Shown here one piece after another: positions 1-64,000 of a stretch of 64,000 nt of DNA (positions are counted from its first letter, which is position 1; every line of letters begins with the position of its first letter). The stretch spans positions 62,001 to 126,000 of the forward strand of contig NZ_CP009159.1 of the NCBI RefSeq assembly GCF_000739435.1, in the 5' to 3' direction. A program made the translations under genes and the position numbers. The notes under the pieces were generated by a model that saw only the letters and a list, made by a program, of their open reading frames with translations, was not told the DNA's origin and did no database searches. The DNA comes from Actinobacillus suis ATCC 33415. GTDB taxonomy: Bacteria > Pseudomonadota > Gammaproteobacteria > Enterobacterales > Pasteurellaceae.

Positions 1-537
1 CAACAAACAGCAGATAAACTCTTTAACGATATTAAGGCGAATCAAAGTAAAATTAAGGCGAATCCGGAATATTTACGTACCATTGTTCGCAATGATTTAA
101 TGCCTCGTGTGCATGTGAAATATGCAGGCCAATTAGTGTTAGGTAAATCGCTTTCTTCTGCGTCAGAAGCACAACGTGAGCAATTCTTTACTGCTTTCGG
201 TCAATTTATTGAACAATCATACGCACAAGTGTTAACGCAATACCAAGACCAACAAGTGCAAATTGAAAGCGAGAAACCGGTAGGTGACAAATCTATCGTA
301 AGCATTCGTGTAAATGTGTTATCATCAGGCAACGCTGCGCCAATCAAATTAGATTTTAAATGGCGTAAAAACAGCAAAACTGGTGAATGGCAAGCATATG
401 ATATGGCTGCGGAAGGTGTAAGTATGGTTGCGACCAAACAAAATGAGTGGAGCGGCGTCTTACGTCAAAAAGGGATTGATGCTTTAACTGCACAAGTTGC
501 GCAATCCGCTAAACAACCGATTACATTAAGTAAATAA
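1..537 (+). CDS. mlaC: Phospholipid-binding protein MlaC, 5' end cut by the window
   Basis: The reading frame is open from base 1, so the first residues seen (QQTADKLFNDIKANQ) are already inside the protein and the signal peptide lies upstream of the window. The remaining 178 codons match the MlaC/Ttg2D family, including the conserved stretch NDLMPRVHVKYAGQLVLGK. MlaC is the periplasmic shuttle that carries phospholipids between the outer-membrane MlaA complex and the inner-membrane MlaFEDB ABC transporter, keeping the outer leaflet asymmetric. It is followed after 10 bases by mlaB, as in the gammaproteobacterial mlaFEDCB operon, so mlaFED should lie just upstream. The first ATG at 100 is internal and is not a real start. 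Confidence 0.93.
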   Translation, partial: QQTADKLFNDIKANQSKIKANPEYLRTIVRNDLMPRVHVKYAGQLVLGKSLSSASEAQREQFFTAFGQFIEQSYAQVLTQYQDQQVQIESEKPVGDKSIVSIRVNVLSSGNAAPIKLDFKWRKNSKTGEWQAYDMAAEGVSMVATKQNEWSGVLRQKGIDALTAQVAQSAKQPITLSK

Positions 538-547
538 TTTTAGTTTT

Positions 548-907
548 ATGAAGCCACAAAAAACATTACAATGGGGCGTTCAGCAGAATAATGAAAGCCT
601 ATTTGTAAAATTGTCAGGCGAATTAACTCGAGACACGTTGCTTCCGCTTTGGAAGCAACGTGCTTCTTTTTTATCGCCGAAAGGTAACCAACATATCTAT
701 TGGGATTTAAAAGATCTTGAGCGTGTTGATTCCGCCGGTTTTACATTGCTTGCTGAATTGCTCAATCATTATCAGAAACAGACGCCGAACTGGTTAATCA
801 ATAGTCCTGAAACAGTGAAAACACTAGCGGAATTATTTGATTTATCAGAATGGCTAAATCGATTTATAGTTTGCGATAAAAGCAAATTATGTTGTGAAAA
901 CGCTTAA
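548..907 (+). CDS. mlaB: MlaB, STAS-domain subunit of the Mla ABC transporter
   Basis: A 119-residue cytoplasmic protein without membrane segments. A STAS fold is indicated by the HIYWDLKDLERVDSAGFTLL stretch (about residues 54-75), whose DSAG matches the conserved anti-sigma-factor-antagonist-like loop. In the Mla system this subunit binds the ATPase MlaF and is needed for complex assembly and activity. It sits directly after mlaC and 14 bases before ibaG, which supports one transcript. Function is assigned from family and operon position; sequence conservation in MlaB is generally low. Confidence 0.85.
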   Translation: MKPQKTLQWGVQQNNESLFVKLSGELTRDTLLPLWKQRASFLSPKGNQHIYWDLKDLERVDSAGFTLLAELLNHYQKQTPNWLINSPETVKTLAELFDLSEWLNRFIVCDKSKLCCENA

Positions 908-921
908 GGAATTATAAGCAC

Positions 922-1182
922 ATGGAACCAAAACAACTCGAAGAAATTTTAAGAAATGCGTTACCGACAGCAGCGGAGATTCATGCGCAGGGTGAGAATT
1001 CACATTATGGCGTAATCGTTGTCAGTGATGAATTAGCACAATTATCAAAAGTAAAACAACAACAAGCGGTATATGCACCATTAGGTGAATATTTTGCAAC
1101 AAATGCTATCCACGCATTGACGATTAAAGTTTTCTCGACAGAGCAGTGGAAAAAAGATCGCTTACTTAATATGGTAAGCTAG
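922..1182 (+). CDS. ibaG: BolA-family protein IbaG
   Basis: An 86-residue protein of the BolA family in its usual place after mlaB and before murA. The BolA fold is suggested by the stretch HYGVIVVSDELAQLSKVKQQ and the later HALTIKVFS. E. coli IbaG (YrbA) is linked to acid stress and works with monothiol glutaredoxins in iron-sulfur cluster handling. The start ATG at 922 is preceded by AAGGAATTATAAGCAC with a weak AAGGA site. A USS inverted pair follows the stop and may end the mla transcript before murA. Confidence 0.88.
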   Translation: MEPKQLEEILRNALPTAAEIHAQGENSHYGVIVVSDELAQLSKVKQQQAVYAPLGEYFATNAIHALTIKVFSTEQWKKDRLLNMVS

Positions 1183-1213
1183 CCTATTCGATGAATAGTG
1201 GATAATGATAGCT

Positions 1214-1255
1214 AAGCGGTCGATTTTGTAAAAAAATTTGCAAAAATGACCGCTT
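1214..1255. terminator. Inverted USS pair between ibaG and murA
   Basis: AAGCGGTCGATTTTG and its imperfect inverted partner ending TGACCGCTT form a stem with A/T-rich arms. The GCGGTC/GACCGC ends are uptake-signal cores. It lies between the ibaG stop and the murA leader. The terminator role is inferred. Confidence 0.6.
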
Positions 1256-1257
1256 GA

Positions 1258-2586
<1,329 letters not shown>

Positions 2587-2600
2587 TTTGAGATAAATTT

Positions 2601-2645
2601 AAAAGGGCTGTTTTAGAGTATGAATACTTTAAGCAGCCCTTTTTG
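2601..2645 (+). terminator. Rho-independent terminator of murA
   Basis: AAAAGGGCTG pairs with CAGCCCTTTT and is followed by T residues. The A-run on the left arm also lets it serve the convergent gene ending at 2657. Confidence 0.8.
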
Positions 2646-2656
2646 ATTAATATTAC

Positions 2657-2995
2657 TTATTGGCTAGCTTTTTTCATCATTTTCTTTTTATGTTTTTTTG
2701 ACATCATTTTGTCATCTTTCATCATATCTTCATCCGACATCATTTTGTCGTCTTTCATCATATGTTTGTCAGACATCATTTTGTCGTCTTTCATCATGTG
2801 TTTATCAGACATCATTTTGTCGTCTTTCATCATGTGTTTATCAGACATCATTTTGTCGTCTTTCATCATGTGTTTGTCAGACATCATTTTGTCATCTTTC
2901 ATCATATGATGAGAATCTTTCATTTCATTTGCATGTGCGTTAACCATAAGCGCTAAGCCCATCATAATAGCTGAAAGTGAAGCAAGTTTTTTCAT
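2657..2995 (-). CDS. Secreted Met/His/Asp/Lys-rich repeat protein
   Basis: A 112-residue protein with a typical signal peptide (MKKLASLSAIMMGLALMVNA, predicted cut after AHA near residue 22). Residues 30-101 are six tandem copies of a 12-residue unit, HMMKDDKMMSDK, the last two slightly degenerate, followed by a Lys-rich tail. Methionine pairs, histidine and aspartate are typical ligands for copper or other soft metals, so periplasmic metal binding is a reasonable inference, but I recognise no characterised family. AAGGAGA lies upstream of the ATG at 2995. The neighbours do not reveal a function. The copy number of the repeat is likely to vary between strains. Confidence 0.8.
   Translation of the reverse strand: MKKLASLSAIMMGLALMVNAHANEMKDSHHMMKDDKMMSDKHMMKDDKMMSDKHMMKDDKMMSDKHMMKDDKMMSDKHMMKDDKMMSDEDMMKDDKMMSKKHKKKMMKKASQ
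2693..2908 (-). repeat. Six tandem 36-bp coding repeats
   Basis: 216 bp made of six 36-bp units that encode the 12-residue repeat. The middle four are nearly identical in DNA. The unit is a multiple of three, so gain or loss keeps the frame. There are no spacers, so it is not a CRISPR array. Confidence 0.9.
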
Positions 2996-3126
2996 TAAAG
3001 TCTCCTTTTATAAATTATAAGAATAATAAGTTGTGCATAAAATAAGTTGCGCAAATTGGACGCAATAAAAGGGAGCTTCTTACAAAATATTTCCTATTAA
3101 ATGGCCTTCCTTGCTTGTAAAAAGAC

Positions 3127-3153
3127 AAAAGACCGCAATACAAGCGGTCTTTT
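3127..3153. terminator. Bidirectional hairpin with USS core
   Basis: AAAAGACCGC and GCGGTCTTTT flank a 7-base loop. The T-run and A-run on either side suit termination of the leftward rhodanese gene. The right arm carries the uptake core ACAAGCGGTC. Confidence 0.7.
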
Positions 3154-3170
3154 GTGCAGTTTTTTTGCAA

Positions 3171-3542
3171 TTATTTTATACCTTTATGCAATAAATCTTG
3201 GTAGCCTCCGTGGTTTGTTACTTGGCGATAACCCAGCTTCTGTAATTCAGTTAATGCGATATCAGCACGACGCCCTGAACGGCAATATAAGTGAATCGGT
3301 GCATCTTTATCTTCTGTCAGTTGATGGATTTTGGCACCAATTTGTTCAACCGGGATATTGATTGCGCCTTCAATATGTCCTGCGGCAAATTCTTCTGCAG
3401 TACGTACGTCAATCCAGACGCCTTGTGCTTTTTCTACTGTGACAGATTGGTTTACAACTTGCTGATTACTTTCATTTGCAGACGTTGTCATGGGAAAGCT
3501 TAATAAAAGTGCTGTGATAAGAGGAAAGGTTTTCTTTAGCAT
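3171..3542 (-). CDS. Periplasmic rhodanese-like protein (PspE type)
   Basis: A 123-residue protein: a signal peptide (residues 1-22, ending TTSANES) and one rhodanese domain. The active-site loop is visible as LYCRSGRRAD with the catalytic cysteine, and the domain starts with the usual GVWIDVRTAEEFAAGHIEGA. Single-domain rhodaneses move sulfane sulfur, for example from thiosulfate to cyanide. E. coli PspE is the closest match by size and location. The physiological acceptor is unknown. It is a single gene with its own hairpin downstream. Short length is normal for this group. Confidence 0.85.
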   Translation of the reverse strand: MLKKTFPLITALLLSFPMTTSANESNQQVVNQSVTVEKAQGVWIDVRTAEEFAAGHIEGAINIPVEQIGAKIHQLTEDKDAPIHLYCRSGRRADIALTELQKLGYRQVTNHGGYQDLLHKGIK

Positions 3543-3706
3543 AGTGATATCTCCATAGGTTTAATTATAGTCTTTAGCGTATATTTGGCGAAATATCTTA
3601 CAACAAGCGGTCGGATTTTATGAAAAATTTGCAAATGTAGGAATCCCTATATTTCGCCCCTGTTTTCAAGTAAAATAGATAAGATTTTTTCTATGAGGAA
3701 TACATA

Positions 3707-5377
3707 ATGTCAACTCAATTTGTATATACGATGCATCGTGTCGGCAAAGTTGTGCCGCCGAAGCGTCATATTCTTAAAGATATTTCTTTAAGCTTTTTCC
3801 CGGGCGCAAAAATCGGGGTACTTGGTTTAAACGGTGCGGGTAAATCAACGCTATTACGTATTATGGCGGGCGTGGATAAAGAGTTTGAAGGTGAAGCTCG
3901 TCCGCAACCGGGTATTAAAATCGGTTATTTACCGCAAGAACCAAAATTAGATCCGCAACAAACTGTGCGTGAAGCAATTGAAGAAGCGGTTTCGGAAGTA
4001 AAAAATGCGTTAACTCGTTTAGATGAAGTTTATGCGTTATATGCCGATCCGGATGCGGATTTCGATAAATTAGCGGCAGAGCAAGCTAACTTAGAAGCGA
4101 TTATTCAAGCACATGACGGTCACAATCTTGATAACCAATTAGAACGTGCGGCGGATGCGTTACGCTTACCGGAATGGGATGCGAAAATCGAACATTTATC
4201 GGGTGGTGAACGCCGTCGTGTGGCGCTTTGCCGTTTATTACTCGAAAAACCGGATATGTTATTGTTAGACGAACCGACCAACCACTTGGATGCGGAATCG
4301 GTAGCGTGGTTAGAACGCTTCTTACATGACTATGAAGGTACAGTAGTAGCGATTACCCACGACCGTTACTTCTTAGATAACGTAGCAGGCTGGATCTTAG
4401 AGCTTGACCGTGGTGAAGGTATTCCTTGGGAAGGCAACTATTCTTCTTGGTTAGAGCAAAAAGAGAAACGTTTAGAACAAGAAGCGGCAGCTGAATCTGC
4501 ACGTCAAAAATCGATTGCGAAAGAGTTGGAATGGGTACGTCAAAACCCTAAAGGTCGCCAAGCGAAAAGTAAAGCACGTATGGCACGTTTTGATGAGCTT
4601 AATTCGGGCGAATATCAAAAACGTAACGAAACCAACGAACTCTTTATTCCACCTGGTCCACGTTTAGGTGATAAAGTTATCGAAGTGAGTAACTTAACCA
4701 AATCTTACGGCGACCGCACGTTGATTGATGATTTGTCATTCTCGATTCCAAAAGGTGCGATCGTAGGGATTATCGGTGCCAACGGCGCGGGTAAATCGAC
4801 CTTATTCCGTATGCTTTCAGGTCAAGAACAGCCTGATTCAGGCTCAATCGTAATGGGTGAAACCGTTACATTAGCTTCGGTAGATCAGTTCCGTGATTCG
4901 ATGGACGATAAGAAAACCGTATGGGAAGAAGTATCGAACGGTCAAGATATTCTGACTATCGGTAACTTTGAAATTCCAAGCCGTGCTTACGCCGGTCGTT
5001 TCAACTTTAAAGGTGTAGATCAGCAAAAACGCGTGGGTGAGTTATCCGGTGGTGAACGCGGTCGTTTACACTTGGCGAAACTTCTGCAACGTGGCGGTAA
5101 CGTATTGTTATTAGACGAACCGACCAATGACTTGGACGTTGAAACTTTACGTGCGTTAGAAAATGCGATCTTAGAATTCCCGGGCTGTGCAATGGTTATC
5201 TCGCATGACCGTTGGTTCTTAGACCGTATCGCAACCCATATTTTAGATTACGGCGATGAAGGTAAAGTGACCTTCTACGAAGGTAACTTCTCTGATTACG
5301 AAGAGTGGAAGAAGAAAACTTTAGGTGATGCGGCAACGCAACCTCACCGTATCAAATATAAACGTATTGCGAAGTAA
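3707..5377 (+). CDS. ettA: Energy-dependent translational throttle protein EttA (ABC-F ATPase)
   Basis: A 556-residue soluble ABC-F protein with two nucleotide-binding domains and no membrane segments. Domain 1 has GLNGAGKST, the signature LSGGERRRVALCRLLL and Walker B MLLLDEPTNHLD. Domain 2 has GANGAGKST, LSGGERGRLHLAK and LLLDEPTNDLD. The linker between them is charged and helical. EttA binds the ribosomal E site and, when ATP is scarce, holds ribosomes early in elongation. Length and the N-terminus (STQFVYTMHRVGKVVPPK) match the EttA subgroup, not Uup or YheS. Single gene ended by a USS hairpin. Confidence 0.96.
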   Translation: MSTQFVYTMHRVGKVVPPKRHILKDISLSFFPGAKIGVLGLNGAGKSTLLRIMAGVDKEFEGEARPQPGIKIGYLPQEPKLDPQQTVREAIEEAVSEVKNALTRLDEVYALYADPDADFDKLAAEQANLEAIIQAHDGHNLDNQLERAADALRLPEWDAKIEHLSGGERRRVALCRLLLEKPDMLLLDEPTNHLDAESVAWLERFLHDYEGTVVAITHDRYFLDNVAGWILELDRGEGIPWEGNYSSWLEQKEKRLEQEAAAESARQKSIAKELEWVRQNPKGRQAKSKARMARFDELNSGEYQKRNETNELFIPPGPRLGDKVIEVSNLTKSYGDRTLIDDLSFSIPKGAIVGIIGANGAGKSTLFRMLSGQEQPDSGSIVMGETVTLASVDQFRDSMDDKKTVWEEVSNGQDILTIGNFEIPSRAYAGRFNFKGVDQQKRVGELSGGERGRLHLAKLLQRGGNVLLLDEPTNDLDVETLRALENAILEFPGCAMVISHDRWFLDRIATHILDYGDEGKVTFYEGNFSDYEEWKKKTLGDAATQPHRIKYKRIAK

Positions 5378-5386
5378 TACTTGAAT

Positions 5387-5440
5387 AAGCGGTCGGATTT
5401 TGGTGAAAATTTGCAAATTTTCTTTGAAATCCGACCGCTT
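5387..5440. terminator. Inverted USS pair after ettA
   Basis: AAGCGGTCGGATTT at the left and AAATCCGACCGCTT at the right are perfect inverted arms of 14 bases around an A/T-rich centre. It lies between the ettA stop and the dnaQ start. Confidence 0.7.
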
Positions 5441-5463
5441 GCATCTTTTGATTAGGCAATAAA

Positions 5464-6237
5464 ATGAGTGAACAACCGATAGTAAGACAGGTGGTGCTGG
5501 ATACCGAAACAACCGGTATGAGTTTTAGCGGACCACCACAAATTGGACATAATATTATTGAAATCGGTGCGGTTGAAGTGATTAACCGTCGCTTAACCGG
5601 CCGTACTTTTCACGTCTATATTAAACCGCCACGAGAAGTAGAAGAAGAGGCGATTAAAGTTCACGGCATTACCAATGAGTTTTTGCAAGATAAGCCTGTG
5701 TTTGCCGAAGTTGCGGACGAATTTATTGAATTTATTAAAGGTGCAGAGCTAATCATTCATAATGCCCCCTTCGACGTGGCATTTATGGATCAAGAGTTTT
5801 CTTATTTGGAAAACCCACCGCCGAAGACGGCTGAAATGTGCAGTGTGACCGATAGTCTTGCGGTTGCTCGAAAAATGTATCCGGGCAAGCGTAATAACTT
5901 AGATGCATTGTGCGATCGTTTAGGCATTGATAACAGTAAACGTGTGCTTCACGGGGCGTTACTGGATGCGGAGATTCTGGCTGATGTATTCCTGATAATG
6001 ACAGGCGGGCAGCTGGCGTTATTAGGTGAAGAGGATGCCAGTGCGAATCATGAAAATATTACAGATCTCGGTTTAGGTACGATAACGAAGTTTGAAACAA
6101 GCGGTTTAATTGTGTTACAACTGAGTGAAGAAGAGCAGGCAGCGCATGAAGAATATCTCAAACTGATTGATAAGAAATCCAAAGGGAATTGTATTTGGAT
6201 GCGCCCGAATGAAACGGAATCGGAACAAATTCACTAA
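5464..6237 (+). CDS. dnaQ: DNA polymerase III epsilon subunit DnaQ
   Basis: The proofreading 3'-5' exonuclease of the replicative polymerase, bound to the alpha and theta subunits. The 257-residue protein has the DEDDh motifs: Exo I in VVLDTETTGM (about residue 12), Exo II in IIHNAPFDVAFMDQEF (about residue 98), and Exo III with the His and Asp in HGALLDAEILADVF (about residue 162). A C-terminal tail for binding alpha is present. In E. coli dnaQ is next to rnhA; here it lies between ettA and two tRNA-Asp genes. Confidence 0.96.
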   Translation: MSEQPIVRQVVLDTETTGMSFSGPPQIGHNIIEIGAVEVINRRLTGRTFHVYIKPPREVEEEAIKVHGITNEFLQDKPVFAEVADEFIEFIKGAELIIHNAPFDVAFMDQEFSYLENPPPKTAEMCSVTDSLAVARKMYPGKRNNLDALCDRLGIDNSKRVLHGALLDAEILADVFLIMTGGQLALLGEEDASANHENITDLGLGTITKFETSGLIVLQLSEEEQAAHEEYLKLIDKKSKGNCIWMRPNETESEQIH

Positions 6238-6294
6238 TTACTTGATTTATTTGATTTTAAAATAAGCAAATAAATTCGTTTCGTGAAAAATTAT

Positions 6295-6323
6295 TTGACG
6301 CTTTAGCGCAAAATCCGTATTAT
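6295..6323 (+). promoter_or_regulatory. Sigma-70 promoter for the tRNA-Asp genes
   Basis: TTGACG (6295-6300), a 17-base spacer and TATTAT (6318-6323), ending 16 bases before the first mature tRNA base. Confidence 0.75.
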
Positions 6324-6339
6324 TCGCCTTACCAGTTGC

Positions 6340-6416
6340 GGAGTGGTAGTTCAGCTGGTTAGAATACCTGCCTGTCACGCAGGGGGTCGCGGGTTCGAGT
6401 CCCGTCCATTCCGCCT
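6340..6416 (+). tRNA. tRNA-Asp (anticodon GTC), copy 1
   Basis: A complete cloverleaf with acceptor GGAGTGG / CCATTCC, D arm AGCTGGTTAG, anticodon loop CTGTCAC with GTC, and TpsiC GGTTCGAGTCC. The base after the discriminator G reads CCT and not CCA, so the last base of the 3' end is not encoded and must be repaired by tRNA nucleotidyltransferase. Confidence 0.97.
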
Positions 6417-6458
6417 AATTAATTTTTAGTTATTGAATTTAATTCGATAATACCGTGT

Positions 6459-6535
6459 GGAGCGGTAGTTCAGCTGGTTAGAATACCTGCCTGTCACGCA
6501 GGGGGTCGCGGGTTCGAGTCCCGTCCGTTCCGCCA
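6459..6535 (+). tRNA. tRNA-Asp (anticodon GTC), copy 2
   Basis: Nearly identical to copy 1, but with acceptor GGAGCGG / CCGTTCC and an encoded CCA. The two genes are 42 bases apart and share one promoter and one terminator. Confidence 0.98.
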
Positions 6536-6545
6536 CTTTTTCAAG

Positions 6546-6576
6546 AAAAAGCCTCTGAGAAATCAGAGGCTTTTTT
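6546..6576 (+). terminator. Rho-independent terminator of the tRNA-Asp operon
   Basis: AAAAAGCCTCTGA and TCAGAGGCTTTTTT around a GAAA tetraloop, 10 bases after the second tRNA. Confidence 0.9.
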
Positions 6577-6601
6577 GCTATTTGGCTTTTGAGGCTTTTC
6601 T

Positions 6602-7390
6602 ATGTCTAAACCCTTTAATGGCCGTTACCAACTTGCCGTTGTGATAGTAACGGTTGGGCGCGAATCTTTATTACGTGCAGTTCGTTCTGTTTTTTCTCAG
6701 CAATTTAGCGGAAATATTCAAATTCTGATTGGCGTGGATCTCGATTTATCCGGTCAGCTTCCGCATTATCGACAAATACTTGATCAAGAACGTCCGGCTA
6801 ATGTGGATATCGTTTGGTTAGATCTCGGCTATTCAACCTCTAAACGTCACGGTGGTGTACATGATTGCTATTACGGCGGTTCATTGCGTTCGGCATTGAC
6901 CTTACTTGCTGATAGTGAATTGGTTACTTATCTCGATGATGACGATTGGTTTTTACCGCAACATATCGACAAAATGTATTCCGTATTCTGCCAGTATCCG
7001 GATGTGAATTGGGGACACGCTTTGTGTTACTACGCTGACGGTAATACCGGTGAAATACTGTGTTTAGACGAATTAGAAAGCGTTGGTGTTGATCAGGGTA
7101 TTTTTAAGGATAGTTTCGGCGGCTTTGTGCGTCCATCGGGCTTAACGCTCAATAAACTTAAAACGCTGCCTTATCTCCATTGCTGGTCGCAATCTTTAGC
7201 CCAAGGAGACGGAGAAGATCGCATACTGTTTGATCATTTAAAACAATTGCGTCATTTTTCTTTGGCAGAAGGCACGGTTTGTTGTGCGCTGGATCCGAAA
7301 GATTCGGGGCATGAAATTCGCCTTGCTTTTATCAAGCAAAAAACAGGGCGAGATGTGGTGATGCAAGACAAGCGAGGTTCAACCCGTTGA
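6602..7390 (+). CDS. Family 2 glycosyltransferase
   Basis: A 262-residue soluble protein with the GT-A/GT2 pattern: the N-terminal strand LAVVIVTVGRESLLRAVRSV and an acidic metal/sugar-nucleotide motif VTYLDDDDWFLPQHID near residue 115. No signal peptide or membrane segment is visible. The fold predicts transfer of an activated sugar, but substrate and acceptor cannot be read from the sequence. It stands alone and is convergent with the SufE-like gene, with 2 bases between the stops, so it is not part of a visible polysaccharide cluster. LPS or glycoprotein decoration are possibilities only. Confidence 0.75.
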   Translation: MSKPFNGRYQLAVVIVTVGRESLLRAVRSVFSQQFSGNIQILIGVDLDLSGQLPHYRQILDQERPANVDIVWLDLGYSTSKRHGGVHDCYYGGSLRSALTLLADSELVTYLDDDDWFLPQHIDKMYSVFCQYPDVNWGHALCYYADGNTGEILCLDELESVGVDQGIFKDSFGGFVRPSGLTLNKLKTLPYLHCWSQSLAQGDGEDRILFDHLKQLRHFSLAEGTVCCALDPKDSGHEIRLAFIKQKTGRDVVMQDKRGSTR

Positions 7391-7392
7391 GG

Positions 7393-7773
7393 TTAAGCCG
7401 TAAGAATCAGTTTGTTAATTTGCTGTAATCCGTTTAAACGTGTACTCGTCAGATTTTGTGAGATTTTTAATTGATCAAACAGCTGAGTCAAATCAACATG
7501 AGCTAATTGCGCTGAATCGGCTTCGTTTAATAGTGTTACGACAATAAATAAAATCCCCTGCATTAAACGGGCATCGCTGTAGGCTTGAACTTTACGTGGT
7601 GTTGCTTGAAATTCAAACCATAAGCGGCTTTCACAGCCGTGAATTTCAGGTAATTTTTTTAATTCTTCCTCGCTAGGCTTCGGTAATTGGCGACTAAGTT
7701 GAATTAACAAGCGGTATCTTTCTTCCCAAGATTTGCAAAGTTCAAATTTTTGATAAATATCGGCTAAAGTCAT
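7393..7773 (-). CDS. SufE/CsdE-like sulfur acceptor protein
   Basis: A 126-residue protein of the SufE family. The conserved cysteine is in EIHGCESRLWFEF (about residue 47), equivalent to the GCQS/GCEN motif that accepts persulfide from a cysteine desulfurase (SufS or CsdA). No suf or csd partner lies nearby, which is common in Pasteurellaceae, where the Isc system dominates. Length is slightly shorter than E. coli SufE (138). It is convergent with the glycosyltransferase gene. Whether it serves SufS-, CsdA- or another desulfurase is unknown. Confidence 0.85.
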   Translation of the reverse strand: MTLADIYQKFELCKSWEERYRLLIQLSRQLPKPSEEELKKLPEIHGCESRLWFEFQATPRKVQAYSDARLMQGILFIVVTLLNEADSAQLAHVDLTQLFDQLKISQNLTSTRLNGLQQINKLILTA

Positions 7774-7899
7774 ATTTTTTTATGGATTAAGGCTAAGTTT
7801 TGCAAAAGATTGTAACAATCTGACCGCTTGTTGTTAATGATTTTCTTAAAGTTTGATAGAATTAACAGTATTTCTCAGATTTCGGATAAGGAACCCAAA

Positions 7900-8490
7900 A
7901 TGGCAGTAATTCCAATGGTGGTTGAACAAACCTCAAAAGGCGAAAGATCATACGATATTTATTCACGTTTACTTAAGGAACGTATCATTTTTTTAAACGG
8001 TGAAGTTGAAGACCATATGGCAAACTTGATCGTGGCACAACTTCTTTTCTTAGAATCGGAAGATCCTGAAAAAGATATTTATTTATACATTAACTCACCG
8101 GGTGGTGTTGTTACGGCGGGTTTAGCAATTTACGACACAATGAACTTTATTAAGCCTGATGTTGCAACACTTTGTACCGGACAGGCTTGCTCAATGGGGG
8201 CTTTCTTATTATCCGGCGGTGCAAAAGGCAAACGTTTTGCTTTACCTCACGCACGTGTGATGATTCACCAACCTTTAGGTGGTGCAAGAGGGCAGGCGAC
8301 TGATATTCAAATTCAAGCGCAAGAAATTTTAAAATTAAAAGAAATGCTGACAAGAAGAATGGCAGAACATAGCGGGCAGCCGTTTGAAAAAGTGGCGGCA
8401 GATACCGAACGTGATAATTTTATGTCAGCATTTGAAGCGGCTGAATACGGTTTAATTGATAAAGTTTTAACACACAGAGATACAAAATAA
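7900..8490 (+). CDS. clpP: ATP-dependent Clp protease proteolytic subunit ClpP
   Basis: The serine peptidase that forms the 14-subunit barrel used with ClpX or ClpA. The 196-residue product has the catalytic Ser in [11 protein letters not shown], the His in [10 protein letters not shown] and the Asp in ERDNFMSA. A longer in-frame start exists at 7828, but ATG 7900 is preceded by TAAGGA and gives the usual N-terminus [16 protein letters not shown]. The stop overlaps the clpX start by one base (TAATG), so the two are translationally coupled. Confidence 0.97.
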
Positions 8491-9749
8491 TGGCAAATTT
8501 TGAGAAAGAACCACATTGTAGTTTTTGTGGAAAAAGACGTACCGAAGTGGATCAGCTTGTTGAAGGTACGGAAGGTTATATCTGTAATCACTGTATTGAA
8601 GAATCTTACGCATTGTTAAACGGCGAAGAAGAGCCGTTAATCGATGAAAAACAAGATGAAGAGAAATTCTTTGAAAATGTACCGACTCCACACGAAATTC
8701 ATGCGCATTTAGATGAGTATGTTATCGGTCAAGAACATGCAAAAAAAGTGTTGTCCGTAGCGGTTTATAACCACTATAAACGTTTACGCAATGCGCTTTC
8801 AGGCCATAAGGAAACCAACGGTGTAGAGTTAGGTAAAAGTAATATTTTATTAATTGGTCCGACCGGTAGCGGTAAGACCTTATTGGCGGAAACCTTAGCC
8901 CGCCGTCTAAACGTACCGTTTGCCGTGGCGGATGCAACCACGTTGACGCAAGCCGGCTATGTGGGTGAAGACGTAGAAAACGTAATTCAAAAATTACTAA
9001 TGAAATGCGATTTTGATGCGGAACAAGCGGAGCGTGGTATCGTCTTTATTGATGAGATCGACAAAATTACGCGTAAATCGGAAAGCCCGTCAATTACCCG
9101 TGACGTATCTGGCGAAGGTGTACAGCAGGCGTTATTAAAATTAATTGAAGGAACGGTGGCGAATATCAATCCGCAAGGCAGCCGTAAGCACCCGAAAGGC
9201 GAAACGATTCCGGTTGATACCTCTAAAATCTTATTTATTTGTGGTGGCGCATTTGCCGGCTTAGATAAGCTTGTTGAAGCACGAACCAATAAACAAGGCG
9301 GAATCGGCTTTGGTGCAGAACTTAAAAAAGATAAAGAACGTGAAGATCTCACCGAGTTATTCAAACAAGTTGAGCCGGAAGATTTAGTCAAATTCGGCTT
9401 AATTCCGGAATTAATCGGTCGATTACCGGTGGTGACTCCGTTACAAGAACTTGATGAAGAGGCATTAATTCAAATTTTAACCGAGCCGAAAAATGCGATT
9501 ATCAAGCAATATCAAGCATTATTCCAAATGGAAGGTGTTGAGCTGAAATTTACTAAAGATGCGCTAATTGCGATTGCGCAGAAGTCTATTTCACGCAAAA
9601 CGGGTGCGCGTGGTTTACGTTCGATTGTTGAGAATCTACTATTGGATACGATGTATAACCTACCGACACTTAAAGCAGAGAAAAATGTGAAAAAAGTGAC
9701 GATTGGCAAAGGTTGTGTTGAAAACGGTGATAAGCCGAAAGTAGAGTAA
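8490..9749 (+). CDS. clpX: ATP-dependent Clp protease ATPase subunit ClpX
   Basis: The AAA+ unfoldase that feeds substrates to ClpP. The 419-residue protein has an N-terminal zinc-binding domain (CSFCGK...CNHC, residues 8-35), Walker A GPTGSGKT, pore loop GYVGED, Walker B VFIDEIDK, the RKH loop (SRKHPKG) and sensor 2 in [13 protein letters not shown]. The IGF-type loop that docks on ClpP is present as [10 protein letters not shown]. It overlaps clpP by one base and ends at a hairpin terminator. Confidence 0.97.
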
Positions 9750-9760
9750 GCATAGCTAAA

Positions 9761-9792
9761 ATGGACAATGTTTTTCATTGTCCATTTGTTTT
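9761..9792 (+). terminator. Terminator after clpX
   Basis: ATGGACAATG and CATTGTCCAT around a T-rich loop, then TTGTTTT. Confidence 0.8.
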
Positions 9793-9842
9793 ATCTGTAG
9801 GCATAGCCGTTACGCAAACGATAGTATCTTTAAAGAAATTAT

Positions 9843-10823
9843 ATGAATATTTGGCAATCTACCTCAATTATTACTTGGCTGCTTGCGCCGTTTTCATTGC
9901 TGTTTTGGCTGATTAGCCAAATCCGCTTGTTTTTGTTTCGCAAAAAAATCTTAAAATCTTACCGCTCTCCGGTACCGGTGTTAGTAGTCGGTAATATTTC
10001 GGTGGGTGGTAATGGAAAAACACCTGTAGTTGTTTGGTTAGTGGAACAGCTACAACAACGAGGAATAAAAGTTGGTGTGATTTCTCGTGGCTATGGCGGT
10101 AAAAGCAAAGACTTTCCTCAATTAGTCACCAAACAGAGTTCAGCGGAAATGGTAGGTGATGAACCGGTGTTGATTATGCAACGAACTGGTGTGCCGTTGG
10201 CAATTTCACCAAATCGTCAGCAAAGTATCGAATTGCTATTGAGTCAATTTGAGCTGGATTTAATTATCACTGATGACGGCTTGCAACATTACGCCTTACA
10301 GCGAGATATCGAATGGGTTGTGGTTGATGGTATACGTCGTTTGGGTAACGGTTTTGTTTTGCCTGCCGGCGGTCTGCGTGAGCTGCCAAGCCGTTTGCAA
10401 TCGGTACAAGCGATTATCTGTAATGGCGGAGAGGCTCAATCGAATGAACATTTAATGACGCTTGAACCTGAATTGGCAGTTAACCTCAAAACGGGAGAAC
10501 AGAAGCCGATAACCGATTTTATCGGGCAAGAGTGTGTGGCGATAGCCGGAATCGGACATCCGCCTCGTTTTTTTAATATGCTTGAAAATTTAGGTATTAA
10601 ATTACTTAAAACACAAGGTTTTGCCGATCACCAAGCATTTGAAGCTAACCAACTTAAAGTGCTTGCAGCCGAACAAATTCCGTTACTGATGACAGAAAAA
10701 GATGCGGTAAAATGCCAAACTTTTGCCCAGTCAAATTGGTGGTATATACCTGTTTCTGCAAAATTCTCGCCGGAATCGACCGCTTGTTTACTTGAACCGA
10801 TTTTAAAACGATTAGGAAAATAA
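9843..10823 (+). CDS. lpxK: Tetraacyldisaccharide 4'-kinase LpxK
   Basis: LpxK phosphorylates the 4' position of the lipid A precursor disaccharide at the inner membrane, giving lipid IVA. The 326-residue protein has an N-terminal hydrophobic anchor (residues 4-31) and the P-loop [16 protein letters not shown] near residue 55. Also visible is the family stretch [20 protein letters not shown]. In enteric bacteria lpxK follows msbA. Here no msbA precedes it and clpX is upstream behind a terminator, so it should have its own promoter. The start ATG at 9843 lacks an obvious strong ribosome site (AAAGAAATT). Confidence 0.95.
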
Positions 10824-10824
10824 T

Positions 10825-10992
10825 ATGAATGAAAAACTGATTAATAATCTTGCTTGCCCGGTAACGAATACCAAACTGGAATGGGATAAAGCTAATAATC
10901 GCTTAATTAGCCATGAGGCAAAATTAGTGTACCCAATCCAAAACGGCATACCGGTGTTATTACCAGAAGCAGGCGAAAAGCTCGAAGACTAA
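10825..10992 (+). CDS. Trm112/YcaR-like small protein
   Basis: A 55-residue protein starting 1 base after the lpxK stop (TAATATG). It resembles the YcaR/Trm112 group (UPF0434): MNEKLINNLACPVTNTKLEW with one cysteine in LACPVT, then LISHEAKLVYPIQNGIPVLL. In E. coli ycaR lies between lpxK and kdsB, so the position fits. The classic family has more cysteines for zinc; this one keeps only one, so zinc binding is doubtful. Function unknown. kdsB does not follow; the integrated element begins 78 bases downstream. Confidence 0.85.
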   Translation: MNEKLINNLACPVTNTKLEWDKANNRLISHEAKLVYPIQNGIPVLLPEAGEKLED

Positions 10993-11013
10993 ATATCTCG
11001 TAGATTTATAGGA

Positions 11014-11069
11014 CAAGCGGTCGGATTTTACAGATTTTTTGCAAAAAATCGCTGAAATTTAACCGCTTG
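11014..11069. terminator. Inverted USS pair after the lpxK operon
   Basis: CAAGCGGTCGGATTT and the partner AAATTTAACCGCTTG are inverted uptake-signal copies. This is the last chromosomal feature before the integrated element. Confidence 0.6.
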
Positions 11070-11070
11070 C

Positions 11071-11087
11071 GATAATCGGGATCGAAC
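11071..11087 (+). repeat. Left attachment repeat
   Basis: GATAATCGGGATCGAAC, identical to the stretch at 20968-20984 inside tRNA-Ala. The bases to its left (CCGCTTGC) do not continue the tRNA 3' end, so this junction copy is incomplete. Confidence 0.85.
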
Positions 11088-11590
11088 TAAGTCTTTTAAA
11101 CCTTGGTATTCCTAGAAAGTTGTGTTTTGATTTTTTCAAAATGTTACTTACAGTGTTACTAAAATTAAAAGTCATCTATAAATTATCCTGTTTTATAGAC
11201 AATTATTTGGATCGTAAGAATGATTAGCGGAATGAATCCTGAAAAAGTAGGGAGTTCCCGAAATAATAGGGATTCATCACACCGGTATGATAGGGGGTTG
11301 TGTTATCGCAACGGTTTAGTTGTGGCCATATAACCACGGTTCACCGGTTAAAAGTTTGAGGATAATTCACTTTACCTGTTTTGGTAAATTATTTCTCCCT
11401 TTTTGGGTAAGGTATGGTGATTTCCCCCACACCTCAAAAAAAGCTAATTTACTCAAATTTGAGCTTAGTTTATTTATTAAGTTGAATTACCTAAGTTGAG
11501 GATAGTTACACAACCACTCTCTAGCCGTCTAAAACCACTGTATAAGATTTTCACACTTTCCACCCTCTCTATTATATAAGGAAAAATTCG
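11088..11590. other. Non-coding left end of the element
   Basis: No credible gene was found in about 500 bases. It holds an integrase arm-type repeat (11141-11164), several short G- and C-run motifs (GGGAGTTCCCG near 11250, GATTTCCCCCACACC near 11420) and the palindrome CTCAAATTTGAG at 11452-11463, which recurs at the other end of the element (19507-19518). No promoter is assigned. Confidence 0.6.
11141..11164 (+). repeat. Putative integrase arm site, left
   Basis: A 24-base sequence beginning ATGTTACTTACAG and ending AGTGTTACTAAAA is repeated exactly at 20827-20850, in the same orientation. Each copy contains TGTTACT twice. Position 54 bases from the att core suits an arm-type site for a tyrosine integrase. 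Confidence 0.65.
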
Positions 11591-11879
11591 TAGTCCAATA
11601 GTCCAATTAGTCCAAAAACTCACTTTTCTTTTTATATTCAATAGGTTACATAAAATTTTTTGGACTATTTTTTTCCATTTTGGACTATTTTAGGTGGCTT
11701 TTGGACTAAATGATTTTGAAGATTTTCATTTTTTTAACTTTAGCATTTAGTCCAAAAAGGGGGTATTTTAGTCCAAAAACGGTGATTTTAGTCCAATGAT
11801 AGTCCAATAATTTTACATCTAACTTATTGATATATAATGATTTCATACCTTAAAAAGGGTGTTTTGGACTATTGGACTA
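11591..11879. repeat. Iteron cluster, candidate replication origin
   Basis: Twelve copies of the heptamer TAGTCCA lie in 289 bases. Seven read forward (starting at 11591, 11599, 11608, 11748, 11769, 11789, 11800) and five inverted as TGGACTA (11661, 11681, 11702, 11865, 11873); many are extended to TAGTCCAAAA. The DNA between is A/T-rich. The cluster is just downstream of the gene for the replication protein. Iterons beside a primase/helicase gene are the known form of P4- and SaPI-type satellite origins. Confidence 0.75.
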
Positions 11880-11962
11880 TTAAAAATATGCTTCCTAATA
11901 GAAAGGGAGAATAAATTTATACAGGTTGTATAAAAAGTGCATTTTATAAACAATAAAGCATA

Positions 11963-11988
11963 ACAAAAAAACCGCCAATAATGGCGGT
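11963..11988 (-). terminator. Terminator of the satellite operon
   Basis: Read leftward, ACCGCCATTATTGGCGGT is followed by a run of seven Ts, 24 bases after the stop of the replication gene. Confidence 0.85.
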
Positions 11989-12011
11989 CTGAATGTAGTT
12001 TAATGATATGG

Positions 12012-14183
12012 CTATTCGTCGCTATTCTCATTGAGAATCTCTATCAGATAAGCTCGGGTTCTCTTTGGGTTGATCTTGTGTGGTATTCGTTGGAGGTATG
12101 CGTAGCCGTTGCCCTCTCCCTTATGAAGAATGCCCGCTTTAACTAATACCGGAAGTGCAACCTCTTTCGTCTGCCCTTGTAAGGCTTCATCTTCAAATAC
12201 GCTTTTGAAGACAAAATAACGGTCATCTTCTACCAGTCGATAACCGGCTTTATTGCTGATAGGCTTCTGTGTGCCGTCCGGTGGAAACTCTTCAAAACGA
12301 GTATCAGCATTTACCAATAGCCAACCGTTCACTTGTTCAATGATCTGTGTATGCTTTTTCGAGTGCCAGCCATAAGCGTTTACCCATTCATTGAAGTTAG
12401 CCGTGATAGCGTTTGATATATCCTTTTCCGTCCATTGTAAGATATCCTTAGCCAATAATAAGGCGGTTTCAATGAGGGCGAATCTATCCGCCATCACCCG
12501 CTTAATTTGAGGTTCTGAATTATCCGGCAAGCTCTTTAATCGAGATTGTTTTACTTTGTCGTATAACGCTCTCAATGCGCTTTTTTCCGCTTGGACTAGA
12601 TAAGTGAGCCAATCTACACCCACCGCACCAAAATAGCGCATGACGTTTGCATTGAGCGCGTCAGCGTGCGTTTTACCGTCCGCCAAGCCGTGAAACTCTG
12701 TCGCTCGTTTCATCGGGATATTGAGTAAGCGGACTAATTGGCCGGCATTGACCTTTATCCCTTGTTGCTTGAGGTAGCTCTCTAAACCTTCCTCACCGGT
12801 GGAGAGATTCGCTACTAGCCATTTAATCGACTTGCGATTTCCACCTTCTTTCGCACCTTGTAACTTCCCTTGTCCGTTAAACAAGCTATAAGCGGTCTGT
12901 GCGACGGCTTTCGGACTGGCTTCGCTGATTTCATCTAACGGCATAAATAGCCCGTTACGGCTAAAGGCTTCGTTCTGTAAGGCCAACGGTGTAGCGTTCC
13001 ATGCTGTACGAGTTTCTCTTGGGTGTCCGTAAATTGAGGAAGCGATATTTAAAGCGGTTGTTTTACCGAATGTTGAATCTTCGTAAAGGTGTACGCCGTA
13101 GCCGTCCGCCTCTAAAGGTTTCAATAATGGCGCACTTAATGCCACGCCAATCGATAACATCATCGACGGATTACCTACGCAATAACGCCCGATATTCTCC
13201 ACCCAGTCCGCTGTTGTTCCGCTTACTCTATATCCTTCGATATTCTGCGTTAAATTGCGGAAAATGGTCGGGGTTTGCGGTTGCCCTAAGGTTTCCCCGT
13301 TTGGCAAGGTAAAAGCGGTTAAATCTTCATTCCAGCCGGTTTTGTCGGTAATGTAATACTGCTTGGCGGTTCGGCTTTTAAATTGCAAATAATCGGCTAA
13401 TTCCGCCCGTAGTGCTTGCTTAGTAGTTACCGTCACATCATTACGTTTCAAATACTGCCAGCCGTCACGCTCACCAATATCTTTTAGCGGCATAACAAGC
13501 GGTCGTTCTTGCTTCTCTTTTTGCAAAATAATGAAATGTTCACTTTCTCCTTTGCCTAGTCCGATGACCTCGACAAAATCGGATAACCATTTTTCGCTTT
13601 CGACTTTCTCACCGTCCACAATACGAGTAGTAACATAGTACAAGCCTTTTAATCCGCCACGCTTACGCATTTCTACACGTGGAGCGGTATCATCTTCGGG
13701 GTTAAGTGTGCGTTGCTCTAAAAGCTCTGCGGTAGCGTGCTGTCCGTTCTTAATGCGCTGATATTCGCTGGTTAGGTTTTCCGTATTAAAGCCTTCATCT
13801 AGCCATTCTACGGCGGTAAGATTCGGGCAATGTTCTGCGAGGTTCATCAATACTCGGGTGCGAAAATCATCTTTATCTTTCGCCAAAGTGGGGAGTTCCC
13901 CCACTTGGAATATTTTAATGAATCGTTGTGCTGCCGGCGCAAGTAACAAGCGGTCTAATTGGCCCAAATCTTTGCTATCCAACAAGCACGGAATCATATC
14001 ATTGCCTAGCTTGAAGCTATCACGAATTAATGCCCATCTTTCGCCTTTGCCTGCTTCTGAATGGTTAGTCTCTTTATTCCATCGGTAATAGGCTTTATGT
14101 ACGTCTCTTCCTGCTAGAATAATCCAATCGTTGAAAGCGTTCGTTTTTGCTAACTGGTCATCATAAAAGCGGATTTTGTTCAT
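12012..14183 (-). CDS. DUF927-family replication protein (putative primase/helicase)
   Basis: A 723-residue protein, the largest in the element. The middle (about residues 320-560) matches the DUF927 ATPase region: GYGVHLYEDSTFGKTTALNI looks like a Walker A with the final GKTT, and GLFMPLDEISEA like a Walker B. The N-terminal 200 residues and the C-terminal 150 show no motif I can name. Proteins of this type replicate satellites and integrative elements. Its place beside the iteron cluster supports an origin-binding helicase or primase role. GAGGTGGAG lies just before ATG 14183. It overlaps the preceding gene by 23 bases. A USS copy is in the coding sequence near 13497. Confidence 0.8.
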   Translation of the reverse strand: MNKIRFYDDQLAKTNAFNDWIILAGRDVHKAYYRWNKETNHSEAGKGERWALIRDSFKLGNDMIPCLLDSKDLGQLDRLLLAPAAQRFIKIFQVGELPTLAKDKDDFRTRVLMNLAEHCPNLTAVEWLDEGFNTENLTSEYQRIKNGQHATAELLEQRTLNPEDDTAPRVEMRKRGGLKGLYYVTTRIVDGEKVESEKWLSDFVEVIGLGKGESEHFIILQKEKQERPLVMPLKDIGERDGWQYLKRNDVTVTTKQALRAELADYLQFKSRTAKQYYITDKTGWNEDLTAFTLPNGETLGQPQTPTIFRNLTQNIEGYRVSGTTADWVENIGRYCVGNPSMMLSIGVALSAPLLKPLEADGYGVHLYEDSTFGKTTALNIASSIYGHPRETRTAWNATPLALQNEAFSRNGLFMPLDEISEASPKAVAQTAYSLFNGQGKLQGAKEGGNRKSIKWLVANLSTGEEGLESYLKQQGIKVNAGQLVRLLNIPMKRATEFHGLADGKTHADALNANVMRYFGAVGVDWLTYLVQAEKSALRALYDKVKQSRLKSLPDNSEPQIKRVMADRFALIETALLLAKDILQWTEKDISNAITANFNEWVNAYGWHSKKHTQIIEQVNGWLLVNADTRFEEFPPDGTQKPISNKAGYRLVEDDRYFVFKSVFEDEALQGQTKEVALPVLVKAGILHKGEGNGYAYLQRIPHKINPKRTRAYLIEILNENSDE

Positions 14184-14385
14184 ACTCCACCTCTTCGATC
14201 ACTTCCTGTAAGTAAGTGTGCGCTTCATCTAAGTATTGGAAGGCTTCCGCCAGTATTTCATCTCTGCTCATCAGCGTACCGTTTTCACGTCGTACCGCAC
14301 CGTTGCCGGTTAAAGCAATCTCAAGGAATATCTTCGCCATATCTAACGGCTGCTTGATTGAATGGAGGGTTTCTAGATTACTCAT
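14161..14385 (-). CDS. Small unknown protein of the satellite (74 aa)
   Basis: An acidic, helical 74-residue protein (MSNLETLHSIKQPLDMAKIF...). No signal, membrane segment or cysteine motif is present. It overlaps its upstream neighbour by 8 bases and the replication gene by 23, so it is translated from the same message. I recognise no family. Its tight coupling to the replication gene suggests an accessory role in replication or its control; this is inference. Confidence 0.65.
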   Translation of the reverse strand: MSNLETLHSIKQPLDMAKIFLEIALTGNGAVRRENGTLMSRDEILAEAFQYLDEAHTYLQEVIEEVEYEQNPLL

Positions 14386-14581
14386 TCTCGCCTCCCTTAA
14401 AGTTTAAATTTTCCATTTCAGATAAGGCAGATATAAGAATGCCGTGAATTCCTTCGATTGCTATACTAATACTTACACCATCCATATCTTGAAGACGTGA
14501 TTTTGACATAGCATCTAATAGGGTCGCCGCTTGCCAACATTTAGCCATTCCTTCGTTAAATTGTGCTTGTTGGTTACTCAT
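14378..14581 (-). CDS. Small unknown protein of the satellite (67 aa)
   Basis: A 67-residue protein (MSNQQAQFNEGMAKCWQAAT...) with two predicted helices and no recognised motif. It overlaps both neighbours by 8 bases, as usual in phage-like operons. It shares the start MSN and similar size with the next gene, and both are acidic, but I see no clear homology between them. Confidence 0.65.
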   Translation of the reverse strand: MSNQQAQFNEGMAKCWQAATLLDAMSKSRLQDMDGVSISIAIEGIHGILISALSEMENLNFKGGENE

Positions 14582-14915
14582 CTTTCGCTACCTCCACCGC
14601 TTTTCGTTCACATTCCGCCAATTTGTAAGCGTTCAATGCTTCGGTCTGTGCTTCGTGAACTTTGATTAATTCATAAATCTGTTGATCACGTTGGCGGTGT
14701 GCCTGTTTAATCTGCCCAATAAGGTAATCATTAAGCGCAAGTAAGCCGTCGGCAATATCGCTGCTATAAGTAAATTCGCTTTCGCCATCTACACTGATGC
14801 ACTCAGAATGATCGACGCTAATCGCACTTGATAAACTATTCGCATAGGTAAGGAGCATATCGAGGTTGTCGGTTTGCTCACGAATATCTTCAATCAATTT
14901 ATTTGTGTTACGCAT
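14574..14915 (-). CDS. Small unknown coiled-coil-like protein of the satellite
   Basis: 113 residues from the ATG at 14915 (MRNTNKLIEDIREQTDNLDM), chosen because GAGGTGG lies 5 bases before it; an in-frame start at 14936 would add 7 residues. The C-terminal half is long, charged and helical (LIGQIKQAHRQRDQQIYELIK...) and could form a coiled coil. It overlaps the Icd-like gene by 8 bases. No function can be assigned. Confidence 0.65.
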   Translation of the reverse strand: MRNTNKLIEDIREQTDNLDMLLTYANSLSSAISVDHSECISVDGESEFTYSSDIADGLLALNDYLIGQIKQAHRQRDQQIYELIKVHEAQTEALNAYKLAECERKAVEVAKDE

Positions 14916-15543
14916 AAACCACCTCTTTAACGGCAAAGAAAGGGCAGACCTTAGCTTTAGCTTGTTCTAAGCTATTGGCTTTAATACGCACGGTATAGCA
15001 AGGGAATGATGAAATCGGTTTTGACGTGTTGCGTAAGTCTAAACGGCTTACGGCTTTGAATAGGTAGATCATGGCTGATAGCTCCACAAGTAAATTTTTA
15101 GAGTCTATCGCTTTGCTTTCCACGGCTTGGCGATAGCGTTTAGCGGGGTGGAAAACTGCGACTTGTGGAACACAGCCAACGATTAAACGTTGCCCACTAA
15201 ACGCTACCATAGAGAGAAATGTAACGAATCCATTTTTGGATTGGTCATTTTCTTTAGGTGTGTTTAGTCCACGAACAAAAAAAGCACGGTCATTGAAAGG
15301 CGTGCTAGTGTTCGCCACAAGTAAATTATTCGAGTTTCCACGCTCGGCTTCCGATTTTGCGAAAGCGAGAGTAGCATAAACCTTATTCGCTAAACTTGTA
15401 AAGCAATTCTTTTTACAAGCGGTCGAATTTTCTTCATTTTTTGCAAATTCCGCCGATAGTACGGAATGAACCATATCTAAATAACCTTGCGGATTATTGT
15501 CGATTGTGTCGCTATTTGTTGTGATGTACTGTAAAATATTCAT
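14908..15543 (-). CDS. Icd/Ash-like phage protein (tentative)
   Basis: A 211-residue protein with a central segment (FVRGLNTPKENDQSKNGFVT and GCVPQVAVFHPAKRY) and a C-terminal segment (SFPCYTVRIKANSLEQAKAK) that recall proteins annotated as Icd-like or Ash-like in P4/P1-type elements of this family. In P1, Icd inhibits host cell division. Whether this protein does so is unknown. It follows a 153-base gap with two hairpins, which may be a regulatory leader. An uptake signal, ACAAGCGGTCG, lies in the coding sequence near 15418. Confidence that it is a gene is high; in the name, moderate. Confidence 0.6.
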   Translation of the reverse strand: MNILQYITTNSDTIDNNPQGYLDMVHSVLSAEFAKNEENSTACKKNCFTSLANKVYATLAFAKSEAERGNSNNLLVANTSTPFNDRAFFVRGLNTPKENDQSKNGFVTFLSMVAFSGQRLIVGCVPQVAVFHPAKRYRQAVESKAIDSKNLLVELSAMIYLFKAVSRLDLRNTSKPISSFPCYTVRIKANSLEQAKAKVCPFFAVKEVVYA

Positions 15544-15696
15544 CGGTTAAATACCTTTTTTAAATTTTTGTTCTTGCCCTCTTGGTGTCGCTTTGAGGGC
15601 GTTTTTATTTGCTAATAAAGTCAAGTTTTACTAGTGGAACTTTTGAAAAAGTGTTCCATTGTCGTACCGTATTCGCACCGTATCTTTACCGTTCTG
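15544..15696 (-). promoter_or_regulatory. Leader with two hairpins before the Icd-like gene
   Basis: GCCCTC (15576-15581) pairs with GAGGGC (15595-15600), and TGGAAC (15635-15640) with GTTCCA (15653-15658) with further inner T/A pairs. It is the only real gap in the leftward operon. In P1 and P4 this kind of gene is controlled by an antisense RNA, so a leader role is plausible. Nothing direct shows it. Confidence 0.4.
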
Positions 15697-16080
15697 TTAC
15701 CGTTTCCGTCTTCGTTTTGTTGCTCGTGCTAACTGTTTCAACATTGTTTTAAAACCTCTGATTTCTTGTAGAAAGACTGTCGATTGTGATGGTGTCCGCT
15801 TGCTGCATTCACTCATTTCACTTACTAAATCCGTGCGATAAGTTCGCTTTCTAAATCTTGGTAAGCGCTCCTCACGTTCCACCATTGCTTGCTTTTCTTG
15901 CTCGATTAGCTCCACGGTGCGATAGTCATTTAACAGTTCGCTTGCTCTTGCTCGTAGCGTTACCGCTTTCATTCGCTCGGCTCGTTCTGTACCTAATACG
16001 GCTTTTAAGGCGTGTGTTGCATTGCCCTTGTGGGCGTACTCAATAGCGAACCTTTGCCGGATTTGATGACCGTATCCCAT
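15697..16080 (-). CDS. Small basic protein resembling small terminase (tentative)
   Basis: A 127-residue, very basic protein. The N-terminal half, RFAIEYAHKGNATHALKAVL then LRARASELLNDYRTVELIE, follows the helix-turn-helix pattern of phage small terminase subunits (an RF..EY..g.NAT.A...ag start, later A..LL....V...I). The C-terminus ends in a Lys/Arg cluster (LARATKRRRKR). If correct, it could redirect the packaging of a helper phage to satellite DNA, as TerS does in PICIs. The match is by eye only, and another DNA-binding role is possible. The gene starts 17 bases after the Rha-family gene ends. Confidence 0.5.
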   Translation of the reverse strand: MGYGHQIRQRFAIEYAHKGNATHALKAVLGTERAERMKAVTLRARASELLNDYRTVELIEQEKQAMVEREERLPRFRKRTYRTDLVSEMSECSKRTPSQSTVFLQEIRGFKTMLKQLARATKRRRKR

Positions 16081-16097
16081 TGCGCTAACCTCCGAAC

Positions 16098-16799
16098 TTA
16101 ACCGCTAACATTTTGATTCTTCCCTACTGCCAGTTTGCGCCAGTAATGTAATGCACTTGCTTGTAAATGATTTTTACGTACTGTGTACTCCAAACCTAAC
16201 TTAATCATTGTGGCGTTTTCAGTAACCAGTAAATGGATTAAATCAAGTTGTTCAGGCGTCAGAAATTGGCGGATTTCAGCATCTGCCGGATAACCATTCT
16301 GTGATAACCATTTCTTTTTACTCATGCCCAACGCTACACAATAAACGAGGGTATTTTCGCGGCTGTACGCGTGCGGATCTTCTTTTTCAGAAGTCTGCTG
16401 CTTGAAATCAATCGCTTCATTAAGTAAGTGTTGCGTATCTCTTAAGCGGTCTTTGCTATCAAGTTGCTTTTTCATTCGGTTAAATTCGGCGATATACATC
16501 TCTTTAAATTGCATTGCTTTTTTGCCGGTAAATCCCATAACTAAAAGCGTAAAGCCGTCTTGGGTCATTAAGAACATCTTCCGGCTTTCTCCCTTTTGGT
16601 CGGTGTACTTAACGGGCTTAAAATTCAGCCGGTTAAATTCTTCTGAACACGCTAAATTTTCAAGACGTTGCAAAATATTTTTATGCTGTTTTCCGAAATA
16701 TTCCGCTACTTTAAGGGTGTTTGTCATTGCAACGGTTTCTTTACGAAACACTTTAGGAAATACCGCTTCAATCGGTAATTGCTCATTTAATCCTTTCAT
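16098..16799 (-). CDS. Rha-family phage regulatory protein
   Basis: A 233-residue protein. Residues 26-115 match the Rha domain: TLKVAEYFGKQHKNILQRLE and then MFLMTQDGFTLLVMGFTGKK followed by FKEMYIAEFNRMKKQL. Rha proteins of phages such as P22 and phi80 interfere with growth in hosts lacking IHF and are thought to be regulators. The C-terminal 110 residues carry no motif I know. It overlaps the upstream gene by 4 bases (ATGA). Confidence 0.85.
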   Translation of the reverse strand: MKGLNEQLPIEAVFPKVFRKETVAMTNTLKVAEYFGKQHKNILQRLENLACSEEFNRLNFKPVKYTDQKGESRKMFLMTQDGFTLLVMGFTGKKAMQFKEMYIAEFNRMKKQLDSKDRLRDTQHLLNEAIDFKQQTSEKEDPHAYSRENTLVYCVALGMSKKKWLSQNGYPADAEIRQFLTPEQLDLIHLLVTENATMIKLGLEYTVRKNHLQASALHYWRKLAVGKNQNVSG

Positions 16800-17071
16800 C
16801 TCATTTTCCCCTTTCTAATCGTTTCCAATTGCTTAATTCTTTTCGCATATAGCCATATTGAAGTCTGCCGGCTCTCGTTCTGTCGTATTTGTTGCTTCGC
16901 TTCTAAAATCTGAATATGCGTAGCAAGGCAAGTAATAAGCTCCTCAAGCGGGTAGGGTTCTTCGTCGTTGTACAGGCTCTTAAACGTGAACACGTTCTTA
17001 TTGCCGGCAGCGTAGTAATCAAATGCGTGCTGAATTAATACCGTATTCATCTTGGCTATTTCACACTTCAT
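16796..17071 (-). CDS. Small unknown protein of the satellite (91 aa)
   Basis: A 91-residue helical protein (MKCEIAKMNTVLIQHAFDYY...) with a basic C-terminus. A second in-frame ATG lies 7 codons in and could be the start. It overlaps the Rha-family gene by 4 bases and follows the 126-residue gene after 15 bases. I recognise no family. Confidence 0.6.
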   Translation of the reverse strand: MKCEIAKMNTVLIQHAFDYYAAGNKNVFTFKSLYNDEEPYPLEELITCLATHIQILEAKQQIRQNESRQTSIWLYAKRIKQLETIRKGKMR

Positions 17072-17086
17072 ACTGAATCACTCCTG

Positions 17087-17467
17087 TTACACCCCTTTCA
17101 CCGGTTTACGTACTTTGTGCTGTAATTGCGCCTGTGTTGGTGCTGCTAACTGATTAAGTACGGATTCCGCCACCGTTGGCGGATAGGGAATCGCTGCGTT
17201 ACGACTTACCGCTTTTCCATTTAGGAAAGTGATTAATCTCTCCGCCTGTGTCTTATCTGCTAAGAAATAGCGAAAATGCGTACCTCCGTTTTGGTTATGT
17301 TCTTGAATACGAATAAATTCAGTCTGTGTAATAGCTTCTAGCTCGTTGATCTCGTTTCGACCGCTGGTGATGCCTAATTCCCTCATTCCGTCCAGTTCAG
17401 AAAAGCCGTTACGGCTTGTTAATAAATAACTTCCTAGCTTTTCCTTGCGTGTAGTATTTGCGTTCAT
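17087..17467 (-). CDS. Putative winged-helix protein of the satellite
   Basis: A 126-residue protein. Residues 8-55 (LGSYLLTSRNGFSELDGMRE, then LGITSGRNEINELE) look like a helix-turn-helix that joins a Leu-Ile-rich recognition helix, followed by an Arg/Asn-rich strand (RIQEHNQNGGTHFRYFLADK) as in winged-helix proteins. The C-terminus is Pro/Gln-rich and basic. Regulation of the satellite is the most likely role, but this is inference. It starts 11 bases after the AlpA-like gene. Confidence 0.6.
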   Translation of the reverse strand: MNANTTRKEKLGSYLLTSRNGFSELDGMRELGITSGRNEINELEAITQTEFIRIQEHNQNGGTHFRYFLADKTQAERLITFLNGKAVSRNAAIPYPPTVAESVLNQLAAPTQAQLQHKVRKPVKGV

Positions 17468-17478
17468 AAGCTAGCCCC

Positions 17479-17718
17479 TTACACTTGATTACCGGCTAAC
17501 TTATCAATAGCCTTGGTACTGTTTGCCGATAACGTGCTAAGCCCTCTTTCGTTGTTGATTAAATCATTAAGCCATTGTTCTACGTCCGATGATTTCCAAC
17601 GTGAAGCACGCCCTATCTTGATAGGCGGGGAAAGTTTGCCCGCTTGAATTTGCTTGTAGATAAAAGCACGACTAAATCCGCTTACGGCTTGAATATGTTT
17701 GATGGTTTTGAGTTCCAT
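17479..17718 (-). CDS. alpA: AlpA-family regulator
   Basis: A 79-residue protein of the AlpA/MerR-like group. The family core is clear: ITRKE-like start MELKTIKHIQAVSGFSRAFI, then YKQIQAGKLSPPIKIGRASR followed by WKSSDVEQWL. AlpA proteins are small DNA-binding regulators of P4-like satellites; in Gram-negative PICIs AlpA activates excision and replication genes. It follows a second AlpA-like gene by 12 bases. Confidence 0.85.
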   Translation of the reverse strand: MELKTIKHIQAVSGFSRAFIYKQIQAGKLSPPIKIGRASRWKSSDVEQWLNDLINNERGLSTLSANSTKAIDKLAGNQV

Positions 17719-17730
17719 TGAATATTCCTC

Positions 17731-17964
17731 CTATGCCGCTTCAATTCGGTTATTTGCTAATGCTTTGATAAATGTGTTTACTTCGCTTTCGAGATAACCG
17801 ACTGAATTAGCCCCTAATTTGATTTTCTTCGGGCAATCAGGGCGATAACGTTTTGATTTAGGGTTTTCCCAGTCTGTCAGGGTAGATTTACTTACGCCTA
17901 AGCGTGATAGGTACTCCGGCTTGCGGATAATACGTTCAGAAATGTTTTTATCTTGGTGGGTCAT
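17731..17964 (-). CDS. Second AlpA-like regulator
   Basis: A 77-residue protein with the same plan: RKPEYLSRLGVSKSTLTDWE as a helix-turn-helix, then a strand-turn with PKKIKLGANSVGYLESEVNT like the LG....W...EV..W end of AlpA. It is the first gene of the leftward operon, so it is the candidate switch. A pair of GTTAAATAAC repeats lies upstream. Having two AlpA-like genes side by side is less usual; one may be an excisionase and the other a repressor or activator. Confidence 0.75.
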   Translation of the reverse strand: MTHQDKNISERIIRKPEYLSRLGVSKSTLTDWENPKSKRYRPDCPKKIKLGANSVGYLESEVNTFIKALANNRIEAA

Positions 17965-17983
17965 TGATAATCCTCTCCATAAA

Positions 17984-18065
17984 GTTAAATAACTTGCCGT
18001 AAACCTTGGTAGGTCTTGGCGGTATGAAGTGGATTTTGGCTGAGTATTGATAAAGGTTAAATAAC
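17984..18065. promoter_or_regulatory. Repeated GTTAAATAAC motif upstream of the AlpA genes
   Basis: The 10-mer GTTAAATAAC, with GTTA/TAAC half-sites, occurs at 17984-17993 and 18056-18065, in the region where the promoter of the leftward operon must be. Operator function is inferred. Confidence 0.45.
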
Positions 18066-18163
18066 GCTAACAGCTAACTAGATTCCTTTACTGTTAATTC
18101 ATTTCTTTAACTGTTAAGGAAACAAAAAAGCCGATCACTTTTCTGTAATCAACTTTTTAAATA

Positions 18164-18769
18164 TTATTTATTTTTGCGGTTTGGGTTATATGGAGCTATC
18201 CATTTTTTTATTTGAGCATGAGACTTATCAGAAATCTTTATTTGGCGGATATGTTCAGCTATTTCATCTAGGGATAGTTTTGGAGTACGTTTCCACATCG
18301 TTTTAGCTTCATCTATTGCTTTTTGTTTATTTGGATCTGTTCTATTCTGTTTTCTTCTGTTTTGTTTAGCTGTAATCATTTTAAGATTGTTAGCTATTGC
18401 CTCACTAGCCAAGAGCATAAAGCCAATATGGTTTAAAGCTTTTTGTAAATGCGCAACAGCTTCAAGAGTTTCATTATAATTTAAAAATACATAACCCTTT
18501 TCTTCAACAAGAGTCTTTATTGTATTTATATTCTGTTTATGTTCATTCTCTATTATTTCTAGGCTTTCATATAACTTGTTCCATTTATTTTCGCCTATTG
18601 AACTTAACCAACTAATAGTACTATCTAAATTAGCTTCTAATTGATTAGCAAACTCTTTTAATAATTCCGCCCTATTTTCTTCACTAAACATCTTATGCTG
18701 ATTGGAAATATATTTATTCTGCTTATGTATTTCCTCAAGACTTTCAAAATCATTTAATTTTACTTTCAT
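18164..18769 (-). CDS. Unknown helical protein, candidate cargo gene
   Basis: A 201-residue protein lying between the integrase and the AlpA operon, a place where satellites often carry extra genes. It is helical and rich in Lys, Glu and Asn, with a likely coiled coil at residues 25-90. A basic stretch (TAKQNRRKQNRTDPNKQ) precedes a C-terminal region, KAIDEAKTMWKRTPKLSLDE and KSHAQIKKWIAPYNP, that could be a helix-turn-helix. Base composition is more AT-rich than the rest of the element, suggesting separate origin. No family recognised. Defence or immunity against phages is possible but unproven. The upstream gap holds no clear promoter. Confidence 0.65.
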   Translation of the reverse strand: MKVKLNDFESLEEIHKQNKYISNQHKMFSEENRAELLKEFANQLEANLDSTISWLSSIGENKWNKLYESLEIIENEHKQNINTIKTLVEEKGYVFLNYNETLEAVAHLQKALNHIGFMLLASEAIANNLKMITAKQNRRKQNRTDPNKQKAIDEAKTMWKRTPKLSLDEIAEHIRQIKISDKSHAQIKKWIAPYNPNRKNK

Positions 18770-18901
18770 GTCTTAGCCTTTCAAACGGTTAATTTTCACC
18801 AAAGTTTAATAATTCATTTTATTTGGAATTCGTAAGTTAATGATGGATAAATTAAAAATACTCATTCATAAACGTCCCTACACGCTGCCCTATTAAGAGA
18901 G

Positions 18902-18970
18902 TGAGCAACAGGAAACTAATAGGGGTAGTTTCTTTTCGGCTCGGGTAATTAGTCCGTTCCTAGTTGCTCA
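18902..18970. ncRNA. Candidate structured RNA (C4-like architecture)
   Basis: TGAGCAAC (18902-18909) pairs with GTTGCTCA (18963-18970) and encloses two hairpins. The first is GAAACTA (18912-18918) with TAGTTTC (18926-18932) and loop ATAGGGG; the second has stem CGG/CCG (18937-18939, 18954-18956). The loop is complementary to CCCTAT at 18888-18893, just outside. An enclosed pair of hairpins with a loop complementary to nearby sequence recalls the C4 antisense RNA of P1/P4-type phages. Strand and identity are not established. Confidence 0.35.
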
Positions 18971-19520
18971 AATTGACTGCCGGTTAAATCGGCTTTGATT
19001 GGTCTGTATTGTATCAGATAGGTGGATAAAATAACAGATTATCCTGCTACTGTTTTTAACTTCCTTCGTTGGGGGGAAGTCTTGCCCTTTGTGCGAATAA
19101 TTAGGCGATAGCAGGATTCCGCTATCGGATAATTCAGCCGGTAAACGGTTTTAATTCCTGTTCGTTTGTTTCGTTATTAATGTTTAGCTGTTTTAGTGTG
19201 CGGCGTGGGGATTTCCCCCATGCTGCCCTAATTTATGAGGCTTGTACCTAATTCGACATCAATCGTCATCTTTTAAGCCTTTGTGCTGAATGGAAGGTTT
19301 CTTATAAAATGAGGTAAAAGCCTTGTGCCGGCTTGTTCCTAGATCGTAGTAGCTTATTGATTCAATGAAAATATTTTTAAATGATGATGATGCCTAGAAA
19401 TCGTAAAATCTGCCGAAGACCGCGCGGCCCCAACCCCGTGGAAAGGGTATCCCCTCCGGAGTACCTTTTTATATTCAGGTTTTACGACATTAAGGCGGTA
19501 GTTCTCCTCAAATTTGAGGC

Positions 19521-19544
19521 AACCGGCTCAATATTGAGCCGGTT
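19521..19544. terminator. Perfect palindrome after the integrase gene
   Basis: AACCGGCTCAAT followed at once by its inverted copy, a 24-base perfect palindrome 17 bases beyond the integrase stop. It could fold as a terminator stem or be a protein site; there is no T-run. Confidence 0.45.
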
Positions 19545-19560
19545 AGTTATACCCCTACCA

Positions 19561-20781
19561 TTAAATAGTCGCCACCATTGAACAACGCTCTACATAATCC
19601 CCCCACATTTGCATCACGCCTATACGTTGTTCTAAGTAGGTGGATTTGTTATAGGCTTGGCTAACCACATTCCCCACACTATGCGCTAGGCAAGCTTCTG
19701 CCACTTCGTGCGTTACGTCATTATCAGCTAGATAGGTTCTGGCTAAAGACCGCATACCGTGAGCGGTCAAAACATCTTTATAGCCCATTCGCTTAAGTGC
19801 CACATTTGCCGTGCTGCTATTCATATGTTCCGCCGGTTTACTGTAATGCGGGAAAACGTGTTTTAAATGCCCTGTAATCGGTTTAAGTCGTTCAAGTACT
19901 CGGATTGCTTGCGTTGATAGTGGCACAATATGCTGTAAACGTCCTTTCCTCGTTCCTTTCATTTTTTCCGGTGGGATTGTCCACAATCTTTTTTCTAAAT
20001 CAATCTCTGCCCATTCAACACTAACCGCTTCACGGGGGCGAACCATCGTTAGTAGTTGCCATTGAATCAAGTAACGGGTTTGCGGTTCAATATGAGCATT
20101 TGCAATCTTTGCCATTAGTTCGGGCAATTTATCAGGCGGAATAGTAGGGTTGTTTTCCTTTTGCTTCTTCGCAAACATTTCTCCAATCGTCGAACAAGGA
20201 TTGTATTTTACGAGTCCGCCATTTACCGCAAAATTCATGATTTCGTTGATCATACGAATTAAGCGATGCAAGGTATCATTCAGATTCTTTTTATAAAGTG
20301 GTTGTAATGCAGTAACCACAACAGGGGCGGAAATCTCATTAAGTGATAGGTGTCCTAAGTAAGGCAAGGCATAAAGCTCTAATCGACGATACTCTTTATT
20401 AATCGTACTTTCCTGTACCTCATCGCGCTTCTTTTCTCGCCATTTTTCAGAAAGGTTTTTAAAGGTGTTGGATTTCTCAAAGTTTTTTTGTTCTTCGAGT
20501 TGTTGGCGGTAGATTTTAGGATCAATACCTTTGGCTAATAGCTGATTGTATTCATTGCGGATTTCTCGAGCTTGCTTCAAGGAAATTTCCGGATACACGC
20601 CTAAACCTAAATTAGACCGATTTTTAGCATTAGGCTTAAAGTAGTTAAAAATCCAATTTTTCGCCCCGTTTGGTTTAATTCGTAAATATAATCCGTTGCC
20701 GTCAGATAGGTTGTACTCTTTATCTTGCGGTTTAGCTTTATCTACTTCGGTATTAGTAAGGGGCTTTGTAGTTCTTGCCAT
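19561..20781 (-). CDS. int: Site-specific tyrosine integrase, P4 type
   Basis: A 406-residue tyrosine recombinase. The N-terminal arm-binding DUF4102 domain is seen in LSDGNGLYLRIKPNGAKNWI, and the catalytic domain has the Arg in MVRPREAVSVEW, HGMRSLART (H-x-x-R), the second His in CLAHSVGN and the Tyr near QAYNKSTYLE. P4-type integrases recombine into tRNA 3' ends, in line with tRNA-Ala 180 bases away. A GTG at 20790 would add 3 residues; I prefer ATG 20781 (MARTTKPLTNTE). Its promoter region contains candidate arm sites, so it may repress itself. Confidence 0.95.
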   Translation of the reverse strand: MARTTKPLTNTEVDKAKPQDKEYNLSDGNGLYLRIKPNGAKNWIFNYFKPNAKNRSNLGLGVYPEISLKQAREIRNEYNQLLAKGIDPKIYRQQLEEQKNFEKSNTFKNLSEKWREKKRDEVQESTINKEYRRLELYALPYLGHLSLNEISAPVVVTALQPLYKKNLNDTLHRLIRMINEIMNFAVNGGLVKYNPCSTIGEMFAKKQKENNPTIPPDKLPELMAKIANAHIEPQTRYLIQWQLLTMVRPREAVSVEWAEIDLEKRLWTIPPEKMKGTRKGRLQHIVPLSTQAIRVLERLKPITGHLKHVFPHYSKPAEHMNSSTANVALKRMGYKDVLTAHGMRSLARTYLADNDVTHEVAEACLAHSVGNVVSQAYNKSTYLEQRIGVMQMWGDYVERCSMVATI

Positions 20782-20793
20782 ATGTAACACTCA

Positions 20794-20806
20794 TTTTAGT
20801 AACACT
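20794..20806 (-). repeat. Inverted copy of the integrase arm motif
   Basis: TTTTAGTAACACT, the reverse complement of AGTGTTACTAAAA found at 11152-11164 and 20838-20850, lies 13 bases before the integrase start codon. Confidence 0.6.
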
Positions 20807-20826
20807 AATTTTTGCTATTTGTGCCG

Positions 20827-20850
20827 ATGTTACTTACAGTGTTACTAAAA
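20827..20850 (+). repeat. Putative integrase arm site, right
   Basis: Exact 24-base copy of the sequence at 11141-11164, in the same orientation, 117 bases from the right att core. On excision the two copies would flank the core in attP. Confidence 0.65.
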
Positions 20851-20960
20851 ATCAATGATTTCAGAAGACGTGAATTGACAATAAAAGACAATAAAAAAGC
20901 CTTAAAGCGTTGTGCTATAAGGCTTGCGTAGGCGTTTATTTACATCAGTTTATTTTGAAT

Positions 20961-21069
<109 letters not shown>

Positions 21070-21085
21070 AGCTGTCAATAGGAAA

Positions 21086-22525
21086 TTATGCTTGTACTTG
21101 AATAAACTTAATTGCTTTTTGGATACGAGCTAAGGTACGATCACGACCGACTAATTTTGCGGTAATATCCATTGACGGTGATTGGCCTGAGCCGGTTACC
21201 GCTAAACGGAACGGCATCCCCACTTTACCCATACCGATTTCTAAATCAGCCGCAGTTGCGTTCATCGCATCGTGAATCGCTTCTACACTCCAATCAGTTA
21301 AAGCGGTTAATTTTTCCAATAATTTTGCAAGTGGTGCAACTGCTTCCGCTTTGAAGTTTTTCGCCGCAGCTTTTTCATCATAACCGTCAAATTCTTGATA
21401 GAAATAACGGCTTGCAGTCGCTAATTCTTTTAATGTTTTCGCACGTTCGCTTAATACCGGAATAATTTCTTCTAACGCCGGGCCGTTTGAAGTATCGATT
21501 GCTTGATCATTCATATGCCACGCTAAATATTTCGCCACGTGTTCAGCCGGTAAGCTACGCATATAGTGTTGGTTTAACCATTGTAATTTATCGGTATTGA
21601 ACGCACTTGCCGATTTACTTACTGAGTGAATGTCGAATAATTCGATCATTTCTTCACGGCTGAAAATTTCTTGGTCACCGTGACCCCAGCCTAAACGTAC
21701 TAAATAGTTTACTAAAGCTTCAGGTAAATAACCGTCGTCACGATATTGCATTACGCTTACAGCACCGTGGCGTTTTGATAATTTCTGGCCGTCATCACCG
21801 TTAATCATTGAAACGTGAGCATAGGTCGGAATCGGTGCGCCTAATGCTTTTAAAATATTAATTTGGCGAGGTGTGTTGTTGATATGGTCTTCGCCACGTA
21901 CAACATGCGTAATACCCATATCCCAGTCATCTACCACCACGCAGAAGTTATAAGTCGGCGAACCGTCTGTACGGCGAATAATTAAGTCATCTAATTCACT
22001 GTTGCTGATTTCGATACGACCACGTACCGCATCGTCAAACACTACCGAACCTTCTTGCGGGTTTTTAAAGCGCACAACGTGCGGTTCATCTGCCGAATGT
22101 TCGTGATTACCTAAGCAATGGCGATCGTAACGAGGTTTTTCTTTATTTGCTTCTTGTTCGTTACGTAAGTTTTCTAAACGTTCTTTTGAACAGTAGCAAC
22201 GGTACGCTAAACCTTGCTCGATCATTTGATCGATAACTTGGTTGTAACGGTCAAAACGTTTGGTTTGATAATATGGACCGTGTTCCCAAGCGAGATTTAA
22301 CCATTCCATACCTTCAAGAATTGCTGCGGTTGCTTCCGGTGTTGAACGTTCCAGGTCGGTATCTTCGATACGTAATACAAATTCACCGTTGAAGTGTTTT
22401 GCATATAACCAAGAATATAAAGCGGTACGTGCGCCGCCAACGTGTAAATAGCCGGTTGGGCTAGGCGCAAAACGGGTGCGCACTTTTACATTCGGATCTA
22501 AAGGGAAAAGAGTTTCGATATTCAT
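21086..22525 (-). CDS. gltX: Glutamate-tRNA ligase GltX
   Basis: Class I aminoacyl-tRNA synthetase that charges tRNA-Glu. 479 residues. The HIGH-like motif is in [17 protein letters not shown] and the KMSKS loop in [15 protein letters not shown] zinc-like region, [14 protein letters not shown], with CLGNHEH, is present. The frame is open 48 bases further up (22573), but the ATG at 22525 gives the usual N-terminus ([20 protein letters not shown]) and so is chosen. It reads toward tRNA-Ala, and a hairpin separates them. Confidence 0.96.
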
Positions 22526-22686
22526 TATTGTCAGCCTATTAAGTAATTTGCCGAGAACGGCTTTTTTAAACAAAAGATTTATCTATTCTACTACGGTTAA
22601 CCTAGCGGTTGAAGGTTAAAAAACGTAAAAAATGAAGGTTTTGGACGAAAAATTCAACAAACAAGCCGAAATGTTAAAAAAAGGGT

Positions 22687-22714
22687 TTGACGATAGGTGA
22701 AAAATCTCTATAAT
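22687..22714 (+). promoter_or_regulatory. Sigma-70 promoter of the tRNA-Val cluster
   Basis: TTGACG (22687-22692), a 16-base spacer, and the perfect -10 box TATAAT (22709-22714), 15 bases before the first tRNA. Confidence 0.85.
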
Positions 22715-22729
22715 GCCACTCCACAACAC

Positions 22730-22805
22730 GGGCGATTAGCTCAGTTGGGAGAGCACCTCCCTTACAAGGAGGGGGTCACTGGTTCGAGACCGGTATCGCC
22801 CACCA
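22730..22805 (+). tRNA. tRNA-Val (anticodon TAC), copy 1
   Basis: 76 bases, acceptor GGGCGAT / ATCGCCC, anticodon loop CTTACAA with TAC, TpsiC GGTTCGAGACC, encoded CCA. Confidence 0.98.
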
Positions 22806-22852
22806 CTTTCCAATAAGTGTTTCGTGTTGATTACAATCTAATAATTGAAAAC

Positions 22853-22928
22853 GGGCGATTAGCTCAGTTGGGAGAGCACCTCCCTTACAAGGAGGGGGTC
22901 ACTGGTTCGAGACCGGTATCGCCCACCA
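22853..22928 (+). tRNA. tRNA-Val (anticodon TAC), copy 2
   Basis: Identical to copy 1. The following spacer shares the motif CCACTTT.CAA.AAGTGTT with the spacer after copy 1, showing a tandem duplication. Confidence 0.98.
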
Positions 22929-22978
22929 CTTTTCAACAAGTGTTCCGTTTTTCAATTCCCTTTGATGAAATCTCAAGT

Positions 22979-23054
22979 GGGCGATTAGCTCAGTTGGGAG
23001 AGCACCTCCCTTACAAGGAGGGGGTCACTGGTTCGAGACCGGTATCGCCCACCA
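22979..23054 (+). tRNA. tRNA-Val (anticodon TAC), copy 3
   Basis: Identical to the other copies; 50 bases after copy 2. Confidence 0.98.
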
Positions 23055-23104
23055 CTTTAGATTTTCATCATAAACTTCAAGCTATAGCAAATGCTATATC
23101 ATGA

Positions 23105-23180
23105 GGGCGATTAGCTCAGTTGGGAGAGCACCTCCCTTACAAGGAGGGGGTCACTGGTTCGAGACCGGTATCGCCCACCA
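23105..23180 (+). tRNA. tRNA-Val (anticodon TAC), copy 4
   Basis: Identical to the other copies; 50 bases after copy 3. No strong terminator hairpin is visible in the following 250 bases before rlmN. Confidence 0.98.
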
Positions 23181-23431
23181 CTACTTCTTATCCTATTCTT
23201 TAATTCATCATCAAATAACATTTAAAATTTGCTATTTTACCCTCTATCTTTGCATTTCATCACTTTTTTGCGATCTTGATCGAAAATTTCAGATTAAAAA
23301 CTTCCCATTTCGTTTAAAAATCACTAGCCTTAAACCTTATAGACGAGTAAAATTTGCGGTCTTTTTATTTTATCAACCTGCAAAACTAATCCTTTTGCCG
23401 TAAACCGTGTAACAACGAGGCTTTTACTCTC

Positions 23432-24613
23432 ATGTCAGAACAAACCCAAACTTGTGCGAGCGAAATTCAAGCAATGAATGCCGCAGTACAACACCCTAAA
23501 TCAGAAAAAATTAACCTCATGAACTTAACTCGCCAAGAGATGCGTGAGTTATTTGCCGAAATGGGCGAAAAACCGTTTCGTGCCGACCAATTAATGAAAT
23601 GGATTTACCATTTTGGTGAAGATAATTTCGATAATATGAGCAATATCAATAAAGTATTGCGTGAAAAATTAAAACAAATTGCAGAAATCAAAGCACCGGA
23701 AGTATCTGTCGAGCAGCGTTCAAGTGACGGCACAATCAAATGGGCGATGCAAGTAGGCGATCAGCAAATTGAAACCGTGTATATTCCGGAAGCGGATCGT
23801 GCGACTTTATGTGTTTCTTCACAAGTAGGCTGTGCGTTAGCCTGTAAATTCTGTTCAACCGCTCAGCAAGGTTTTAACCGTAACTTAACCGTTTCTGAAA
23901 TTATCGGTCAGGTATGGCGAGCTTCGAAAATCATTGGTAACTTCGGTGTAACCGGTGTACGTCCGATTACCAACGTGGTAATGATGGGGATGGGGGAACC
24001 GTTACTTAATTTAAATAACGTGATTCCGGCAATGGAAATTATGTTAGATGACTTTGCATACGGTTTATCAAAACGCCGTGTAACACTTTCAACGGCAGGT
24101 GTTGTGCCGGCGCTTGATATTATGCGTGAAAAAATTGACGTAGCATTAGCGATTTCATTGCATGCACCAAATGATGAATTGCGTGATGAAATTATGCCGA
24201 TTAACAAAAAGTATAATATCAAAATGTTGATGGATTCTGTGCATAAATACCTTGAAGTATCGAATGCGAACCACGGTAAAGTGACGATTGAATACGTGTT
24301 ATTAGATCACGTTAATGACGGCACGGAACACGCACATCAGTTAGCCGAAGTCTTAAAAAATACGCCGTGTAAGATCAATCTAATTCCATGGAACCCGTTC
24401 CCAGAAGCTCCTTACGGTAAGAGTTCAAATAGCCGTGTGGATCGTTTCCAAAAAACCTTAATGGAATACGGTTTTACGGTTATTGTACGTAAAACTCGTG
24501 GTGACGATATTGATGCCGCTTGCGGTCAGCTTGCCGGTGATGTCATCGACCGAACCAAACGTACCATGGAAAAACGTAAGTTTGGCAAAGGTATTGCGGT
24601 GCAAAACCATTAA
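23432..24613 (+). CDS. rlmN: Dual-specificity RNA methyltransferase RlmN
   Basis: Radical-SAM enzyme that makes 2-methyladenosine at A2503 of 23S rRNA and A37 of some tRNAs. 393 residues. The iron-sulfur cluster motif CxxxCxxC is in [20 protein letters not shown], and the conserved MGMGEPLLN and C-terminal cysteine region [13 protein letters not shown] are visible. The first 28 residues ([20 protein letters not shown]...) extend beyond the usual start, but no better internal start with a ribosome site is seen. pilW follows after 54 bases, as in other Pasteurellaceae. Confidence 0.96.
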
Positions 24614-24667
24614 CCAATTTCTCCCTAAGCAACTCAAGCGAAGGGAGTATATCTTGAGGAGAACAAT

Positions 24668-25216
24668 ATGAACCTTGCAAAATTTTTGCGAAATTTGACC
24701 GCTTGTATGCTGTTACCTGTGTTGTTCGGTTGTTCTTCTCTGCTTCCTCCCCCCCAAACCACTTTTAATCGTTCAGAAGCAGTTAAAGCGCGTATCAATT
24801 TAGCCTTAGCGTATCTCGATCAACATGATTTACCCAAAGCGAAAGAGAATATTGATAAAGCGTTAAGCCACGATCAAAACGATTACCTACCTCACTCCGT
24901 TTTAGCTTATTATTATCAACAAATCGGTGATCAAGTTCACGCCGAGCAAGCTTATCAGCAAGCATTGAAGCTGAGTAATAACCGTCCGGATGTCTTAAAT
25001 AATTACGGTACTTTTCTGTGTAAACAAGCCAAATTTGATCAGGCATACCAACAATTTGAGCAAGCGGTGCAAAGCGAACAACCTTATTATCATCAAGCCG
25101 ATAGCCTAGAAAATATCGTGTTATGTGCCAAACAAGAGCCGAATTTAGCTAAAGTAAACGAAGCGTTAAGCCAATTAGAAAAGCTGGATAAAGCAAGAGC
25201 GGCGGCACTGCGTTAG
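24668..25216 (+). CDS. pilW: Type IV pilus biogenesis lipoprotein PilW (PilF), TPR protein
   Basis: A 182-residue lipoprotein: signal peptide with lipobox LPVLFGCSS (Cys about residue 22), then tetratricopeptide repeats (ALAYLDQHDLPKAKENIDKA; ALKLSNNRPDVLNNYGTFLC; FDQAYQQFEQAVQSEQPYY). In pilus systems PilF/PilW helps assembly of the outer-membrane secretin; here that would be the competence/pilus machinery. It is next to rlmN, its usual partner. GAGGAG lies before the ATG. The signal-peptide codons contain a USS core (TTTGACCGCTTGT, about 24695-24707). Confidence 0.85.
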   Translation: MNLAKFLRNLTACMLLPVLFGCSSLLPPPQTTFNRSEAVKARINLALAYLDQHDLPKAKENIDKALSHDQNDYLPHSVLAYYYQQIGDQVHAEQAYQQALKLSNNRPDVLNNYGTFLCKQAKFDQAYQQFEQAVQSEQPYYHQADSLENIVLCAKQEPNLAKVNEALSQLEKLDKARAAALR

Positions 25217-25291
25217 CTCGAACTTTTATTTTTGGGCATTGTCTTTTTTTACTGTTAAAATAAAGCGAATTTTATTTGTTAGGGAAACGCA

Positions 25292-27631
25292 ATGTCAGAG
25301 CTCAATACACAGATTAGCCAGATTATTGCCACAGAACTTTCTGTTGGCTCACATCAAATTCTCGCTGCAATCAAATTACTCGATGAGGGTAATACCATTC
25401 CATTTATCGCTCGTTATCGTAAAGAAGTCACCGGTGGCTTAGACGACACCCAATTACGTCATTTTGAAACACGTTTAATTTATTTGCGTGAGTTAGACGA
25501 TCGCCGTCAAACGATCCTTAAATCGATTGAAGATCAAGGTAAATTGACGGCTGAATTACGTACCAAAATTGAAACGACCGAAAGTAAAACCGAATTAGAA
25601 GATCTTTATCTGCCTTATAAACCGAAACGCCGTACTCGTGGGCAAATTGCGATTGAGGCAGGGCTTGAGCCGTTGGCAGATAGTTTATGGAATGATCCGA
25701 GCCAATCACCGGAAGTGTTAGCGGAATCTTTTATTGATGCGGAAAAAGGTGTTGCGGATGTTAAATCTGCGTTAGACGGCGCACGTTATATTCTAATGGA
25801 GCGTTTTTCAGAAGATGCCGAATTACTTGCAAAATTACGCCAATATTTGACCGCTTACGCAACGCTAGAATCAAGAGTGATTGAAGGTAGGGAAGAAGAA
25901 GGCGAGAAATTCCGAGATTATTTTGCCCATAGTGAGCCGTTTAAAACCGTACCTTCGCACCGTGCGTTAGCAATGTTCCGAGGCAGAAACGAAGGCGTAT
26001 TATCGCTTTCGTTAAATGCGGATCCTAAAGCGGAAGAAGGCGCTCGAACAAGTCATTGCGAAGAAATTATTCGCCAGCATTTAGGCGTGATATTCAATCA
26101 ACAACCGGCAGACAAATGGCGTGAACAAGTGATTGCTTGGACTTGGAAAATTAAAGCTGCACTTCATTTGGAAACCGAATTAATGGGCGCATTGCGCGAG
26201 AAAGCGGAAGAAGAAGCGATTGACGTATTTGCTCGCAATCTGTCTGCGTTATTAATGGCGGCACCGGCAGGCGCAAAAAATACCATGGGCTTAGACCCGG
26301 GCTTACGAACCGGTGTGAAAGTGGCTGTGGTGGATAATACCGGTAAATTATTGGCGACCGACACCATTTATCCGCACACAACAGGCAAAGCAGCGGCGGA
26401 AGTTTCGCTGTATAAATTAATTAAGCAGCATAATGTTGAGCTGATTGCGATCGGTAATGGTACGGCTTCTCGTGAAACGGAACGTTTTGCCAAGGATGTG
26501 TTAAAACAGATCAAAGAAAGCAAACCGGATATGTTGATTCCACAAACCGTGGTGGTTAGTGAGGCGGGGGCTTCGGTTTATTCTGCTTCCGAATTAGCGG
26601 CAAATGAATTCCCTGAGTTAGATGTTTCATTACGTGGTGCGGTATCGATTGCTCGCCGTTTACAAGATCCTCTAGCGGAATTGGTAAAAATTGAGCCGAA
26701 AGCGATTGGCGTGGGGCAGTATCAGCACGATGTTAACCAGTCACAACTGGCTCGCAAACTGGATGCGGTGGTTGAAGACTGTGTAAATGCGGTTGGGGTG
26801 GATCTGAATACCGCTTCCGCACCGTTATTGGCTCGTGTTGCCGGTATGAGCAAAACACTAGCGCAAAATATCGTAGCGTTTCGTGATGAAAACGGACGTT
26901 TTAATGCACGTTCCGACCTGAAAAAAGTACCTCGTTTAGGGCCGAAAGCCTTTGAACAGTGTGCCGGTTTTATGCGAATTGTCGGCGGTAAAAATGCGTT
27001 AGATGCTTCGAGTGTGCATCCGGAGGCTTATCCGGTGGTGGAAAAAATTCTCCAAGCAACCGATTCGACTCTTGCTGAATTAATGGGCAATGCAACTCGT
27101 ATTCACCAACTGAATGCAAAAGATTTTGTGGACGAACAATTCGGTTTACCGACTGTAAACGATATTTTCAAAGAGTTGGAAAAACCGGGGCGCGATCCTC
27201 GTGGTGAATTTAAAACGGCAACCTTTATGGACGGCGTAGAAGATATTAAGGATCTGAAAGTCGGTATGATCTTAGAGGGGACGGTAACCAATGTAGCGAA
27301 TTTCGGTGCTTTTGTGGATATCGGTGTACATCAAGACGGTTTGGTACATATTTCAATGTTATCGAACAGCTTCGTGGAAGATCCGCATAAAGTAGTGAAA
27401 GTTGGCAATTTAGTGAAAGTGAAAGTGTTAGAAGTGGATGTACAGCGTAAACGTATTGCGTTAACTATGCGTTTAGAAGACAAGCCGACCGACAAACCGG
27501 CAAGCGGTCGAAATCCGCAAGAAAATCGCAAAAATACTGAAAAATCCGACCGCTTCTCTGGCAATAAACCGCAACGTAATCAGTTCGCCAACAATGCGTT
27601 TGCCGATGCGTTAAAAGGTTGGAAGAAGTAA
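25292..27631 (+). CDS. tex: RNA-binding transcription accessory protein Tex
   Basis: A 779-residue member of the Tex/YhgF family. N-terminal helix-turn-helix-like region, then a YqgF/RuvC-like domain ([20 protein letters not shown], residues 330-349), helix-hairpin-helix repeats ([20 protein letters not shown]), and a C-terminal S1 RNA-binding domain ([20 protein letters not shown]). Tex acts on transcription or nucleic acid metabolism and is needed for toxin expression in Bordetella. The last 60 residues are a disordered Lys/Asn/Pro-rich tail whose codons hold an inverted USS pair (27502-27555). Confidence 0.95.
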
Positions 27632-27721
27632 TTCTCCCCCTCTCTCTGCTTGTTTTCGCTAAACGCTTCAACAAGCTGTCTCTCTCCCACAAGGGGAGAG
27701 AGTAAAATATAGCTTAAATAA

Positions 27722-27782
27722 AACCACGGAACACACCGATTACACTGAATAAATTTCCGAGTGGTCTGTGTGTTCCGTGGTT
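27722..27782. repeat. 60-bp inverted repeat element, copy 1
   Basis: AACCACGGAACACACCGATT at the left mirrors CTGTGTGTTCCGTGGTT at the right around an A/T-rich centre. Between tex and this repeat is a short C/T-rich stretch. The region 27632-28032 has no gene, only this repeat, the next copy, and USS fragments. Confidence 0.8.
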
Positions 27783-27850
27783 AGTTTTTGCAAAATTTTG
27801 CGGAAATATAACCGCTTGTAAGAGGCGAAAGTAAGATATTGCTCAAATAA

Positions 27851-27912
27851 AACCACGGAATACACCGATTACACCGGATAAAATTTTCGAGTAATCTGTG
27901 TATTCTGTGGTT
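27851..27912. repeat. 60-bp inverted repeat element, copy 2
   Basis: Same family: AACCACGGAATACACCGATT at the left and TCTGTGTATTCTGTGGTT at the right. 68 bases after copy 1. Confidence 0.8.
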
Positions 27913-28032
27913 AATTTTTTGCAAACCTTTGCAGAAAAATGACTGCTTGTAATGAGATGTTATTGGTTTTGTACTTTTATTGAACAGAAAAAGGTAGTAA
28001 TATAGTGACAATTTTGATATTAGGGAGGCGAT

Positions 28033-28320
28033 ATGGCGGTCATCAGTTCCAAAGAATTTAACCAACGTGCCAGTGCTGTATTAAAAATTGCAGAAACCGA
28101 GCCTGTGTATATTACTAAATGGGGTAAGGTGGTTAGTGTGTTGGCAAGCTACGCTCATTATCAAGCTCAAACGAAATCGCAAAGTTTGGCAGATGCTTTT
28201 AGCAGTACGGTACCAACTGCAATATTGAGTACCGAAGCCGAACAGCAATTTGAGCAAACTTTGCAGCAAATACGTCAACAAAGCAAAATGAACGTACCGG
28301 ATTTATCGGAGTGGGAATAA
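28033..28320 (+). CDS. Phd/YefM-family antitoxin
   Basis: A 95-residue antitoxin. The N-terminal Phd fold is seen in MAVISSKEFNQRASAVLKIA and ETEPVYITKWGKVVSVLASY. Its C-terminal half (SLADAF..., PDLSEWE) should neutralise the toxin. The stop overlaps the toxin start by one base (TAATG). GGGAGG lies before ATG 28033. The Phd/VapC type of pair normally represses its own promoter. It is bracketed by 60-bp repeats, which suggests it arrived as a cassette. Confidence 0.88.
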   Translation: MAVISSKEFNQRASAVLKIAETEPVYITKWGKVVSVLASYAHYQAQTKSQSLADAFSSTVPTAILSTEAEQQFEQTLQQIRQQSKMNVPDLSEWE

Positions 28321-28742
28321 TGTATTTATTAGATACCAATATTGTTTCCGAACTACGTAAAATGGAAAGTGGAAAAGCTGATGTTAATGTGGTTGCCTGG
28401 TTTCAACAAGTCAATTTAACCGATGCTTATTTAAGTGTTATCACTCTCTTTGAAATTAAGTTAGGTATTTTGCAACTTAAACGCAAAGATATTCAACAAG
28501 CTAAACTTTTACAAAGTTGGTTTGAACAAAAACTTTTACATCATTTTGAAAATAGAATTTTACCGCTTGATACCAAAGTTATGATGATCTGTGCAGAGTT
28601 TCATATTCCGGATAAAAAGCCGTTAAATGACTCTTATATAGCCGCTACGGCTAAAGCACATAGATTTAAAATTGTGACGAGAAATGTGAAAAATTTTAAA
28701 GGATGTGGGGTAGAGGTACTGAATCCATTTATTGATGAATAA
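28320..28742 (+). CDS. VapC-type PIN-domain toxin
   Basis: A 140-residue ribonuclease of the PIN family: first acidic residue in MYLLDTNIVSELRK, the second in VITLFEIKLGILQL, and later DSYIAATAKAH and IVTRNVKNF. The four acidic/polar positions of the active site (D, E, D, and N in the last motif) are present, so it should be active. VapC toxins cut tRNA or rRNA. The frame also opens at a GTG 9 bases upstream, but the ATG at 28320 overlaps the antitoxin stop and is preferred. The FitB-type motif suggests a FitAB/VapBC relationship. Confidence 0.9.
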   Translation: MYLLDTNIVSELRKMESGKADVNVVAWFQQVNLTDAYLSVITLFEIKLGILQLKRKDIQQAKLLQSWFEQKLLHHFENRILPLDTKVMMICAEFHIPDKKPLNDSYIAATAKAHRFKIVTRNVKNFKGCGVEVLNPFIDE

Positions 28743-28746
28743 ATTA

Positions 28747-28807
28747 AACCACGGAACACACTGATTACACTGAATAAATTTCCGAGAGATCAGTGTGTTC
28801 CGTGGTT
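28747..28807. repeat. 60-bp inverted repeat element, copy 3
   Basis: AACCACGGAACACACTGATT / CAGTGTGTTCCGTGGTT, 4 bases after the toxin stop. Confidence 0.8.
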
Positions 28808-28879
28808 AATTTTTTCTAAATACTTCAACAAACTGTTTATCTCCCATAAAGGGAGGGGTATTAAATATAGATTAAATCA

Positions 28880-28941
28880 AACTACTGAACACACTGATTA
28901 CACCGAATAAAATTTCCGAGTAGTCCGTGTATTCCGTGGTT
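28880..28941. repeat. 60-bp inverted repeat element, copy 4
   Basis: AACTACTGAACACACTGATT at the left with several changes and CCGTGTATTCCGTGGTT at the right. The flanking text before it (CTTCAACAAACTGTTTATCTC) also recurs before copy 5. Confidence 0.7.
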
Positions 28942-29011
28942 ACTTTTTGCTAAATACTTCAATAAACTGTCTATCTCCTATAAAGGGATATAGTGAGATA
29001 TAGATTGAATA

Positions 29012-29073
29012 AAGCCAGGGAATACACCGATTACACTGAATAAAATTCCGAGTAGTCTGCGTATTCCGTGGTT
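29012..29073. repeat. 60-bp inverted repeat element, copy 5
   Basis: AAGCCAGGGAATACACCGATT / GTATTCCGTGGTT. The 28743-29116 gap contains copies 3-5 and a USS tail (AACCGCTTG near 29102) and no gene. Confidence 0.7.
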
Positions 29074-29116
29074 AATTTTTTGCAAAATTTTACGGAAATA
29101 TAACCGCTTGTTTTGC

Positions 29117-30403
29117 TTAGTGTAACTTCATTGACGGTCTGAGGAAGCGGTTAATTTGACCGACTAATAAAATCAGACCGGTTTTTACCCAGCCGTGTAA
29201 AGCAACTTGGTGCATACGGTATAACGAGAGGTAAGCAAGGCGTGCGATTTTACCTTCGATAAACATATCACCGCTCATTAAGTTGCCCATCAAGTTACCG
29301 ACCGTACCGAAGTGAGAGAACGAAAGTAGAGAGCCTTTATCATTGAATTTAAACGGTTTTTGTTCTTTGCCTTCAAGTGCCGCCACAATATTTTTACCGC
29401 ATTGTGTTGCCATTTGGTGTGCAGCTTGCGCACGTGGTGGAATGGCTTTACCGTCTTGGATTAATGAGGCGCAGTCACCGATGACATATACTGAGTCATC
29501 TACCGTTGTTTGTAAGGTATCTTTGATTTCAATTTGGTTTAAACGATTAGTTTCAAAATCGAATTCTTTTACAAATTCAGGTGCTTTAACCCCTGCAGCC
29601 CAAACCATTAAGTTAGCTTCAATTTTGTCACCGTCTTTAGTAATTAAGCCGTCTTCTACCGCTTCGGTGATCATCGTATTTAAGCGAACGTCCACACCAG
29701 CTTTGCGCAATTCAGCAAGGGCAGAAGCCGATACTTTTTCGGTTAATGCAGGAATTAAGCGTGAACCAGCTTCAACTAAGGTGACTTTTAGGCTCGCTCG
29801 ATTCAATTTACCAAAACCGTATGAGTTTAAGTGTTTTACCGCATTATAAAGTTCTGCGGAAAGCTCGATCCCAGTTGCTCCACCACCGACGATCGCAATT
29901 TTTACGTCTTGATTTTCACTGTGAGAGAACTGTAGGAATAATTCCATCATACGTTTTTGGAATTGTTTCGCCTGTTCTGAACCGTCTAAGAAAATACAGT
30001 GTTCCGCCACACCTTTAGTATTGAAATCGTTCGATTTACTGCCGATCGCAATCACTAATTTATCATAAGCGATATGACGTTCTTCTACTAACAGCTGATT
30101 TTGTTCGTTATAAATTGGCGCAAGTGTCACTTCTTTTTTATCACGACTTACTGCGGTGAGCGTGCCTTGTTGGAATTCAAAACCGTGATTTTTAGCATGT
30201 GCACGATAGCTGAGTGCATCGGTACCTTCATCTAAAGAACCGGTTGCAACTTCGTGTAAAAGAGGTTTCCAAAGGTGGGTTGCATTACGATCGATAAGAA
30301 TGACTTTCGCTTTATTCTTACGCCCTAATTTATTGCCAAGGTAGGTAGCAAGCTCTAAACCGCCAGCTCCACCACCCACGACCACGATGGTTTCCATTGT
30401 CAT
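29117..30403 (-). CDS. ndh: Type II NADH dehydrogenase Ndh
   Basis: Single-subunit, non-proton-pumping NADH:quinone oxidoreductase on the inner face of the membrane. 428 residues with two Rossmann folds: FAD-binding [19 protein letters not shown] at the N-terminus and NADH-binding [20 protein letters not shown] about residue 170. The C-terminus, [20 protein letters not shown], is the amphipathic membrane anchor. A TTG further up would add 4 residues, but ATG 30403 has GGAG 6 bases before it. Pasteurellaceae often rely on this or Nqr for NADH oxidation. Confidence 0.95.
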
Positions 30404-30508
30404 AAAATACTCCAAATGATAATAAATTGATAAAAGTCAAAAAATTGCGTTAATTTTAGGCGCTTATAGAATAATGTCTAGTACCTTTTAACGTTATTTT
30501 AACGATTG

Positions 30509-31027
30509 TTACAAATTGTCTTTGGAAGTGAGGATTTGTTTACACTGCTTACAGAGATAGCGGCGACCATCTCGTACGATGGCATTATGACGACGTAAAG
30601 AGAGTAGATGCGTTTGACAACCGCACTGATAGGCAAATTGTTTGCCGACGACATTTTGCGTATCAAAGCAATGGTAGGTTTCCGCTGGTACGCCGAAAAC
30701 TTGTTCCATCATCATTTTCCATTCTTTACCGTGTGGTTGGACTCGCCCGAATTGTTGATAAACCAAAGCGTGAGCAAGTTCATGCGGTACAACCTGCTGA
30801 ATAAAGGATTGCCCGTTTTCCGCCAATAAAACAGGATTGAAGCGAATTTCATTACGTTGCAGATAAGCAACACCGGCTTTTACACCACGCACGGCATAAC
30901 TGACCGTCGGTGGTGTAAAAGTTTTATTGAAGTGAGTATTGGCTTGCTCCAAATTGCGTTTTAGCTGACGCTGAACCTGCATTTTGAGCTGACGCATGAG
31001 AGCAGTATTTGAGACTGATTCCGTCAT
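30509..31027 (-). CDS. sprT: SprT family zinc metalloprotein
   Basis: A 172-residue protein with the HExxH zinc motif in [15 protein letters not shown] (about residues 82-94) and a C-terminal zinc-ribbon-like region (CQTHLL...YLCKQCKQ). SprT-like proteins are related to the Spartan DNA-protein-crosslink proteases; the bacterial function is not settled. It starts directly after the RNase T2 stop with no gap (TAAATG), so the two are co-translated. In E. coli sprT is next to the periplasmic nuclease endA; here a periplasmic RNase takes that place. Confidence 0.88.
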
Positions 31028-31798
31028 TTATTTCGGGCAGTCCACTGGTTGCCATTTTTTATCGTAGCAAACGTAGAGTTCGGTCTTGCTTGCGCCTAAA
31101 TAAACACCGCGTAGCTGCGGATTATGTTTACGCATCCATTGGAATAAATCATTTCGGCGTAGATTTTTTGCCGGTAGTTTCAGGCTGTAAAACAACTCTT
31201 TTTGTTTTGCAAAATAGCTTTCCGCATTATCGAAAGCGCAGCTGCCGTGTTTTTCCCATTCGCCTTGTAATAATGCAGCACCTGGTGATTCCGGTAGATA
31301 TTGCTCAATAATTTTCGCTGACACTTCCGGTAAATCGCCTTGGCAATAGCGAGGATGCTGATCAACCGAACGTGCTTTAGCATTTTGTGGCCATAAACCG
31401 TGAATAACCCAGCCGAAGTTTTGACTACCGGCGCATTGATAAGCTAAACGTTGCGGCACATCACCTTGGTTTTTATTGCGTTGTGATTCACAAAAAGCTG
31501 GTGACCAAGAAAGTGCCAACATATAGTAATCAACCGGTGCGTGCTTGTTTTGCCCGATTTTATCTTCATCCATTTTGGAATCATAATTCATCGAAAGTGC
31601 CGCTTGAGTCGCTGAAGCGGATTGTGCCTGCGGTGCTTTTGCAATCGGCGTATCGTTTTCCGTCGCATAGTCGTTTTGTTGCTGCTGCGGCAGTGGTTGT
31701 TTAACCGGTTCTGACTTATTACTTTGATTACCGAAAAAATAAGAGATTGCCGCAATAATCAGTAATACGGCTAATTTTATAAGTTGCTTTTGGTTCAT
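31028..31798 (-). CDS. Periplasmic RNase T2 family ribonuclease
   Basis: A 256-residue protein with an uncleaved-looking or late-cleaved N-terminal hydrophobic segment (IKLAVLLIIAAISYFFG) and a Gln/Ser-rich linker (residues 28-85). The RNase T2 domain has the first catalytic motif WVIHGLWPQN (His133) and the second GEWEKHGSC (Glu182, His184). Six or more cysteines are consistent with disulfides outside the cytoplasm. The family cuts single-stranded RNA via 2',3'-cyclic phosphates, like E. coli RNase I. The first residue of the second motif is Gly where many relatives have His. Couples to sprT. Confidence 0.9.
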   Translation of the reverse strand: MNQKQLIKLAVLLIIAAISYFFGNQSNKSEPVKQPLPQQQQNDYATENDTPIAKAPQAQSASATQAALSMNYDSKMDEDKIGQNKHAPVDYYMLALSWSPAFCESQRNKNQGDVPQRLAYQCAGSQNFGWVIHGLWPQNAKARSVDQHPRYCQGDLPEVSAKIIEQYLPESPGAALLQGEWEKHGSCAFDNAESYFAKQKELFYSLKLPAKNLRRNDLFQWMRKHNPQLRGVYLGASKTELYVCYDKKWQPVDCPK

Positions 31799-31868
31799 AT
31801 TTAATGGGGTTGGATCACTAGAAAGGGCGCTACTATAAACAAAAAAGAGAAGTGAGGGAAGAAAAAAT

Positions 31869-31910
31869 AAGCGGTTAAATTTGTAAAAAAATTTGCAAAT
31901 TTAACCGCTT
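31869..31910. terminator. Inverted USS pair between sppA and the RNase gene
   Basis: AAGCGGTTAAATTTG and CAAATTTAACCGCTT are perfect inverted arms. It serves the sppA end, which lies 9 bases away. Confidence 0.75.
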
Positions 31911-31918
31911 GTAACAAG

Positions 31919-33682
31919 CTATTTTATCGTGCCACAGCTGAGGCAATATAAATAGGCATGTTTAGGATCGTTAAACTGTTGCAGTAATTCGAGCGATTGT
32001 TGGGCTTGAGTTGCAACTGGAAGCCCTAACCATGAACTCAATTGGAATTTGAGTTTAGAGCCTTTTAGGAATGAACCTAGTAGACTATCATCACTGTCAA
32101 TAAACCATTGTGCTCTAAAGTGTTCAATTACGGCTTCGCCTTTTGCTTTGCGTTGTTGATTGACTAATTCGGTGATAACGTCATAAGCGGTGTCAAAATC
32201 ACCTAATTCATCGACTAAACCGTGTTTTAATGCATCTTCACCTGACCAAACTTGTCCTTGTGCAATTTTATCTACTGCCTGTTTAGGGATATTTCGTCCG
32301 CGGCTGACCAATTCTAGGAATCGGTCGTAGCCATTTTCAATGCTGATTTGAATTACTTCCGCTTGTTCTTTCGGTAATGTTTTTAATGGACTGGAAGAAG
32401 CAAATGGTGAAAGTGAAATACCATCTTCCGTTACACCTAAATTTTTAGCGGTTTTTTCAAAGCTGGTTGCTAAGCCGAAAATCCCGATAGAACCGGTAAT
32501 GGTAGTCGGGCTGGCGATAATTTTATCGCTGGTCGCCGAAATCCAATAGCCGCCTGACGCCGCCATACCGCCCATTGATGTCACAACCGGTTTACCGGAA
32601 AGTTGAATCGCTTCTAATTCTTGGCGAATAATTTCCGAAGCCATTGCGCTACCGCCGGGGCTATTTACTCGTAAAATAACGCCTCTCACATTTTTGTCTT
32701 CACGTGCTTTGCGTAATTGTTTGACAATAGTGTCGCTGCCCGCTGAATTTTGAGAGCTTTTGCCACTAACGATTTGACCTTCTACGTTAATAATTGCAAT
32801 TTTGTGTTCGGCTTTAACATGAAAACGATCTGTAAGCCCGTGAGCATAATCAAAATAATCAATGTGATTATAGTTACCCTCTTTATCTGCTCCGAATTGT
32901 TGAATTAAAGCGGTTTGAATTTGACTTGGTGTGGTAACTTCCGTAATCAATTTTTGATTTAGTGCATATTGCGCATCATCGCCTTTTAATGCTTTATATT
33001 TTGCGATATAAGTTTGGCTATCCGGTAGAACTTGTTCCGGCTGAATTTGGCGATTGCGCGCAATGTCTTGGCGGACATTATTCCAGATTGATGTGAGCCA
33101 TGTTTGTGCGTTTTGTTTTGCTTCTGGTGACATATCATCACGAATGAACGGCTCTACAGCCGATTTGTAAGTACCGACACGGAAAATATGTGGAACAGCT
33201 TCAATTTTATCGAGCAACGTTTTGAAATAGATATTGCTATAGCTGAGAGCGTGAATATCAACAAAACCGGCTTTATTCAAATAAATCTTATCGGCAAAGC
33301 TTGCCAAATAGTATTGCGATTGGCTGTATTGTTCACCAATAGCGATAACCGGTTTACCCGATTGCTTGAAGTATTCGATTTGAGCGCCAATAAATTGTAG
33401 TGAGGCAACATCCCCACATTGGAAATAACCTAAATCCAATACTAAACCGGTAATACGTTCATCTTTCATGGCTTTATTGATGCTACGAGCTACATCAAAG
33501 GTTGAGATTTTTATCGGTTCATTATTGCCTAACTCGTTTTGAATTAAGCGGTGTAAATCACCGTATTCGTCATGATTATCGGCTAAGTAACCGTCTAAAT
33601 TGAGTTGTAATGCCCCTTTTTCGAAAAAAGGGTTGTTGATTTTGATGTTTTGATTCTTGTTGTAATAATGTGGTAAGTGCAA
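31919..33682 (-). CDS. sppA: Signal peptide peptidase SppA (protease IV), main part of a frame-split gene
   Basis: This inner-membrane serine protease degrades cleaved signal peptides. 587 residues in this frame, with the catalytic Ser in SMGGMAASGGYWISATSDKI and the Lys about residue 195 (FRVGTYKSAVEP). The frame begins at a TTG with no ribosome site, and the usual N-terminal membrane anchor is missing here but is encoded in another frame just upstream (33680-33776). Thus the gene is split by a one-base frame change near 33680. The two pieces together give the expected full length. The cause (mutation, sequencing error or programmed shift) is unknown. Confidence 0.85.
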   Translation of the reverse strand: MHLPHYYNKNQNIKINNPFFEKGALQLNLDGYLADNHDEYGDLHRLIQNELGNNEPIKISTFDVARSINKAMKDERITGLVLDLGYFQCGDVASLQFIGAQIEYFKQSGKPVIAIGEQYSQSQYYLASFADKIYLNKAGFVDIHALSYSNIYFKTLLDKIEAVPHIFRVGTYKSAVEPFIRDDMSPEAKQNAQTWLTSIWNNVRQDIARNRQIQPEQVLPDSQTYIAKYKALKGDDAQYALNQKLITEVTTPSQIQTALIQQFGADKEGNYNHIDYFDYAHGLTDRFHVKAEHKIAIINVEGQIVSGKSSQNSAGSDTIVKQLRKAREDKNVRGVILRVNSPGGSAMASEIIRQELEAIQLSGKPVVTSMGGMAASGGYWISATSDKIIASPTTITGSIGIFGLATSFEKTAKNLGVTEDGISLSPFASSSPLKTLPKEQAEVIQISIENGYDRFLELVSRGRNIPKQAVDKIAQGQVWSGEDALKHGLVDELGDFDTAYDVITELVNQQRKAKGEAVIEHFRAQWFIDSDDSLLGSFLKGSKLKFQLSSWLGLPVATQAQQSLELLQQFNDPKHAYLYCLSCGTIK

Positions 33683-33776
33683 AACAAATCAGTACGAAAA
33701 TAATAAAGAATAGGCTTAAGACAAATTCTCGAATACAGCGGAAAATCTGATAAAGCCCTTTCAACATTTTTAACAT
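33680..33776 (-). pseudogene. sppA: N-terminal anchor segment of sppA in a different frame
   Basis: MLKMLKGLYQIFRCIREFVL followed by SLFFIIFVLICFAL matches the N-terminal anchor of E. coli SppA (...LNFVREMVLNLFFIFLVLVG). The frame reads on to 33576 but encodes unrelated residues after about 33680, whereas the protease frame takes over there. One extra base, or a lost pair, in the T-rich stretch near 33680-33690 explains it. Confidence 0.75.
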
Positions 33777-33887
33777 ATTAGTCCTAATGAGTGTAAGTAT
33801 TTTGTGGGATAAGCTACCATAAAAACGGCTTAGAATTAATAAAATATGTTATTCTTAATGCAATTTTTACATAAAGTACAGCAGACT

Positions 33888-34451
33888 ATGGAAATTTTAG
33901 ATTTATTACATCGCCGTCGTTCAAATAAAAAATTTGGTGAAATTGCGCCCTCTGCGGAGCAAATTGAAAATATGATTAAAGCGGCATTGCGTGCGCCGGA
34001 TCACGGCAAAATGAAGCCTTATCACTTTGTGGTGATCGAAAAAAGCGGAATGTCGAAATTACGAGAATGTTTAGCTGCTGCCGCAGTTGAATTTAATATG
34101 GATGAGAAAAATGCGGCTAAGGCGGATAAACTTTCCAGCCAAGCACCAATGGTGATCGGCATTGTGGCAAAAATTGATCACGAATCACCGAAAGTACCGG
34201 CGTGGGAGCAAATTGTGACAGCCGGCTGTGCGACTTATGCGATGCAGCTAGCCGCTAATGCTCAAGGCTTTGAAACGGTTTGGATTAGCAAAAAATGGGT
34301 GGAAGGATCGCTATTGCGTGAAACATTCGGCTGCCGTGCCGGTGATAAAGTGATCGGTTTATTGTTAGTCGGATCACCGAAAGAAGATAATGGCATTTCG
34401 CTAGCCAGAGAAGCGGAAGAAACGGAAGGTTTTGTGAGCATAATTCGTTGA
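33888..34451 (+). CDS. Nitroreductase family protein, YdjA-like
   Basis: 187 residues of the FMN-dependent nitroreductase fold: start MEILDLLHRRRSNKKFGEIA, then APDHGKMKPYHFVVIEKSGM and the C-terminal GLLLVGSPKEDN. It matches the short single-domain YdjA group and lies divergent from sppA as E. coli ydjA does. FMN-dependent reduction of a quinone or nitro compound is the family reaction; the natural substrate is unknown. In-frame ATGs at 33846 and 33858 exist; the ATG at 33888 matches homologues. Confidence 0.85.
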   Translation: MEILDLLHRRRSNKKFGEIAPSAEQIENMIKAALRAPDHGKMKPYHFVVIEKSGMSKLRECLAAAAVEFNMDEKNAAKADKLSSQAPMVIGIVAKIDHESPKVPAWEQIVTAGCATYAMQLAANAQGFETVWISKKWVEGSLLRETFGCRAGDKVIGLLLVGSPKEDNGISLAREAEETEGFVSIIR

Positions 34452-34478
34452 TAATAGCGAGCTCGTATTGAGGAAGGT

Positions 34479-35300
34479 ATGAAAACAATTTTAATCACTG
34501 GCTGTTCTTCCGGTATTGGTTATGCCACGGCTAAATTGTTGAAAGACAGCGGCTGGCGAGTGATTGCCAGTTGTAGAAAACCGGCGGATATTGACCGCTT
34601 GCGAGCGGAAGGTTTCGAATGTATTCAGCTTGATGTGCAAGATTCGGCACAGATTGCCCAAGCTTTTGAATATATTAAAGCGAACGGCGGCTTAGATGCG
34701 GTCTTTTGCAATGCAGGACAAGGGCAACCGGGCTGTGTGGAAGATTTGCCGCGTGAAGCATTACGTGAGTTATTTGAAATCAATGTGTTTGGCGTGTGGG
34801 AAGTGATGAATCATGCACTTAAAATTTTCCGCGCGCAGAACCACGGGCGTATTTTGCTTACTAGCAGTATTTTAGGCTTTGCTGCAATGCACTTTCGAGG
34901 TGCTTATAATGCGACTAAATTTGCGGTGGAAGGTATGGCGGATACGCTACGTCACGAATTATACGGCTCGAATATTTATGTCAGCTTGATTGAACCGGGC
35001 CCGATTTTAAGCGATTTTCGCTCAAATTCTTTGGATAAACTCACCAAATATATTGATGTGGAACATACCGCTAAAACGGCATTTAACCAAAAACAATATC
35101 AGCGATTGGCAACTAAAAAGAATGATAACCCGTTTGCCAAACCGGCATCAGCCGTGGCGGAAGCCTGTTTGAAAGCCTTAACCGATAGTAAACCGAAAGC
35201 TCGTTATCAAGTCACTTTCCCAACTAAACTGTTCTGGTGGCTAAGACGTATTTTACCGACTACATGGTTTGATTTTGTGTGCCGTAAGTCTGGTGGCTAG
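34479..35300 (+). CDS. Short-chain dehydrogenase, YbbO-like
   Basis: A 273-residue SDR. NAD(P)-binding ILITGCSSGIGYATAKLLKD at the start, NAG motif in VFCNAGQGQPG, the catalytic Ser in ILLTSSILGF and the YxxxK in GAYNATKFAVEG. The run of VSLIEPGPILSDF and the end match E. coli YbbO, an aldehyde reductase of uncertain role. It starts 27 bases after the nitroreductase stop and has GAGGAAGGT before its ATG, so the two are likely co-transcribed. Confidence 0.88.
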   Translation: MKTILITGCSSGIGYATAKLLKDSGWRVIASCRKPADIDRLRAEGFECIQLDVQDSAQIAQAFEYIKANGGLDAVFCNAGQGQPGCVEDLPREALRELFEINVFGVWEVMNHALKIFRAQNHGRILLTSSILGFAAMHFRGAYNATKFAVEGMADTLRHELYGSNIYVSLIEPGPILSDFRSNSLDKLTKYIDVEHTAKTAFNQKQYQRLATKKNDNPFAKPASAVAEACLKALTDSKPKARYQVTFPTKLFWWLRRILPTTWFDFVCRKSGG

Positions 35301-35311
35301 TGGAGCAATAA

Positions 35312-35340
35312 AACCACGGAATACACGGATTACACTGAAA
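35312..35340 (+). repeat. Half copy of the 60-bp repeat element
   Basis: AACCACGGAATACACGGATT matches the left half of the family; the right half is replaced by the hairpin array that follows. Confidence 0.65.
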
Positions 35341-35342
35341 AG

Positions 35343-35476
35343 CCTAGCACGGCAGAACCGTACTAGGTTAAGTATAATTCAGCCCTGTTAGGGCTGGAAG
35401 TTAGAGAAAATATAGAGCCACAGAGTGGCTCACTCAGCCGAAGGTTGATTGTAACCACGTACGGCTTCGTGCGTGG
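35343..35476. repeat. Array of four short hairpins
   Basis: Stems follow one another: 35343-35367 (CCTAG/CTAGG with ACGG/CCGT), 35380-35396 (CAGCCCT/AGGGCTG), 35415-35431 (GAGCCAC/GTGGCTC) and 35455-35476 (CCACGTACG/CGTGCGTGG). Loops are 3-5 bases. No gene. It lies between the SDR and the copA ends, so at least some could be terminators, but four distinct stems suggest the remnant of a mobile element or an RNA. Confidence 0.65.
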
Positions 35477-35486
35477 GGGAAACTAG

Positions 35487-37637
35487 CTACTTCAACAATC
35501 TCTGACTATTCAGCACTACGGTGATAGAAGACATTGTCATCGCAACGGCGGCGATCATCGGGTTGAGCAGCCAGCCGGTAAACGGGTAAAGTACACCTGC
35601 AGCAATCGGAATGGCAATCACGTTATACATAAATGCACCGAGCAAACTTTGCTTCATATTGCGTAATACCCGTTTGGCAAACGGCAGAATTTGTACCACC
35701 GGTGTTAAACCGTGTTGCATCAGCGAGAGATCGGCAGTTTCAACCGCAATATCCGAACCGTTGTGCATCGCAATCCCCACATTTGCTTGAGCGAGAGCCG
35801 GTGCGTCATTAATCCCATCGCCAATCATCGCCACTTTTTTACCTTGAGCTTGTAATTCACGAATTTTATCCGCTTTTTGCTCCGGTAAAACTTCGGCGAT
35901 CACTCCGTCTAAACCGAGTTGTTGTGCAAAATATTCAGCAGTTGATTGGCGGTCACCGGTTAGCATTAAGCATTGATAACCTTCCGCTTTAAATTTTTCG
36001 ATCATCGCTTTGGATTCATTACGTAATTGATCTTCCACCGATAAAATACCAGCTAATTGACCATTTACTGCCACAAAAATTTGCGTGGATCGAGAAGCGG
36101 TTAAATTCCCGGAAAAATTGACAAACTTCGCATTACCCACCTTGATTTGATCTTCGCCTAAGTTGGCAACAATCCCTGCCCCTTTGACTACTTGCACGTT
36201 TGTCACTTCACAAGCGGTCTGATTTTCAGCAAATTTTACAATCGCTTTGGCAATCGGGTGAGAAGCGTGGACTTCTAAACTTTTTGCCAGTTGCAACACT
36301 CGATTCGGCTCGAAACCGTTAAAGGTTTGGATATCCGAAACCGTCATTTCGCCGGTGGTGAGTGTGCCGGTTTTATCGAATACTAGCGTATCGATTTCGG
36401 AGCCGGCTTGCAGAGCTTCGATATTGCGTACTAACACGCCGAATTCAGCAGCTCGAGCCACGCCGGCAATAGTGGAAAGCGGAATTGCTAAACCGAGTGC
36501 ACAAGGGCAAGCGATAATTAACACCGTAGTAAAAATTGAGAGGGCAAACGAAAAGTCTTTGCCTAAAAATAACCAAATCAGACCGCTTATTAACGCAATC
36601 GAAACTACAACTGGTACAAAAACACTTGCCACTTTATCGACAAATTGTGCGAGTGGTGGCTTACTTGATTGTGCATGACGTACAGCATTGATCACTCGGG
36701 CAAGAGCGGTTTGGCTGCCGACTTGTTCGGCAATATAGATACCCGCTCCGTCTTGAATCAGCGTTCCGGCGCGTACTTTATCTCCGACTTTTTTCTCAAT
36801 CGGTAACGCTTCGCCGGTGAGCATTGATTCATCCACCCAAATAGAACCGCTTTCCAATCTGCCGTCCACTGCAAGGCGGTCACCGGTGAGTGCTTGCACA
36901 CGCATTCCCGGCTTGATGCCTTTTACCGGAATGGTTTGTGTTGCATTATTTTGATCAAAAACGACCGCTTGTTGCGGGGCGAGATCGAGTAATTTTTCTA
37001 AAGCAAGCGAAGAACGTTGTTTGGCTTTTAGTTCAAGAAATTTACCGAGATTGATAAAGCCGATAATCATCACGCTGGCTTCATAGTAAACGTGCGCTTG
37101 CGGTTGGGGGAAAAGTGTTAGCCAAAATGAGTAGAGCCAAGCGACACCGGTACTGAGAGCGACTAAAGTGTCCATGGTGGAGGCTTTATTTTTTAAGCTG
37201 ACCCATGCCCCGACAAAGAAATCTTTACCGGCAAAATACATGGTAAATAAACTGATCGCAGCGGCAATAAACCAATAAATTAAATTAGTTGAATTTGGGA
37301 TCATTCCGATAACCAAACCCAATGCCACCAAACCGAAACCGACAATTAAGGCGACTACAAATTGCCATTTTTTATGGCTTAAAGCACGTTGGGTTTGCGC
37401 TTGTTGTTTGGCTCGACGTTCTTGTTCGCTTTCTAAAATTTCCGCACCGAAACCGATTTTTTCGACCGCTTGTACCATCGCTTGCGGATCTGCTTCGCCC
37501 TGTACAAATGCAGTTTGATCGGCAAGATTGACCGAAGCAAAACTCACTCCTTCCACTTTCATCAAAATTTTTTCAACCCGACGCACGCAAGCGGCACAGT
37601 GCATACCGTCAATTAAAAGTTGTTGTTCTTTAGCCAT
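35487..37637 (-). CDS. copA: Copper(I)-exporting P-type ATPase CopA
   Basis: 716 residues: one N-terminal HMA domain with the metal-binding MHCAACVRR, eight membrane segments, the CPC in IACPCALGLAIPL, the phosphorylation site VFDKTGTLTTGE and the hinge MIGDGINDAPAL. It exports Cu(I) across the inner membrane. E. coli CopA has two HMA domains; this one has one, as in many Pasteurellaceae. It is the last gene of a leftward unit with copZ and a DUF411 gene, divergent from a CueR-like regulator. A copy of the 60-bp repeat separates it from copZ. Confidence 0.96.
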   Translation of the reverse strand: MAKEQQLLIDGMHCAACVRRVEKILMKVEGVSFASVNLADQTAFVQGEADPQAMVQAVEKIGFGAEILESEQERRAKQQAQTQRALSHKKWQFVVALIVGFGLVALGLVIGMIPNSTNLIYWFIAAAISLFTMYFAGKDFFVGAWVSLKNKASTMDTLVALSTGVAWLYSFWLTLFPQPQAHVYYEASVMIIGFINLGKFLELKAKQRSSLALEKLLDLAPQQAVVFDQNNATQTIPVKGIKPGMRVQALTGDRLAVDGRLESGSIWVDESMLTGEALPIEKKVGDKVRAGTLIQDGAGIYIAEQVGSQTALARVINAVRHAQSSKPPLAQFVDKVASVFVPVVVSIALISGLIWLFLGKDFSFALSIFTTVLIIACPCALGLAIPLSTIAGVARAAEFGVLVRNIEALQAGSEIDTLVFDKTGTLTTGEMTVSDIQTFNGFEPNRVLQLAKSLEVHASHPIAKAIVKFAENQTACEVTNVQVVKGAGIVANLGEDQIKVGNAKFVNFSGNLTASRSTQIFVAVNGQLAGILSVEDQLRNESKAMIEKFKAEGYQCLMLTGDRQSTAEYFAQQLGLDGVIAEVLPEQKADKIRELQAQGKKVAMIGDGINDAPALAQANVGIAMHNGSDIAVETADLSLMQHGLTPVVQILPFAKRVLRNMKQSLLGAFMYNVIAIPIAAGVLYPFTGWLLNPMIAAVAMTMSSITVVLNSQRLLK

Positions 37638-37659
37638 ATCTTTTCTTTCCGGTAAGTTT

Positions 37660-37717
37660 AACCACGGAATACACGGATTTCACGGAAATATTCAGTGTTT
37701 TCTGTGTATCCCGTGGT
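37660..37717. repeat. 60-bp inverted repeat element between copA and copZ
   Basis: AACCACGGAATACACGGATT at the left and TCTGTGTATCCCGTGGT at the right. Placed within the copper operon, so its hairpin could influence copA expression. Confidence 0.75.
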
Positions 37718-37722
37718 AATGG

Positions 37723-37923
37723 TTAGATTACTTCCGCTTCAAAACCAATATCATCAACCGCTGCAATAAGAGCTTCTGCATTAGCAGAACCTTCTACAAT
37801 CGCTTGTTGCGGATCTAAAGTCACTGCCGCTTTAGTTACGCCTTCTACTGCATTCAGTGCTTTTTCCACGCTTTTTACACAGTTACCGCAATGTAAGCCG
37901 TCAAGTTTGAGTGTAATTGACAT
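37723..37923 (-). CDS. copZ: Copper chaperone CopZ-like protein
   Basis: A 66-residue single HMA protein with the metal motif GLHCGNCVKSVEKAL. It binds Cu(I) through two cysteines and hands it to CopA. It follows the DUF411 gene by 17 bases. Its start has AGGAGAAACAAA before it. Confidence 0.92.
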   Translation of the reverse strand: MSITLKLDGLHCGNCVKSVEKALNAVEGVTKAAVTLDPQQAIVEGSANAEALIAAVDDIGFEAEVI

Positions 37924-37940
37924 TTTGTTTCTCCTAATGA

Positions 37941-38393
37941 TTAGTTGTATGAATTGAAAATTGTAGTTGTGCCGTCTTTTTTAAGTAACAGCACATCATA
38001 TTTATCTTTATGCCCCATATGTTTCGGCTGATCCATTCCCGGCGAGCCAAGCGGCATTTCCGGTACGATTAAGCCTACTGCATCAGCCGGTTTTTCTTTG
38101 AGTAAACGCTCAATATCTTGTGCCGGCACATGACCTTCAATCAGATAACCGTCTACCATTGCACTATGACAGGCTTGTAATTTCGGTTGTAATTGTAGTT
38201 TGCTATGTACATGGCGATTACCTGTATCATTTGCGGTGACATTAAAACCATGCTGTTTTAAATGATCAATCCAAAAATTACAGCAACCGCAAGTTGGACT
38301 TTTCCATACTTCAATATTATTGACTGCATAAACAAAAGAAGGAGTCGCAAGCATTGCACAAAATGAAATGACTTTTAACAGACGAAATTTCAT
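37941..38393 (-). CDS. DUF411 periplasmic metal-binding protein
   Basis: 150 residues: signal peptide (MKFRLLKVISFCAMLATPSF, cut about residue 23), then the DUF411 fold with SPTCGCCNFWIDHLK and CHSAMVDGYLIEGHVPAQDI, both typical. The cysteines and His/Met-rich end (MGHKDK) suggest copper binding in the periplasm. Proteins of this family are linked to copper resistance. It is the first gene after the copper-responsive promoter, so it is probably made together with CopZ and CopA. Confidence 0.85.
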   Translation of the reverse strand: MKFRLLKVISFCAMLATPSFVYAVNNIEVWKSPTCGCCNFWIDHLKQHGFNVTANDTGNRHVHSKLQLQPKLQACHSAMVDGYLIEGHVPAQDIERLLKEKPADAVGLIVPEMPLGSPGMDQPKHMGHKDKYDVLLLKKDGTTTIFNSYN

Positions 38394-38436
38394 AGCTACC
38401 TCATAAAAAAGAATGACGAATACTGAATTTCTTTAT

Positions 38437-38467
38437 ATGCTAATCCTTAACCCTAGGTTAAGGTCAA
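38437..38467 (-). promoter_or_regulatory. CueR-type promoter with 19-bp spacer
   Basis: Read leftward: -35 box TTGACC (38467-38462), 19-base spacer, -10 box TAGCAT (38442-38437). The spacer contains a dyad (TTAACC / GGTTAA). An overlong 19-base spacer with a dyad centred between -35 and -10 is the hallmark of MerR-family activation. It drives the DUF411-copZ-copA unit. Confidence 0.9.
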
Positions 38468-38478
38468 GAGGTAATAGA

Positions 38479-38865
38479 ATGAATATTAGTCAAGCTGCGG
38501 AACATTCCGGATTATCAGCTAAGCAAATTCGCGATTATGAAAAAGCCGGTTTACTGCCGCAGGCAGTCCGTTCAAGTAGTGGTTATCGAGTTTATTCGAT
38601 TTCGGATTTGGAACGTTTACACTTTATCAGTAATGCACGTAAGGTTGGATTTTCTTTAGTGCAGATCAGCGAATTATTAAAACTAAATGATGATCCGCAT
38701 CGCACCAGCCGTGAAGTGAAGAAACTTACCGAGCAACATATTGAAGAACTTCAGCAAAAAATTGCTGATTTACAACAAATGCTTTCTTTACTGAAAAGTT
38801 GGAGTAAGTCTTGTTGCGGTAATGACAGTCCGGAATGTTCGATATTAAGCGGTCTAAAACGCTAA
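38479..38865 (+). CDS. cueR: CueR/MerR-family copper-responsive regulator
   Basis: A 128-residue MerR-family protein. N-terminal winged helix-turn-helix MNISQAAEHSGLSAKQIRDY and EKAGLLPQAVRSSSGYRVYS; a dimerising helix; and a C-terminal Cys pair SWSKSCCGNDSPECS. The cysteine pattern is a little different from that of E. coli CueR, but gene order fixes the role. It is divergent from the copper unit. The frame is open upstream to 38413, but ATG 38479 has AAGAGGT before it. Confidence 0.9.
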   Translation: MNISQAAEHSGLSAKQIRDYEKAGLLPQAVRSSSGYRVYSISDLERLHFISNARKVGFSLVQISELLKLNDDPHRTSREVKKLTEQHIEELQQKIADLQQMLSLLKSWSKSCCGNDSPECSILSGLKR

Positions 38866-38885
38866 ATTTTTTGCAAATGATTTTG

Positions 38886-38903
38886 CTGTCATCAAATCGT
38901 CAT
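38886..38903 (+). promoter_or_regulatory. Pho box upstream of pstS
   Basis: CTGTCATCAAATCGTCAT matches the PhoB consensus of two 7-mers spaced by 4 bases (CTGTCAT AAAT CTGTCAC). It is 77 bases before the pstS start. Confidence 0.75.
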
Positions 38904-38979
38904 ATTGTTTTTTTAGAATACGCTTAAACCAAATAATTTATTCCAAACAGCTAGTTCAAACATCCATGAGGAGAACAAT

Positions 38980-40023
38980 ATGTTATTGGTCAAAGCAGCA
39001 AGAAAATGTGTAGTGATCGGGCTTTCATTAGGTGTGATGGCATCAAGTTATGCGGAAACGATTACGGGTGCTGGTGCTTCGTTTCCCTATCCGATTTATG
39101 CGAAATGGGCTTCACTTTATGAAAAAGAAACAGGCAATAAAGTGAATTATCAATCTATCGGTTCCGGTGGCGGTCAGCAGCAAATTATTGCTAACACGAT
39201 TGATTTCGGTGCGTCAGATGACCCGATGAAAGCGGAATTATTGGCTCAACACAAATTATTACAATTTCCGGCAATTATCGGCGGTACGGTTCCGGTGGTG
39301 AACTTACCGGAATTTAAAGCCGGCGAGTTAAAATTATCCGGTACGGTATTAGCGGATATTTTCCTCGGTAAAATTACCAAATGGAATGATCCGGCGATTA
39401 AAGCATTAAATGAATCATTAAATTTACCGGAGAAAAACATTATTGTGGTACGCCGTTCGGACGGTTCTGGTACAACATTCGGTTGGACGAACTATTTATC
39501 TAAGGTTTCGCCGGAATGGAAAGAAAAAGTCGGAGAGGGGAAATCAGTTAAATGGCCGACCGGTCACGGCGGTAAAGGCAATGAAGGCGTTGCCGCTTAT
39601 GTGAAACAGTTGAAGTATTCTATCGGTTATGTCGAATATGCTTATGCGAAACAAAATAATTTAGCCTGGGCTTCTTTACAGAACCAAGCGGGTAAATTTG
39701 TCCAACCGTCCCGTGACAGCTTTATGGCGGCGGCTGCAAATGCACAATGGGATAAAGCGAAAGGTATGGGCATTATGCTGACTAATGAAAGTGGTGAACA
39801 TTCATGGCCAGTGACGGCGGCAAGTTTTATCTTGATTCATCAACAAGCGGAGAACCCAAAGGCAACCAAAGCAGTGTTTGATTTCTTTGACTGGGCATTT
39901 GAGAAGGGTAAAAATGCGGCATTAGAATTGGATTATGTGCCGTTGCCAAAGAATGTGGTAGAAAAAATTCAGCAAAAATGGCATGATCAAGTTAAAGATA
40001 AAGATGGTAAAGCGATTCGCTAA
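38980..40023 (+). CDS. pstS: Phosphate-binding protein PstS
   Basis: 347-residue periplasmic binding protein of the high-affinity phosphate ABC transporter. Signal peptide ends near SSYA (residue 25). Then TITGAGASFPYPIYAKWASL with the phosphate-binding loops GSGGGQQQI, DFGASDD and RSDGSGTTF. AGGAG lies before the ATG. It is followed by a USS hairpin and a porin gene, not directly by pstC. Confidence 0.95.
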   Translation: MLLVKAARKCVVIGLSLGVMASSYAETITGAGASFPYPIYAKWASLYEKETGNKVNYQSIGSGGGQQQIIANTIDFGASDDPMKAELLAQHKLLQFPAIIGGTVPVVNLPEFKAGELKLSGTVLADIFLGKITKWNDPAIKALNESLNLPEKNIIVVRRSDGSGTTFGWTNYLSKVSPEWKEKVGEGKSVKWPTGHGGKGNEGVAAYVKQLKYSIGYVEYAYAKQNNLAWASLQNQAGKFVQPSRDSFMAAAANAQWDKAKGMGIMLTNESGEHSWPVTAASFILIHQQAENPKATKAVFDFFDWAFEKGKNAALELDYVPLPKNVVEKIQQKWHDQVKDKDGKAIR

Positions 40024-40040
40024 TCATTAAATTGGAAAAC

Positions 40041-40088
40041 AAGCGGTCGAATTTTAGGTTTATATTACAACCTTGAATTCGACCGCTT
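40041..40088. terminator. Inverted USS pair after pstS
   Basis: AAGCGGTCGAATT and AATTCGACCGCTT. May reduce read-through from pstS to the downstream genes. Confidence 0.65.
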
Positions 40089-40151
40089 TCAATTTTATTA
40101 GCAAGAAATCAACATAAACTATCATCAATAATAAAAAATATTAGAGATTTT

Positions 40152-41258
40152 ATGCATATTATGAAAAAGAATCTTTGGCTTATTGGTCTTGCAAGTGTGT
40201 ATAGCTTAGAAAGCTATGCGCTTACAATTTATGAAAGGAATGGTACAACGCTCCGTTTTAGTGGTGAGATGAATATGGTATTGGAAAAACAATATTACCG
40301 CACACATCGTTATCCGCTAAATGAAACGCTAAATGAATCAATGAATACCAATTTAGCGAATAATGGCTCAGAAATCAGATTTAAGGCTAAGCATAAGTTA
40401 TCTGATGAATTAAGTTTATTTGCTAGAGTCGGTTGGAATTTAAATAACTATGAAAAAAATGCTACTCGGGATAGATTCGGTGAGTTAAGTGTGCGTCGTG
40501 CTTATCTCGGTATTGAGCATCAAAAGTATGGGCAGTTAAGAATTGGGCGCCAATCTTTGTTTGCTAATGAGATTTCCGTCAGCGATTTTGATTATTCTGT
40601 AGGAAATAGTGAACGCCTTTTAGCTTATAGCGGTAAATCTGTTATTCGCTATGATTATACAGGCATAGAGAATCTACAATTAAGTAGTCATTATCATTTT
40701 TCAGAAAAGACCGATAGTTTTCCTAGACAATCGAATCGTAAGTTAAAAGACGGTGTCGGGATTGCCGGTTTATATGATATTTCATTAAATGACAGACAAG
40801 CATTTTCTATTGGCGCCGCTTATAGTTATGTAAATTACCTTGACCGAACTAATCAGCGTGCTTCTCAGGAAGGCGCTCAATTAAGTTTACTTTTGTTTTC
40901 GAAAAATTGGCTGTTCGGACTGGATACCGGTTTACGATATCGAAAACAACCGAATTTGTTTGAGGATGAAAAGTTATTTCTGATTAAATCAGGTATTAGA
41001 TATGCTTATTCTGATCAAGGAAGTGTTTATACTAATTGTGCTTATAGTGTTGCTAAACGGCAAAACTTGAACTTAGAAGAAGAAATAGATCGGATTGTCA
41101 GAAGAAGTGCTGTATTTGGAACGGATTATAGTGTGCATCAAAATGTCAGTGCCTATTTAGAAGCGGGTTATGCGTATGATCTCGCTTACTCCGGCGGCAA
41201 TAAATTAGAACAGGGTATAGAGAAAATTATTGCTTCTGGTTTAGAGATTTATTGGTAA
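40152..41258 (+). CDS. Gram-negative porin within the phosphate locus
   Basis: A 368-residue outer-membrane porin of the OmpP2/OmpC type: signal peptide ending SLESYA near residue 24, then LTIYERNGTTLRFSGEMNMV, the conserved GELSVRRAYLGIEHQKYGQL, and an aromatic C-terminal residue (Trp, where Phe is usual) as required for BAM assembly. It lies between pstS and pstC, so a PhoE-like anion porin produced in phosphate starvation is a reasonable inference. A second start, ATG 40161, is 3 codons in. No Pho box was seen just upstream; transcription may come from pstS read-through. Confidence 0.85.
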   Translation: MHIMKKNLWLIGLASVYSLESYALTIYERNGTTLRFSGEMNMVLEKQYYRTHRYPLNETLNESMNTNLANNGSEIRFKAKHKLSDELSLFARVGWNLNNYEKNATRDRFGELSVRRAYLGIEHQKYGQLRIGRQSLFANEISVSDFDYSVGNSERLLAYSGKSVIRYDYTGIENLQLSSHYHFSEKTDSFPRQSNRKLKDGVGIAGLYDISLNDRQAFSIGAAYSYVNYLDRTNQRASQEGAQLSLLLFSKNWLFGLDTGLRYRKQPNLFEDEKLFLIKSGIRYAYSDQGSVYTNCAYSVAKRQNLNLEEEIDRIVRRSAVFGTDYSVHQNVSAYLEAGYAYDLAYSGGNKLEQGIEKIIASGLEIYW

Positions 41259-41283
41259 ACAGCAGGTTCTTTCCAGTCTTATT

Positions 41284-41301
41284 TTGTCATAAAACTGTCA
41301 T
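41284..41301 (+). promoter_or_regulatory. Pho box upstream of pstC
   Basis: TTGTCATAAAACTGTCAT, two PhoB half-sites with 4 bases between, differing from the consensus at one base in the first half. It is 46 bases before pstC. Confidence 0.85.
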
Positions 41302-41346
41302 ATTCTTTTTTTAAAATAAACTCCAAAATAAACATTGGAGTTTTTT

Positions 41347-42294
41347 ATGTCTAATAAACCAAGCTGTTTAAATCATCCTTTAGCAGAAGGCTTGTTTAAG
41401 CATACAACGCAATTTTTTGCTTGGCTTGTCTTTGCTATGTTGGCAGCTATTTTAATTTCATTAGTTATCGGTAGCTGGGAATCATTAACTCGATTTGGGC
41501 TTAGCTTTTTGTGGACAAGCGATTGGGATCCGAATAATGACAACTATGGTGCGGTTGTGCCAGTGATCGGTACTTTAATTTCTGCATTAATTGCTTTATT
41601 GATTGCGGTACCAATTTCTTTTGGTATTGCAGTTTTTTTAACCGAACTTGCACCTGAATGGTTAAAACGTCCGATTAGTGTTGCGGTTGAAATGCTAGCT
41701 GCAATTCCTTCCATTATTTACGGTATGTGGGGCTTATTTGTCTTCGTACCGCTTTTCCAAGAACATATCCAACCCACCTTAATTGAATTACTCGGCGATC
41801 TGCCACTTATCGGCGTACTGTTTTCCGGCGCACCTTTTGGTATCGGTCTGTTTACCGCAGGGCTTGTATTGGCAATTATGATTATTCCTTATATTGCTTC
41901 CATGATGCGAGAAGTATTCGGCGTTGTCCCGCCAATGTTGAAAGAGAGTGCTTACGGCTTAGGTTCAACCACTTGGGAAGTGGTTTGGAAAATCATTTTA
42001 CCTTACACCAAAGCCGGTGTGGTCGGCAGTATGATGTTAGGACTCGGACGTGCATTGGGTGAAACGATGGCGGTCACTTTTGTTATCGGTAACGCATTTA
42101 ATTTACCGGATTCACTCTTTTCACCGTCTGCTTCGATTGCATCCGCGATAGCGAATGAATTTAACGAAGCGACAGGCTTACAAAAATCGGCATTAATGGA
42201 ATTAGGTTTAATCTTATTCTTAATAACTACGGTGGTACTCAGTATTTCTCGTTTAATGATTTTAAGAATGAGCAAAAAAGAGGGAAATAAATAA
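41347..42294 (+). CDS. pstC: Phosphate ABC transporter permease PstC
   Basis: A 315-residue permease with six membrane segments. The BPD-transport motif is at [20 protein letters not shown]. The ATG at 41347 ([20 protein letters not shown]) is preceded by TGGAG; a TTG 12 bases upstream is rejected. It overlaps pstA by one base. Confidence 0.94.
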
Positions 42295-43145
42295 TGCATC
42301 GTAATAAAAATGGGCGTTTTTACCGCCGTAAATGCATTAATAAAATTATGCTTTCAGTATCTTTCTTTGCGGTTGGATTCGGGCTGTTTTGGTTAGGCTG
42401 GATTTTATTTACCTTAATTCAAAAAGGGATTCCGGAGCTTTCATTAACGCTATTTACCTTACCGACACCGGCACCGAATGAAGCGGGCGGTTTGAGTAAT
42501 GCGATTATCGGATCATTAATGATGTTGTTATTCGGAACTCTAATCGGCACGCCAATCGGCATTTTAGCCGGGACTTACTTAGCCGAATACGGACGCTATA
42601 GCAAATTAGCGAAAGTCACTCGCTTTCTGAATGATATTTTACTTTCAGCACCGTCAATTATTATCGGTTTGTTTATCTATGCGATTTATGTATCGCACGT
42701 CAAGCACTATTCAGGCTGGGCGGGCTCTTTCGCTTTGGCGTTGTTAGTGATTCCGGTGGTGGTACGTACCACCGACAGTATGCTGAATCTGATTCCGAAT
42801 AATTTACGGGAAGCTGCAGTGGCGTTAGGTTGTCCGCAATGGCGAATGATTACCATGGTTTGTTATAAAGCGGCTCGTTCGGGAATTATTACCGGTGTGT
42901 TACTCGCAGTGGCACGTATCTCGGGAGAAACAGCGCCACTTCTGTTTACTGCGCTTTCAAACCAATTCAGTTCGTGGGATATGAATGGACCAATGGCAAA
43001 CTTACCGGTCGTGATTTATCAATATGCGGCGAGTCCGTTCCAAGATTGGAATAATCTAGCATGGGCGGGAGCAACATTAATTACCGGGTTTGTGTTATGC
43101 CTCAATATTCTTACCCGTATCTTTTTTAACCAAAAACAACGATAA
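42294..43145 (+). CDS. pstA: Phosphate ABC transporter permease PstA
   Basis: 283 residues, six membrane segments, with the permease loop AAVALGCPQWRMITMVCYKA. Partner of PstC in the inner-membrane channel. It overlaps pstC by one base (TAATG) and is followed after 9 bases by pstB. Confidence 0.94.
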   Translation: MHRNKNGRFYRRKCINKIMLSVSFFAVGFGLFWLGWILFTLIQKGIPELSLTLFTLPTPAPNEAGGLSNAIIGSLMMLLFGTLIGTPIGILAGTYLAEYGRYSKLAKVTRFLNDILLSAPSIIIGLFIYAIYVSHVKHYSGWAGSFALALLVIPVVVRTTDSMLNLIPNNLREAAVALGCPQWRMITMVCYKAARSGIITGVLLAVARISGETAPLLFTALSNQFSSWDMNGPMANLPVVIYQYAASPFQDWNNLAWAGATLITGFVLCLNILTRIFFNQKQR

Positions 43146-43154
43146 GGAAATGCA

Positions 43155-43934
43155 ATGAGTAACGAATTAATTTCACTACAAGATACCAAAATTGCAATTA
43201 ATCATTTAGATTTTTTCTATGGCGATTTCCATGCTTTAAAAAATATTAATTTACGTATTGCCAAAAATAAAGTTACTGCATTTATAGGTCCTTCCGGCTG
43301 TGGAAAATCGACTTTATTACGAACTTTAAACCGAATGTTCGAACAATACCCGAATCAAAAAGCGCAAGGGGAAATCTTGTTTGAAGGTGAAAATTTGCTA
43401 ACCACTGAAACCGACATTGCCTTAATCCGTGCCAGAATCGGTATGGTGTTCCAAAAACCGACACCGTTCCCAATGTCGATTTATGACAATGTGGCATTTG
43501 GTATTCGTTTGTTTGAAAAATTGCCGAAATCAGAATTAAATGACCGTGTAGAATGGGCATTAACCAAAGCGGCATTATGGAACGAAGTCAAAAACAAATT
43601 ACATCAGAGTGGCGACAGTTTATCCGGAGGTCAGCAACAACGTTTGTGCATTGCGCGTGGTATTGCGGTTAAACCGGAAGTCTTGCTGTTAGATGAGCCT
43701 TGTTCTGCGCTCGACCCGATTTCTACCATGAAAATTGAAGAATTGATTTGTGAATTAAAACACGATTACACGGTAGCGATTGTGACCCACAATATGCAAC
43801 AGGCGGCACGCTGTTCGGATTATACCGCTTATATGTATTTAGGTGAGTTAGTCGAGTTTGGTGAAACCAAGCAAATCTTTGATAAGCCGAGATTCCAACG
43901 TACTGAAGATTATATTCGAGGTCGAATGGGTTAA
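43155..43934 (+). CDS. pstB: Phosphate ABC transporter ATPase PstB
   Basis: 259 residues. Walker [15 protein letters not shown], signature [16 protein letters not shown] and Walker [14 protein letters not shown]. Energises PstCA. A USS hairpin follows. A phoU gene, usual after pstB in enterics, is absent here. Confidence 0.95.
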
Positions 43935-43957
43935 ATTTGTCTTGAATCGATTTAAAC

Positions 43958-44011
43958 AAGCGGTTAAATTTTACTGAAATTTTGCCAATTTTTTGTCAAA
44001 TTTGACCGCTT
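43958..44011. terminator. Inverted USS pair after pstB
   Basis: AAGCGGTTAAATTTT and the partner AAATTTGACCGCTT. Followed by GGGTAGGAG and phoB. Confidence 0.65.
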
Positions 44012-44039
44012 ATTCATAGCAAAAGGGTAGGAGCAGAAG

Positions 44040-44729
44040 ATGAATGAGAAAATTCTGATTGTCGAAGATGAAAAAGCGATTAGAGAGATGATTGCTTTGT
44101 TTTTATTACAGCAAAATTATCAGGTTATTGAAGCGGAAGACTATCAGAGCGCAGTGAAAAAATTGGATGAAAAACCTAAACTGATTTTGCTGGATTGGAT
44201 GTTGCCGGGGCGTTCCGGTATCCAGTTTATTCAATATTTAAAAAAGTCGGAAGACACCACACAAATTCCTATCTTAATGCTCACAGCACGCAGCTCAGAA
44301 GACGATTGCATTACTTGCCTTAATACTGGTGCGGATGATTATGTCACCAAGCCGTTTTCTCCTAAAGTCCTTATCGCTCGTATTGAGGCGTTGCTGAGAC
44401 GAACCTATCAAAATAACGATATGATTAATATTGATGATCTGATTTTAGATCAAAATGCCAAACGGGTAACTTTTCAGAAAAAAGAAATTAGTTTAAGCAG
44501 TACTGAATATAAATTACTACACTTCTTTATGACTCATCCGGAAAAAGTTTATAGTCGAGAACAATTGTTGGATTTCGTGTGGGGTAATGATATTTATGTG
44601 GAAGACAGAACGGTCGATTCGTATATCCGCCGTTTAAGAAAAAGTTTAGAACCATGCGGTTTTGAACGTTATGTGCAAACGGTGCGAGGCTCCGGCTACC
44701 GCTTTTCCAACCACTTTCGGGATAATTAA
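44040..44729 (+). CDS. phoB: Phosphate regulon response regulator PhoB
   Basis: 229 residues: receiver domain with the phosphorylation Asp in [15 protein letters not shown] and the Lys in [11 protein letters not shown], then an OmpR-type winged helix ([13 protein letters not shown]..., [14 protein letters not shown]). It binds the Pho boxes noted above. It overlaps phoR by one base (TAATG). Confidence 0.95.
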
Positions 44730-46021
44730 TGAAAAAGGTCAAACTCTCTTTTAAGCACTTCTTTATTGAAACAGCGCTAGCGGCGGCAATTGCGTTTTTA
44801 TTCGGATTGTTTGCGTGGCATTTCTTAACGTGGTTTGCTCTGATTTTAGTCTTATTGCTCATTTGGCATCACTATAATGAACAGCGATTATTGCATTTAA
44901 TCGACCCGAATCGTAAAAGTAGCCGAAAGGTTTTAACTACATGGGAACATATTTCACAAACGGTCGCTTTTTATCAAAAACGTAACCGTCGAGAAAAAAT
45001 TAAAACGCTGCGATTACTCTCCAAATTAAACAAGAACATTCAATATTTACCGGATGCTATCATTATTTGTCATCATGACGGTACCATTTTGTGGTGCAAT
45101 AACGTTTCGCAAGAAATGCTAAATTTCTATTGGGATAAAAAACTCGAAAAGAGCGTGTTTAGCGTGATTTTTTATGAAGAGTTTAAAAAGTATTTTCATC
45201 AAAATAAGAAAAATCGACCGCTTGTATTAATGGATCGAGACGAGCGATATATCGAATTTCATTTAAATGATTACGATAGCGAAAGTTATTTAATTATTGC
45301 TCGTGACGTGACGCAAATGATTCGTTTACTACACTCCCGACAAACCTTTCTAACTAATATGAATCACGAACTGCGTACGCCGCTGACCGTATTGCGAGGT
45401 TATTTAGAATTGTTAGAAGGGCAAGCGGAAACCGAATTACAGCAAAAAAGTATTCAGGCAATGCAGTCACAGGCTAAGCGGATGGGAAATTTATTGGATC
45501 AGCTAAATTTATTGGCAAAAATCGAAACGTCTTCCAGTAAGGAACATTATGTGGTTGAAATGTCGGCAATGATTTTGGCATTACAAAAAAATGCGGATTT
45601 TTTAAAGCACAGTAAACAACAAATCATTTTTAATATCACCCCGAATATTACCGTACTAGGCGATGAAAATCAGCTGCAAAGTGCAGTGTCCAATTTGATT
45701 TATAATGCGGTCAAACACGCTGGTGACGGTGCGACTATTGAAGTAGATTGGCATTGGTGTAGTGAAGGTGCGGAGTTTAGCGTACGTGATAACGGGGTTG
45801 GGATTGAAGAAACGCACTTACCGCATTTAACCGAGCGTTTTTATCGAGTGGACGAATCACGCAGTAACCAAACCGGTGGCAGCGGCTTAGGGCTGGCGAT
45901 TGTGAAGTATGCGTTGGAGCAACACGGTTCTCAATTACAAATCAAAAGCGAAGTAGGCAAGGGAAGCCAGTTTAGTTTTATCATCAAAAAATCTCTGCTT
46001 GGCGAAACAAAAAATCATTAA
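44729..46021 (+). CDS. phoR: Phosphate sensor histidine kinase PhoR
   Basis: 430 residues. Two N-terminal membrane segments (residues 12-46), a PAS-like domain (ILWCNNVSQEMLNF), the phosphoacceptor H box FLTNMNHELRTPLTVL, and a catalytic ATP-binding domain with N box NLIYNAVKHA and G boxes DNGVGIE and GGSGLGLAIVK. It phosphorylates PhoB when phosphate is low. There is no phoU in the window. Confidence 0.95.
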   Translation: MKKVKLSFKHFFIETALAAAIAFLFGLFAWHFLTWFALILVLLLIWHHYNEQRLLHLIDPNRKSSRKVLTTWEHISQTVAFYQKRNRREKIKTLRLLSKLNKNIQYLPDAIIICHHDGTILWCNNVSQEMLNFYWDKKLEKSVFSVIFYEEFKKYFHQNKKNRPLVLMDRDERYIEFHLNDYDSESYLIIARDVTQMIRLLHSRQTFLTNMNHELRTPLTVLRGYLELLEGQAETELQQKSIQAMQSQAKRMGNLLDQLNLLAKIETSSSKEHYVVEMSAMILALQKNADFLKHSKQQIIFNITPNITVLGDENQLQSAVSNLIYNAVKHAGDGATIEVDWHWCSEGAEFSVRDNGVGIEETHLPHLTERFYRVDESRSNQTGGSGLGLAIVKYALEQHGSQLQIKSEVGKGSQFSFIIKKSLLGETKNH

Positions 46022-46098
46022 AACAGTATTTTTTACTCAACAAATGGGGAATTTGCCAGTAAAATGCCTGTTTTTCTGTCCATTAAGAGAGCTTAGTC

Positions 46099-48012
46099 AT
46101 GTCTGATAAACGCTACGGTGCTGATGAAATTACCGTTTTAAAAGATCTTGAACCCGTCCAACTTCGTCCCGGAATGTACACCGATACCACTCGTCCGAAC
46201 CATTTAGGGCAAGAAGTCATCGATAACAGTGTCGATGAAGCGTTATCCGGCTACGCCTCTCAAATTGACGTGATTCTCCATGCGGATAATTCATTAGAAG
46301 TGATTGATAACGGCCGAGGAATGCCGGTTGATATTCACTCTACCGAAAAAATTTCCGGTGTGGAGTTAATTCTCACTAAGCTACACGCAGGCGGTAAGTT
46401 TTCTAATAAAAACTACACATTCTCAGGCGGTTTACACGGGGTAGGGATCTCGGTAGTAAACGCTCTCTCGCAACGTGTAGAAATCAAAATTAAGCGTAAC
46501 GGTGAAATCTATACGATTGCCTTTGAAAACGGGGTAAAAGTAGAAGAGTTAACTGTAATTGGCAGTTGTCCGAAAAAACAAACCGGTACTACCGTTCGTT
46601 TCTATCCGAACCCAAAATACTTTGATTCGCCGAGATTTTCGGTCAGTCGTTTACGTCACCTATTACGTGCCAAAGCGGTACTTTGCCCGAAATTAACCAT
46701 TAATTTCGTTGATCATATCAATAACAATAGCGAAACTTGGTATTACGAAGACGGTTTATCCGATTATTTAAGCGAAGCGTTAAAAGAATTCGAATGTTTG
46801 CCGAATCCACCGTTTATTGGCGATGTTTCCTCTGAAACCGAAGCGGTAAGTTGGGCATTAACTTGGCTACCGGAAGGTGGCGAGCTATTGGCTGAGAGTT
46901 ATGTGAACCTGATTCCGACTGCACAAGGTGGTACGCACGTAAACGGTTTACGTAACGGCTTATTAAAAGCAATGGTGGAATTCTGCGAAATTCATAATTT
47001 ACTGCCGAAGAGCGTTAAATTAACCGCTGATGACGTGTGGAATCGCTGCGCTTATGTACTTTCGTTAAAAATTCAAGAACCGCAATTTGCAGGACAAACT
47101 AAAGAACGTCTTTCCTCTCGTCAGGCTTCCAGTTATGTGGATAGCACAATCAAAGATGCGTTCAGTTTATGGTTAAATCAAAACGTACAAACCGGTAAAT
47201 TGATTGCTGAAATGGCGATTTCATCGGCGCAAAGCCGTTTGCGTGCGGCGAAAAAAGTGGTACGTAAAAAGTTAGTGAGCGGCCCTGCATTACCGGGGAA
47301 ATTGGCAGATTGTACTTCGCAAGATTTAAGTCGTACCGAGTTGTTCTTAGTGGAAGGGGATTCTGCGGGCGGTTCGGCAAAACAGGCGCGAGATAAAGAT
47401 TATCAAGCGATTTTGCCGTTACGAGGTAAAATTCTGAATACGTGGGAAGTGTCTTCCGATCAAGTGCTTGCCTCTCAAGAAGTTCACGATATTGCGGTAG
47501 CGCTTGGGATTGATCCGGATAACGATAATTTAGATGAACTGCGTTACGGTAAGGTATGTATTCTTGCCGATGCGGATTCGGACGGTTTACATATTGCGAC
47601 TTTATTATGTGCATTGTTTTTGCGCCATTTCCCGAATTTAGTCAAAAACGGGCACGTTTATGTGGCAATGCCACCACTTTATCGGATTGATATTGGTAAA
47701 GACGAAGTACATTACGCCCTTGATGAAGCGGAAAAAGAAGCGATTTTAGCTCGTCTCGCCAAGAAAAAAGGTAAACCAAACGTACAGCGTTTTAAAGGTT
47801 TAGGTGAGATGAATCCAAGCCAATTACGTGAAACCACAATGGATCCGAGTACGCGTCGGTTAGTACAGCTTACACTTGATGAGTTGGATACAACCGAAGA
47901 AAACGAGCCGAATACCTTTGAAATTATGGATATGTTGCTGGCGAAGAAACGAGCGGAAGATCGTAAGCAATGGCTACAAAATCGCGGTGATGAAGCGGAG
48001 CTTAGTGTGTAG
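46099..48012 (+). CDS. parE: DNA topoisomerase IV subunit B ParE
   Basis: 637 residues of a GHKL ATPase type II topoisomerase: ATP-binding QEVIDNSVDEALSGYASQID and DNGRGMPVD, GGLHGVGISVVNALS, and the TOPRIM motifs ELFLVEGDSAGGSAKQ and DADSDGLHI. It acts with ParC in decatenating daughter chromosomes. Length and the PGM-YTDTTRP stretch point to ParE, not GyrB. parC is not in the window. Confidence 0.95.
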   Translation: MSDKRYGADEITVLKDLEPVQLRPGMYTDTTRPNHLGQEVIDNSVDEALSGYASQIDVILHADNSLEVIDNGRGMPVDIHSTEKISGVELILTKLHAGGKFSNKNYTFSGGLHGVGISVVNALSQRVEIKIKRNGEIYTIAFENGVKVEELTVIGSCPKKQTGTTVRFYPNPKYFDSPRFSVSRLRHLLRAKAVLCPKLTINFVDHINNNSETWYYEDGLSDYLSEALKEFECLPNPPFIGDVSSETEAVSWALTWLPEGGELLAESYVNLIPTAQGGTHVNGLRNGLLKAMVEFCEIHNLLPKSVKLTADDVWNRCAYVLSLKIQEPQFAGQTKERLSSRQASSYVDSTIKDAFSLWLNQNVQTGKLIAEMAISSAQSRLRAAKKVVRKKLVSGPALPGKLADCTSQDLSRTELFLVEGDSAGGSAKQARDKDYQAILPLRGKILNTWEVSSDQVLASQEVHDIAVALGIDPDNDNLDELRYGKVCILADADSDGLHIATLLCALFLRHFPNLVKNGHVYVAMPPLYRIDIGKDEVHYALDEAEKEAILARLAKKKGKPNVQRFKGLGEMNPSQLRETTMDPSTRRLVQLTLDELDTTEENEPNTFEIMDMLLAKKRAEDRKQWLQNRGDEAELSV

Positions 48013-48023
48013 CTCTTGATAAA

Positions 48024-48118
48024 ACAAGCGGTCGATTTTTACTGAATCTTTGCAATTTGGCAGGCTGAAATGTGAGAACTTTCCATTTGCAAAATATTAG
48101 CGAAAATCGACCGCTTGT
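48024..48118. terminator. Widely spaced inverted USS pair after parE
   Basis: ACAAGCGGTCGATTTT at the left and AAAATCGACCGCTTGT at the right, perfect 16-base inverted arms separated by about 60 bases. Confidence 0.65.
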
Positions 48119-48252
48119 ATTGTTAGTGTGGTGTTAATAAAAAGCTAAAAATATTTTTGAAAAGGTTCACATTTTTCTTACATTTCTATTTCTTTCCTTA
48201 AAATTTTGTGTATAGTGCCTTTGCATTTTAATTGTCCTATTGTGGGGGCGCT

Positions 48253-49644
48253 ATGGACGCAACTTCTTTATCTATCAAGAAAACCAACATGCGTAATAAT
48301 GTCATTTTTATTGCGAATGTTGCATTGTTTTTCATTCTTCTCAATACATTACCTTTTGCGCCTGAAGCGAATAAAGGCTTAGCGTTATTAGTATTTGTTG
48401 CTGTATTGTGGCTCACTGAAGCTTTACATGTCACTGTAACAGCTTTACTCGTTCCAATTCTTTCGATTGCATTAGGATTGGTTAAATCTAAAGATGCATT
48501 AGTGGCATTTGCTGATCCGACAATTTTCCTTTTCTTTGGTGGTTTTGCCTTAGCGACCGCATTACATATTCAGCAATTAGATCGTCTCATTGCGAATAAA
48601 ATTATGGCAATGGCAAAGGGTAAACTTTCTGTTGCGGTGATTTATTTGTTTGCGGTGACAGCATTCCTTTCAATGTGGATGAGTAATACTGCAACCGCTG
48701 CGATGATGTTACCGTTGGCGATGGGAATTTTAAGCAAATTGGATCGCTCTCAACATCATAATACTTATGTATTCGTATTACTGGGTATTGCTTATAGTGC
48801 AAGTATTGGTGGAATGGGAACCTTGGTTGGCAGTCCGCCGAATGCGATCGTGGCGTCACAATTGCATCTGTCATTTGCAGACTGGATGAAATATGGTTTA
48901 CCGATTATGTTTATCTTGCTGCCGGTAATGGTTGGCGTGCTGTATGTCGTGTTTAAGCCTAAATTTAATGTGAAGTTTGAACAAACTTTTGAAAAAATTG
49001 AGCTTAATCGTGATCGTATTCTAACCTTGGTTATTTTCGTTTTCATTGCTTTAAGCTGGGTGTTTAGCTCTCAATTGAATCCGATCATTTCAGGTTTATT
49101 AGGGTTAAAAGGCAATATCGGTAGCTTTGATAGTATTATGGCAATGGTTGCTGCCGCACTAATTTGTATTACCCGTGTGGCAACTTGGCAACAGGTTCAA
49201 GAGAATACCGAATGGGGCGTATTATTCCTATTTGGTGGTGGTTTAACCTTGAGTGCGGTACTTGGTCAAACCGGTGCAAGTAAAATTATGGCGGATGGAA
49301 TTGTTGCTTTAATTGACGGTAGCCACTTTTATGTAATTGGGTTAATTGTTGCTGCCTTTATTATTTTCTTAACCGAATTTACTTCAAATACGGCAAGTGC
49401 GGCGTTATTAGTGCCGATCTTTATCTCGATTGCACAAGCGCTTAATATGCCACCGCTTGGTTTAGCGTTAATCATTGGTTTAGGCGCAAGCTGTGCCTTT
49501 ATGTTGCCGGTGGCAACGCCGCCGAATGCGATTGTATTCGGAACGGGACAAATTAAACAAAATGAAATGGTTAAAGCCGGTTTCTGGTTAAATATCATTT
49601 GTGTTGTGGTAATTGCTACTATCGGCTATGTATTTTGGTTATGA
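48253..49644 (+). CDS. DASS-family divalent anion:sodium symporter, copy 1
   Basis: 463 residues with about eleven membrane segments. The family signature SNT motifs are clear: MWMSNTATAAMMLPLA in the N-half and EFTSNTASAALLVPIF in the C-half; SNT loops bind the carboxylate substrate and Na+ in VcINDY. Substrate may be C4- or C6-dicarboxylate or citrate; it cannot be read out. The ATG at 48253 has GGGGG before it. First of three tandem paralogues. Confidence 0.88.
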   Translation: MDATSLSIKKTNMRNNVIFIANVALFFILLNTLPFAPEANKGLALLVFVAVLWLTEALHVTVTALLVPILSIALGLVKSKDALVAFADPTIFLFFGGFALATALHIQQLDRLIANKIMAMAKGKLSVAVIYLFAVTAFLSMWMSNTATAAMMLPLAMGILSKLDRSQHHNTYVFVLLGIAYSASIGGMGTLVGSPPNAIVASQLHLSFADWMKYGLPIMFILLPVMVGVLYVVFKPKFNVKFEQTFEKIELNRDRILTLVIFVFIALSWVFSSQLNPIISGLLGLKGNIGSFDSIMAMVAAALICITRVATWQQVQENTEWGVLFLFGGGLTLSAVLGQTGASKIMADGIVALIDGSHFYVIGLIVAAFIIFLTEFTSNTASAALLVPIFISIAQALNMPPLGLALIIGLGASCAFMLPVATPPNAIVFGTGQIKQNEMVKAGFWLNIICVVVIATIGYVFWL

Positions 49645-49888
49645 TAGCGTAGTAAAAAAATAGCGAAAATTAACCGCTTGCGCCTTATTCTTCTGGTTTA
49701 TATCTAACCTAGAATAGGGCGTTTTTTATATCTATTGGTTGTACCTGTTTAAATTTCTAACTAAAAATTATGATATATCTCATGTTTTTTTATTTTGGTT
49801 ATTTTTTTGAAATGATTTTTTGATATAGTCACTTTGTTTTAAATAAATCGTAACATTCTAATCAAATTCGAAACATGAGGGTCATTGA

Positions 49889-51286
49889 ATGTCTGAAGCT
49901 AAGCAATTTAAAGAAGATGTGGCTAAAAATCGTCGAAATACCATCATTTATATTCTTGATGTGATTTTATTTTTAGCATTACTTACCTTTTTACCTTTTG
50001 ATCCTGCTCCGACTAAAGCGCTTGCTTTGCTTGCTTTTGTTGCAGTGTTATGGTTGACAGAAGCTATGCATGTAACAATTACGGCATTATTTATTCCGGT
50101 ACTTTCCGTTTTGTTAGGATTGGTTGAATCTAAGCAAGCATTAGTGGCATTTGCTGATCCGACAATCTTCTTATTTTTTGGTGGCTTTGCATTAGCTACA
50201 GCATTACATATTCAAAAAATTGATAAACTAATTGCCAACAAAATTATGGCGCTTGCCAAAGGCAATTTATTTGTTGCTGTGCTCTATCTTTTCCTTGTGA
50301 CAGCCGTGCTTTCAATGTGGATGAGTAATACCGCAACCGCCGCAATGATGTTACCGCTAGCCTTAGGTTTATTAAGCAATATGGATAAAGAACGAGATCA
50401 CAACACATTTGCTTTTGTCATTTTAGGTATTGCGTATAGTGCAGGTCTTGGCGGTATGGGGACTTTAGTAGGTAGCCCTCCGAATGCGATTGCGGCATCA
50501 CAATTAGGTATCGGTTTTGCCGAGTGGCTCATGTATGGCTTACCAATGGTAGCGATTTTATTACCGATGGCATTAGTGGTGCTATATTTTAACTTCCGTC
50601 CGAAGTTTTCCGGTAGTTTTGAATATCATGCGGAAGATATTCCGATGAACCGTAAACGTCTTATTACGCTCAGTATTTTTGTTGTGATTGCACTTTGTTG
50701 GGTTTTCGGTCAACAAGTAAATAGTTTTATTTCGCCTCTTTTAGGTTTATCAAAAAATATTGGTAGTTTTGATAGTATTGTTGCGATGATTGCAGCTCTT
50801 GCTTTATGTGCTTCACGTGTCACCACTTGGAATCAATTACAAGAAGGAACTGAGTGGGGCGTGTTGTTCTTATTCGGTGGCGGTTTAACCCTAAGTTATG
50901 TGTTAAGTCACACTGGCGCGAGTAAAATCATGGCAGAAGGTATCGTTTCATTAATTGAGGGGAAACACTATTACATTATTTGCTTAATTATTGCGGCGTT
51001 TATTGTGTGTTTAACCGAATTTACGTCAAATACGGCAAGTGCGGCATTGCTTGTACCAATTTTTATCTCCATTGCAGAGTCATTAAACCTTGATCCTCGT
51101 GCATTTGCTTTAATTATCGGTTTTGGTGCTTCATGTGCCTTTATGATGCCGGTGGGTACGCCGCCGAATGCGATTGCATTTAGTACGGGTATTGTAAAAC
51201 AAAGCGATATGTTACGTTCGTATAAACTTAGTATCGTTTGTATTCTAGCCATCTCTCTTATCGGTTATTTCTTTTGGTTGAAATAA
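49889..51286 (+). CDS. DASS-family divalent anion:sodium symporter, copy 2
   Basis: 465 residues, highly similar in order and motifs to the previous copy (VLSMWMSNTATAAMMLPLAL and TEFTSNTASAALLVPIFISI). A 244-base gap with a USS fragment separates the two, so each may have its own promoter. A hairpin follows at 51302-51330. Confidence 0.88.
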   Translation: MSEAKQFKEDVAKNRRNTIIYILDVILFLALLTFLPFDPAPTKALALLAFVAVLWLTEAMHVTITALFIPVLSVLLGLVESKQALVAFADPTIFLFFGGFALATALHIQKIDKLIANKIMALAKGNLFVAVLYLFLVTAVLSMWMSNTATAAMMLPLALGLLSNMDKERDHNTFAFVILGIAYSAGLGGMGTLVGSPPNAIAASQLGIGFAEWLMYGLPMVAILLPMALVVLYFNFRPKFSGSFEYHAEDIPMNRKRLITLSIFVVIALCWVFGQQVNSFISPLLGLSKNIGSFDSIVAMIAALALCASRVTTWNQLQEGTEWGVLFLFGGGLTLSYVLSHTGASKIMAEGIVSLIEGKHYYIICLIIAAFIVCLTEFTSNTASAALLVPIFISIAESLNLDPRAFALIIGFGASCAFMMPVGTPPNAIAFSTGIVKQSDMLRSYKLSIVCILAISLIGYFFWLK

Positions 51287-51301
51287 ATTGATTGAATTCT
51301 G

Positions 51302-51330
51302 AAAAGCGTAGCGTATCGGCTACGCTTTTT
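51302..51330 (+). terminator. Terminator after the second DASS gene
   Basis: AAAAGCGTAGC and GCTACGCTTTTTT around GTATCG. Confidence 0.85.
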
Positions 51331-51420
51331 TGTTTTACCTCTTTACTTTTGATAAAAATACGCTATTGTCGAATTTAGCGTCTATAAAAGACCAATATGC
51401 AAACAATAAGAGGTATAACT

Positions 51421-52809
51421 ATGTCAAAAACAACTAAAAGCCCAATAAGGGGCATGATAATTTTATTGCTGGATCTGATACTGTTTTTTGCGTTGATTAA
51501 ATTACTACCGTTTAATCCGCAAGAGAATCGAGGACTGGCATTGCTTATTTTTGTCGGCATTTTATGGCTAACCGAAGCTTTCAATATTACTGTTACCTCT
51601 TTAATGGTGCCTATTTTTGCCATTTTCTTGAATGTCTTATCGACTAAAGCGGCTTTCGCTCCTTTCTCTGAGCCTATTATCTTTATGTTTTTTGGTGGTT
51701 TTGTTATTGCCGCCGTACTTAATTTACAGAAAATTGATTTATGGATTGCTAATCATGTGATTCGTTTAGCTAAAGGTAATTTAAAACTTACCATTATCTA
51801 TTTATTCGGCGTAACGGCTGGGCTTTCATTATTTATTAATAATACGGCAGTTGCGGCGTTAATGTTGCCTTTAACACTTGGGATTTTGCATCAGTTAGAT
51901 TTCCAACAACATCGCAGATTATATGTATTTGTACTACTTGGCATTGCGTTTAGTTCAAGTATCGGGGGGATGGGAACATTAGTAGGCTCTGCTCCAAATG
52001 CGATTTTAGCCTCTTATATTAAGGTGTCATTTTCTGAATGGCTCGCTTATGGAATGCCTGTTGCCGTGTTATTAATGATTGCGATGGTGTTTTCGTTATT
52101 AGTGGTGTTACGACCGAACTTTAACGTACCGTTTGAAGTAAAAGTTGAACAAATTCCATTAACAGTACAACGTTTGACGACATTAGTTGTTTTTTGTATA
52201 ACGGCAATCTTATTAACCTTCAGTAGTATGATTGAGCCATTATTACGTCAGGCATTGGAATTAAAGGAGTCAATTAAAAGTTTTGATGCAGTGATCGCAA
52301 TGATTGCTGTTGTCGTGCTTTGTATTACGAATACGGCTACTTGGGCACAGATTCAAGAACGTGCCGAGTGGGGCGTATTAATGTTATTCGGTGGCGGGTT
52401 AACCCTTGGTATCGTGTTGAAAGATACCGGTGCAAGTAAAATTCTGGCTGACGGTATCGTAAACTATATCGGTAATAAACATTGGCTGATTATGACGCTT
52501 TCTATGGCGGCGTTTATTGTGTTTTTAACCGAATTTACTTCAAATACCGCAAGTGCTGCGTTAATGATGCCGATTTTTATTTCGGTCGCAAATTCTTTAG
52601 GCTTACCGCCGATTTCACTGGCTGCAATTATTGCTTGCGGTGCTTCGGCAGCATTTATGTTGCCGATCGCAACTCCGCCAAATGCGATTGTTTTTGCTAC
52701 CGGTTATATTAAACAAAGTGAGATGGTTAAAGTCGGATTACTTATGAATCTTGCTTGTGTATTAATTATTGGCTGCTTGTCGTATTTCTTCTGGACCACT
52801 TGGTGGTAG
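51421..52809 (+). CDS. DASS-family divalent anion:sodium symporter, copy 3 (divergent)
   Basis: 462 residues, same fold and length but less like the other two. The first SNT motif is changed to NNT (LSLFINNTAVAALMLPLTL), the second is intact (EFTSNTASAALMMPIF). In VcINDY the first Ser helps to form the substrate carboxylate site, so its loss suggests different specificity. Start ATG 51421 has AAGAGGT before it; an upstream in-frame ATG at 51397 is less likely. It has its own promoter region after the terminator of copy 2. Confidence 0.87.
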   Translation: MSKTTKSPIRGMIILLLDLILFFALIKLLPFNPQENRGLALLIFVGILWLTEAFNITVTSLMVPIFAIFLNVLSTKAAFAPFSEPIIFMFFGGFVIAAVLNLQKIDLWIANHVIRLAKGNLKLTIIYLFGVTAGLSLFINNTAVAALMLPLTLGILHQLDFQQHRRLYVFVLLGIAFSSSIGGMGTLVGSAPNAILASYIKVSFSEWLAYGMPVAVLLMIAMVFSLLVVLRPNFNVPFEVKVEQIPLTVQRLTTLVVFCITAILLTFSSMIEPLLRQALELKESIKSFDAVIAMIAVVVLCITNTATWAQIQERAEWGVLMLFGGGLTLGIVLKDTGASKILADGIVNYIGNKHWLIMTLSMAAFIVFLTEFTSNTASAALMMPIFISVANSLGLPPISLAAIIACGASAAFMLPIATPPNAIVFATGYIKQSEMVKVGLLMNLACVLIIGCLSYFFWTTWW

Positions 52810-52965
52810 CACTCCATTTGGAGTCTGGCAGGTCAAATAAGCGGTCAAAAATTGGCTGTTTTTTGCAAAATTATGCAAGAATTTGATCTACATTCGCCCA
52901 AAATGGGTAGAAAATGATATAATCATGCTGTTTTATTTTTGAAACTTAAAAAAGAGGAACTTACT

Positions 52966-54141
52966 ATGTCAGTTATTAAAATGGCAGACCTTGATCTTGC
53001 TGGCAAACGTTTATTTATCCGTGCTGATTTAAACGTACCGGTAAAAGATGGCAAAGTGACATCTGATGCACGTATTCGTGCAACCATTCCTACCTTAAAA
53101 TTAGCATTACAAAAAGGTGCTAAAGTAATGGTAACTTCTCACTTAGGCCGTCCAACTGAAGGTGTATTCGAAGAAGCAAACTCTTTACAACCTGTAGTTG
53201 ATTATTTAAATGCATCAGATTTAGGTGTGCCGGTGCGCTTAGTACGTGACTACTTAGACGGTGTTGATGTTGCGGAAAACGAAATCGTAGTGCTTGAAAA
53301 CGTACGTATTAATAAAGGTGAGAAGAAAAACGATCCTGAACTTGCGAAAAAATATGCAGCGCTTTGTGATGTATTCGTAATGGACGCATTTGGTACGGCA
53401 CACCGTGCGGAAGGTTCTACTTACGGTGTTGCACAATTTGCACCGGTTGCATGTGCTGGCCCGTTATTAGCGGCAGAATTAGATGCATTAGGTAAAGCAT
53501 TAAAAGAGCCACAACGTCCGATGTTAGCAATCGTAGGTGGTTCAAAAGTTTCTACTAAATTAACTGTTTTAGACAGCCTTTCAAAAATCGCAGACCAATT
53601 AATCGTTGGTGGCGGTATCGCAAATACTTTCATCGCAGCAGAAGGTCACGCTGTAGGTAAATCTTTATATGAAGAAGATTTAATCCCTGAAGCAAAACGT
53701 TTAGCTGCAGCAACCAATATCCCCGTTCCAGTTGATGTACGTGTAGGTACAGAATTCTCTGAAACCGCTCCGGCAACAGAAAAAGCGGTATCTGAAGTTC
53801 AAGCAGATGAATCAATTTTCGATATTGGTGACAAATCAGCAGAAGAATTAGCAAATATCATCAAATCTGCAAAAACTATTCTTTGGAATGGTCCAGTTGG
53901 CGTGTTTGAATTCCCTAACTTCCGTAAAGGTACTGAAGTGATTTCAAACGCAATTGCAGAAGCAACGGCAAACGGTGCATTCTCTATTGCGGGCGGTGGT
54001 GATACATTAGCGGCAATCGATTTATTCGGTATTGCAGATAAAATCTCTTATATTTCAACAGGTGGCGGCGCGTTCTTAGAATTCGTAGAAGGCAAAGTAT
54101 TACCGGCAGTTGAAATCTTAGAGAAACGTGCAAACGGCTAA
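52966..54141 (+). CDS. pgk: Phosphoglycerate kinase
   Basis: 391 residues. Glycolytic kinase that makes ATP from 1,3-bisphosphoglycerate. N-terminal [20 protein letters not shown] and the nucleotide-binding [14 protein letters not shown], plus [13 protein letters not shown]. The ATG at 52966 has AGAGGAA 7 bases before it; an in-frame ATG at 52939 would add 9 residues and is rejected. fba follows, as usual in the gammaproteobacterial pgk-fba pair. Confidence 0.96.
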
Positions 54142-54150
54142 TTCTTTACT

Positions 54151-54252
54151 CCCCCTCTTTGAAAAAGAGGGGGCTGGGGGGAGATTTTACAAGCGGTGAT
54201 TTTTCTCTGATTTTTTACAAATCTCCCCTAACCCCTCTTTACTAAAGAGGGG
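54151..54252. repeat. 102-bp nested inverted repeat between pgk and fba
   Basis: Each end is itself a hairpin: CCCCCTCTTT/AAAGAGGGGG (54151-54173) and CCCCTCTTT/AAAGAGGGG (54232-54252). The inner arms GGGGAGATTT and AAATCTCCCC also pair. A USS core (ACAAGCGGT) is in the middle. A related C/T-rich fragment is near 27632-27705. Confidence 0.75.
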
Positions 54253-54291
54253 AATAATTTTGAATTTATTAACACTATAGGAAACTCAAAA

Positions 54292-55368
54292 ATGGCATTA
54301 TTAGACATCGTAAAACCGGGTGTAGTAACAGGCGACGACGTTCAAAAAGTATTCGCTTATGCTAAAGCAAACAATTTTGCAATTCCGGCGGTAAACTGTG
54401 TAGGTTCTGACTCTGTAAATGCAGTATTAGAAACAGCAGCGCGTGTAAAAGCACCCGTTATCGTTCAGTTCTCTAACGGTGGTGCACAATTCTATGCAGG
54501 TAAAGGTATCAAACCAGCATCAGGTGCTCGTGCAGATGTTTTAGGTGCAATCGCAGGTGCGAAACACGTTCACGCGTTAGCAGAAGAGTACGGTGTACCG
54601 GTAATTCTTCATACTGACCACGCTGCGAAAAAATTACTTCCATGGATTGACGGTTTATTAGATGCGGGTGAAAAACACTTTGCGGAAACAGGTAAACCTT
54701 TATTCTCTTCTCACATGATCGACCTTTCAGAAGAGCCAATGGAAGAAAACATGGCAATCTGCCGTGAGTACTTAGCTCGTATGGATAAAATGGGTATGAC
54801 ACTTGAAATTGAAATCGGTATTACCGGTGGTGAAGAAGATGGTGTTGACAACTCAGATGTTGAAGAGTCTAAATTATATACTCAACCGGAAGATGTTTTA
54901 TACGTTTACGACCAATTAAACCCAGTAAGCCCACGTTTCACTGTTGCCGCTGCATTCGGTAACGTACACGGTGTTTACAAACCGGGTAACGTAAAATTAA
55001 AACCTTCAATCTTAGGTGCATCACAAGAGTTCGTTTCTAAAGAGCGTAACCTTCCTGCGAAATCAATCGACTTCGTATTCCACGGTGGTTCTGGTTCATC
55101 ACGTGAAGAAATCCGTGAAGCGATCAGCTACGGTGCGATCAAAATGAACATCGATACAGATACGCAATGGGCGTCTTGGGATGGTATTCTTCAATTCTAC
55201 AAAGCGAACGAAGCATACTTACAAGGTCAATTAGGTAACCCTGAAGGTCCAGATTCTCCAAACAAAAAATACTACGATCCACGTGTTTGGTTACGTAAAA
55301 TGGAAGAATCTATGTCTAAACGCTTAGAACAATCTTTCGAAGATTTAAACTGTGTAAACGTTTTATAA
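54292..55368 (+). CDS. fba: Class II fructose-bisphosphate aldolase
   Basis: 358 residues, zinc-dependent class II enzyme splitting fructose 1,6-bisphosphate. Zinc-ligand motifs VPVILHTDHAAKKLLPWIDG and IEIGITGGEEDGVDN, and YGAIKMNIDTDTQWASWDG near the end. Separated from pgk by a repeat. Confidence 0.96.
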   Translation: MALLDIVKPGVVTGDDVQKVFAYAKANNFAIPAVNCVGSDSVNAVLETAARVKAPVIVQFSNGGAQFYAGKGIKPASGARADVLGAIAGAKHVHALAEEYGVPVILHTDHAAKKLLPWIDGLLDAGEKHFAETGKPLFSSHMIDLSEEPMEENMAICREYLARMDKMGMTLEIEIGITGGEEDGVDNSDVEESKLYTQPEDVLYVYDQLNPVSPRFTVAAAFGNVHGVYKPGNVKLKPSILGASQEFVSKERNLPAKSIDFVFHGGSGSSREEIREAISYGAIKMNIDTDTQWASWDGILQFYKANEAYLQGQLGNPEGPDSPNKKYYDPRVWLRKMEESMSKRLEQSFEDLNCVNVL

Positions 55369-55392
55369 TTTCAGATTGTAAAAAGTTAACCA

Positions 55393-55420
55393 AAAAAGAC
55401 CGCTTATCGGCGGTCTTTTT
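55393..55420 (+). terminator. Terminator after fba
   Basis: AAAAAGACCG and CGGTCTTTTT with a short loop. Confidence 0.85.
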
Positions 55421-55492
55421 CATTGATAATTGAAAAAGGATAATCAATAATTATTCGTTCAAATTATCTTTTTTCTATTATCTATTACTGTT

Positions 55493-56287
55493 ATGGCATT
55501 ATTAGAAATTCAAAATCTCAGTAAACGTTTTACTGACCGAATAAGTTTATTTCGCAAGCAAGATTTTTATGCGGTAAAAGAGGTCTCTTTTAGCTTGAAT
55601 AAACGTGAGACGCTGGCGATTATTGGTGAAAACGGTGCGGGAAAATCGACTTTATCAAAAATGATTGTCGGTTTAACGAAACCGACTTCCGGAAGTATGC
55701 TATTTCGTGGCAAAAAATTAAAATTTGGCGATTATCAATTCCGTACCCGTCATATTCGAATGATGTTCCAAGACCCGAATTATGCTTTTGATCCTAACTA
55801 TAACATCGGGCAAATCTTAGATGCACCGCTACGTTTGGCAACAGATCTCAGTGAAGCCGAACGTAATGAACGTATCTTTCATATCTTAAAATTAGTCGGA
55901 ATGTATCCGGAACACGCCTTAATTCATATTAAAGACACCTCAAGCAGCCAGAAACAACGTATTGCTTTGGCTCGGGCGCTGATTTTAGAGCCTGAAATCC
56001 TGATTGCGGACGATACGTTAAGTACGCTGGATTTCTCGGTGAGAACACAATTAACCAATTTAATGCTTACTCTTCAAGAGCGTCTTGGTATTTCTATTAT
56101 CTATGTCGGACAGAATTTAGGTTTAATTAAGCATATCGCTGATAAATTAATGGTTATGCATGAAGGGGAAGTGGTAGAGTATGGTAAAACCAAAGACCTC
56201 CTGCTAAACCCACAAAGTGCGATTACCGCCCGTTTAATTGAAAGCCATTTTGGCAAGCAACTTACACCGGAAGCTTGGGCTGAATAG
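55493..56287 (+). CDS. sapF: SapF-like peptide transport ATPase with altered ATPase motifs
   Basis: 264 residues, similar to SapF, an ATPase subunit of the Sap antimicrobial-peptide transporter. Walker A is normal (IGENGAGKSTLSKM) and the Q loop is MMFQDPN. The signature loop reads KDTSSSQKQRIALARAL without the usual glycines, Walker B ends IADDTLSTLD with Asp in place of the catalytic Glu, and the switch His is Asn (IYVGQNLGL). Such a subunit may hydrolyse ATP poorly, or act as a degenerate partner. sapABCD are not in the window, and azlC follows. Confidence 0.8.
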   Translation: MALLEIQNLSKRFTDRISLFRKQDFYAVKEVSFSLNKRETLAIIGENGAGKSTLSKMIVGLTKPTSGSMLFRGKKLKFGDYQFRTRHIRMMFQDPNYAFDPNYNIGQILDAPLRLATDLSEAERNERIFHILKLVGMYPEHALIHIKDTSSSQKQRIALARALILEPEILIADDTLSTLDFSVRTQLTNLMLTLQERLGISIIYVGQNLGLIKHIADKLMVMHEGEVVEYGKTKDLLLNPQSAITARLIESHFGKQLTPEAWAE

Positions 56288-56323
56288 CCTTCTTTCATAC
56301 ATTAATAAAATAAAAAATTACTT

Positions 56324-57019
56324 ATGCAACATCATGAATTTTTCCGTGGCGTAAAGGAAGTCTCTCCGATGACACTTGGCTTTATTCCATTAGGGCTTGT
56401 GCTTGGCGCTCAAGCTTCACAAAAAGGTATGCCGTTTTACGAAATCGGCTTGTTAACGGGTTTGAATTTTGCCGGCGGTTCGGAATTTGCTGCCGTGAAT
56501 CTTTGGGCTCATCCGCTTGCCATCAGCGTTATTGTTGCCGTTTCAATGTTGATTAATAGCCGTCATATTATTATGGGGGCGGCGTTATCTCTTTATATGA
56601 AAAATATCGGTCGTTTGAAATCGCTTGGCTTACTCTTTTTTATGACGGACGAAGTATGGGCGATGAATTTAGCCGATGCGCAGAAACGCCCGCAAAAAGC
56701 AATTAGTATTCCCTATTATATGGGAACGGCAATCAGCCTTTATATTATGTGGGTGAGTTCCAGTATGTTAGGTGCTTATATCGGGCCTTTTGTTGGTGAT
56801 CTGGAAAAATACGGTTTCGATATGTCTTTTACCGCCATCTTTTTAGTAATGTTAAAAGGAATGTGGAAGTCGTTTTCATTTGCTCGACCATGGTTTGTTA
56901 GTCTGTTGGTAGCGGGATTGGTTTTCCATACGGTTGAGGGCGCTTGGTATGTGCTGGCAGGCGCATTGTCGGGGATTTTATCTGCCTATTTCTTTGCCTC
57001 AAGGGAGGATAAAGAATGA
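56324..57019 (+). CDS. azlC: AzlC-family permease
   Basis: 231 residues with five to six membrane segments; family motifs SPMTLGFIPLGLVLGAQASQ and ASMLINSRHIIMGAALS. With AzlD it forms a branched-chain amino acid exporter (and the analogous YgaZH valine exporter). It overlaps azlD by 4 bases (ATGA). Confidence 0.9.
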   Translation: MQHHEFFRGVKEVSPMTLGFIPLGLVLGAQASQKGMPFYEIGLLTGLNFAGGSEFAAVNLWAHPLAISVIVAVSMLINSRHIIMGAALSLYMKNIGRLKSLGLLFFMTDEVWAMNLADAQKRPQKAISIPYYMGTAISLYIMWVSSSMLGAYIGPFVGDLEKYGFDMSFTAIFLVMLKGMWKSFSFARPWFVSLLVAGLVFHTVEGAWYVLAGALSGILSAYFFASREDKE

Positions 57020-57309
57020 CCTCGAGCGTTTTTCTTACGATTATTTTAATGGCATTCTCAACCTATCTTACCCGTATCCTTGGTTTTCTAGTGCTGCGAA
57101 ATCGAAAATTAAGCCATACGACAGAGAAAGTGATGGAGGCGGTTCCCGGCTGTGTTTTAATTTCTGTTATTGCCCCGACCATCATGTCCGGTGATATTGC
57201 CAATACGATAGCGGTAATCCTGACTTGCTTGGCAATGATGAAATTTTCCTTATTTCCAACGGTGATTATTTCGATTGTTGCAACCGGCTTCTTACGCGCA
57301 ATCTTCTAG
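57016..57309 (+). CDS. azlD: AzlD-family protein
   Basis: 97 residues with three to four membrane segments, the small partner of AzlC (TYLTRILGFLVLRNRKLSHT). Couples to azlC via a 4-base overlap. A USS hairpin follows the stop at once. Confidence 0.88.
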   Translation: MTSSVFLTIILMAFSTYLTRILGFLVLRNRKLSHTTEKVMEAVPGCVLISVIAPTIMSGDIANTIAVILTCLAMMKFSLFPTVIISIVATGFLRAIF

Positions 57310-57313
57310 CTGA

Positions 57314-57359
57314 ACAAGCGGTTAAATTTGCGAAAAAATTTGCAAATTTAACCGCTTGT
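57314..57359. terminator. Inverted USS pair after azlD
   Basis: ACAAGCGGTTAAATTTGC and the partner GCAAATTTAACCGCTTGT, nearly perfect 18-base arms. Confidence 0.8.
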
Positions 57360-57468
57360 TTGGTTTTTGATCTAGTTCATAAAAAGTTTTAAATACCTCA
57401 TTTAGACTATTTCTCTTTATTTTAGCTAAACGTACACTGATAAAAATAATTTGTAGAAGGAATGAAAA

Positions 57469-58107
57469 ATGGAACTCAAGAATGTTATTGAACAGCGCAA
57501 AACCATCAAAGTTTTTAACCCTAACGTAAGCATTGAGCGCCAAGATCTAGAAGAAATGTTAGCGCTGGCACAGCTTGCGCCCTCTAAAGCGAATTTACAA
57601 CCATGGCGTTTTGTAGTGGTGGACGATGTGGTACAAAAAAGTAAATTACTGGGTTCTGTTGCATTTAACGCACCACCGTGTGAAACGGCTTCGGCAGTGA
57701 TTTTAGTGCTAGCGGATTTACAATATCAGCTATTACTGAATGATATTTTAGAACGTTCGATTGAAACCGGTTGTTTACATGTTCAATTTAAGCAACGTTC
57801 ATTGGATTTTCTGCTCGGGGTACATAATGCCTCAAGCGAACAAGATATCCGTGACCAAGTGGTGACAGATACCAGTTTAGCGGCCATGCAGTTTATGCTG
57901 ATTGCCAAAGATAAAGGCTATGATACTCATGCGATTGGGGTATTTGATCGCCCTGCCGTATTGGATGTACTTGAGGTAGATGCCGAGCGCTATTTGCCGG
58001 TGATGTTATTAGCGATTGGTAAGGCGGCAACGGCGGCACTACCGAGTAGCCGTTTACCTTTGGAATATACGGTTTCTTGGAATAATGGGAAAGGCTTTAA
58101 AAAGTAA
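57469..58107 (+). CDS. Nitroreductase family protein
   Basis: 212 residues of the FMN nitroreductase fold: KNVIEQRKTIKVFNPNVSIE and LAPSKANLQPWRFVVVDD. It is related to, but not the same as, the YdjA-like protein above. The reaction and substrate are unknown. Start ATG has AGAAGGAATGAAAA before it. Confidence 0.85.
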   Translation: MELKNVIEQRKTIKVFNPNVSIERQDLEEMLALAQLAPSKANLQPWRFVVVDDVVQKSKLLGSVAFNAPPCETASAVILVLADLQYQLLLNDILERSIETGCLHVQFKQRSLDFLLGVHNASSEQDIRDQVVTDTSLAAMQFMLIAKDKGYDTHAIGVFDRPAVLDVLEVDAERYLPVMLLAIGKAATAALPSSRLPLEYTVSWNNGKGFKK

Positions 58108-58207
58108 TTGTAATATTTGTTAAACAAGCGGTCTGATTTATTAAAACTTTTGCAAAAAGTTGTTAAAATTAGCCCGCTTTTTTATTGATTGCTTATATTG
58201 AGGAAGT

Positions 58208-58732
58208 ATGCAACCTGTGAATAATTCAATTTTGAATAAAATTATTTTTGCAAGCCGTTGGCTACAATTACCGATTTATTTAGGCTTAATTGTTGTGCAA
58301 GGTATTTACGCTTATAAGTTTATGAAATCACTTTATAACTTAATCGTAAACCTTGGTGTCATGGACGAAAATACGATCATGTTAACGGTATTAAATCTCA
58401 TTGACGTGGTGATGATTGCTAACTTATTAATTATGGTAATTGTCGGCGGTTATGAAACATTCGTGTCAAAACTTCATGTGGATGATCATCCGGATCAACC
58501 TGAATGGCTTCATCATGTGAATGCTTCGGTATTAAAAGTGAAATTGGGGATGTCGATTATTAGTATTTCTTCTATTCATTTACTGCAAACCTTTATCAAT
58601 GCGGCAAATTTAGATGAAAAAACCATGCAATGGCAGGTGATTATTCATGTGACGTTCTTGATTTCAGCAGTAGCAATGGCTTATACGGATAAGATTTCGC
58701 ATTCGTCAGCAGTTAGCTCAAAACAGCATTAA
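58208..58732 (+). CDS. yqhA: UPF0114 (YqhA) family membrane protein
   Basis: 174 residues, three to four membrane segments (residues 12-34, 57-80, 107-130, 143-160). It matches the YqhA family by the stretch [20 protein letters not shown] and [19 protein letters not shown]. Function unknown. It is a single gene with GAGGAAG upstream and a hairpin after the stop. Confidence 0.9.
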
Positions 58733-58763
58733 ACCTATCACAATAATTTAATGCATTTTTACA

Positions 58764-58790
58764 AAAAGCGGTTAGAATTAAACCGCTTTT
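58764..58790. terminator. Hairpin with USS core
   Basis: AAAAGCGGTT and AAACCGCTTTT around GAATT. Confidence 0.75.
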
Positions 58791-58814
58791 ATTTTATTTA
58801 TAGTAGGGAAGATT

Positions 58815-60185
58815 ATGACAAAACATTATGACTATTTAGCCATTGGTGGCGGCAGCGGTGGTATTGCTTCAATCAATCGTGCGGCAAGTTATGGTAAAAA
58901 ATGTGCGATCATTGAAGCGAAATATCTCGGCGGTACTTGTGTGAACGTGGGCTGTGTGCCTAAAAAAGTGATGTTTTACGGTGCGCATATTGCAGAGGCG
59001 ATTAATAGCTATGCGCCGGATTACGGTTTTGATGTGACAGTAAATAATTTTGATTTTGCGAAATTAATCGAAAGTCGTGAAGCCTATATTTCTCGTATTC
59101 ATACTTCATACAACAATGTCTTAGCTAAAAATAATGTTGATGTGTTTAACGGTTTTGCTAAATTTGTTGATAGCAAAACGGTTGAGGTGACGTATGCAGA
59201 TGGCACTACCGAACAAATTACTGCAGATCATATTTTAATTGCAACCGGTGGTCGCCCGTCTATTCCGGCGGTTAAAGGGGCTGAATTCGGTATTGATTCG
59301 GATGGTTTCTTTGCATTACGTGAGTTACCGAAACGTGTTGCGGTAGTCGGTGCCGGTTATATTGCGGTTGAAATTGCCGGTGTATTAAACAGCTTAGGTT
59401 CTGAAACGCATTTATTTGTGCGTCAACATGCACCGTTACGTAATCAAGATCCGCTTATCGTTGAAACGTTAGTGGAAGTATTAGCGCAAGACGGTATTAC
59501 GCTACATACTCAAGCGATTCCGCAAGAAGTTAGTAAAAATGCTGACGGTTCATTAGTATTAAAATTAGCGGATGGTAGAGAAACAACAGTTGATTGCTTA
59601 ATTTGGGCGATTGGTCGTGAACCGGCGTGCGATAAAATCAATCTTGATGTAGTAGGTGTGAAAACCAACGCTAAAGGTCAGATTATCGTAGATAAATTCC
59701 AAAATACCAATGTGCCGAATATTTATGCGGTCGGCGATATTATTGAAGGCGGTATTGAATTAACACCGGTAGCTGTAGCAGCGGGGCGCCGTTTATCTGA
59801 ACGTTTATTTAACAATAAACCGAATGAACATTTAGATTACAATTTAGTGCCTACGGTGGTATTTAGCCACCCACCTATCGGCACGGTCGGCTTAACCGAG
59901 CCACAAGCAATAGAGCAGTATGGTGCTGAAAATGTAAAAGTGTATAAATCTTCATTTACGGCAATGTATACTGCTGTAACACAACACCGTCAGCCTTGTC
60001 GAATGAAGTTAGTCTGTGTTGGTAAAGACGAAAAAATCGTTGGCTTACACGGTATCGGTTTCGGCGTTGATGAAATGATCCAAGGATTTGCAGTCGCGAT
60101 TAAAATGGGAGCAACAAAAGCTGATTTTGATAACACTGTGGCTATTCATCCAACAGGATCAGAAGAATTTGTAACTATGCGCTAA
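58815..60185 (+). CDS. gor: Glutathione reductase
   Basis: 456 residues. FAD-binding [20 protein letters not shown], the redox disulfide [21 protein letters not shown]-binding [20 protein letters not shown], and the C-terminal His-Glu dyad [11 protein letters not shown]. It keeps glutathione reduced. Ends at a strong hairpin. Confidence 0.96.
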
Positions 60186-60200
60186 TTATAATAATATATG

Positions 60201-60236
60201 AGGTAAGTAAACCTTTTGTTTACTTACCTTTTTTTG
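60201..60236 (+). terminator. Terminator of gor
   Basis: AGGTAAGTAAAC and GTTTACTTACCT around CTTTT, then seven Ts. Confidence 0.9.
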
Positions 60237-60247
60237 TCTTATTAGGA

Positions 60248-60880
60248 ATGAAATTTAAAATGAAAAACTTATTAGCCGTTTTAGGGGTAAGTTTTCTCTT
60301 AGCTGGATGTTTTGATGATCCGAAAAAGCAGGATGCTGATTCTAGTCAAACGCCCGTAGAGCAAAAACAGCCTCAAACAGGAGAAAAATCTTCAGAGCAG
60401 AGGAGCGAAGAAAGTAAAACATCTTCGGAAAAAGTTGATAAATCTGAGAAAACTGCCGACGCAGATCACAAGAAAGATAAATCAGCAACTCATCTTGAAA
60501 AAGAAGAGAAAGCAGAATTAGTAAAAACCAATAAAACTGCTGGCTCAAGTAAAATTATTGAAAAACGCCATAAGCCGGAAAAGAGCGTTACGAAAAAATC
60601 ATTTGTTGCAGTATCTCATGACGCGAAGCTTGAGAATAAAACAAAGCATTCAGTAGCAAAATCTAAATCAGCTAAGCGTCGCCAAGATGTTAACGGTACT
60701 TATGAGAATGGTAAATTGGTAAGTAACTTCTCTCCGGAAGAGTTACGAGTTGGTGCGCAAGTGCCAATGTCGGATAATGAAATTCGCCAACAAAAAATGC
60801 AATGTCGTTATCCATTTATGTCTCAGCAAGAGATCGCAGAGAATAATTGTGGTGTAAAAACCGTGACGATTTCCTATTAA
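60248..60880 (+). CDS. Putative lipoprotein, Lys/Glu-rich
   Basis: 210 residues with a lipobox (VSFLLAGCFDDP, Cys about residue 21). The middle is a low-complexity run of Lys, Glu and Ser, probably extended and exposed. The last 60 residues are more ordered and have two cysteines (MQCRYPFMSQQEIAENNCGV), possibly a disulfide. I recognise no family. AGGA is 0-4 bases from the first ATG; ATG 60260 (MKNLLAVLG) has better spacing and could be the start. Confidence 0.8.
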   Translation: MKFKMKNLLAVLGVSFLLAGCFDDPKKQDADSSQTPVEQKQPQTGEKSSEQRSEESKTSSEKVDKSEKTADADHKKDKSATHLEKEEKAELVKTNKTAGSSKIIEKRHKPEKSVTKKSFVAVSHDAKLENKTKHSVAKSKSAKRRQDVNGTYENGKLVSNFSPEELRVGAQVPMSDNEIRQQKMQCRYPFMSQQEIAENNCGVKTVTISY

Positions 60881-60897
60881 TTGGTCTGTTATCGAAT

Positions 60898-60929
60898 AAA
60901 AAAGAGGGCAAATTTTTGCCCTCTTTTTT
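60898..60929 (+). terminator. Terminator of the lipoprotein gene
   Basis: AAAAAAGAGGGCAAA and TTTGCCCTCTTTTTT around TT. Confidence 0.9.
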
Positions 60930-61015
60930 ATTTATAGCTAGACAACGTCTAGCTATAAAAACCATACGCTATGCGTATGGAATCAAAGAGCTTAAGCGGC
61001 GAGCAGAATAAAAAA

Positions 61016-61065
61016 TCCTCCTATAATGAATCAGGCTGGCAACCAAAATTCAACATATAGGAGGA
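61016..61065 (+). promoter_or_regulatory. Stem that masks the transposase ribosome site
   Basis: TCCTCCTATA (61016-61025) is the exact inverse complement of TATAGGAGGA (61056-61065), which contains the Shine-Dalgarno sequence of the transposase start at 61072. This matches the known translational block in IS200. Confidence 0.85.
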
Positions 61066-61071
61066 GAAGTC

Positions 61072-61536
61072 ATGGCAAGTAAATCCAATGACGATTCAAG
61101 TCTATCACACACAAAGTGGAACTGTAAGTATCATATTGTTTTTATCCCGAAATACAGGAGAAAGACAATTTATGGAAAGTTACGTATAGATATAGGCGGC
61201 ATATTAAGGCAATTATGTAACTACAAAAATGTAGAAATCCTCGAAGCTCACGCGATGAAAGATCATATTCATATGCTAGTAAAAATACCGCCCAAATTAG
61301 CCGTATCAAGTTTTATGGGCTATCTGAAAGGAAAATCTTCACTGATGATATTTGAAAGGCATGCGAATTTGAAATATAAGTATGGGAACAGAAACTTTTG
61401 GGCGAAAGGATACTATGTCAGTACGGTAGGTTTAAATACAAAAGTTGTTGAAGAATATATCAGGAATCAAGAGAAGGAGGATATGGTTTCGGATAGTTTA
61501 TCGAAGAAAGAATATATAGACCCCTTTAAGGGGTAA
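61072..61536 (+). CDS. tnpA: IS200 family transposase TnpA (Y1 HUH)
   Basis: 154 residues, the usual IS200 length. The HUH motif is in MKDHIHMLVKIPPKL, and the catalytic Tyr should be in GYYVSTVGLNTKVVEEYIRN. Start (MASKSNDDSSLSHTKWNCKY) and end match intact IS200 transposases; no frameshift is seen, so the element may be active. It cuts and joins single-stranded DNA at the ends. Confidence 0.93.
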   Translation: MASKSNDDSSLSHTKWNCKYHIVFIPKYRRKTIYGKLRIDIGGILRQLCNYKNVEILEAHAMKDHIHMLVKIPPKLAVSSFMGYLKGKSSLMIFERHANLKYKYGNRNFWAKGYYVSTVGLNTKVVEEYIRNQEKEDMVSDSLSKKEYIDPFKG

Positions 61537-61624
61537 GCTATAGTGTCATTGTGCTGTTGTCAGTCTTTCACATGCCCCTTGAGGGGCTTGTGAAGTCCTA
61601 GGCCCTTATAGGGGAGCCTAAAAA

Positions 61625-61643
61625 CCGCCCGTTTTACGGGCGG
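61625..61643. terminator. Hairpin between IS200 and the TatD-type gene
   Basis: CCGCCCG and CGGGCGG with a TTTTA loop; it can terminate the leftward tatD-type gene or the rightward transposase. Confidence 0.65.
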
Positions 61644-61647
61644 ATTG

Positions 61648-62442
61648 TTATTTATACCAAAATAATTTCTCACTGGTTTGCCAGATGGACTCGGCAATTT
61701 CTTGTGGTGATTCATCGCGTAATTCACAAAGAGATTGGAAAGTCACAGCCAATCGCTCTGGACGGTTTGGTTTTCCTTGAAAGCCAAATACAGGCATATC
61801 GGGCGAGTCAGTTTCCAGTAATAAACTTTCTAAAGGCAGCTTACGAATAGCCTCTCTGGTTTTATTGGCTCTTGCGTAGGTGATTGTACCACCCACCCCA
61901 ATTTTATAACCTAAATCAACAAAGCGCTTTGCTTGGTCATAACTTCCAGCAAATCCGTGAATTACTCCCGTATGCGATAATTGGGCTTTTTTCAGAAAGA
62001 CCGAAAGTTGGTCATGGCTTTTCCGAGAATGTAAATTTACCGGTAAATTAAACCGCTTGGCAAAACCAAGTTGTGCTTCTAAATATTCACACTGCTTATA
62101 CCAAAGTTCGGGGGTACAAAGTGTTTCTACCGCTCTTTCTAAACCAATTTCCGCAATTGCAGTACATTGTGGATCTTGTTGTGCTAATAACGATTCTAAA
62201 TAATCTAAATGAACCGTTTGGTGTTGTTGAATATAAAGCGGGTGTAATCCTAAGCCGTAAACCAAATGTTTCGGTGCTTGCTTAGCACAAGCGGTCACTT
62301 TTACAAAATTTTTTGCAAATACCGACACAATTAAAATACGAGTGACATTTGAATGTTTGGCATTTTCAACAAGTTGAGTAATGGAAAGGTTGACGCTTTC
62401 TGCTACATAATCCAGATGAGTATGGGTATCGAAGAATTGCAT
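61648..62442 (-). CDS. TatD-family metal-dependent hydrolase (YjjV-like)
   Basis: 264 residues of the TatD amidohydrolase fold: DTHTHLDYVA at the start, TAIAEIGLERAVE, NLHSRKSHDQL, GVIHGFAGSYDQ and LLLETDSPDMPVFG, giving the metal-ligand set H, H, E, H, H, D. TatD proteins have 3'-5' DNA exonuclease or other phosphoesterase activity. It resembles YjjV (TatD paralogue) in E. coli. Single gene; a USS copy (ACAAGCGGTC) is in its codons near 62289. Confidence 0.88.
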   Translation of the reverse strand: MQFFDTHTHLDYVAESVNLSITQLVENAKHSNVTRILIVSVFAKNFVKVTACAKQAPKHLVYGLGLHPLYIQQHQTVHLDYLESLLAQQDPQCTAIAEIGLERAVETLCTPELWYKQCEYLEAQLGFAKRFNLPVNLHSRKSHDQLSVFLKKAQLSHTGVIHGFAGSYDQAKRFVDLGYKIGVGGTITYARANKTREAIRKLPLESLLLETDSPDMPVFGFQGKPNRPERLAVTFQSLCELRDESPQEIAESIWQTSEKLFWYK

Positions 62443-62463
62443 ATAAGAGAATGGTTGAAATAA

Positions 62464-62490
62464 AAAAGCGAGGAAATTATCCTCGCTTTT
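62464..62490. terminator. Hairpin between the TatD-type and CstA genes
   Basis: AAAAGCGAGG and CCTCGCTTTT; read leftward it follows the CstA gene stop. Confidence 0.8.
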
Positions 62491-62508
62491 AAAATATCAA
62501 TCAATAGA

Positions 62509-64000
62509 TTAATTTGCTACATAAGCATCTTCATCACGTTCACCTAATGGTTTAAGCATAGTGAAGAATAGTACGATACAAATAATTGTTGCTGCTATAC
62601 CTAAGTAAACTGAAAGTTGATAATCTAAACCGAAGCCGATTTTATTATAGAACAAGTAGGTTGCGCATACGGTTGTAATAAACCACGCTGGGATTGAACA
62701 TACCCAGTGGAATTTTTTATAACGATATAAATATGCTGCGGCAGTCCAAAGCATTACCATTGCTGTCATTTGGTTTGCCCAAGTGAAGTAACGCCATAAG
62801 ATACTGAAGTCAATTTTTGATACCACGAAACCTAATGCGAATAACGGTACAGCAATCATTAAGCGTTTAGTTAATGAACGTTGATCAATTTTAAAGAGTT
62901 CAGCCAATTGTAAACGTGCGGCACGGAATGCCGTATCACCTGAAGTAATTGGTAATACTACTACGCCTAATACGGCGAAAATACCACCGATAAAGCCTAA
63001 GAAGTGTAATGAGCTGTCATAAACTACTTTAGACGGTGAACCTGCAGAAATCGCATCTTGTAACGCTTGTGGGTTTTCATAGAATGCAAGACCCACCATA
63101 CACCATACTAATGCGATAACACCTTCAGTAATCATTGCTCCATAGAAAATAAAGCGACCTTCGCTTTCATTTTCCGCACAACGTGCCATTAACGGGGTTT
63201 GCGTTGCGTGGAAACCTGATAGTGCACCACAAGAAATAGTTAAGAATAATAAAGGCCAAATCGGAACATCGCCCTTCACTTGGAAGTTTTGCGTGAATTT
63301 TTCCCATGTTAAACCTTGACCGTCCGCATTAATCGTACGGAAGAATTCAATTGGATCAGTTGCACTGAAGTGTGCAGTGATTAAACCATATACCATTCCG
63401 AGCGACATAAACAGTAATAATGCCCCGAAGAATGGATAGATGCGACCGATAATTTTATCAATTGGAAGTAAGGTTGCTAAGATATAGTAAGCAAAGATGA
63501 GTAGCGTCCATACCGAAATAACGGTTGCTTTATCCATACCCCAAACCGTTAAGCCGCCAGCTTCAACCGCATGGTGAAGTGCTTCCGCATCGTTTAGTTG
63601 TAATGTACCACCTGTCGCACCGAAGACGTCCATCGTAATGGTTGCCATTAATTGTGCTGGGCTTGCTACGAATACCACACCAACAAGTAAGAGAAGAACA
63701 AGCGCCATCACATTAATAAATACTTTAACTGGACGACCTAAGAATTTACCCGCTAAAGCCGGCATTGTTGCGCCACCGTTACGAATGCTCAACATACCGC
63801 AGAAGTAATCGTGTACCGCACCGGCAAAAATACAACCGATTACGATCCAAAGCATCGCCACCGGTCCGTATAACGCACCAAGGATTGGACCAAAAATAGG
63901 GCCTGTACCGGCAATATTTAATAATTGAATGAGCCAAATTTTTGTTTTTGACATTGGCATATAGTCAACACCATCATTCATCGCATAAGCCGGTGTTGTT
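62509..64000 (-). CDS. CstA-family peptide or pyruvate transporter, 5' end cut by the window
   Basis: The frame is open to base 64000 (TTPAYAMNDGVDYMPMSKTK), so the start lies beyond the window; the ATG at 63981 is internal. The 490+ residues have about thirteen membrane segments and match the carbon-starvation CstA family: NIAGTGPIFGPILGALYGPV and GCIFAGAVHDYFCGMLSIRNGG. CstA imports peptides, and the related BtsT imports pyruvate. The short form (about 500 residues rather than 700) is typical of the Pasteurellaceae group. Substrate unknown. Confidence 0.88.
   Translation of the reverse strand, partial: TTPAYAMNDGVDYMPMSKTKIWLIQLLNIAGTGPIFGPILGALYGPVAMLWIVIGCIFAGAVHDYFCGMLSIRNGGATMPALAGKFLGRPVKVFINVMALVLLLLVGVVFVASPAQLMATITMDVFGATGGTLQLNDAEALHHAVEAGGLTVWGMDKATVISVWTLLIFAYYILATLLPIDKIIGRIYPFFGALLLFMSLGMVYGLITAHFSATDPIEFFRTINADGQGLTWEKFTQNFQVKGDVPIWPLLFLTISCGALSGFHATQTPLMARCAENESEGRFIFYGAMITEGVIALVWCMVGLAFYENPQALQDAISAGSPSKVVYDSSLHFLGFIGGIFAVLGVVVLPITSGDTAFRAARLQLAELFKIDQRSLTKRLMIAVPLFALGFVVSKIDFSILWRYFTWANQMTAMVMLWTAAAYLYRYKKFHWVCSIPAWFITTVCATYLFYNKIGFGLDYQLSVYLGIAATIICIVLFFTMLKPLGERDEDAYVAN

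What the first reader, a model, noticed from the sequence alone, without database searches (positions are those of the whole stretch)
11071..20984. A previously undescribed-looking phage satellite (PICI-like) in tRNA-Ala
Seen: 17-bp direct repeats at the ends, one in tRNA-Ala(GGC); integrase next to the tRNA; two AlpA-like genes; DUF927 replication gene; iteron cluster; no capsid, tail, large terminase or lysis gene. Known: int, alpA and a replication protein with its own origin are the core of Gram-negative phage-inducible chromosomal islands. Inference: this is such an island, mobilised by a helper phage of Pasteurellaceae.
Basis: partly seen in the sequence, partly recalled or inferred. Interest (0 to 1): 0.85.

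Follow-up and report, generated by a model that had tools for sequence, protein, structure and literature searches.

The report
Phage satellite with stolen helper signals
A 9.9-kb parasite of bacterial viruses sits in a tRNA gene of an Actinobacillus chromosome and carries copies of two DNA signals of lambda-like phages, the packaging site and the replication-origin repeats, which suggests how it gets a phage to copy and carry it.

Summary
An insertion (11071-20984) in tRNA-Ala(GGC) carries integrase, two AlpA proteins, Rha, C4/isrK immunity RNA, a DUF927 primase with an iteron origin and a small-terminase-like gene. No structural, lysis or relaxase family was hit. It has the anatomy of a Gram-negative phage-inducible chromosomal island (PICI); induction and transfer cannot be tested here. 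The tRNA site is empty in four related species. A second copy with another integrase lies at tRNA-Met in the same genome.

(1) A non-coding block at about 19380-19470 is a lambda-type cos site by sequence. It matches phages Pmp14 and Fels-1 just upstream of terS, lies beside the terminase genes of 16 of 16 related prophages (13 by a strict motif), and occurs in 11 of 21 satellite loci (strict motif). (2) A 52-bp cassette at 11228-11279 holds two iterons of the lambda-O type. In phages this pair lies inside gene O (19 of 20 viral loci). Satellites of five genera carry two, outside O.

Best reading: a known kind of satellite that shows its helper both a stolen packaging site and a stolen (competing or decoy) origin. 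Packaging at cos is well supported by sequence; the function of the iterons is inferred.

The parts
11071..11087 (+). attL, 17-bp core repeat
   Evidence: exact repeat of 20968-20984
11141..11164 (+). 24-bp repeat just inside the left end, possible integrase arm site
   Evidence: exact copy at 20827-20850; role inferred
11228..11279 (+). 52-bp cassette with two lambda-O-type 17-bp iterons (11237-11253 and 11256-11272)
   Evidence: same iterons inside gene O of Mannheimia phage 535AP2 and of prophages; precisely absent from one relative, L045a
11591..11879 (.). own replication origin (inferred): 12 TTGGACTA iterons with AT-rich stretches
   Evidence: conserved in relatives together with the primase gene
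12012..14183 (-). DUF927 primase/helicase
   Evidence: PF06048 1e-47, phrog_1139 DNA primase 1.4e-77
14161..14936 (-). three small genes of the replication operon (74, 67 and 120 aa)
   Evidence: same order in several Actinobacillus relatives; no convincing family hit
14908..15543 (-). Ash/Icd-like reading frame (PF10554) that overlaps the immunity RNA
   Evidence: PF10554 3.4e-11
15126..15214 (-). C4 antisense (immunity) RNA
   Evidence: Rfam RF01695, 63 bits against cut-off 45; in 7 of 7 relatives searched
15277..15366 (-). isrK/seqA-like RNA upstream of C4
   Evidence: Rfam RF01394, 51.6 bits against cut-off 50
15697..16080 (-). small-terminase-like DNA-binding protein (127 aa)
   Evidence: itself below the Terminase_2 cut-off (17 against 26.1 bits), but 13 of 28 family members hit it; model resembles the SF6 small terminase DNA-binding domain and viral TerS models, weak E-values
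16098..16799 (-). Rha-family regulator
   Evidence: PF09669 1.2e-30
16796..17467 (-). two conserved small genes (91 and 126 aa)
   Evidence: relatives at the same place in related islands
17479..17718 (-). AlpA-like regulator 2
   Evidence: PF05930 23.8 bits against cut-off 21; HTH_17
17731..17964 (-). AlpA-like regulator 1
   Evidence: PF05930 32.1 bits against cut-off 21
18164..18769 (-). variable slot gene (201 aa) with C-terminal helix-turn-helix-like domain
   Evidence: no DNA match in the 8 relatives compared; protein similarity only to the C-terminal part of the G067 slot gene; 4 database homologues apart from itself; model confident only at about residues 146-194
18847..19043 (.). conserved non-coding leader between int and the slot gene
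   Evidence: 92-96% identical DNA blocks in 5 of 8 relatives, whose slot genes differ
19239..19469 (+). cos block; motif starts at 19420, predicted 12-nt cohesive stretch 19425-19436
19561..20790 (-). tyrosine integrase
   Evidence: PF13356 4.2e-25, PF00589 2.6e-19
20968..20984 (+). attR, 17-bp core inside tRNA-Ala(GGC) (20961-21036)

Best explanation
The element is a Gram-negative PICI-type phage satellite of Actinobacillus. Shown by sequence: site-specific insertion in tRNA-Ala; integrase and AlpA; C4/isrK immunity RNA ahead of the replication operon; its own primase and iteron cluster; a lambda-type cos site; and two lambda-O-type iterons outside any O gene. Inferred mechanism: when a lambdoid phage infects or is induced, AlpA/Rha-driven expression overcomes the C4 RNA brake, the island excises and replicates from its own origin, and the helper terminase cuts its concatemers at the stolen cos and fills helper heads, perhaps steered by the satellite's TerS-like protein. 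The two O-type iterons act as a competing helper origin: helper O protein binds them, which takes O away from the phage origin and may also start satellite copies. Confidence: PICI-type satellite about 0.95; packaging at this cos by a lambda-like helper about 0.85; iterons bound by a helper O protein about 0.75; whether decoy or minimal origin is open.
For: Anatomy. Empty attB in 4 of 9 genus genomes. Related islands next to tRNA-Ala, tRNA-Met and tmRNA, with other integrases but the same core. cos: matches non-coding DNA just upstream of terS in Pmp14 (2e-15) and Fels-1 (2e-4), and weakly (0.09) the same position in PSTCR8lys; beside the terminase genes in 16 of 16 related prophages, 13 by the strict motif; strict motif in 11 of 21 satellite loci and 0 times in 200 shuffled windows, with no Pmp14-type terminase or portal gene in any of the 21; same layout as lambda's cohesive end, CCGCG-12 nt-CGT; same-genus satellite and prophage cos more alike than expected, p about 0.0004 with one satellite per genus, 6 genera. 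Iterons: 13 matches in 11 of 140 family genomes against 0 for the reversed control pattern; 19 of 20 viral loci inside gene O with 3-6 iterons, 1 a satellite; satellites carry two. Inside Actinobacillus the iteron stretch is 34-35/36 identical while the flanks are 43-48/60 and 21-23/31. Literature: two iterons plus an AT-rich tract form a minimal ori-lambda (PMC7466680); plasmids with oop plus ori-lambda iterons silence lambda replication (PMC3349717).
Against: No excision, induction or transfer data exist here. The own genome has no prophage with this terminase and no phage copy of the iterons. No phage was found with both this cos type and these iterons: the G007 prophage with the iterons has another terminase. 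Satellites of G005 and G006 carry iterons but not this cos, and 10 of 21 satellite loci lack the strict motif. A script found no AlpA match in 4 of the 21 loci. The G007 island at the same tRNA shows no left copy of the 17-bp repeat, and no clear att repeats were found for the islands in L043, L044, L045 and L049. The first iteron of the window copy has one changed base in its conserved arm. In lambda the iterons alone did not inhibit; oop RNA was needed too. AT-rich DNA beside the iterons is not consistent across satellites. E. coli island EcCICFT073 has no such iterons. The cos of the satellites of G067, G081 and G042 is closest to a prophage of another genus.
Confidence: 0.8

Rival explanations
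1. The island is a PICI packaged at cos, but the two O-type iterons are a passive scar of recombination with a phage O gene and do nothing.
For: Around the G065 iterons there is a stretch weakly similar to O (36% over 39 residues), and G011 has a short O-like frame nearby. Only 5 of 21 satellite loci carry the pair.
Against: The iteron stretch is better conserved than its flanks in three pairwise comparisons with the window copy. Satellites carry two iterons, in different flanking contexts, while O genes carry 3-6. One relative lacks exactly the cassette with flanks intact.
Confidence: 0.25
2. The iteron pair is mainly a minimal, helper-driven replication origin rather than a decoy.
For: Two iterons plus an AT-rich tract suffice for ori-lambda in vitro (PMC7466680). 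DNA upstream of the cassette in the window is 73% AT against 59% downstream. The G042 satellite has iterons about 260 bp from its cos and no detectable primase of the known kinds.
Against: The window island has an uninterrupted primase gene and its own iteron cluster. The AT-rich side is upstream, not downstream as in lambda, and the G011 and G042 cassettes have no AT-rich neighbour. The G042 element may simply be decayed.
Confidence: 0.3
3. A defective prophage or a P4-like satellite rather than a PICI.
For: C4/CI-type RNA is also a P4 feature.
Against: No structural or lysis gene; none of the P4 marker proteins (recalled: Psu, Sid, Delta) appeared in Pfam or PHROG scans; the cos site is lambda type, not checked against P2; order and unidirectional transcription follow PICIs.
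Confidence: 0.07
4. A mobilizable integrative element moved by conjugation.
For: DUF927 proteins also occur on plasmids.
Against: No relaxase in the element nor in the families listed for 133 non-core proteins of 19 other satellite loci, with 3 of 28 Pfam and 32 of 57 PHROG families not listed; 60 of 64 plasmid records with a match are typed non-mobilizable; cos and C4 RNA point to phages.
Confidence: 0.02

Closest known systems
EcCICFT073 and other E. coli PICIs (PMC6092414, PMC6739421)
   Same: int, a small HTH regulator in the AlpA place, Icd-like frame, primase, origin 3' of the primase, mostly co-directional genes, lambda-type cosN
   Different: Here no capsid or head genes and no PerC; DUF927 primase; O-type iterons, absent from EcCICFT073; a TerS-like protein of the Terminase_2 type (homology to Rpp not tested)
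Pasteurellaceae PICIs: PmCI172 (PMC6092414) and the Aggregatibacter, Necropsobacter and Pasteurella reference PICIs of PMC10111431
   Same: Host family and kind of element as described in those papers; their sequences were not compared here
   Different: PmCI172 has a capsid gene and a Mu-like helper; most of the Pasteurellaceae reference PICIs are said to hold capsid genes. This island has none and shows a lambda-type cos
Satellite P4
   Same: RNA-based (C4/CI type) immunity; fused primase with its own iterons (the latter recalled)
   Different: No P4 marker proteins seen; lambda-type cos; PICI gene order
Lambda inhibition phenotype plasmids (PMC3349717)
   Same: Extra copies of lambda iterons interfere with theta replication of the phage
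   Different: Laboratory plasmids that need oop transcription; here a natural satellite with two iterons; no search for an oop-like RNA beyond Rfam
PLE and phage nuclease Odn (PMC8263062)
   Same: Origin iterons as a battleground between satellite and helper
   Different: There the phage mimics the satellite's initiator; here the satellite carries the phage's iterons

Membership tests
Gram-negative PICI | integrase at one end and site-specific insertion | tested here: met
Gram-negative PICI | AlpA master regulator | tested here: met
   two Phage_AlpA proteins above cut-off; their regulatory role not tested
Gram-negative PICI | primase/replication gene followed by an iteron origin with AT-rich DNA | tested here: met
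   DUF927 gene, 12 iterons 3' of it; origin function not tested
Gram-negative PICI | genes transcribed in one direction | tested here: met
   all 13 named genes on the minus strand
Gram-negative PICI | no phage structural (capsid genes allowed in some) or lysis genes | tested here: met
   relatives, (only the first 25 families listed)
Gram-negative PICI | size typically 12-15 kb | tested here: inconclusive
   9.9 kb, smaller than typical
Gram-negative PICI | attachment site never used by prophages | tested here: inconclusive
   in 9 genus genomes the site is empty, holds an island with this integrase or a remnant of it; not surveyed wider
Gram-negative PICI | cos or pac site, or TerS, for helper packaging | tested here: met
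   cos by sequence; TerS-like protein
Gram-negative PICI | phage-dependent induction, packaging and helper interference | not testable with these tools
   needs experiments
P4-like satellite | P4 marker proteins (Psu, Sid, Delta; list recalled) | tested here: not met
   no such family among Pfam/PHROG hits
capsid-forming PICI | own capsid, portal and terminase genes (recalled) | tested here: not met
lambda-type origin | tandem TCCC-N9-GGGA iterons bound by O | tested here: met
   sequence only; O binding not tested
lambda-type origin | AT-rich unwinding tract next to the last iteron | tested here: inconclusive
   AT-rich on the upstream side only

The most novel reading that the evidence does not exclude
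Satellites of Pasteurellaceae repeatedly capture both cis-signals by which lambdoid helpers recognise their own DNA, the cos site and a two-iteron version of the O-protein origin, and carry them as small exchangeable cassettes. The island would then be a natural cosmid with a stolen origin, copied by and competing with its helper at initiation as well as at packaging; some satellites (such as the one in G042) may rely on the stolen origin alone.
Probability: 0.45. Interest if true: 0.78.

Novelty: new variant of a known kind. Interest (0 to 1): 0.6.

Why it matters
PICIs are known to hijack helper packaging, but the papers I looked into describe them as replicating from their own origin. If O-type iterons on satellites bind helper O, replication initiation becomes a second cis-level point of piracy or interference. 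The helper class can be read directly from DNA, and genetic tests with cassette deletions become simple. The cos and iteron cassettes also give sequence handles for matching satellites to helpers across Pasteurellaceae, where one PICI study noted that tools to manipulate Pasteurella multocida were lacking (PMC6092414).

Tried and rejected
The block 18847-19043 had no convincing phage match (best E 0.3) and is kept only as a conserved leader. The idea that 11150-11420 is a second cos was dropped when its phage match proved to lie in gene O. An RNA-structure reading of the iteron cassette was dropped: fold z-score -0.91. Defence cargo: PADLOC gave nothing solid for the window's slot gene (E 0.0088 only) and, of the 9 relatives' proteins given with it, Fic-type and other hits for one. 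The structure model of the slot protein is poor outside its C-terminus. The viral-contig search with the primase found no relative. Lambda iterons in E. coli: all 60 listed of 1328 matching records lie in a gene annotated replication protein, so no E. coli satellite was seen, but 1268 records were not listed. Relaxed cos hits are weak on the motif alone (50 in 30 shuffled windows); claims rest on the strict motif or on position beside terS. Rows dropped: the same-genus cos test left out the G138 and G111 prophages and the G138 satellite, which did not fit the script's core pattern, and kept the degenerate G105 satellite site; the G138 satellite and prophage do share an unusual cos variant. Of 156 listed non-core proteins (85 residues or more) from 19 loci I gave 133 to the family scans, leaving out mostly close copies; L052 was not in that list, and only the first 25 families were shown in each. 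Literature on helper origins in satellites: searches listed no report by title and abstract start; full texts were not read except the passages cited, and the library lacks most subscription journals.
Full report
OBSERVATION. The 17-bp repeats are exact at 11071-11087 and 20968-20984, the right one inside tRNA-Ala(GGC) at 20961-21036. The 13 genes I recognise in the element lie on the minus strand. Families: integrase (PF13356, PF00589), two AlpA proteins, Rha (PF09669), Ash (PF10554) and DUF927 primase. Rfam adds a C4 antisense RNA at 15126-15214 and isrK at 15277-15366, both above the gathering score. C4 is found in 7 of 7 Actinobacillus-genus loci searched (L043-L049) and isrK in 6 of 7. 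An alignment of seven such regions shows two C4 sequence groups; the window copy and the second copy of the same genome belong to the same one.

INSERTION. In the nine genomes of the genus the tRNA-Ala locus is empty in four (G001, G003, G005, G008), holds an island with the same integrase in two (G000, G007) and shows only right-end remnants in three (G002, G004, G006) (G007 integrase 98.8% identical). In the four empty sites about 60 to 120 bp lie between the end of the left-flank match and the tRNA, so the window copy appears to have lost some bases at the left junction. The G007 island shows no left copy of the 17-bp repeat with up to 3 mismatches.

RELATIVES. The primase finds matches in 67 of 140 family genomes at E <= 0.001; the weakest cover only the N-terminal part. 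The own genome holds a second island at tRNA-Met (L043): 99.5% identical over 4,079 bp around the origin and primase, about 94% over a 1.36-kb block further on, and with a 48% identical integrase. Relatives lie next to tRNA-Met (G005, L044), tmRNA (G002, G067) and tRNA-Ala (G007). For L045 (G005), L046 (G003) and L047 (G006) the site was not established: no tRNA was found in L046 and L047, and the tRNA-Glu of L045 lies at its far end. A repeat search found a 14-bp copy of the tmRNA end in L050 but no clear att repeats in L043, L044, L045 or L049. The usual order is int, variable slot gene, AlpA, small genes with Rha and the TerS-like gene, Ash/C4, small genes, primase, origin (whose output was cut for L052). 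In the 21 loci a script found int in 19 and AlpA in 17. The slot genes are mostly unrelated to each other in their main part; one is a Fic protein. Among 133 non-core proteins of 19 relatives no capsid, tail, portal, large-terminase or relaxase family appears in the listed results; small-terminase and toxin-antitoxin families do. Not all families were listed.

PACKAGING SITE. Comparing islands showed a conserved non-coding block at 19239-19469 that sits between int and the slot gene in the window but at the far end beside the origin in L043 and L046. It matches Pasteurella phage Pmp14 (82% over about 90 bp, E 2e-15) and Salmonella phage Fels-1 (75%, 2e-4), in non-coding DNA just upstream of the small terminase gene, and weakly Providencia phage PSTCR8lys (E 0.09), upstream of a gene that the record calls hypothetical ('Fels-1 prophage protein') in the small terminase place. 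The layout equals the cohesive end of phage lambda read from its record: CCGCG, 12 nt, CGT. Prophages with a Pmp14-type large terminase were found in 16 of 140 family genomes (that of G051 is in pieces). All 16 have the site beside the terminase genes, 13 by a strict motif and three (G138, G133, G111) only by a relaxed one. The strict motif occurs in 11 of 21 satellite loci (window and L043-L062) and never in 200 shuffled windows. None of the 21 loci holds a Pmp14-type terminase or portal gene, so these are not prophage sites; four (L043, L047, L051, L058) have weak similarity (25-27%) to a Mannheimia small terminase. In L051 and L061 the site lies 2.5-3 kb beyond the primase gene, and the ends of those islands were not mapped. 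The 12-nt stretch of the G002 island equals that of the G008 prophage, the G051 island equals the G051 prophage, and the G106 island equals the G105 prophage of its genus. Over 62 nt, satellites resemble same-genus prophages more than others: permutation p 5e-5 for 11 satellites, 3.5e-4 with one per genus (6 genera). The satellites of G067, G081 and G042 do not follow this. The own genome has no prophage of this terminase type.

TERS-LIKE PROTEIN. The 127-aa product of 15697-16080 has 68 database matches at E <= 0.001, several called terminase by their source. 13 of 28 aligned members hit Terminase_2 at E <= 0.05; the window protein itself stays below the curated cut-off. The AlphaFold model (mean pLDDT 77) is closest in the PDB to the SF6 small terminase DNA-binding domain (E 1.6, probability 0.75) and in the viral library to many small terminase models (best E about 0.1). 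By analogy with Rpp (PMC6739421 passages) it may redirect packaging; this is inference.

STOLEN ORIGIN REPEATS. A 37-bp stretch matched gene O of Mannheimia phages. It consists of two tandem 17-bp repeats of the lambda form TCCC-N9-GGGA, at 11237-11253 and 11256-11272. The Mannheimia O gene has four, the G007 prophage O gene three, G117 four and G130 six. As a positive control, the same kind of scan found the four lambda-type iterons in the O gene of the CFT073 prophage that lies close to EcCICFT073, and none in EcCICFT073. A pattern search of 140 family genomes (up to 2 mismatches) gave 13 matches in 11 genomes and none for the reversed control pattern. By context, four matches (three genomes) are prophage O genes; eight are satellites (G000, G005 twice, G006, G011, G042, G067, G089); the remaining one (G065, on a 4.8-kb contig) lies in a stretch weakly similar to O, with an Ash match and an antirepressor gene nearby. 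In viral contigs 19 of 20 loci are O genes with 3-6 iterons, some probably the same phage twice, and the other is a satellite. Satellites carry two repeats; the G089 pair includes a variant repeat that the counting script missed. In Actinobacillus the cassette is 34-35/36 identical between the window and three other copies while the flanks are 43-48/60 and 21-23/31, and one G005 locus has exactly the cassette missing with both flanks intact. The pair was in 5 of 21 satellite loci. The flanks differ between genera, which suggests repeated capture.

MECHANISM. [quoted passage not shown] PMC3349717 (abstract and two sections) reports that plasmids with oop and ori-lambda iterons silence lambda replication, iterons 3-4 being needed, the AT-rich part not, and the iterons alone not sufficient. 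Both roles, competing origin and decoy, are therefore reasonable. The window cassette has 73% AT upstream and 59% downstream, the opposite side from lambda; other satellites vary. The G042 satellite has iterons about 260 bp from cos and no primase matching DUF927 or the D5 primases of G011 and G089, which favours an origin role there, unless it is decayed. No phage with both this cos type and these iterons was found; the G007 prophage with the iterons has a different terminase. The helper of the window island is thus a predicted mosaic, not an observed phage.

COMPARISON WITH KNOWN SYSTEMS. The layout fits the four-zone plan of Gram-negative PICIs with AlpA and C4/isrK RNAs (PMC10111431 passages) and the criteria of PMC6092414 (section 4 part 1 and passages), except for its small size. 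Pasteurellaceae PICIs are known, but PmCI172 has a Mu-like helper and a capsid gene. I found no report of helper origin iterons on a phage satellite in the listings; that library is incomplete and most of those papers were not read.

VERDICT. A PICI-type satellite, a new member of a known kind by anatomy. The helper-type iterons make it a new variant, of moderate to good interest, with simple decisive tests.

Noticed in passing
G000:C1:564000-583999 (locus L043): Second satellite in the same genome at tRNA-Met with 99.5% identical origin-primase-C4 segment, another integrase, a Fic-type slot gene, and an Rha gene that reads as two frames.
   Followed up: partly
L117, L118, L119 (G002, G006, G004): Remnants of the right end of the same element at tRNA-Ala, with the flanking genes still in place.
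   Followed up: partly
L128 (G042:C3), 2543-9820: Satellite with int, AlpA, Rha and Ash but no recognisable primase; O-type iterons lie about 260 bp from its cos site.
   Followed up: partly
L045, 12900-12958: Another array of three TCCC-N9-GGGA-like repeats with different cores between the TerS-like and Ash genes; its binding protein is unknown.
   Followed up: no
window 18164-18769 and the same slot in relatives: Genes between int and AlpA differ from island to island, often behind a conserved leader; several share a related C-terminal part, as if a DNA-binding end is joined to changing sensors or effectors.
   Followed up: partly
G086, contigs C2, C6, C7, C29, C30: Six equal-scoring matches to residues 4-164 of the primase, five of them in frames of 615 codons; looks like a multi-copy element.
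   Followed up: no
plasmid records such as NZ_CP069874 and NZ_CP148430: Small (6-22 kb) 'plasmids', mostly enterobacterial in the listing, with DUF927 primases; some may be excised satellites deposited as plasmids.
   Followed up: no
window 11013 (just outside), 13495, 13946, 15415: ACAAGCGGTC words, which I recall as the Actinobacillus-type DNA uptake signal, three of them inside the satellite.
   Followed up: no
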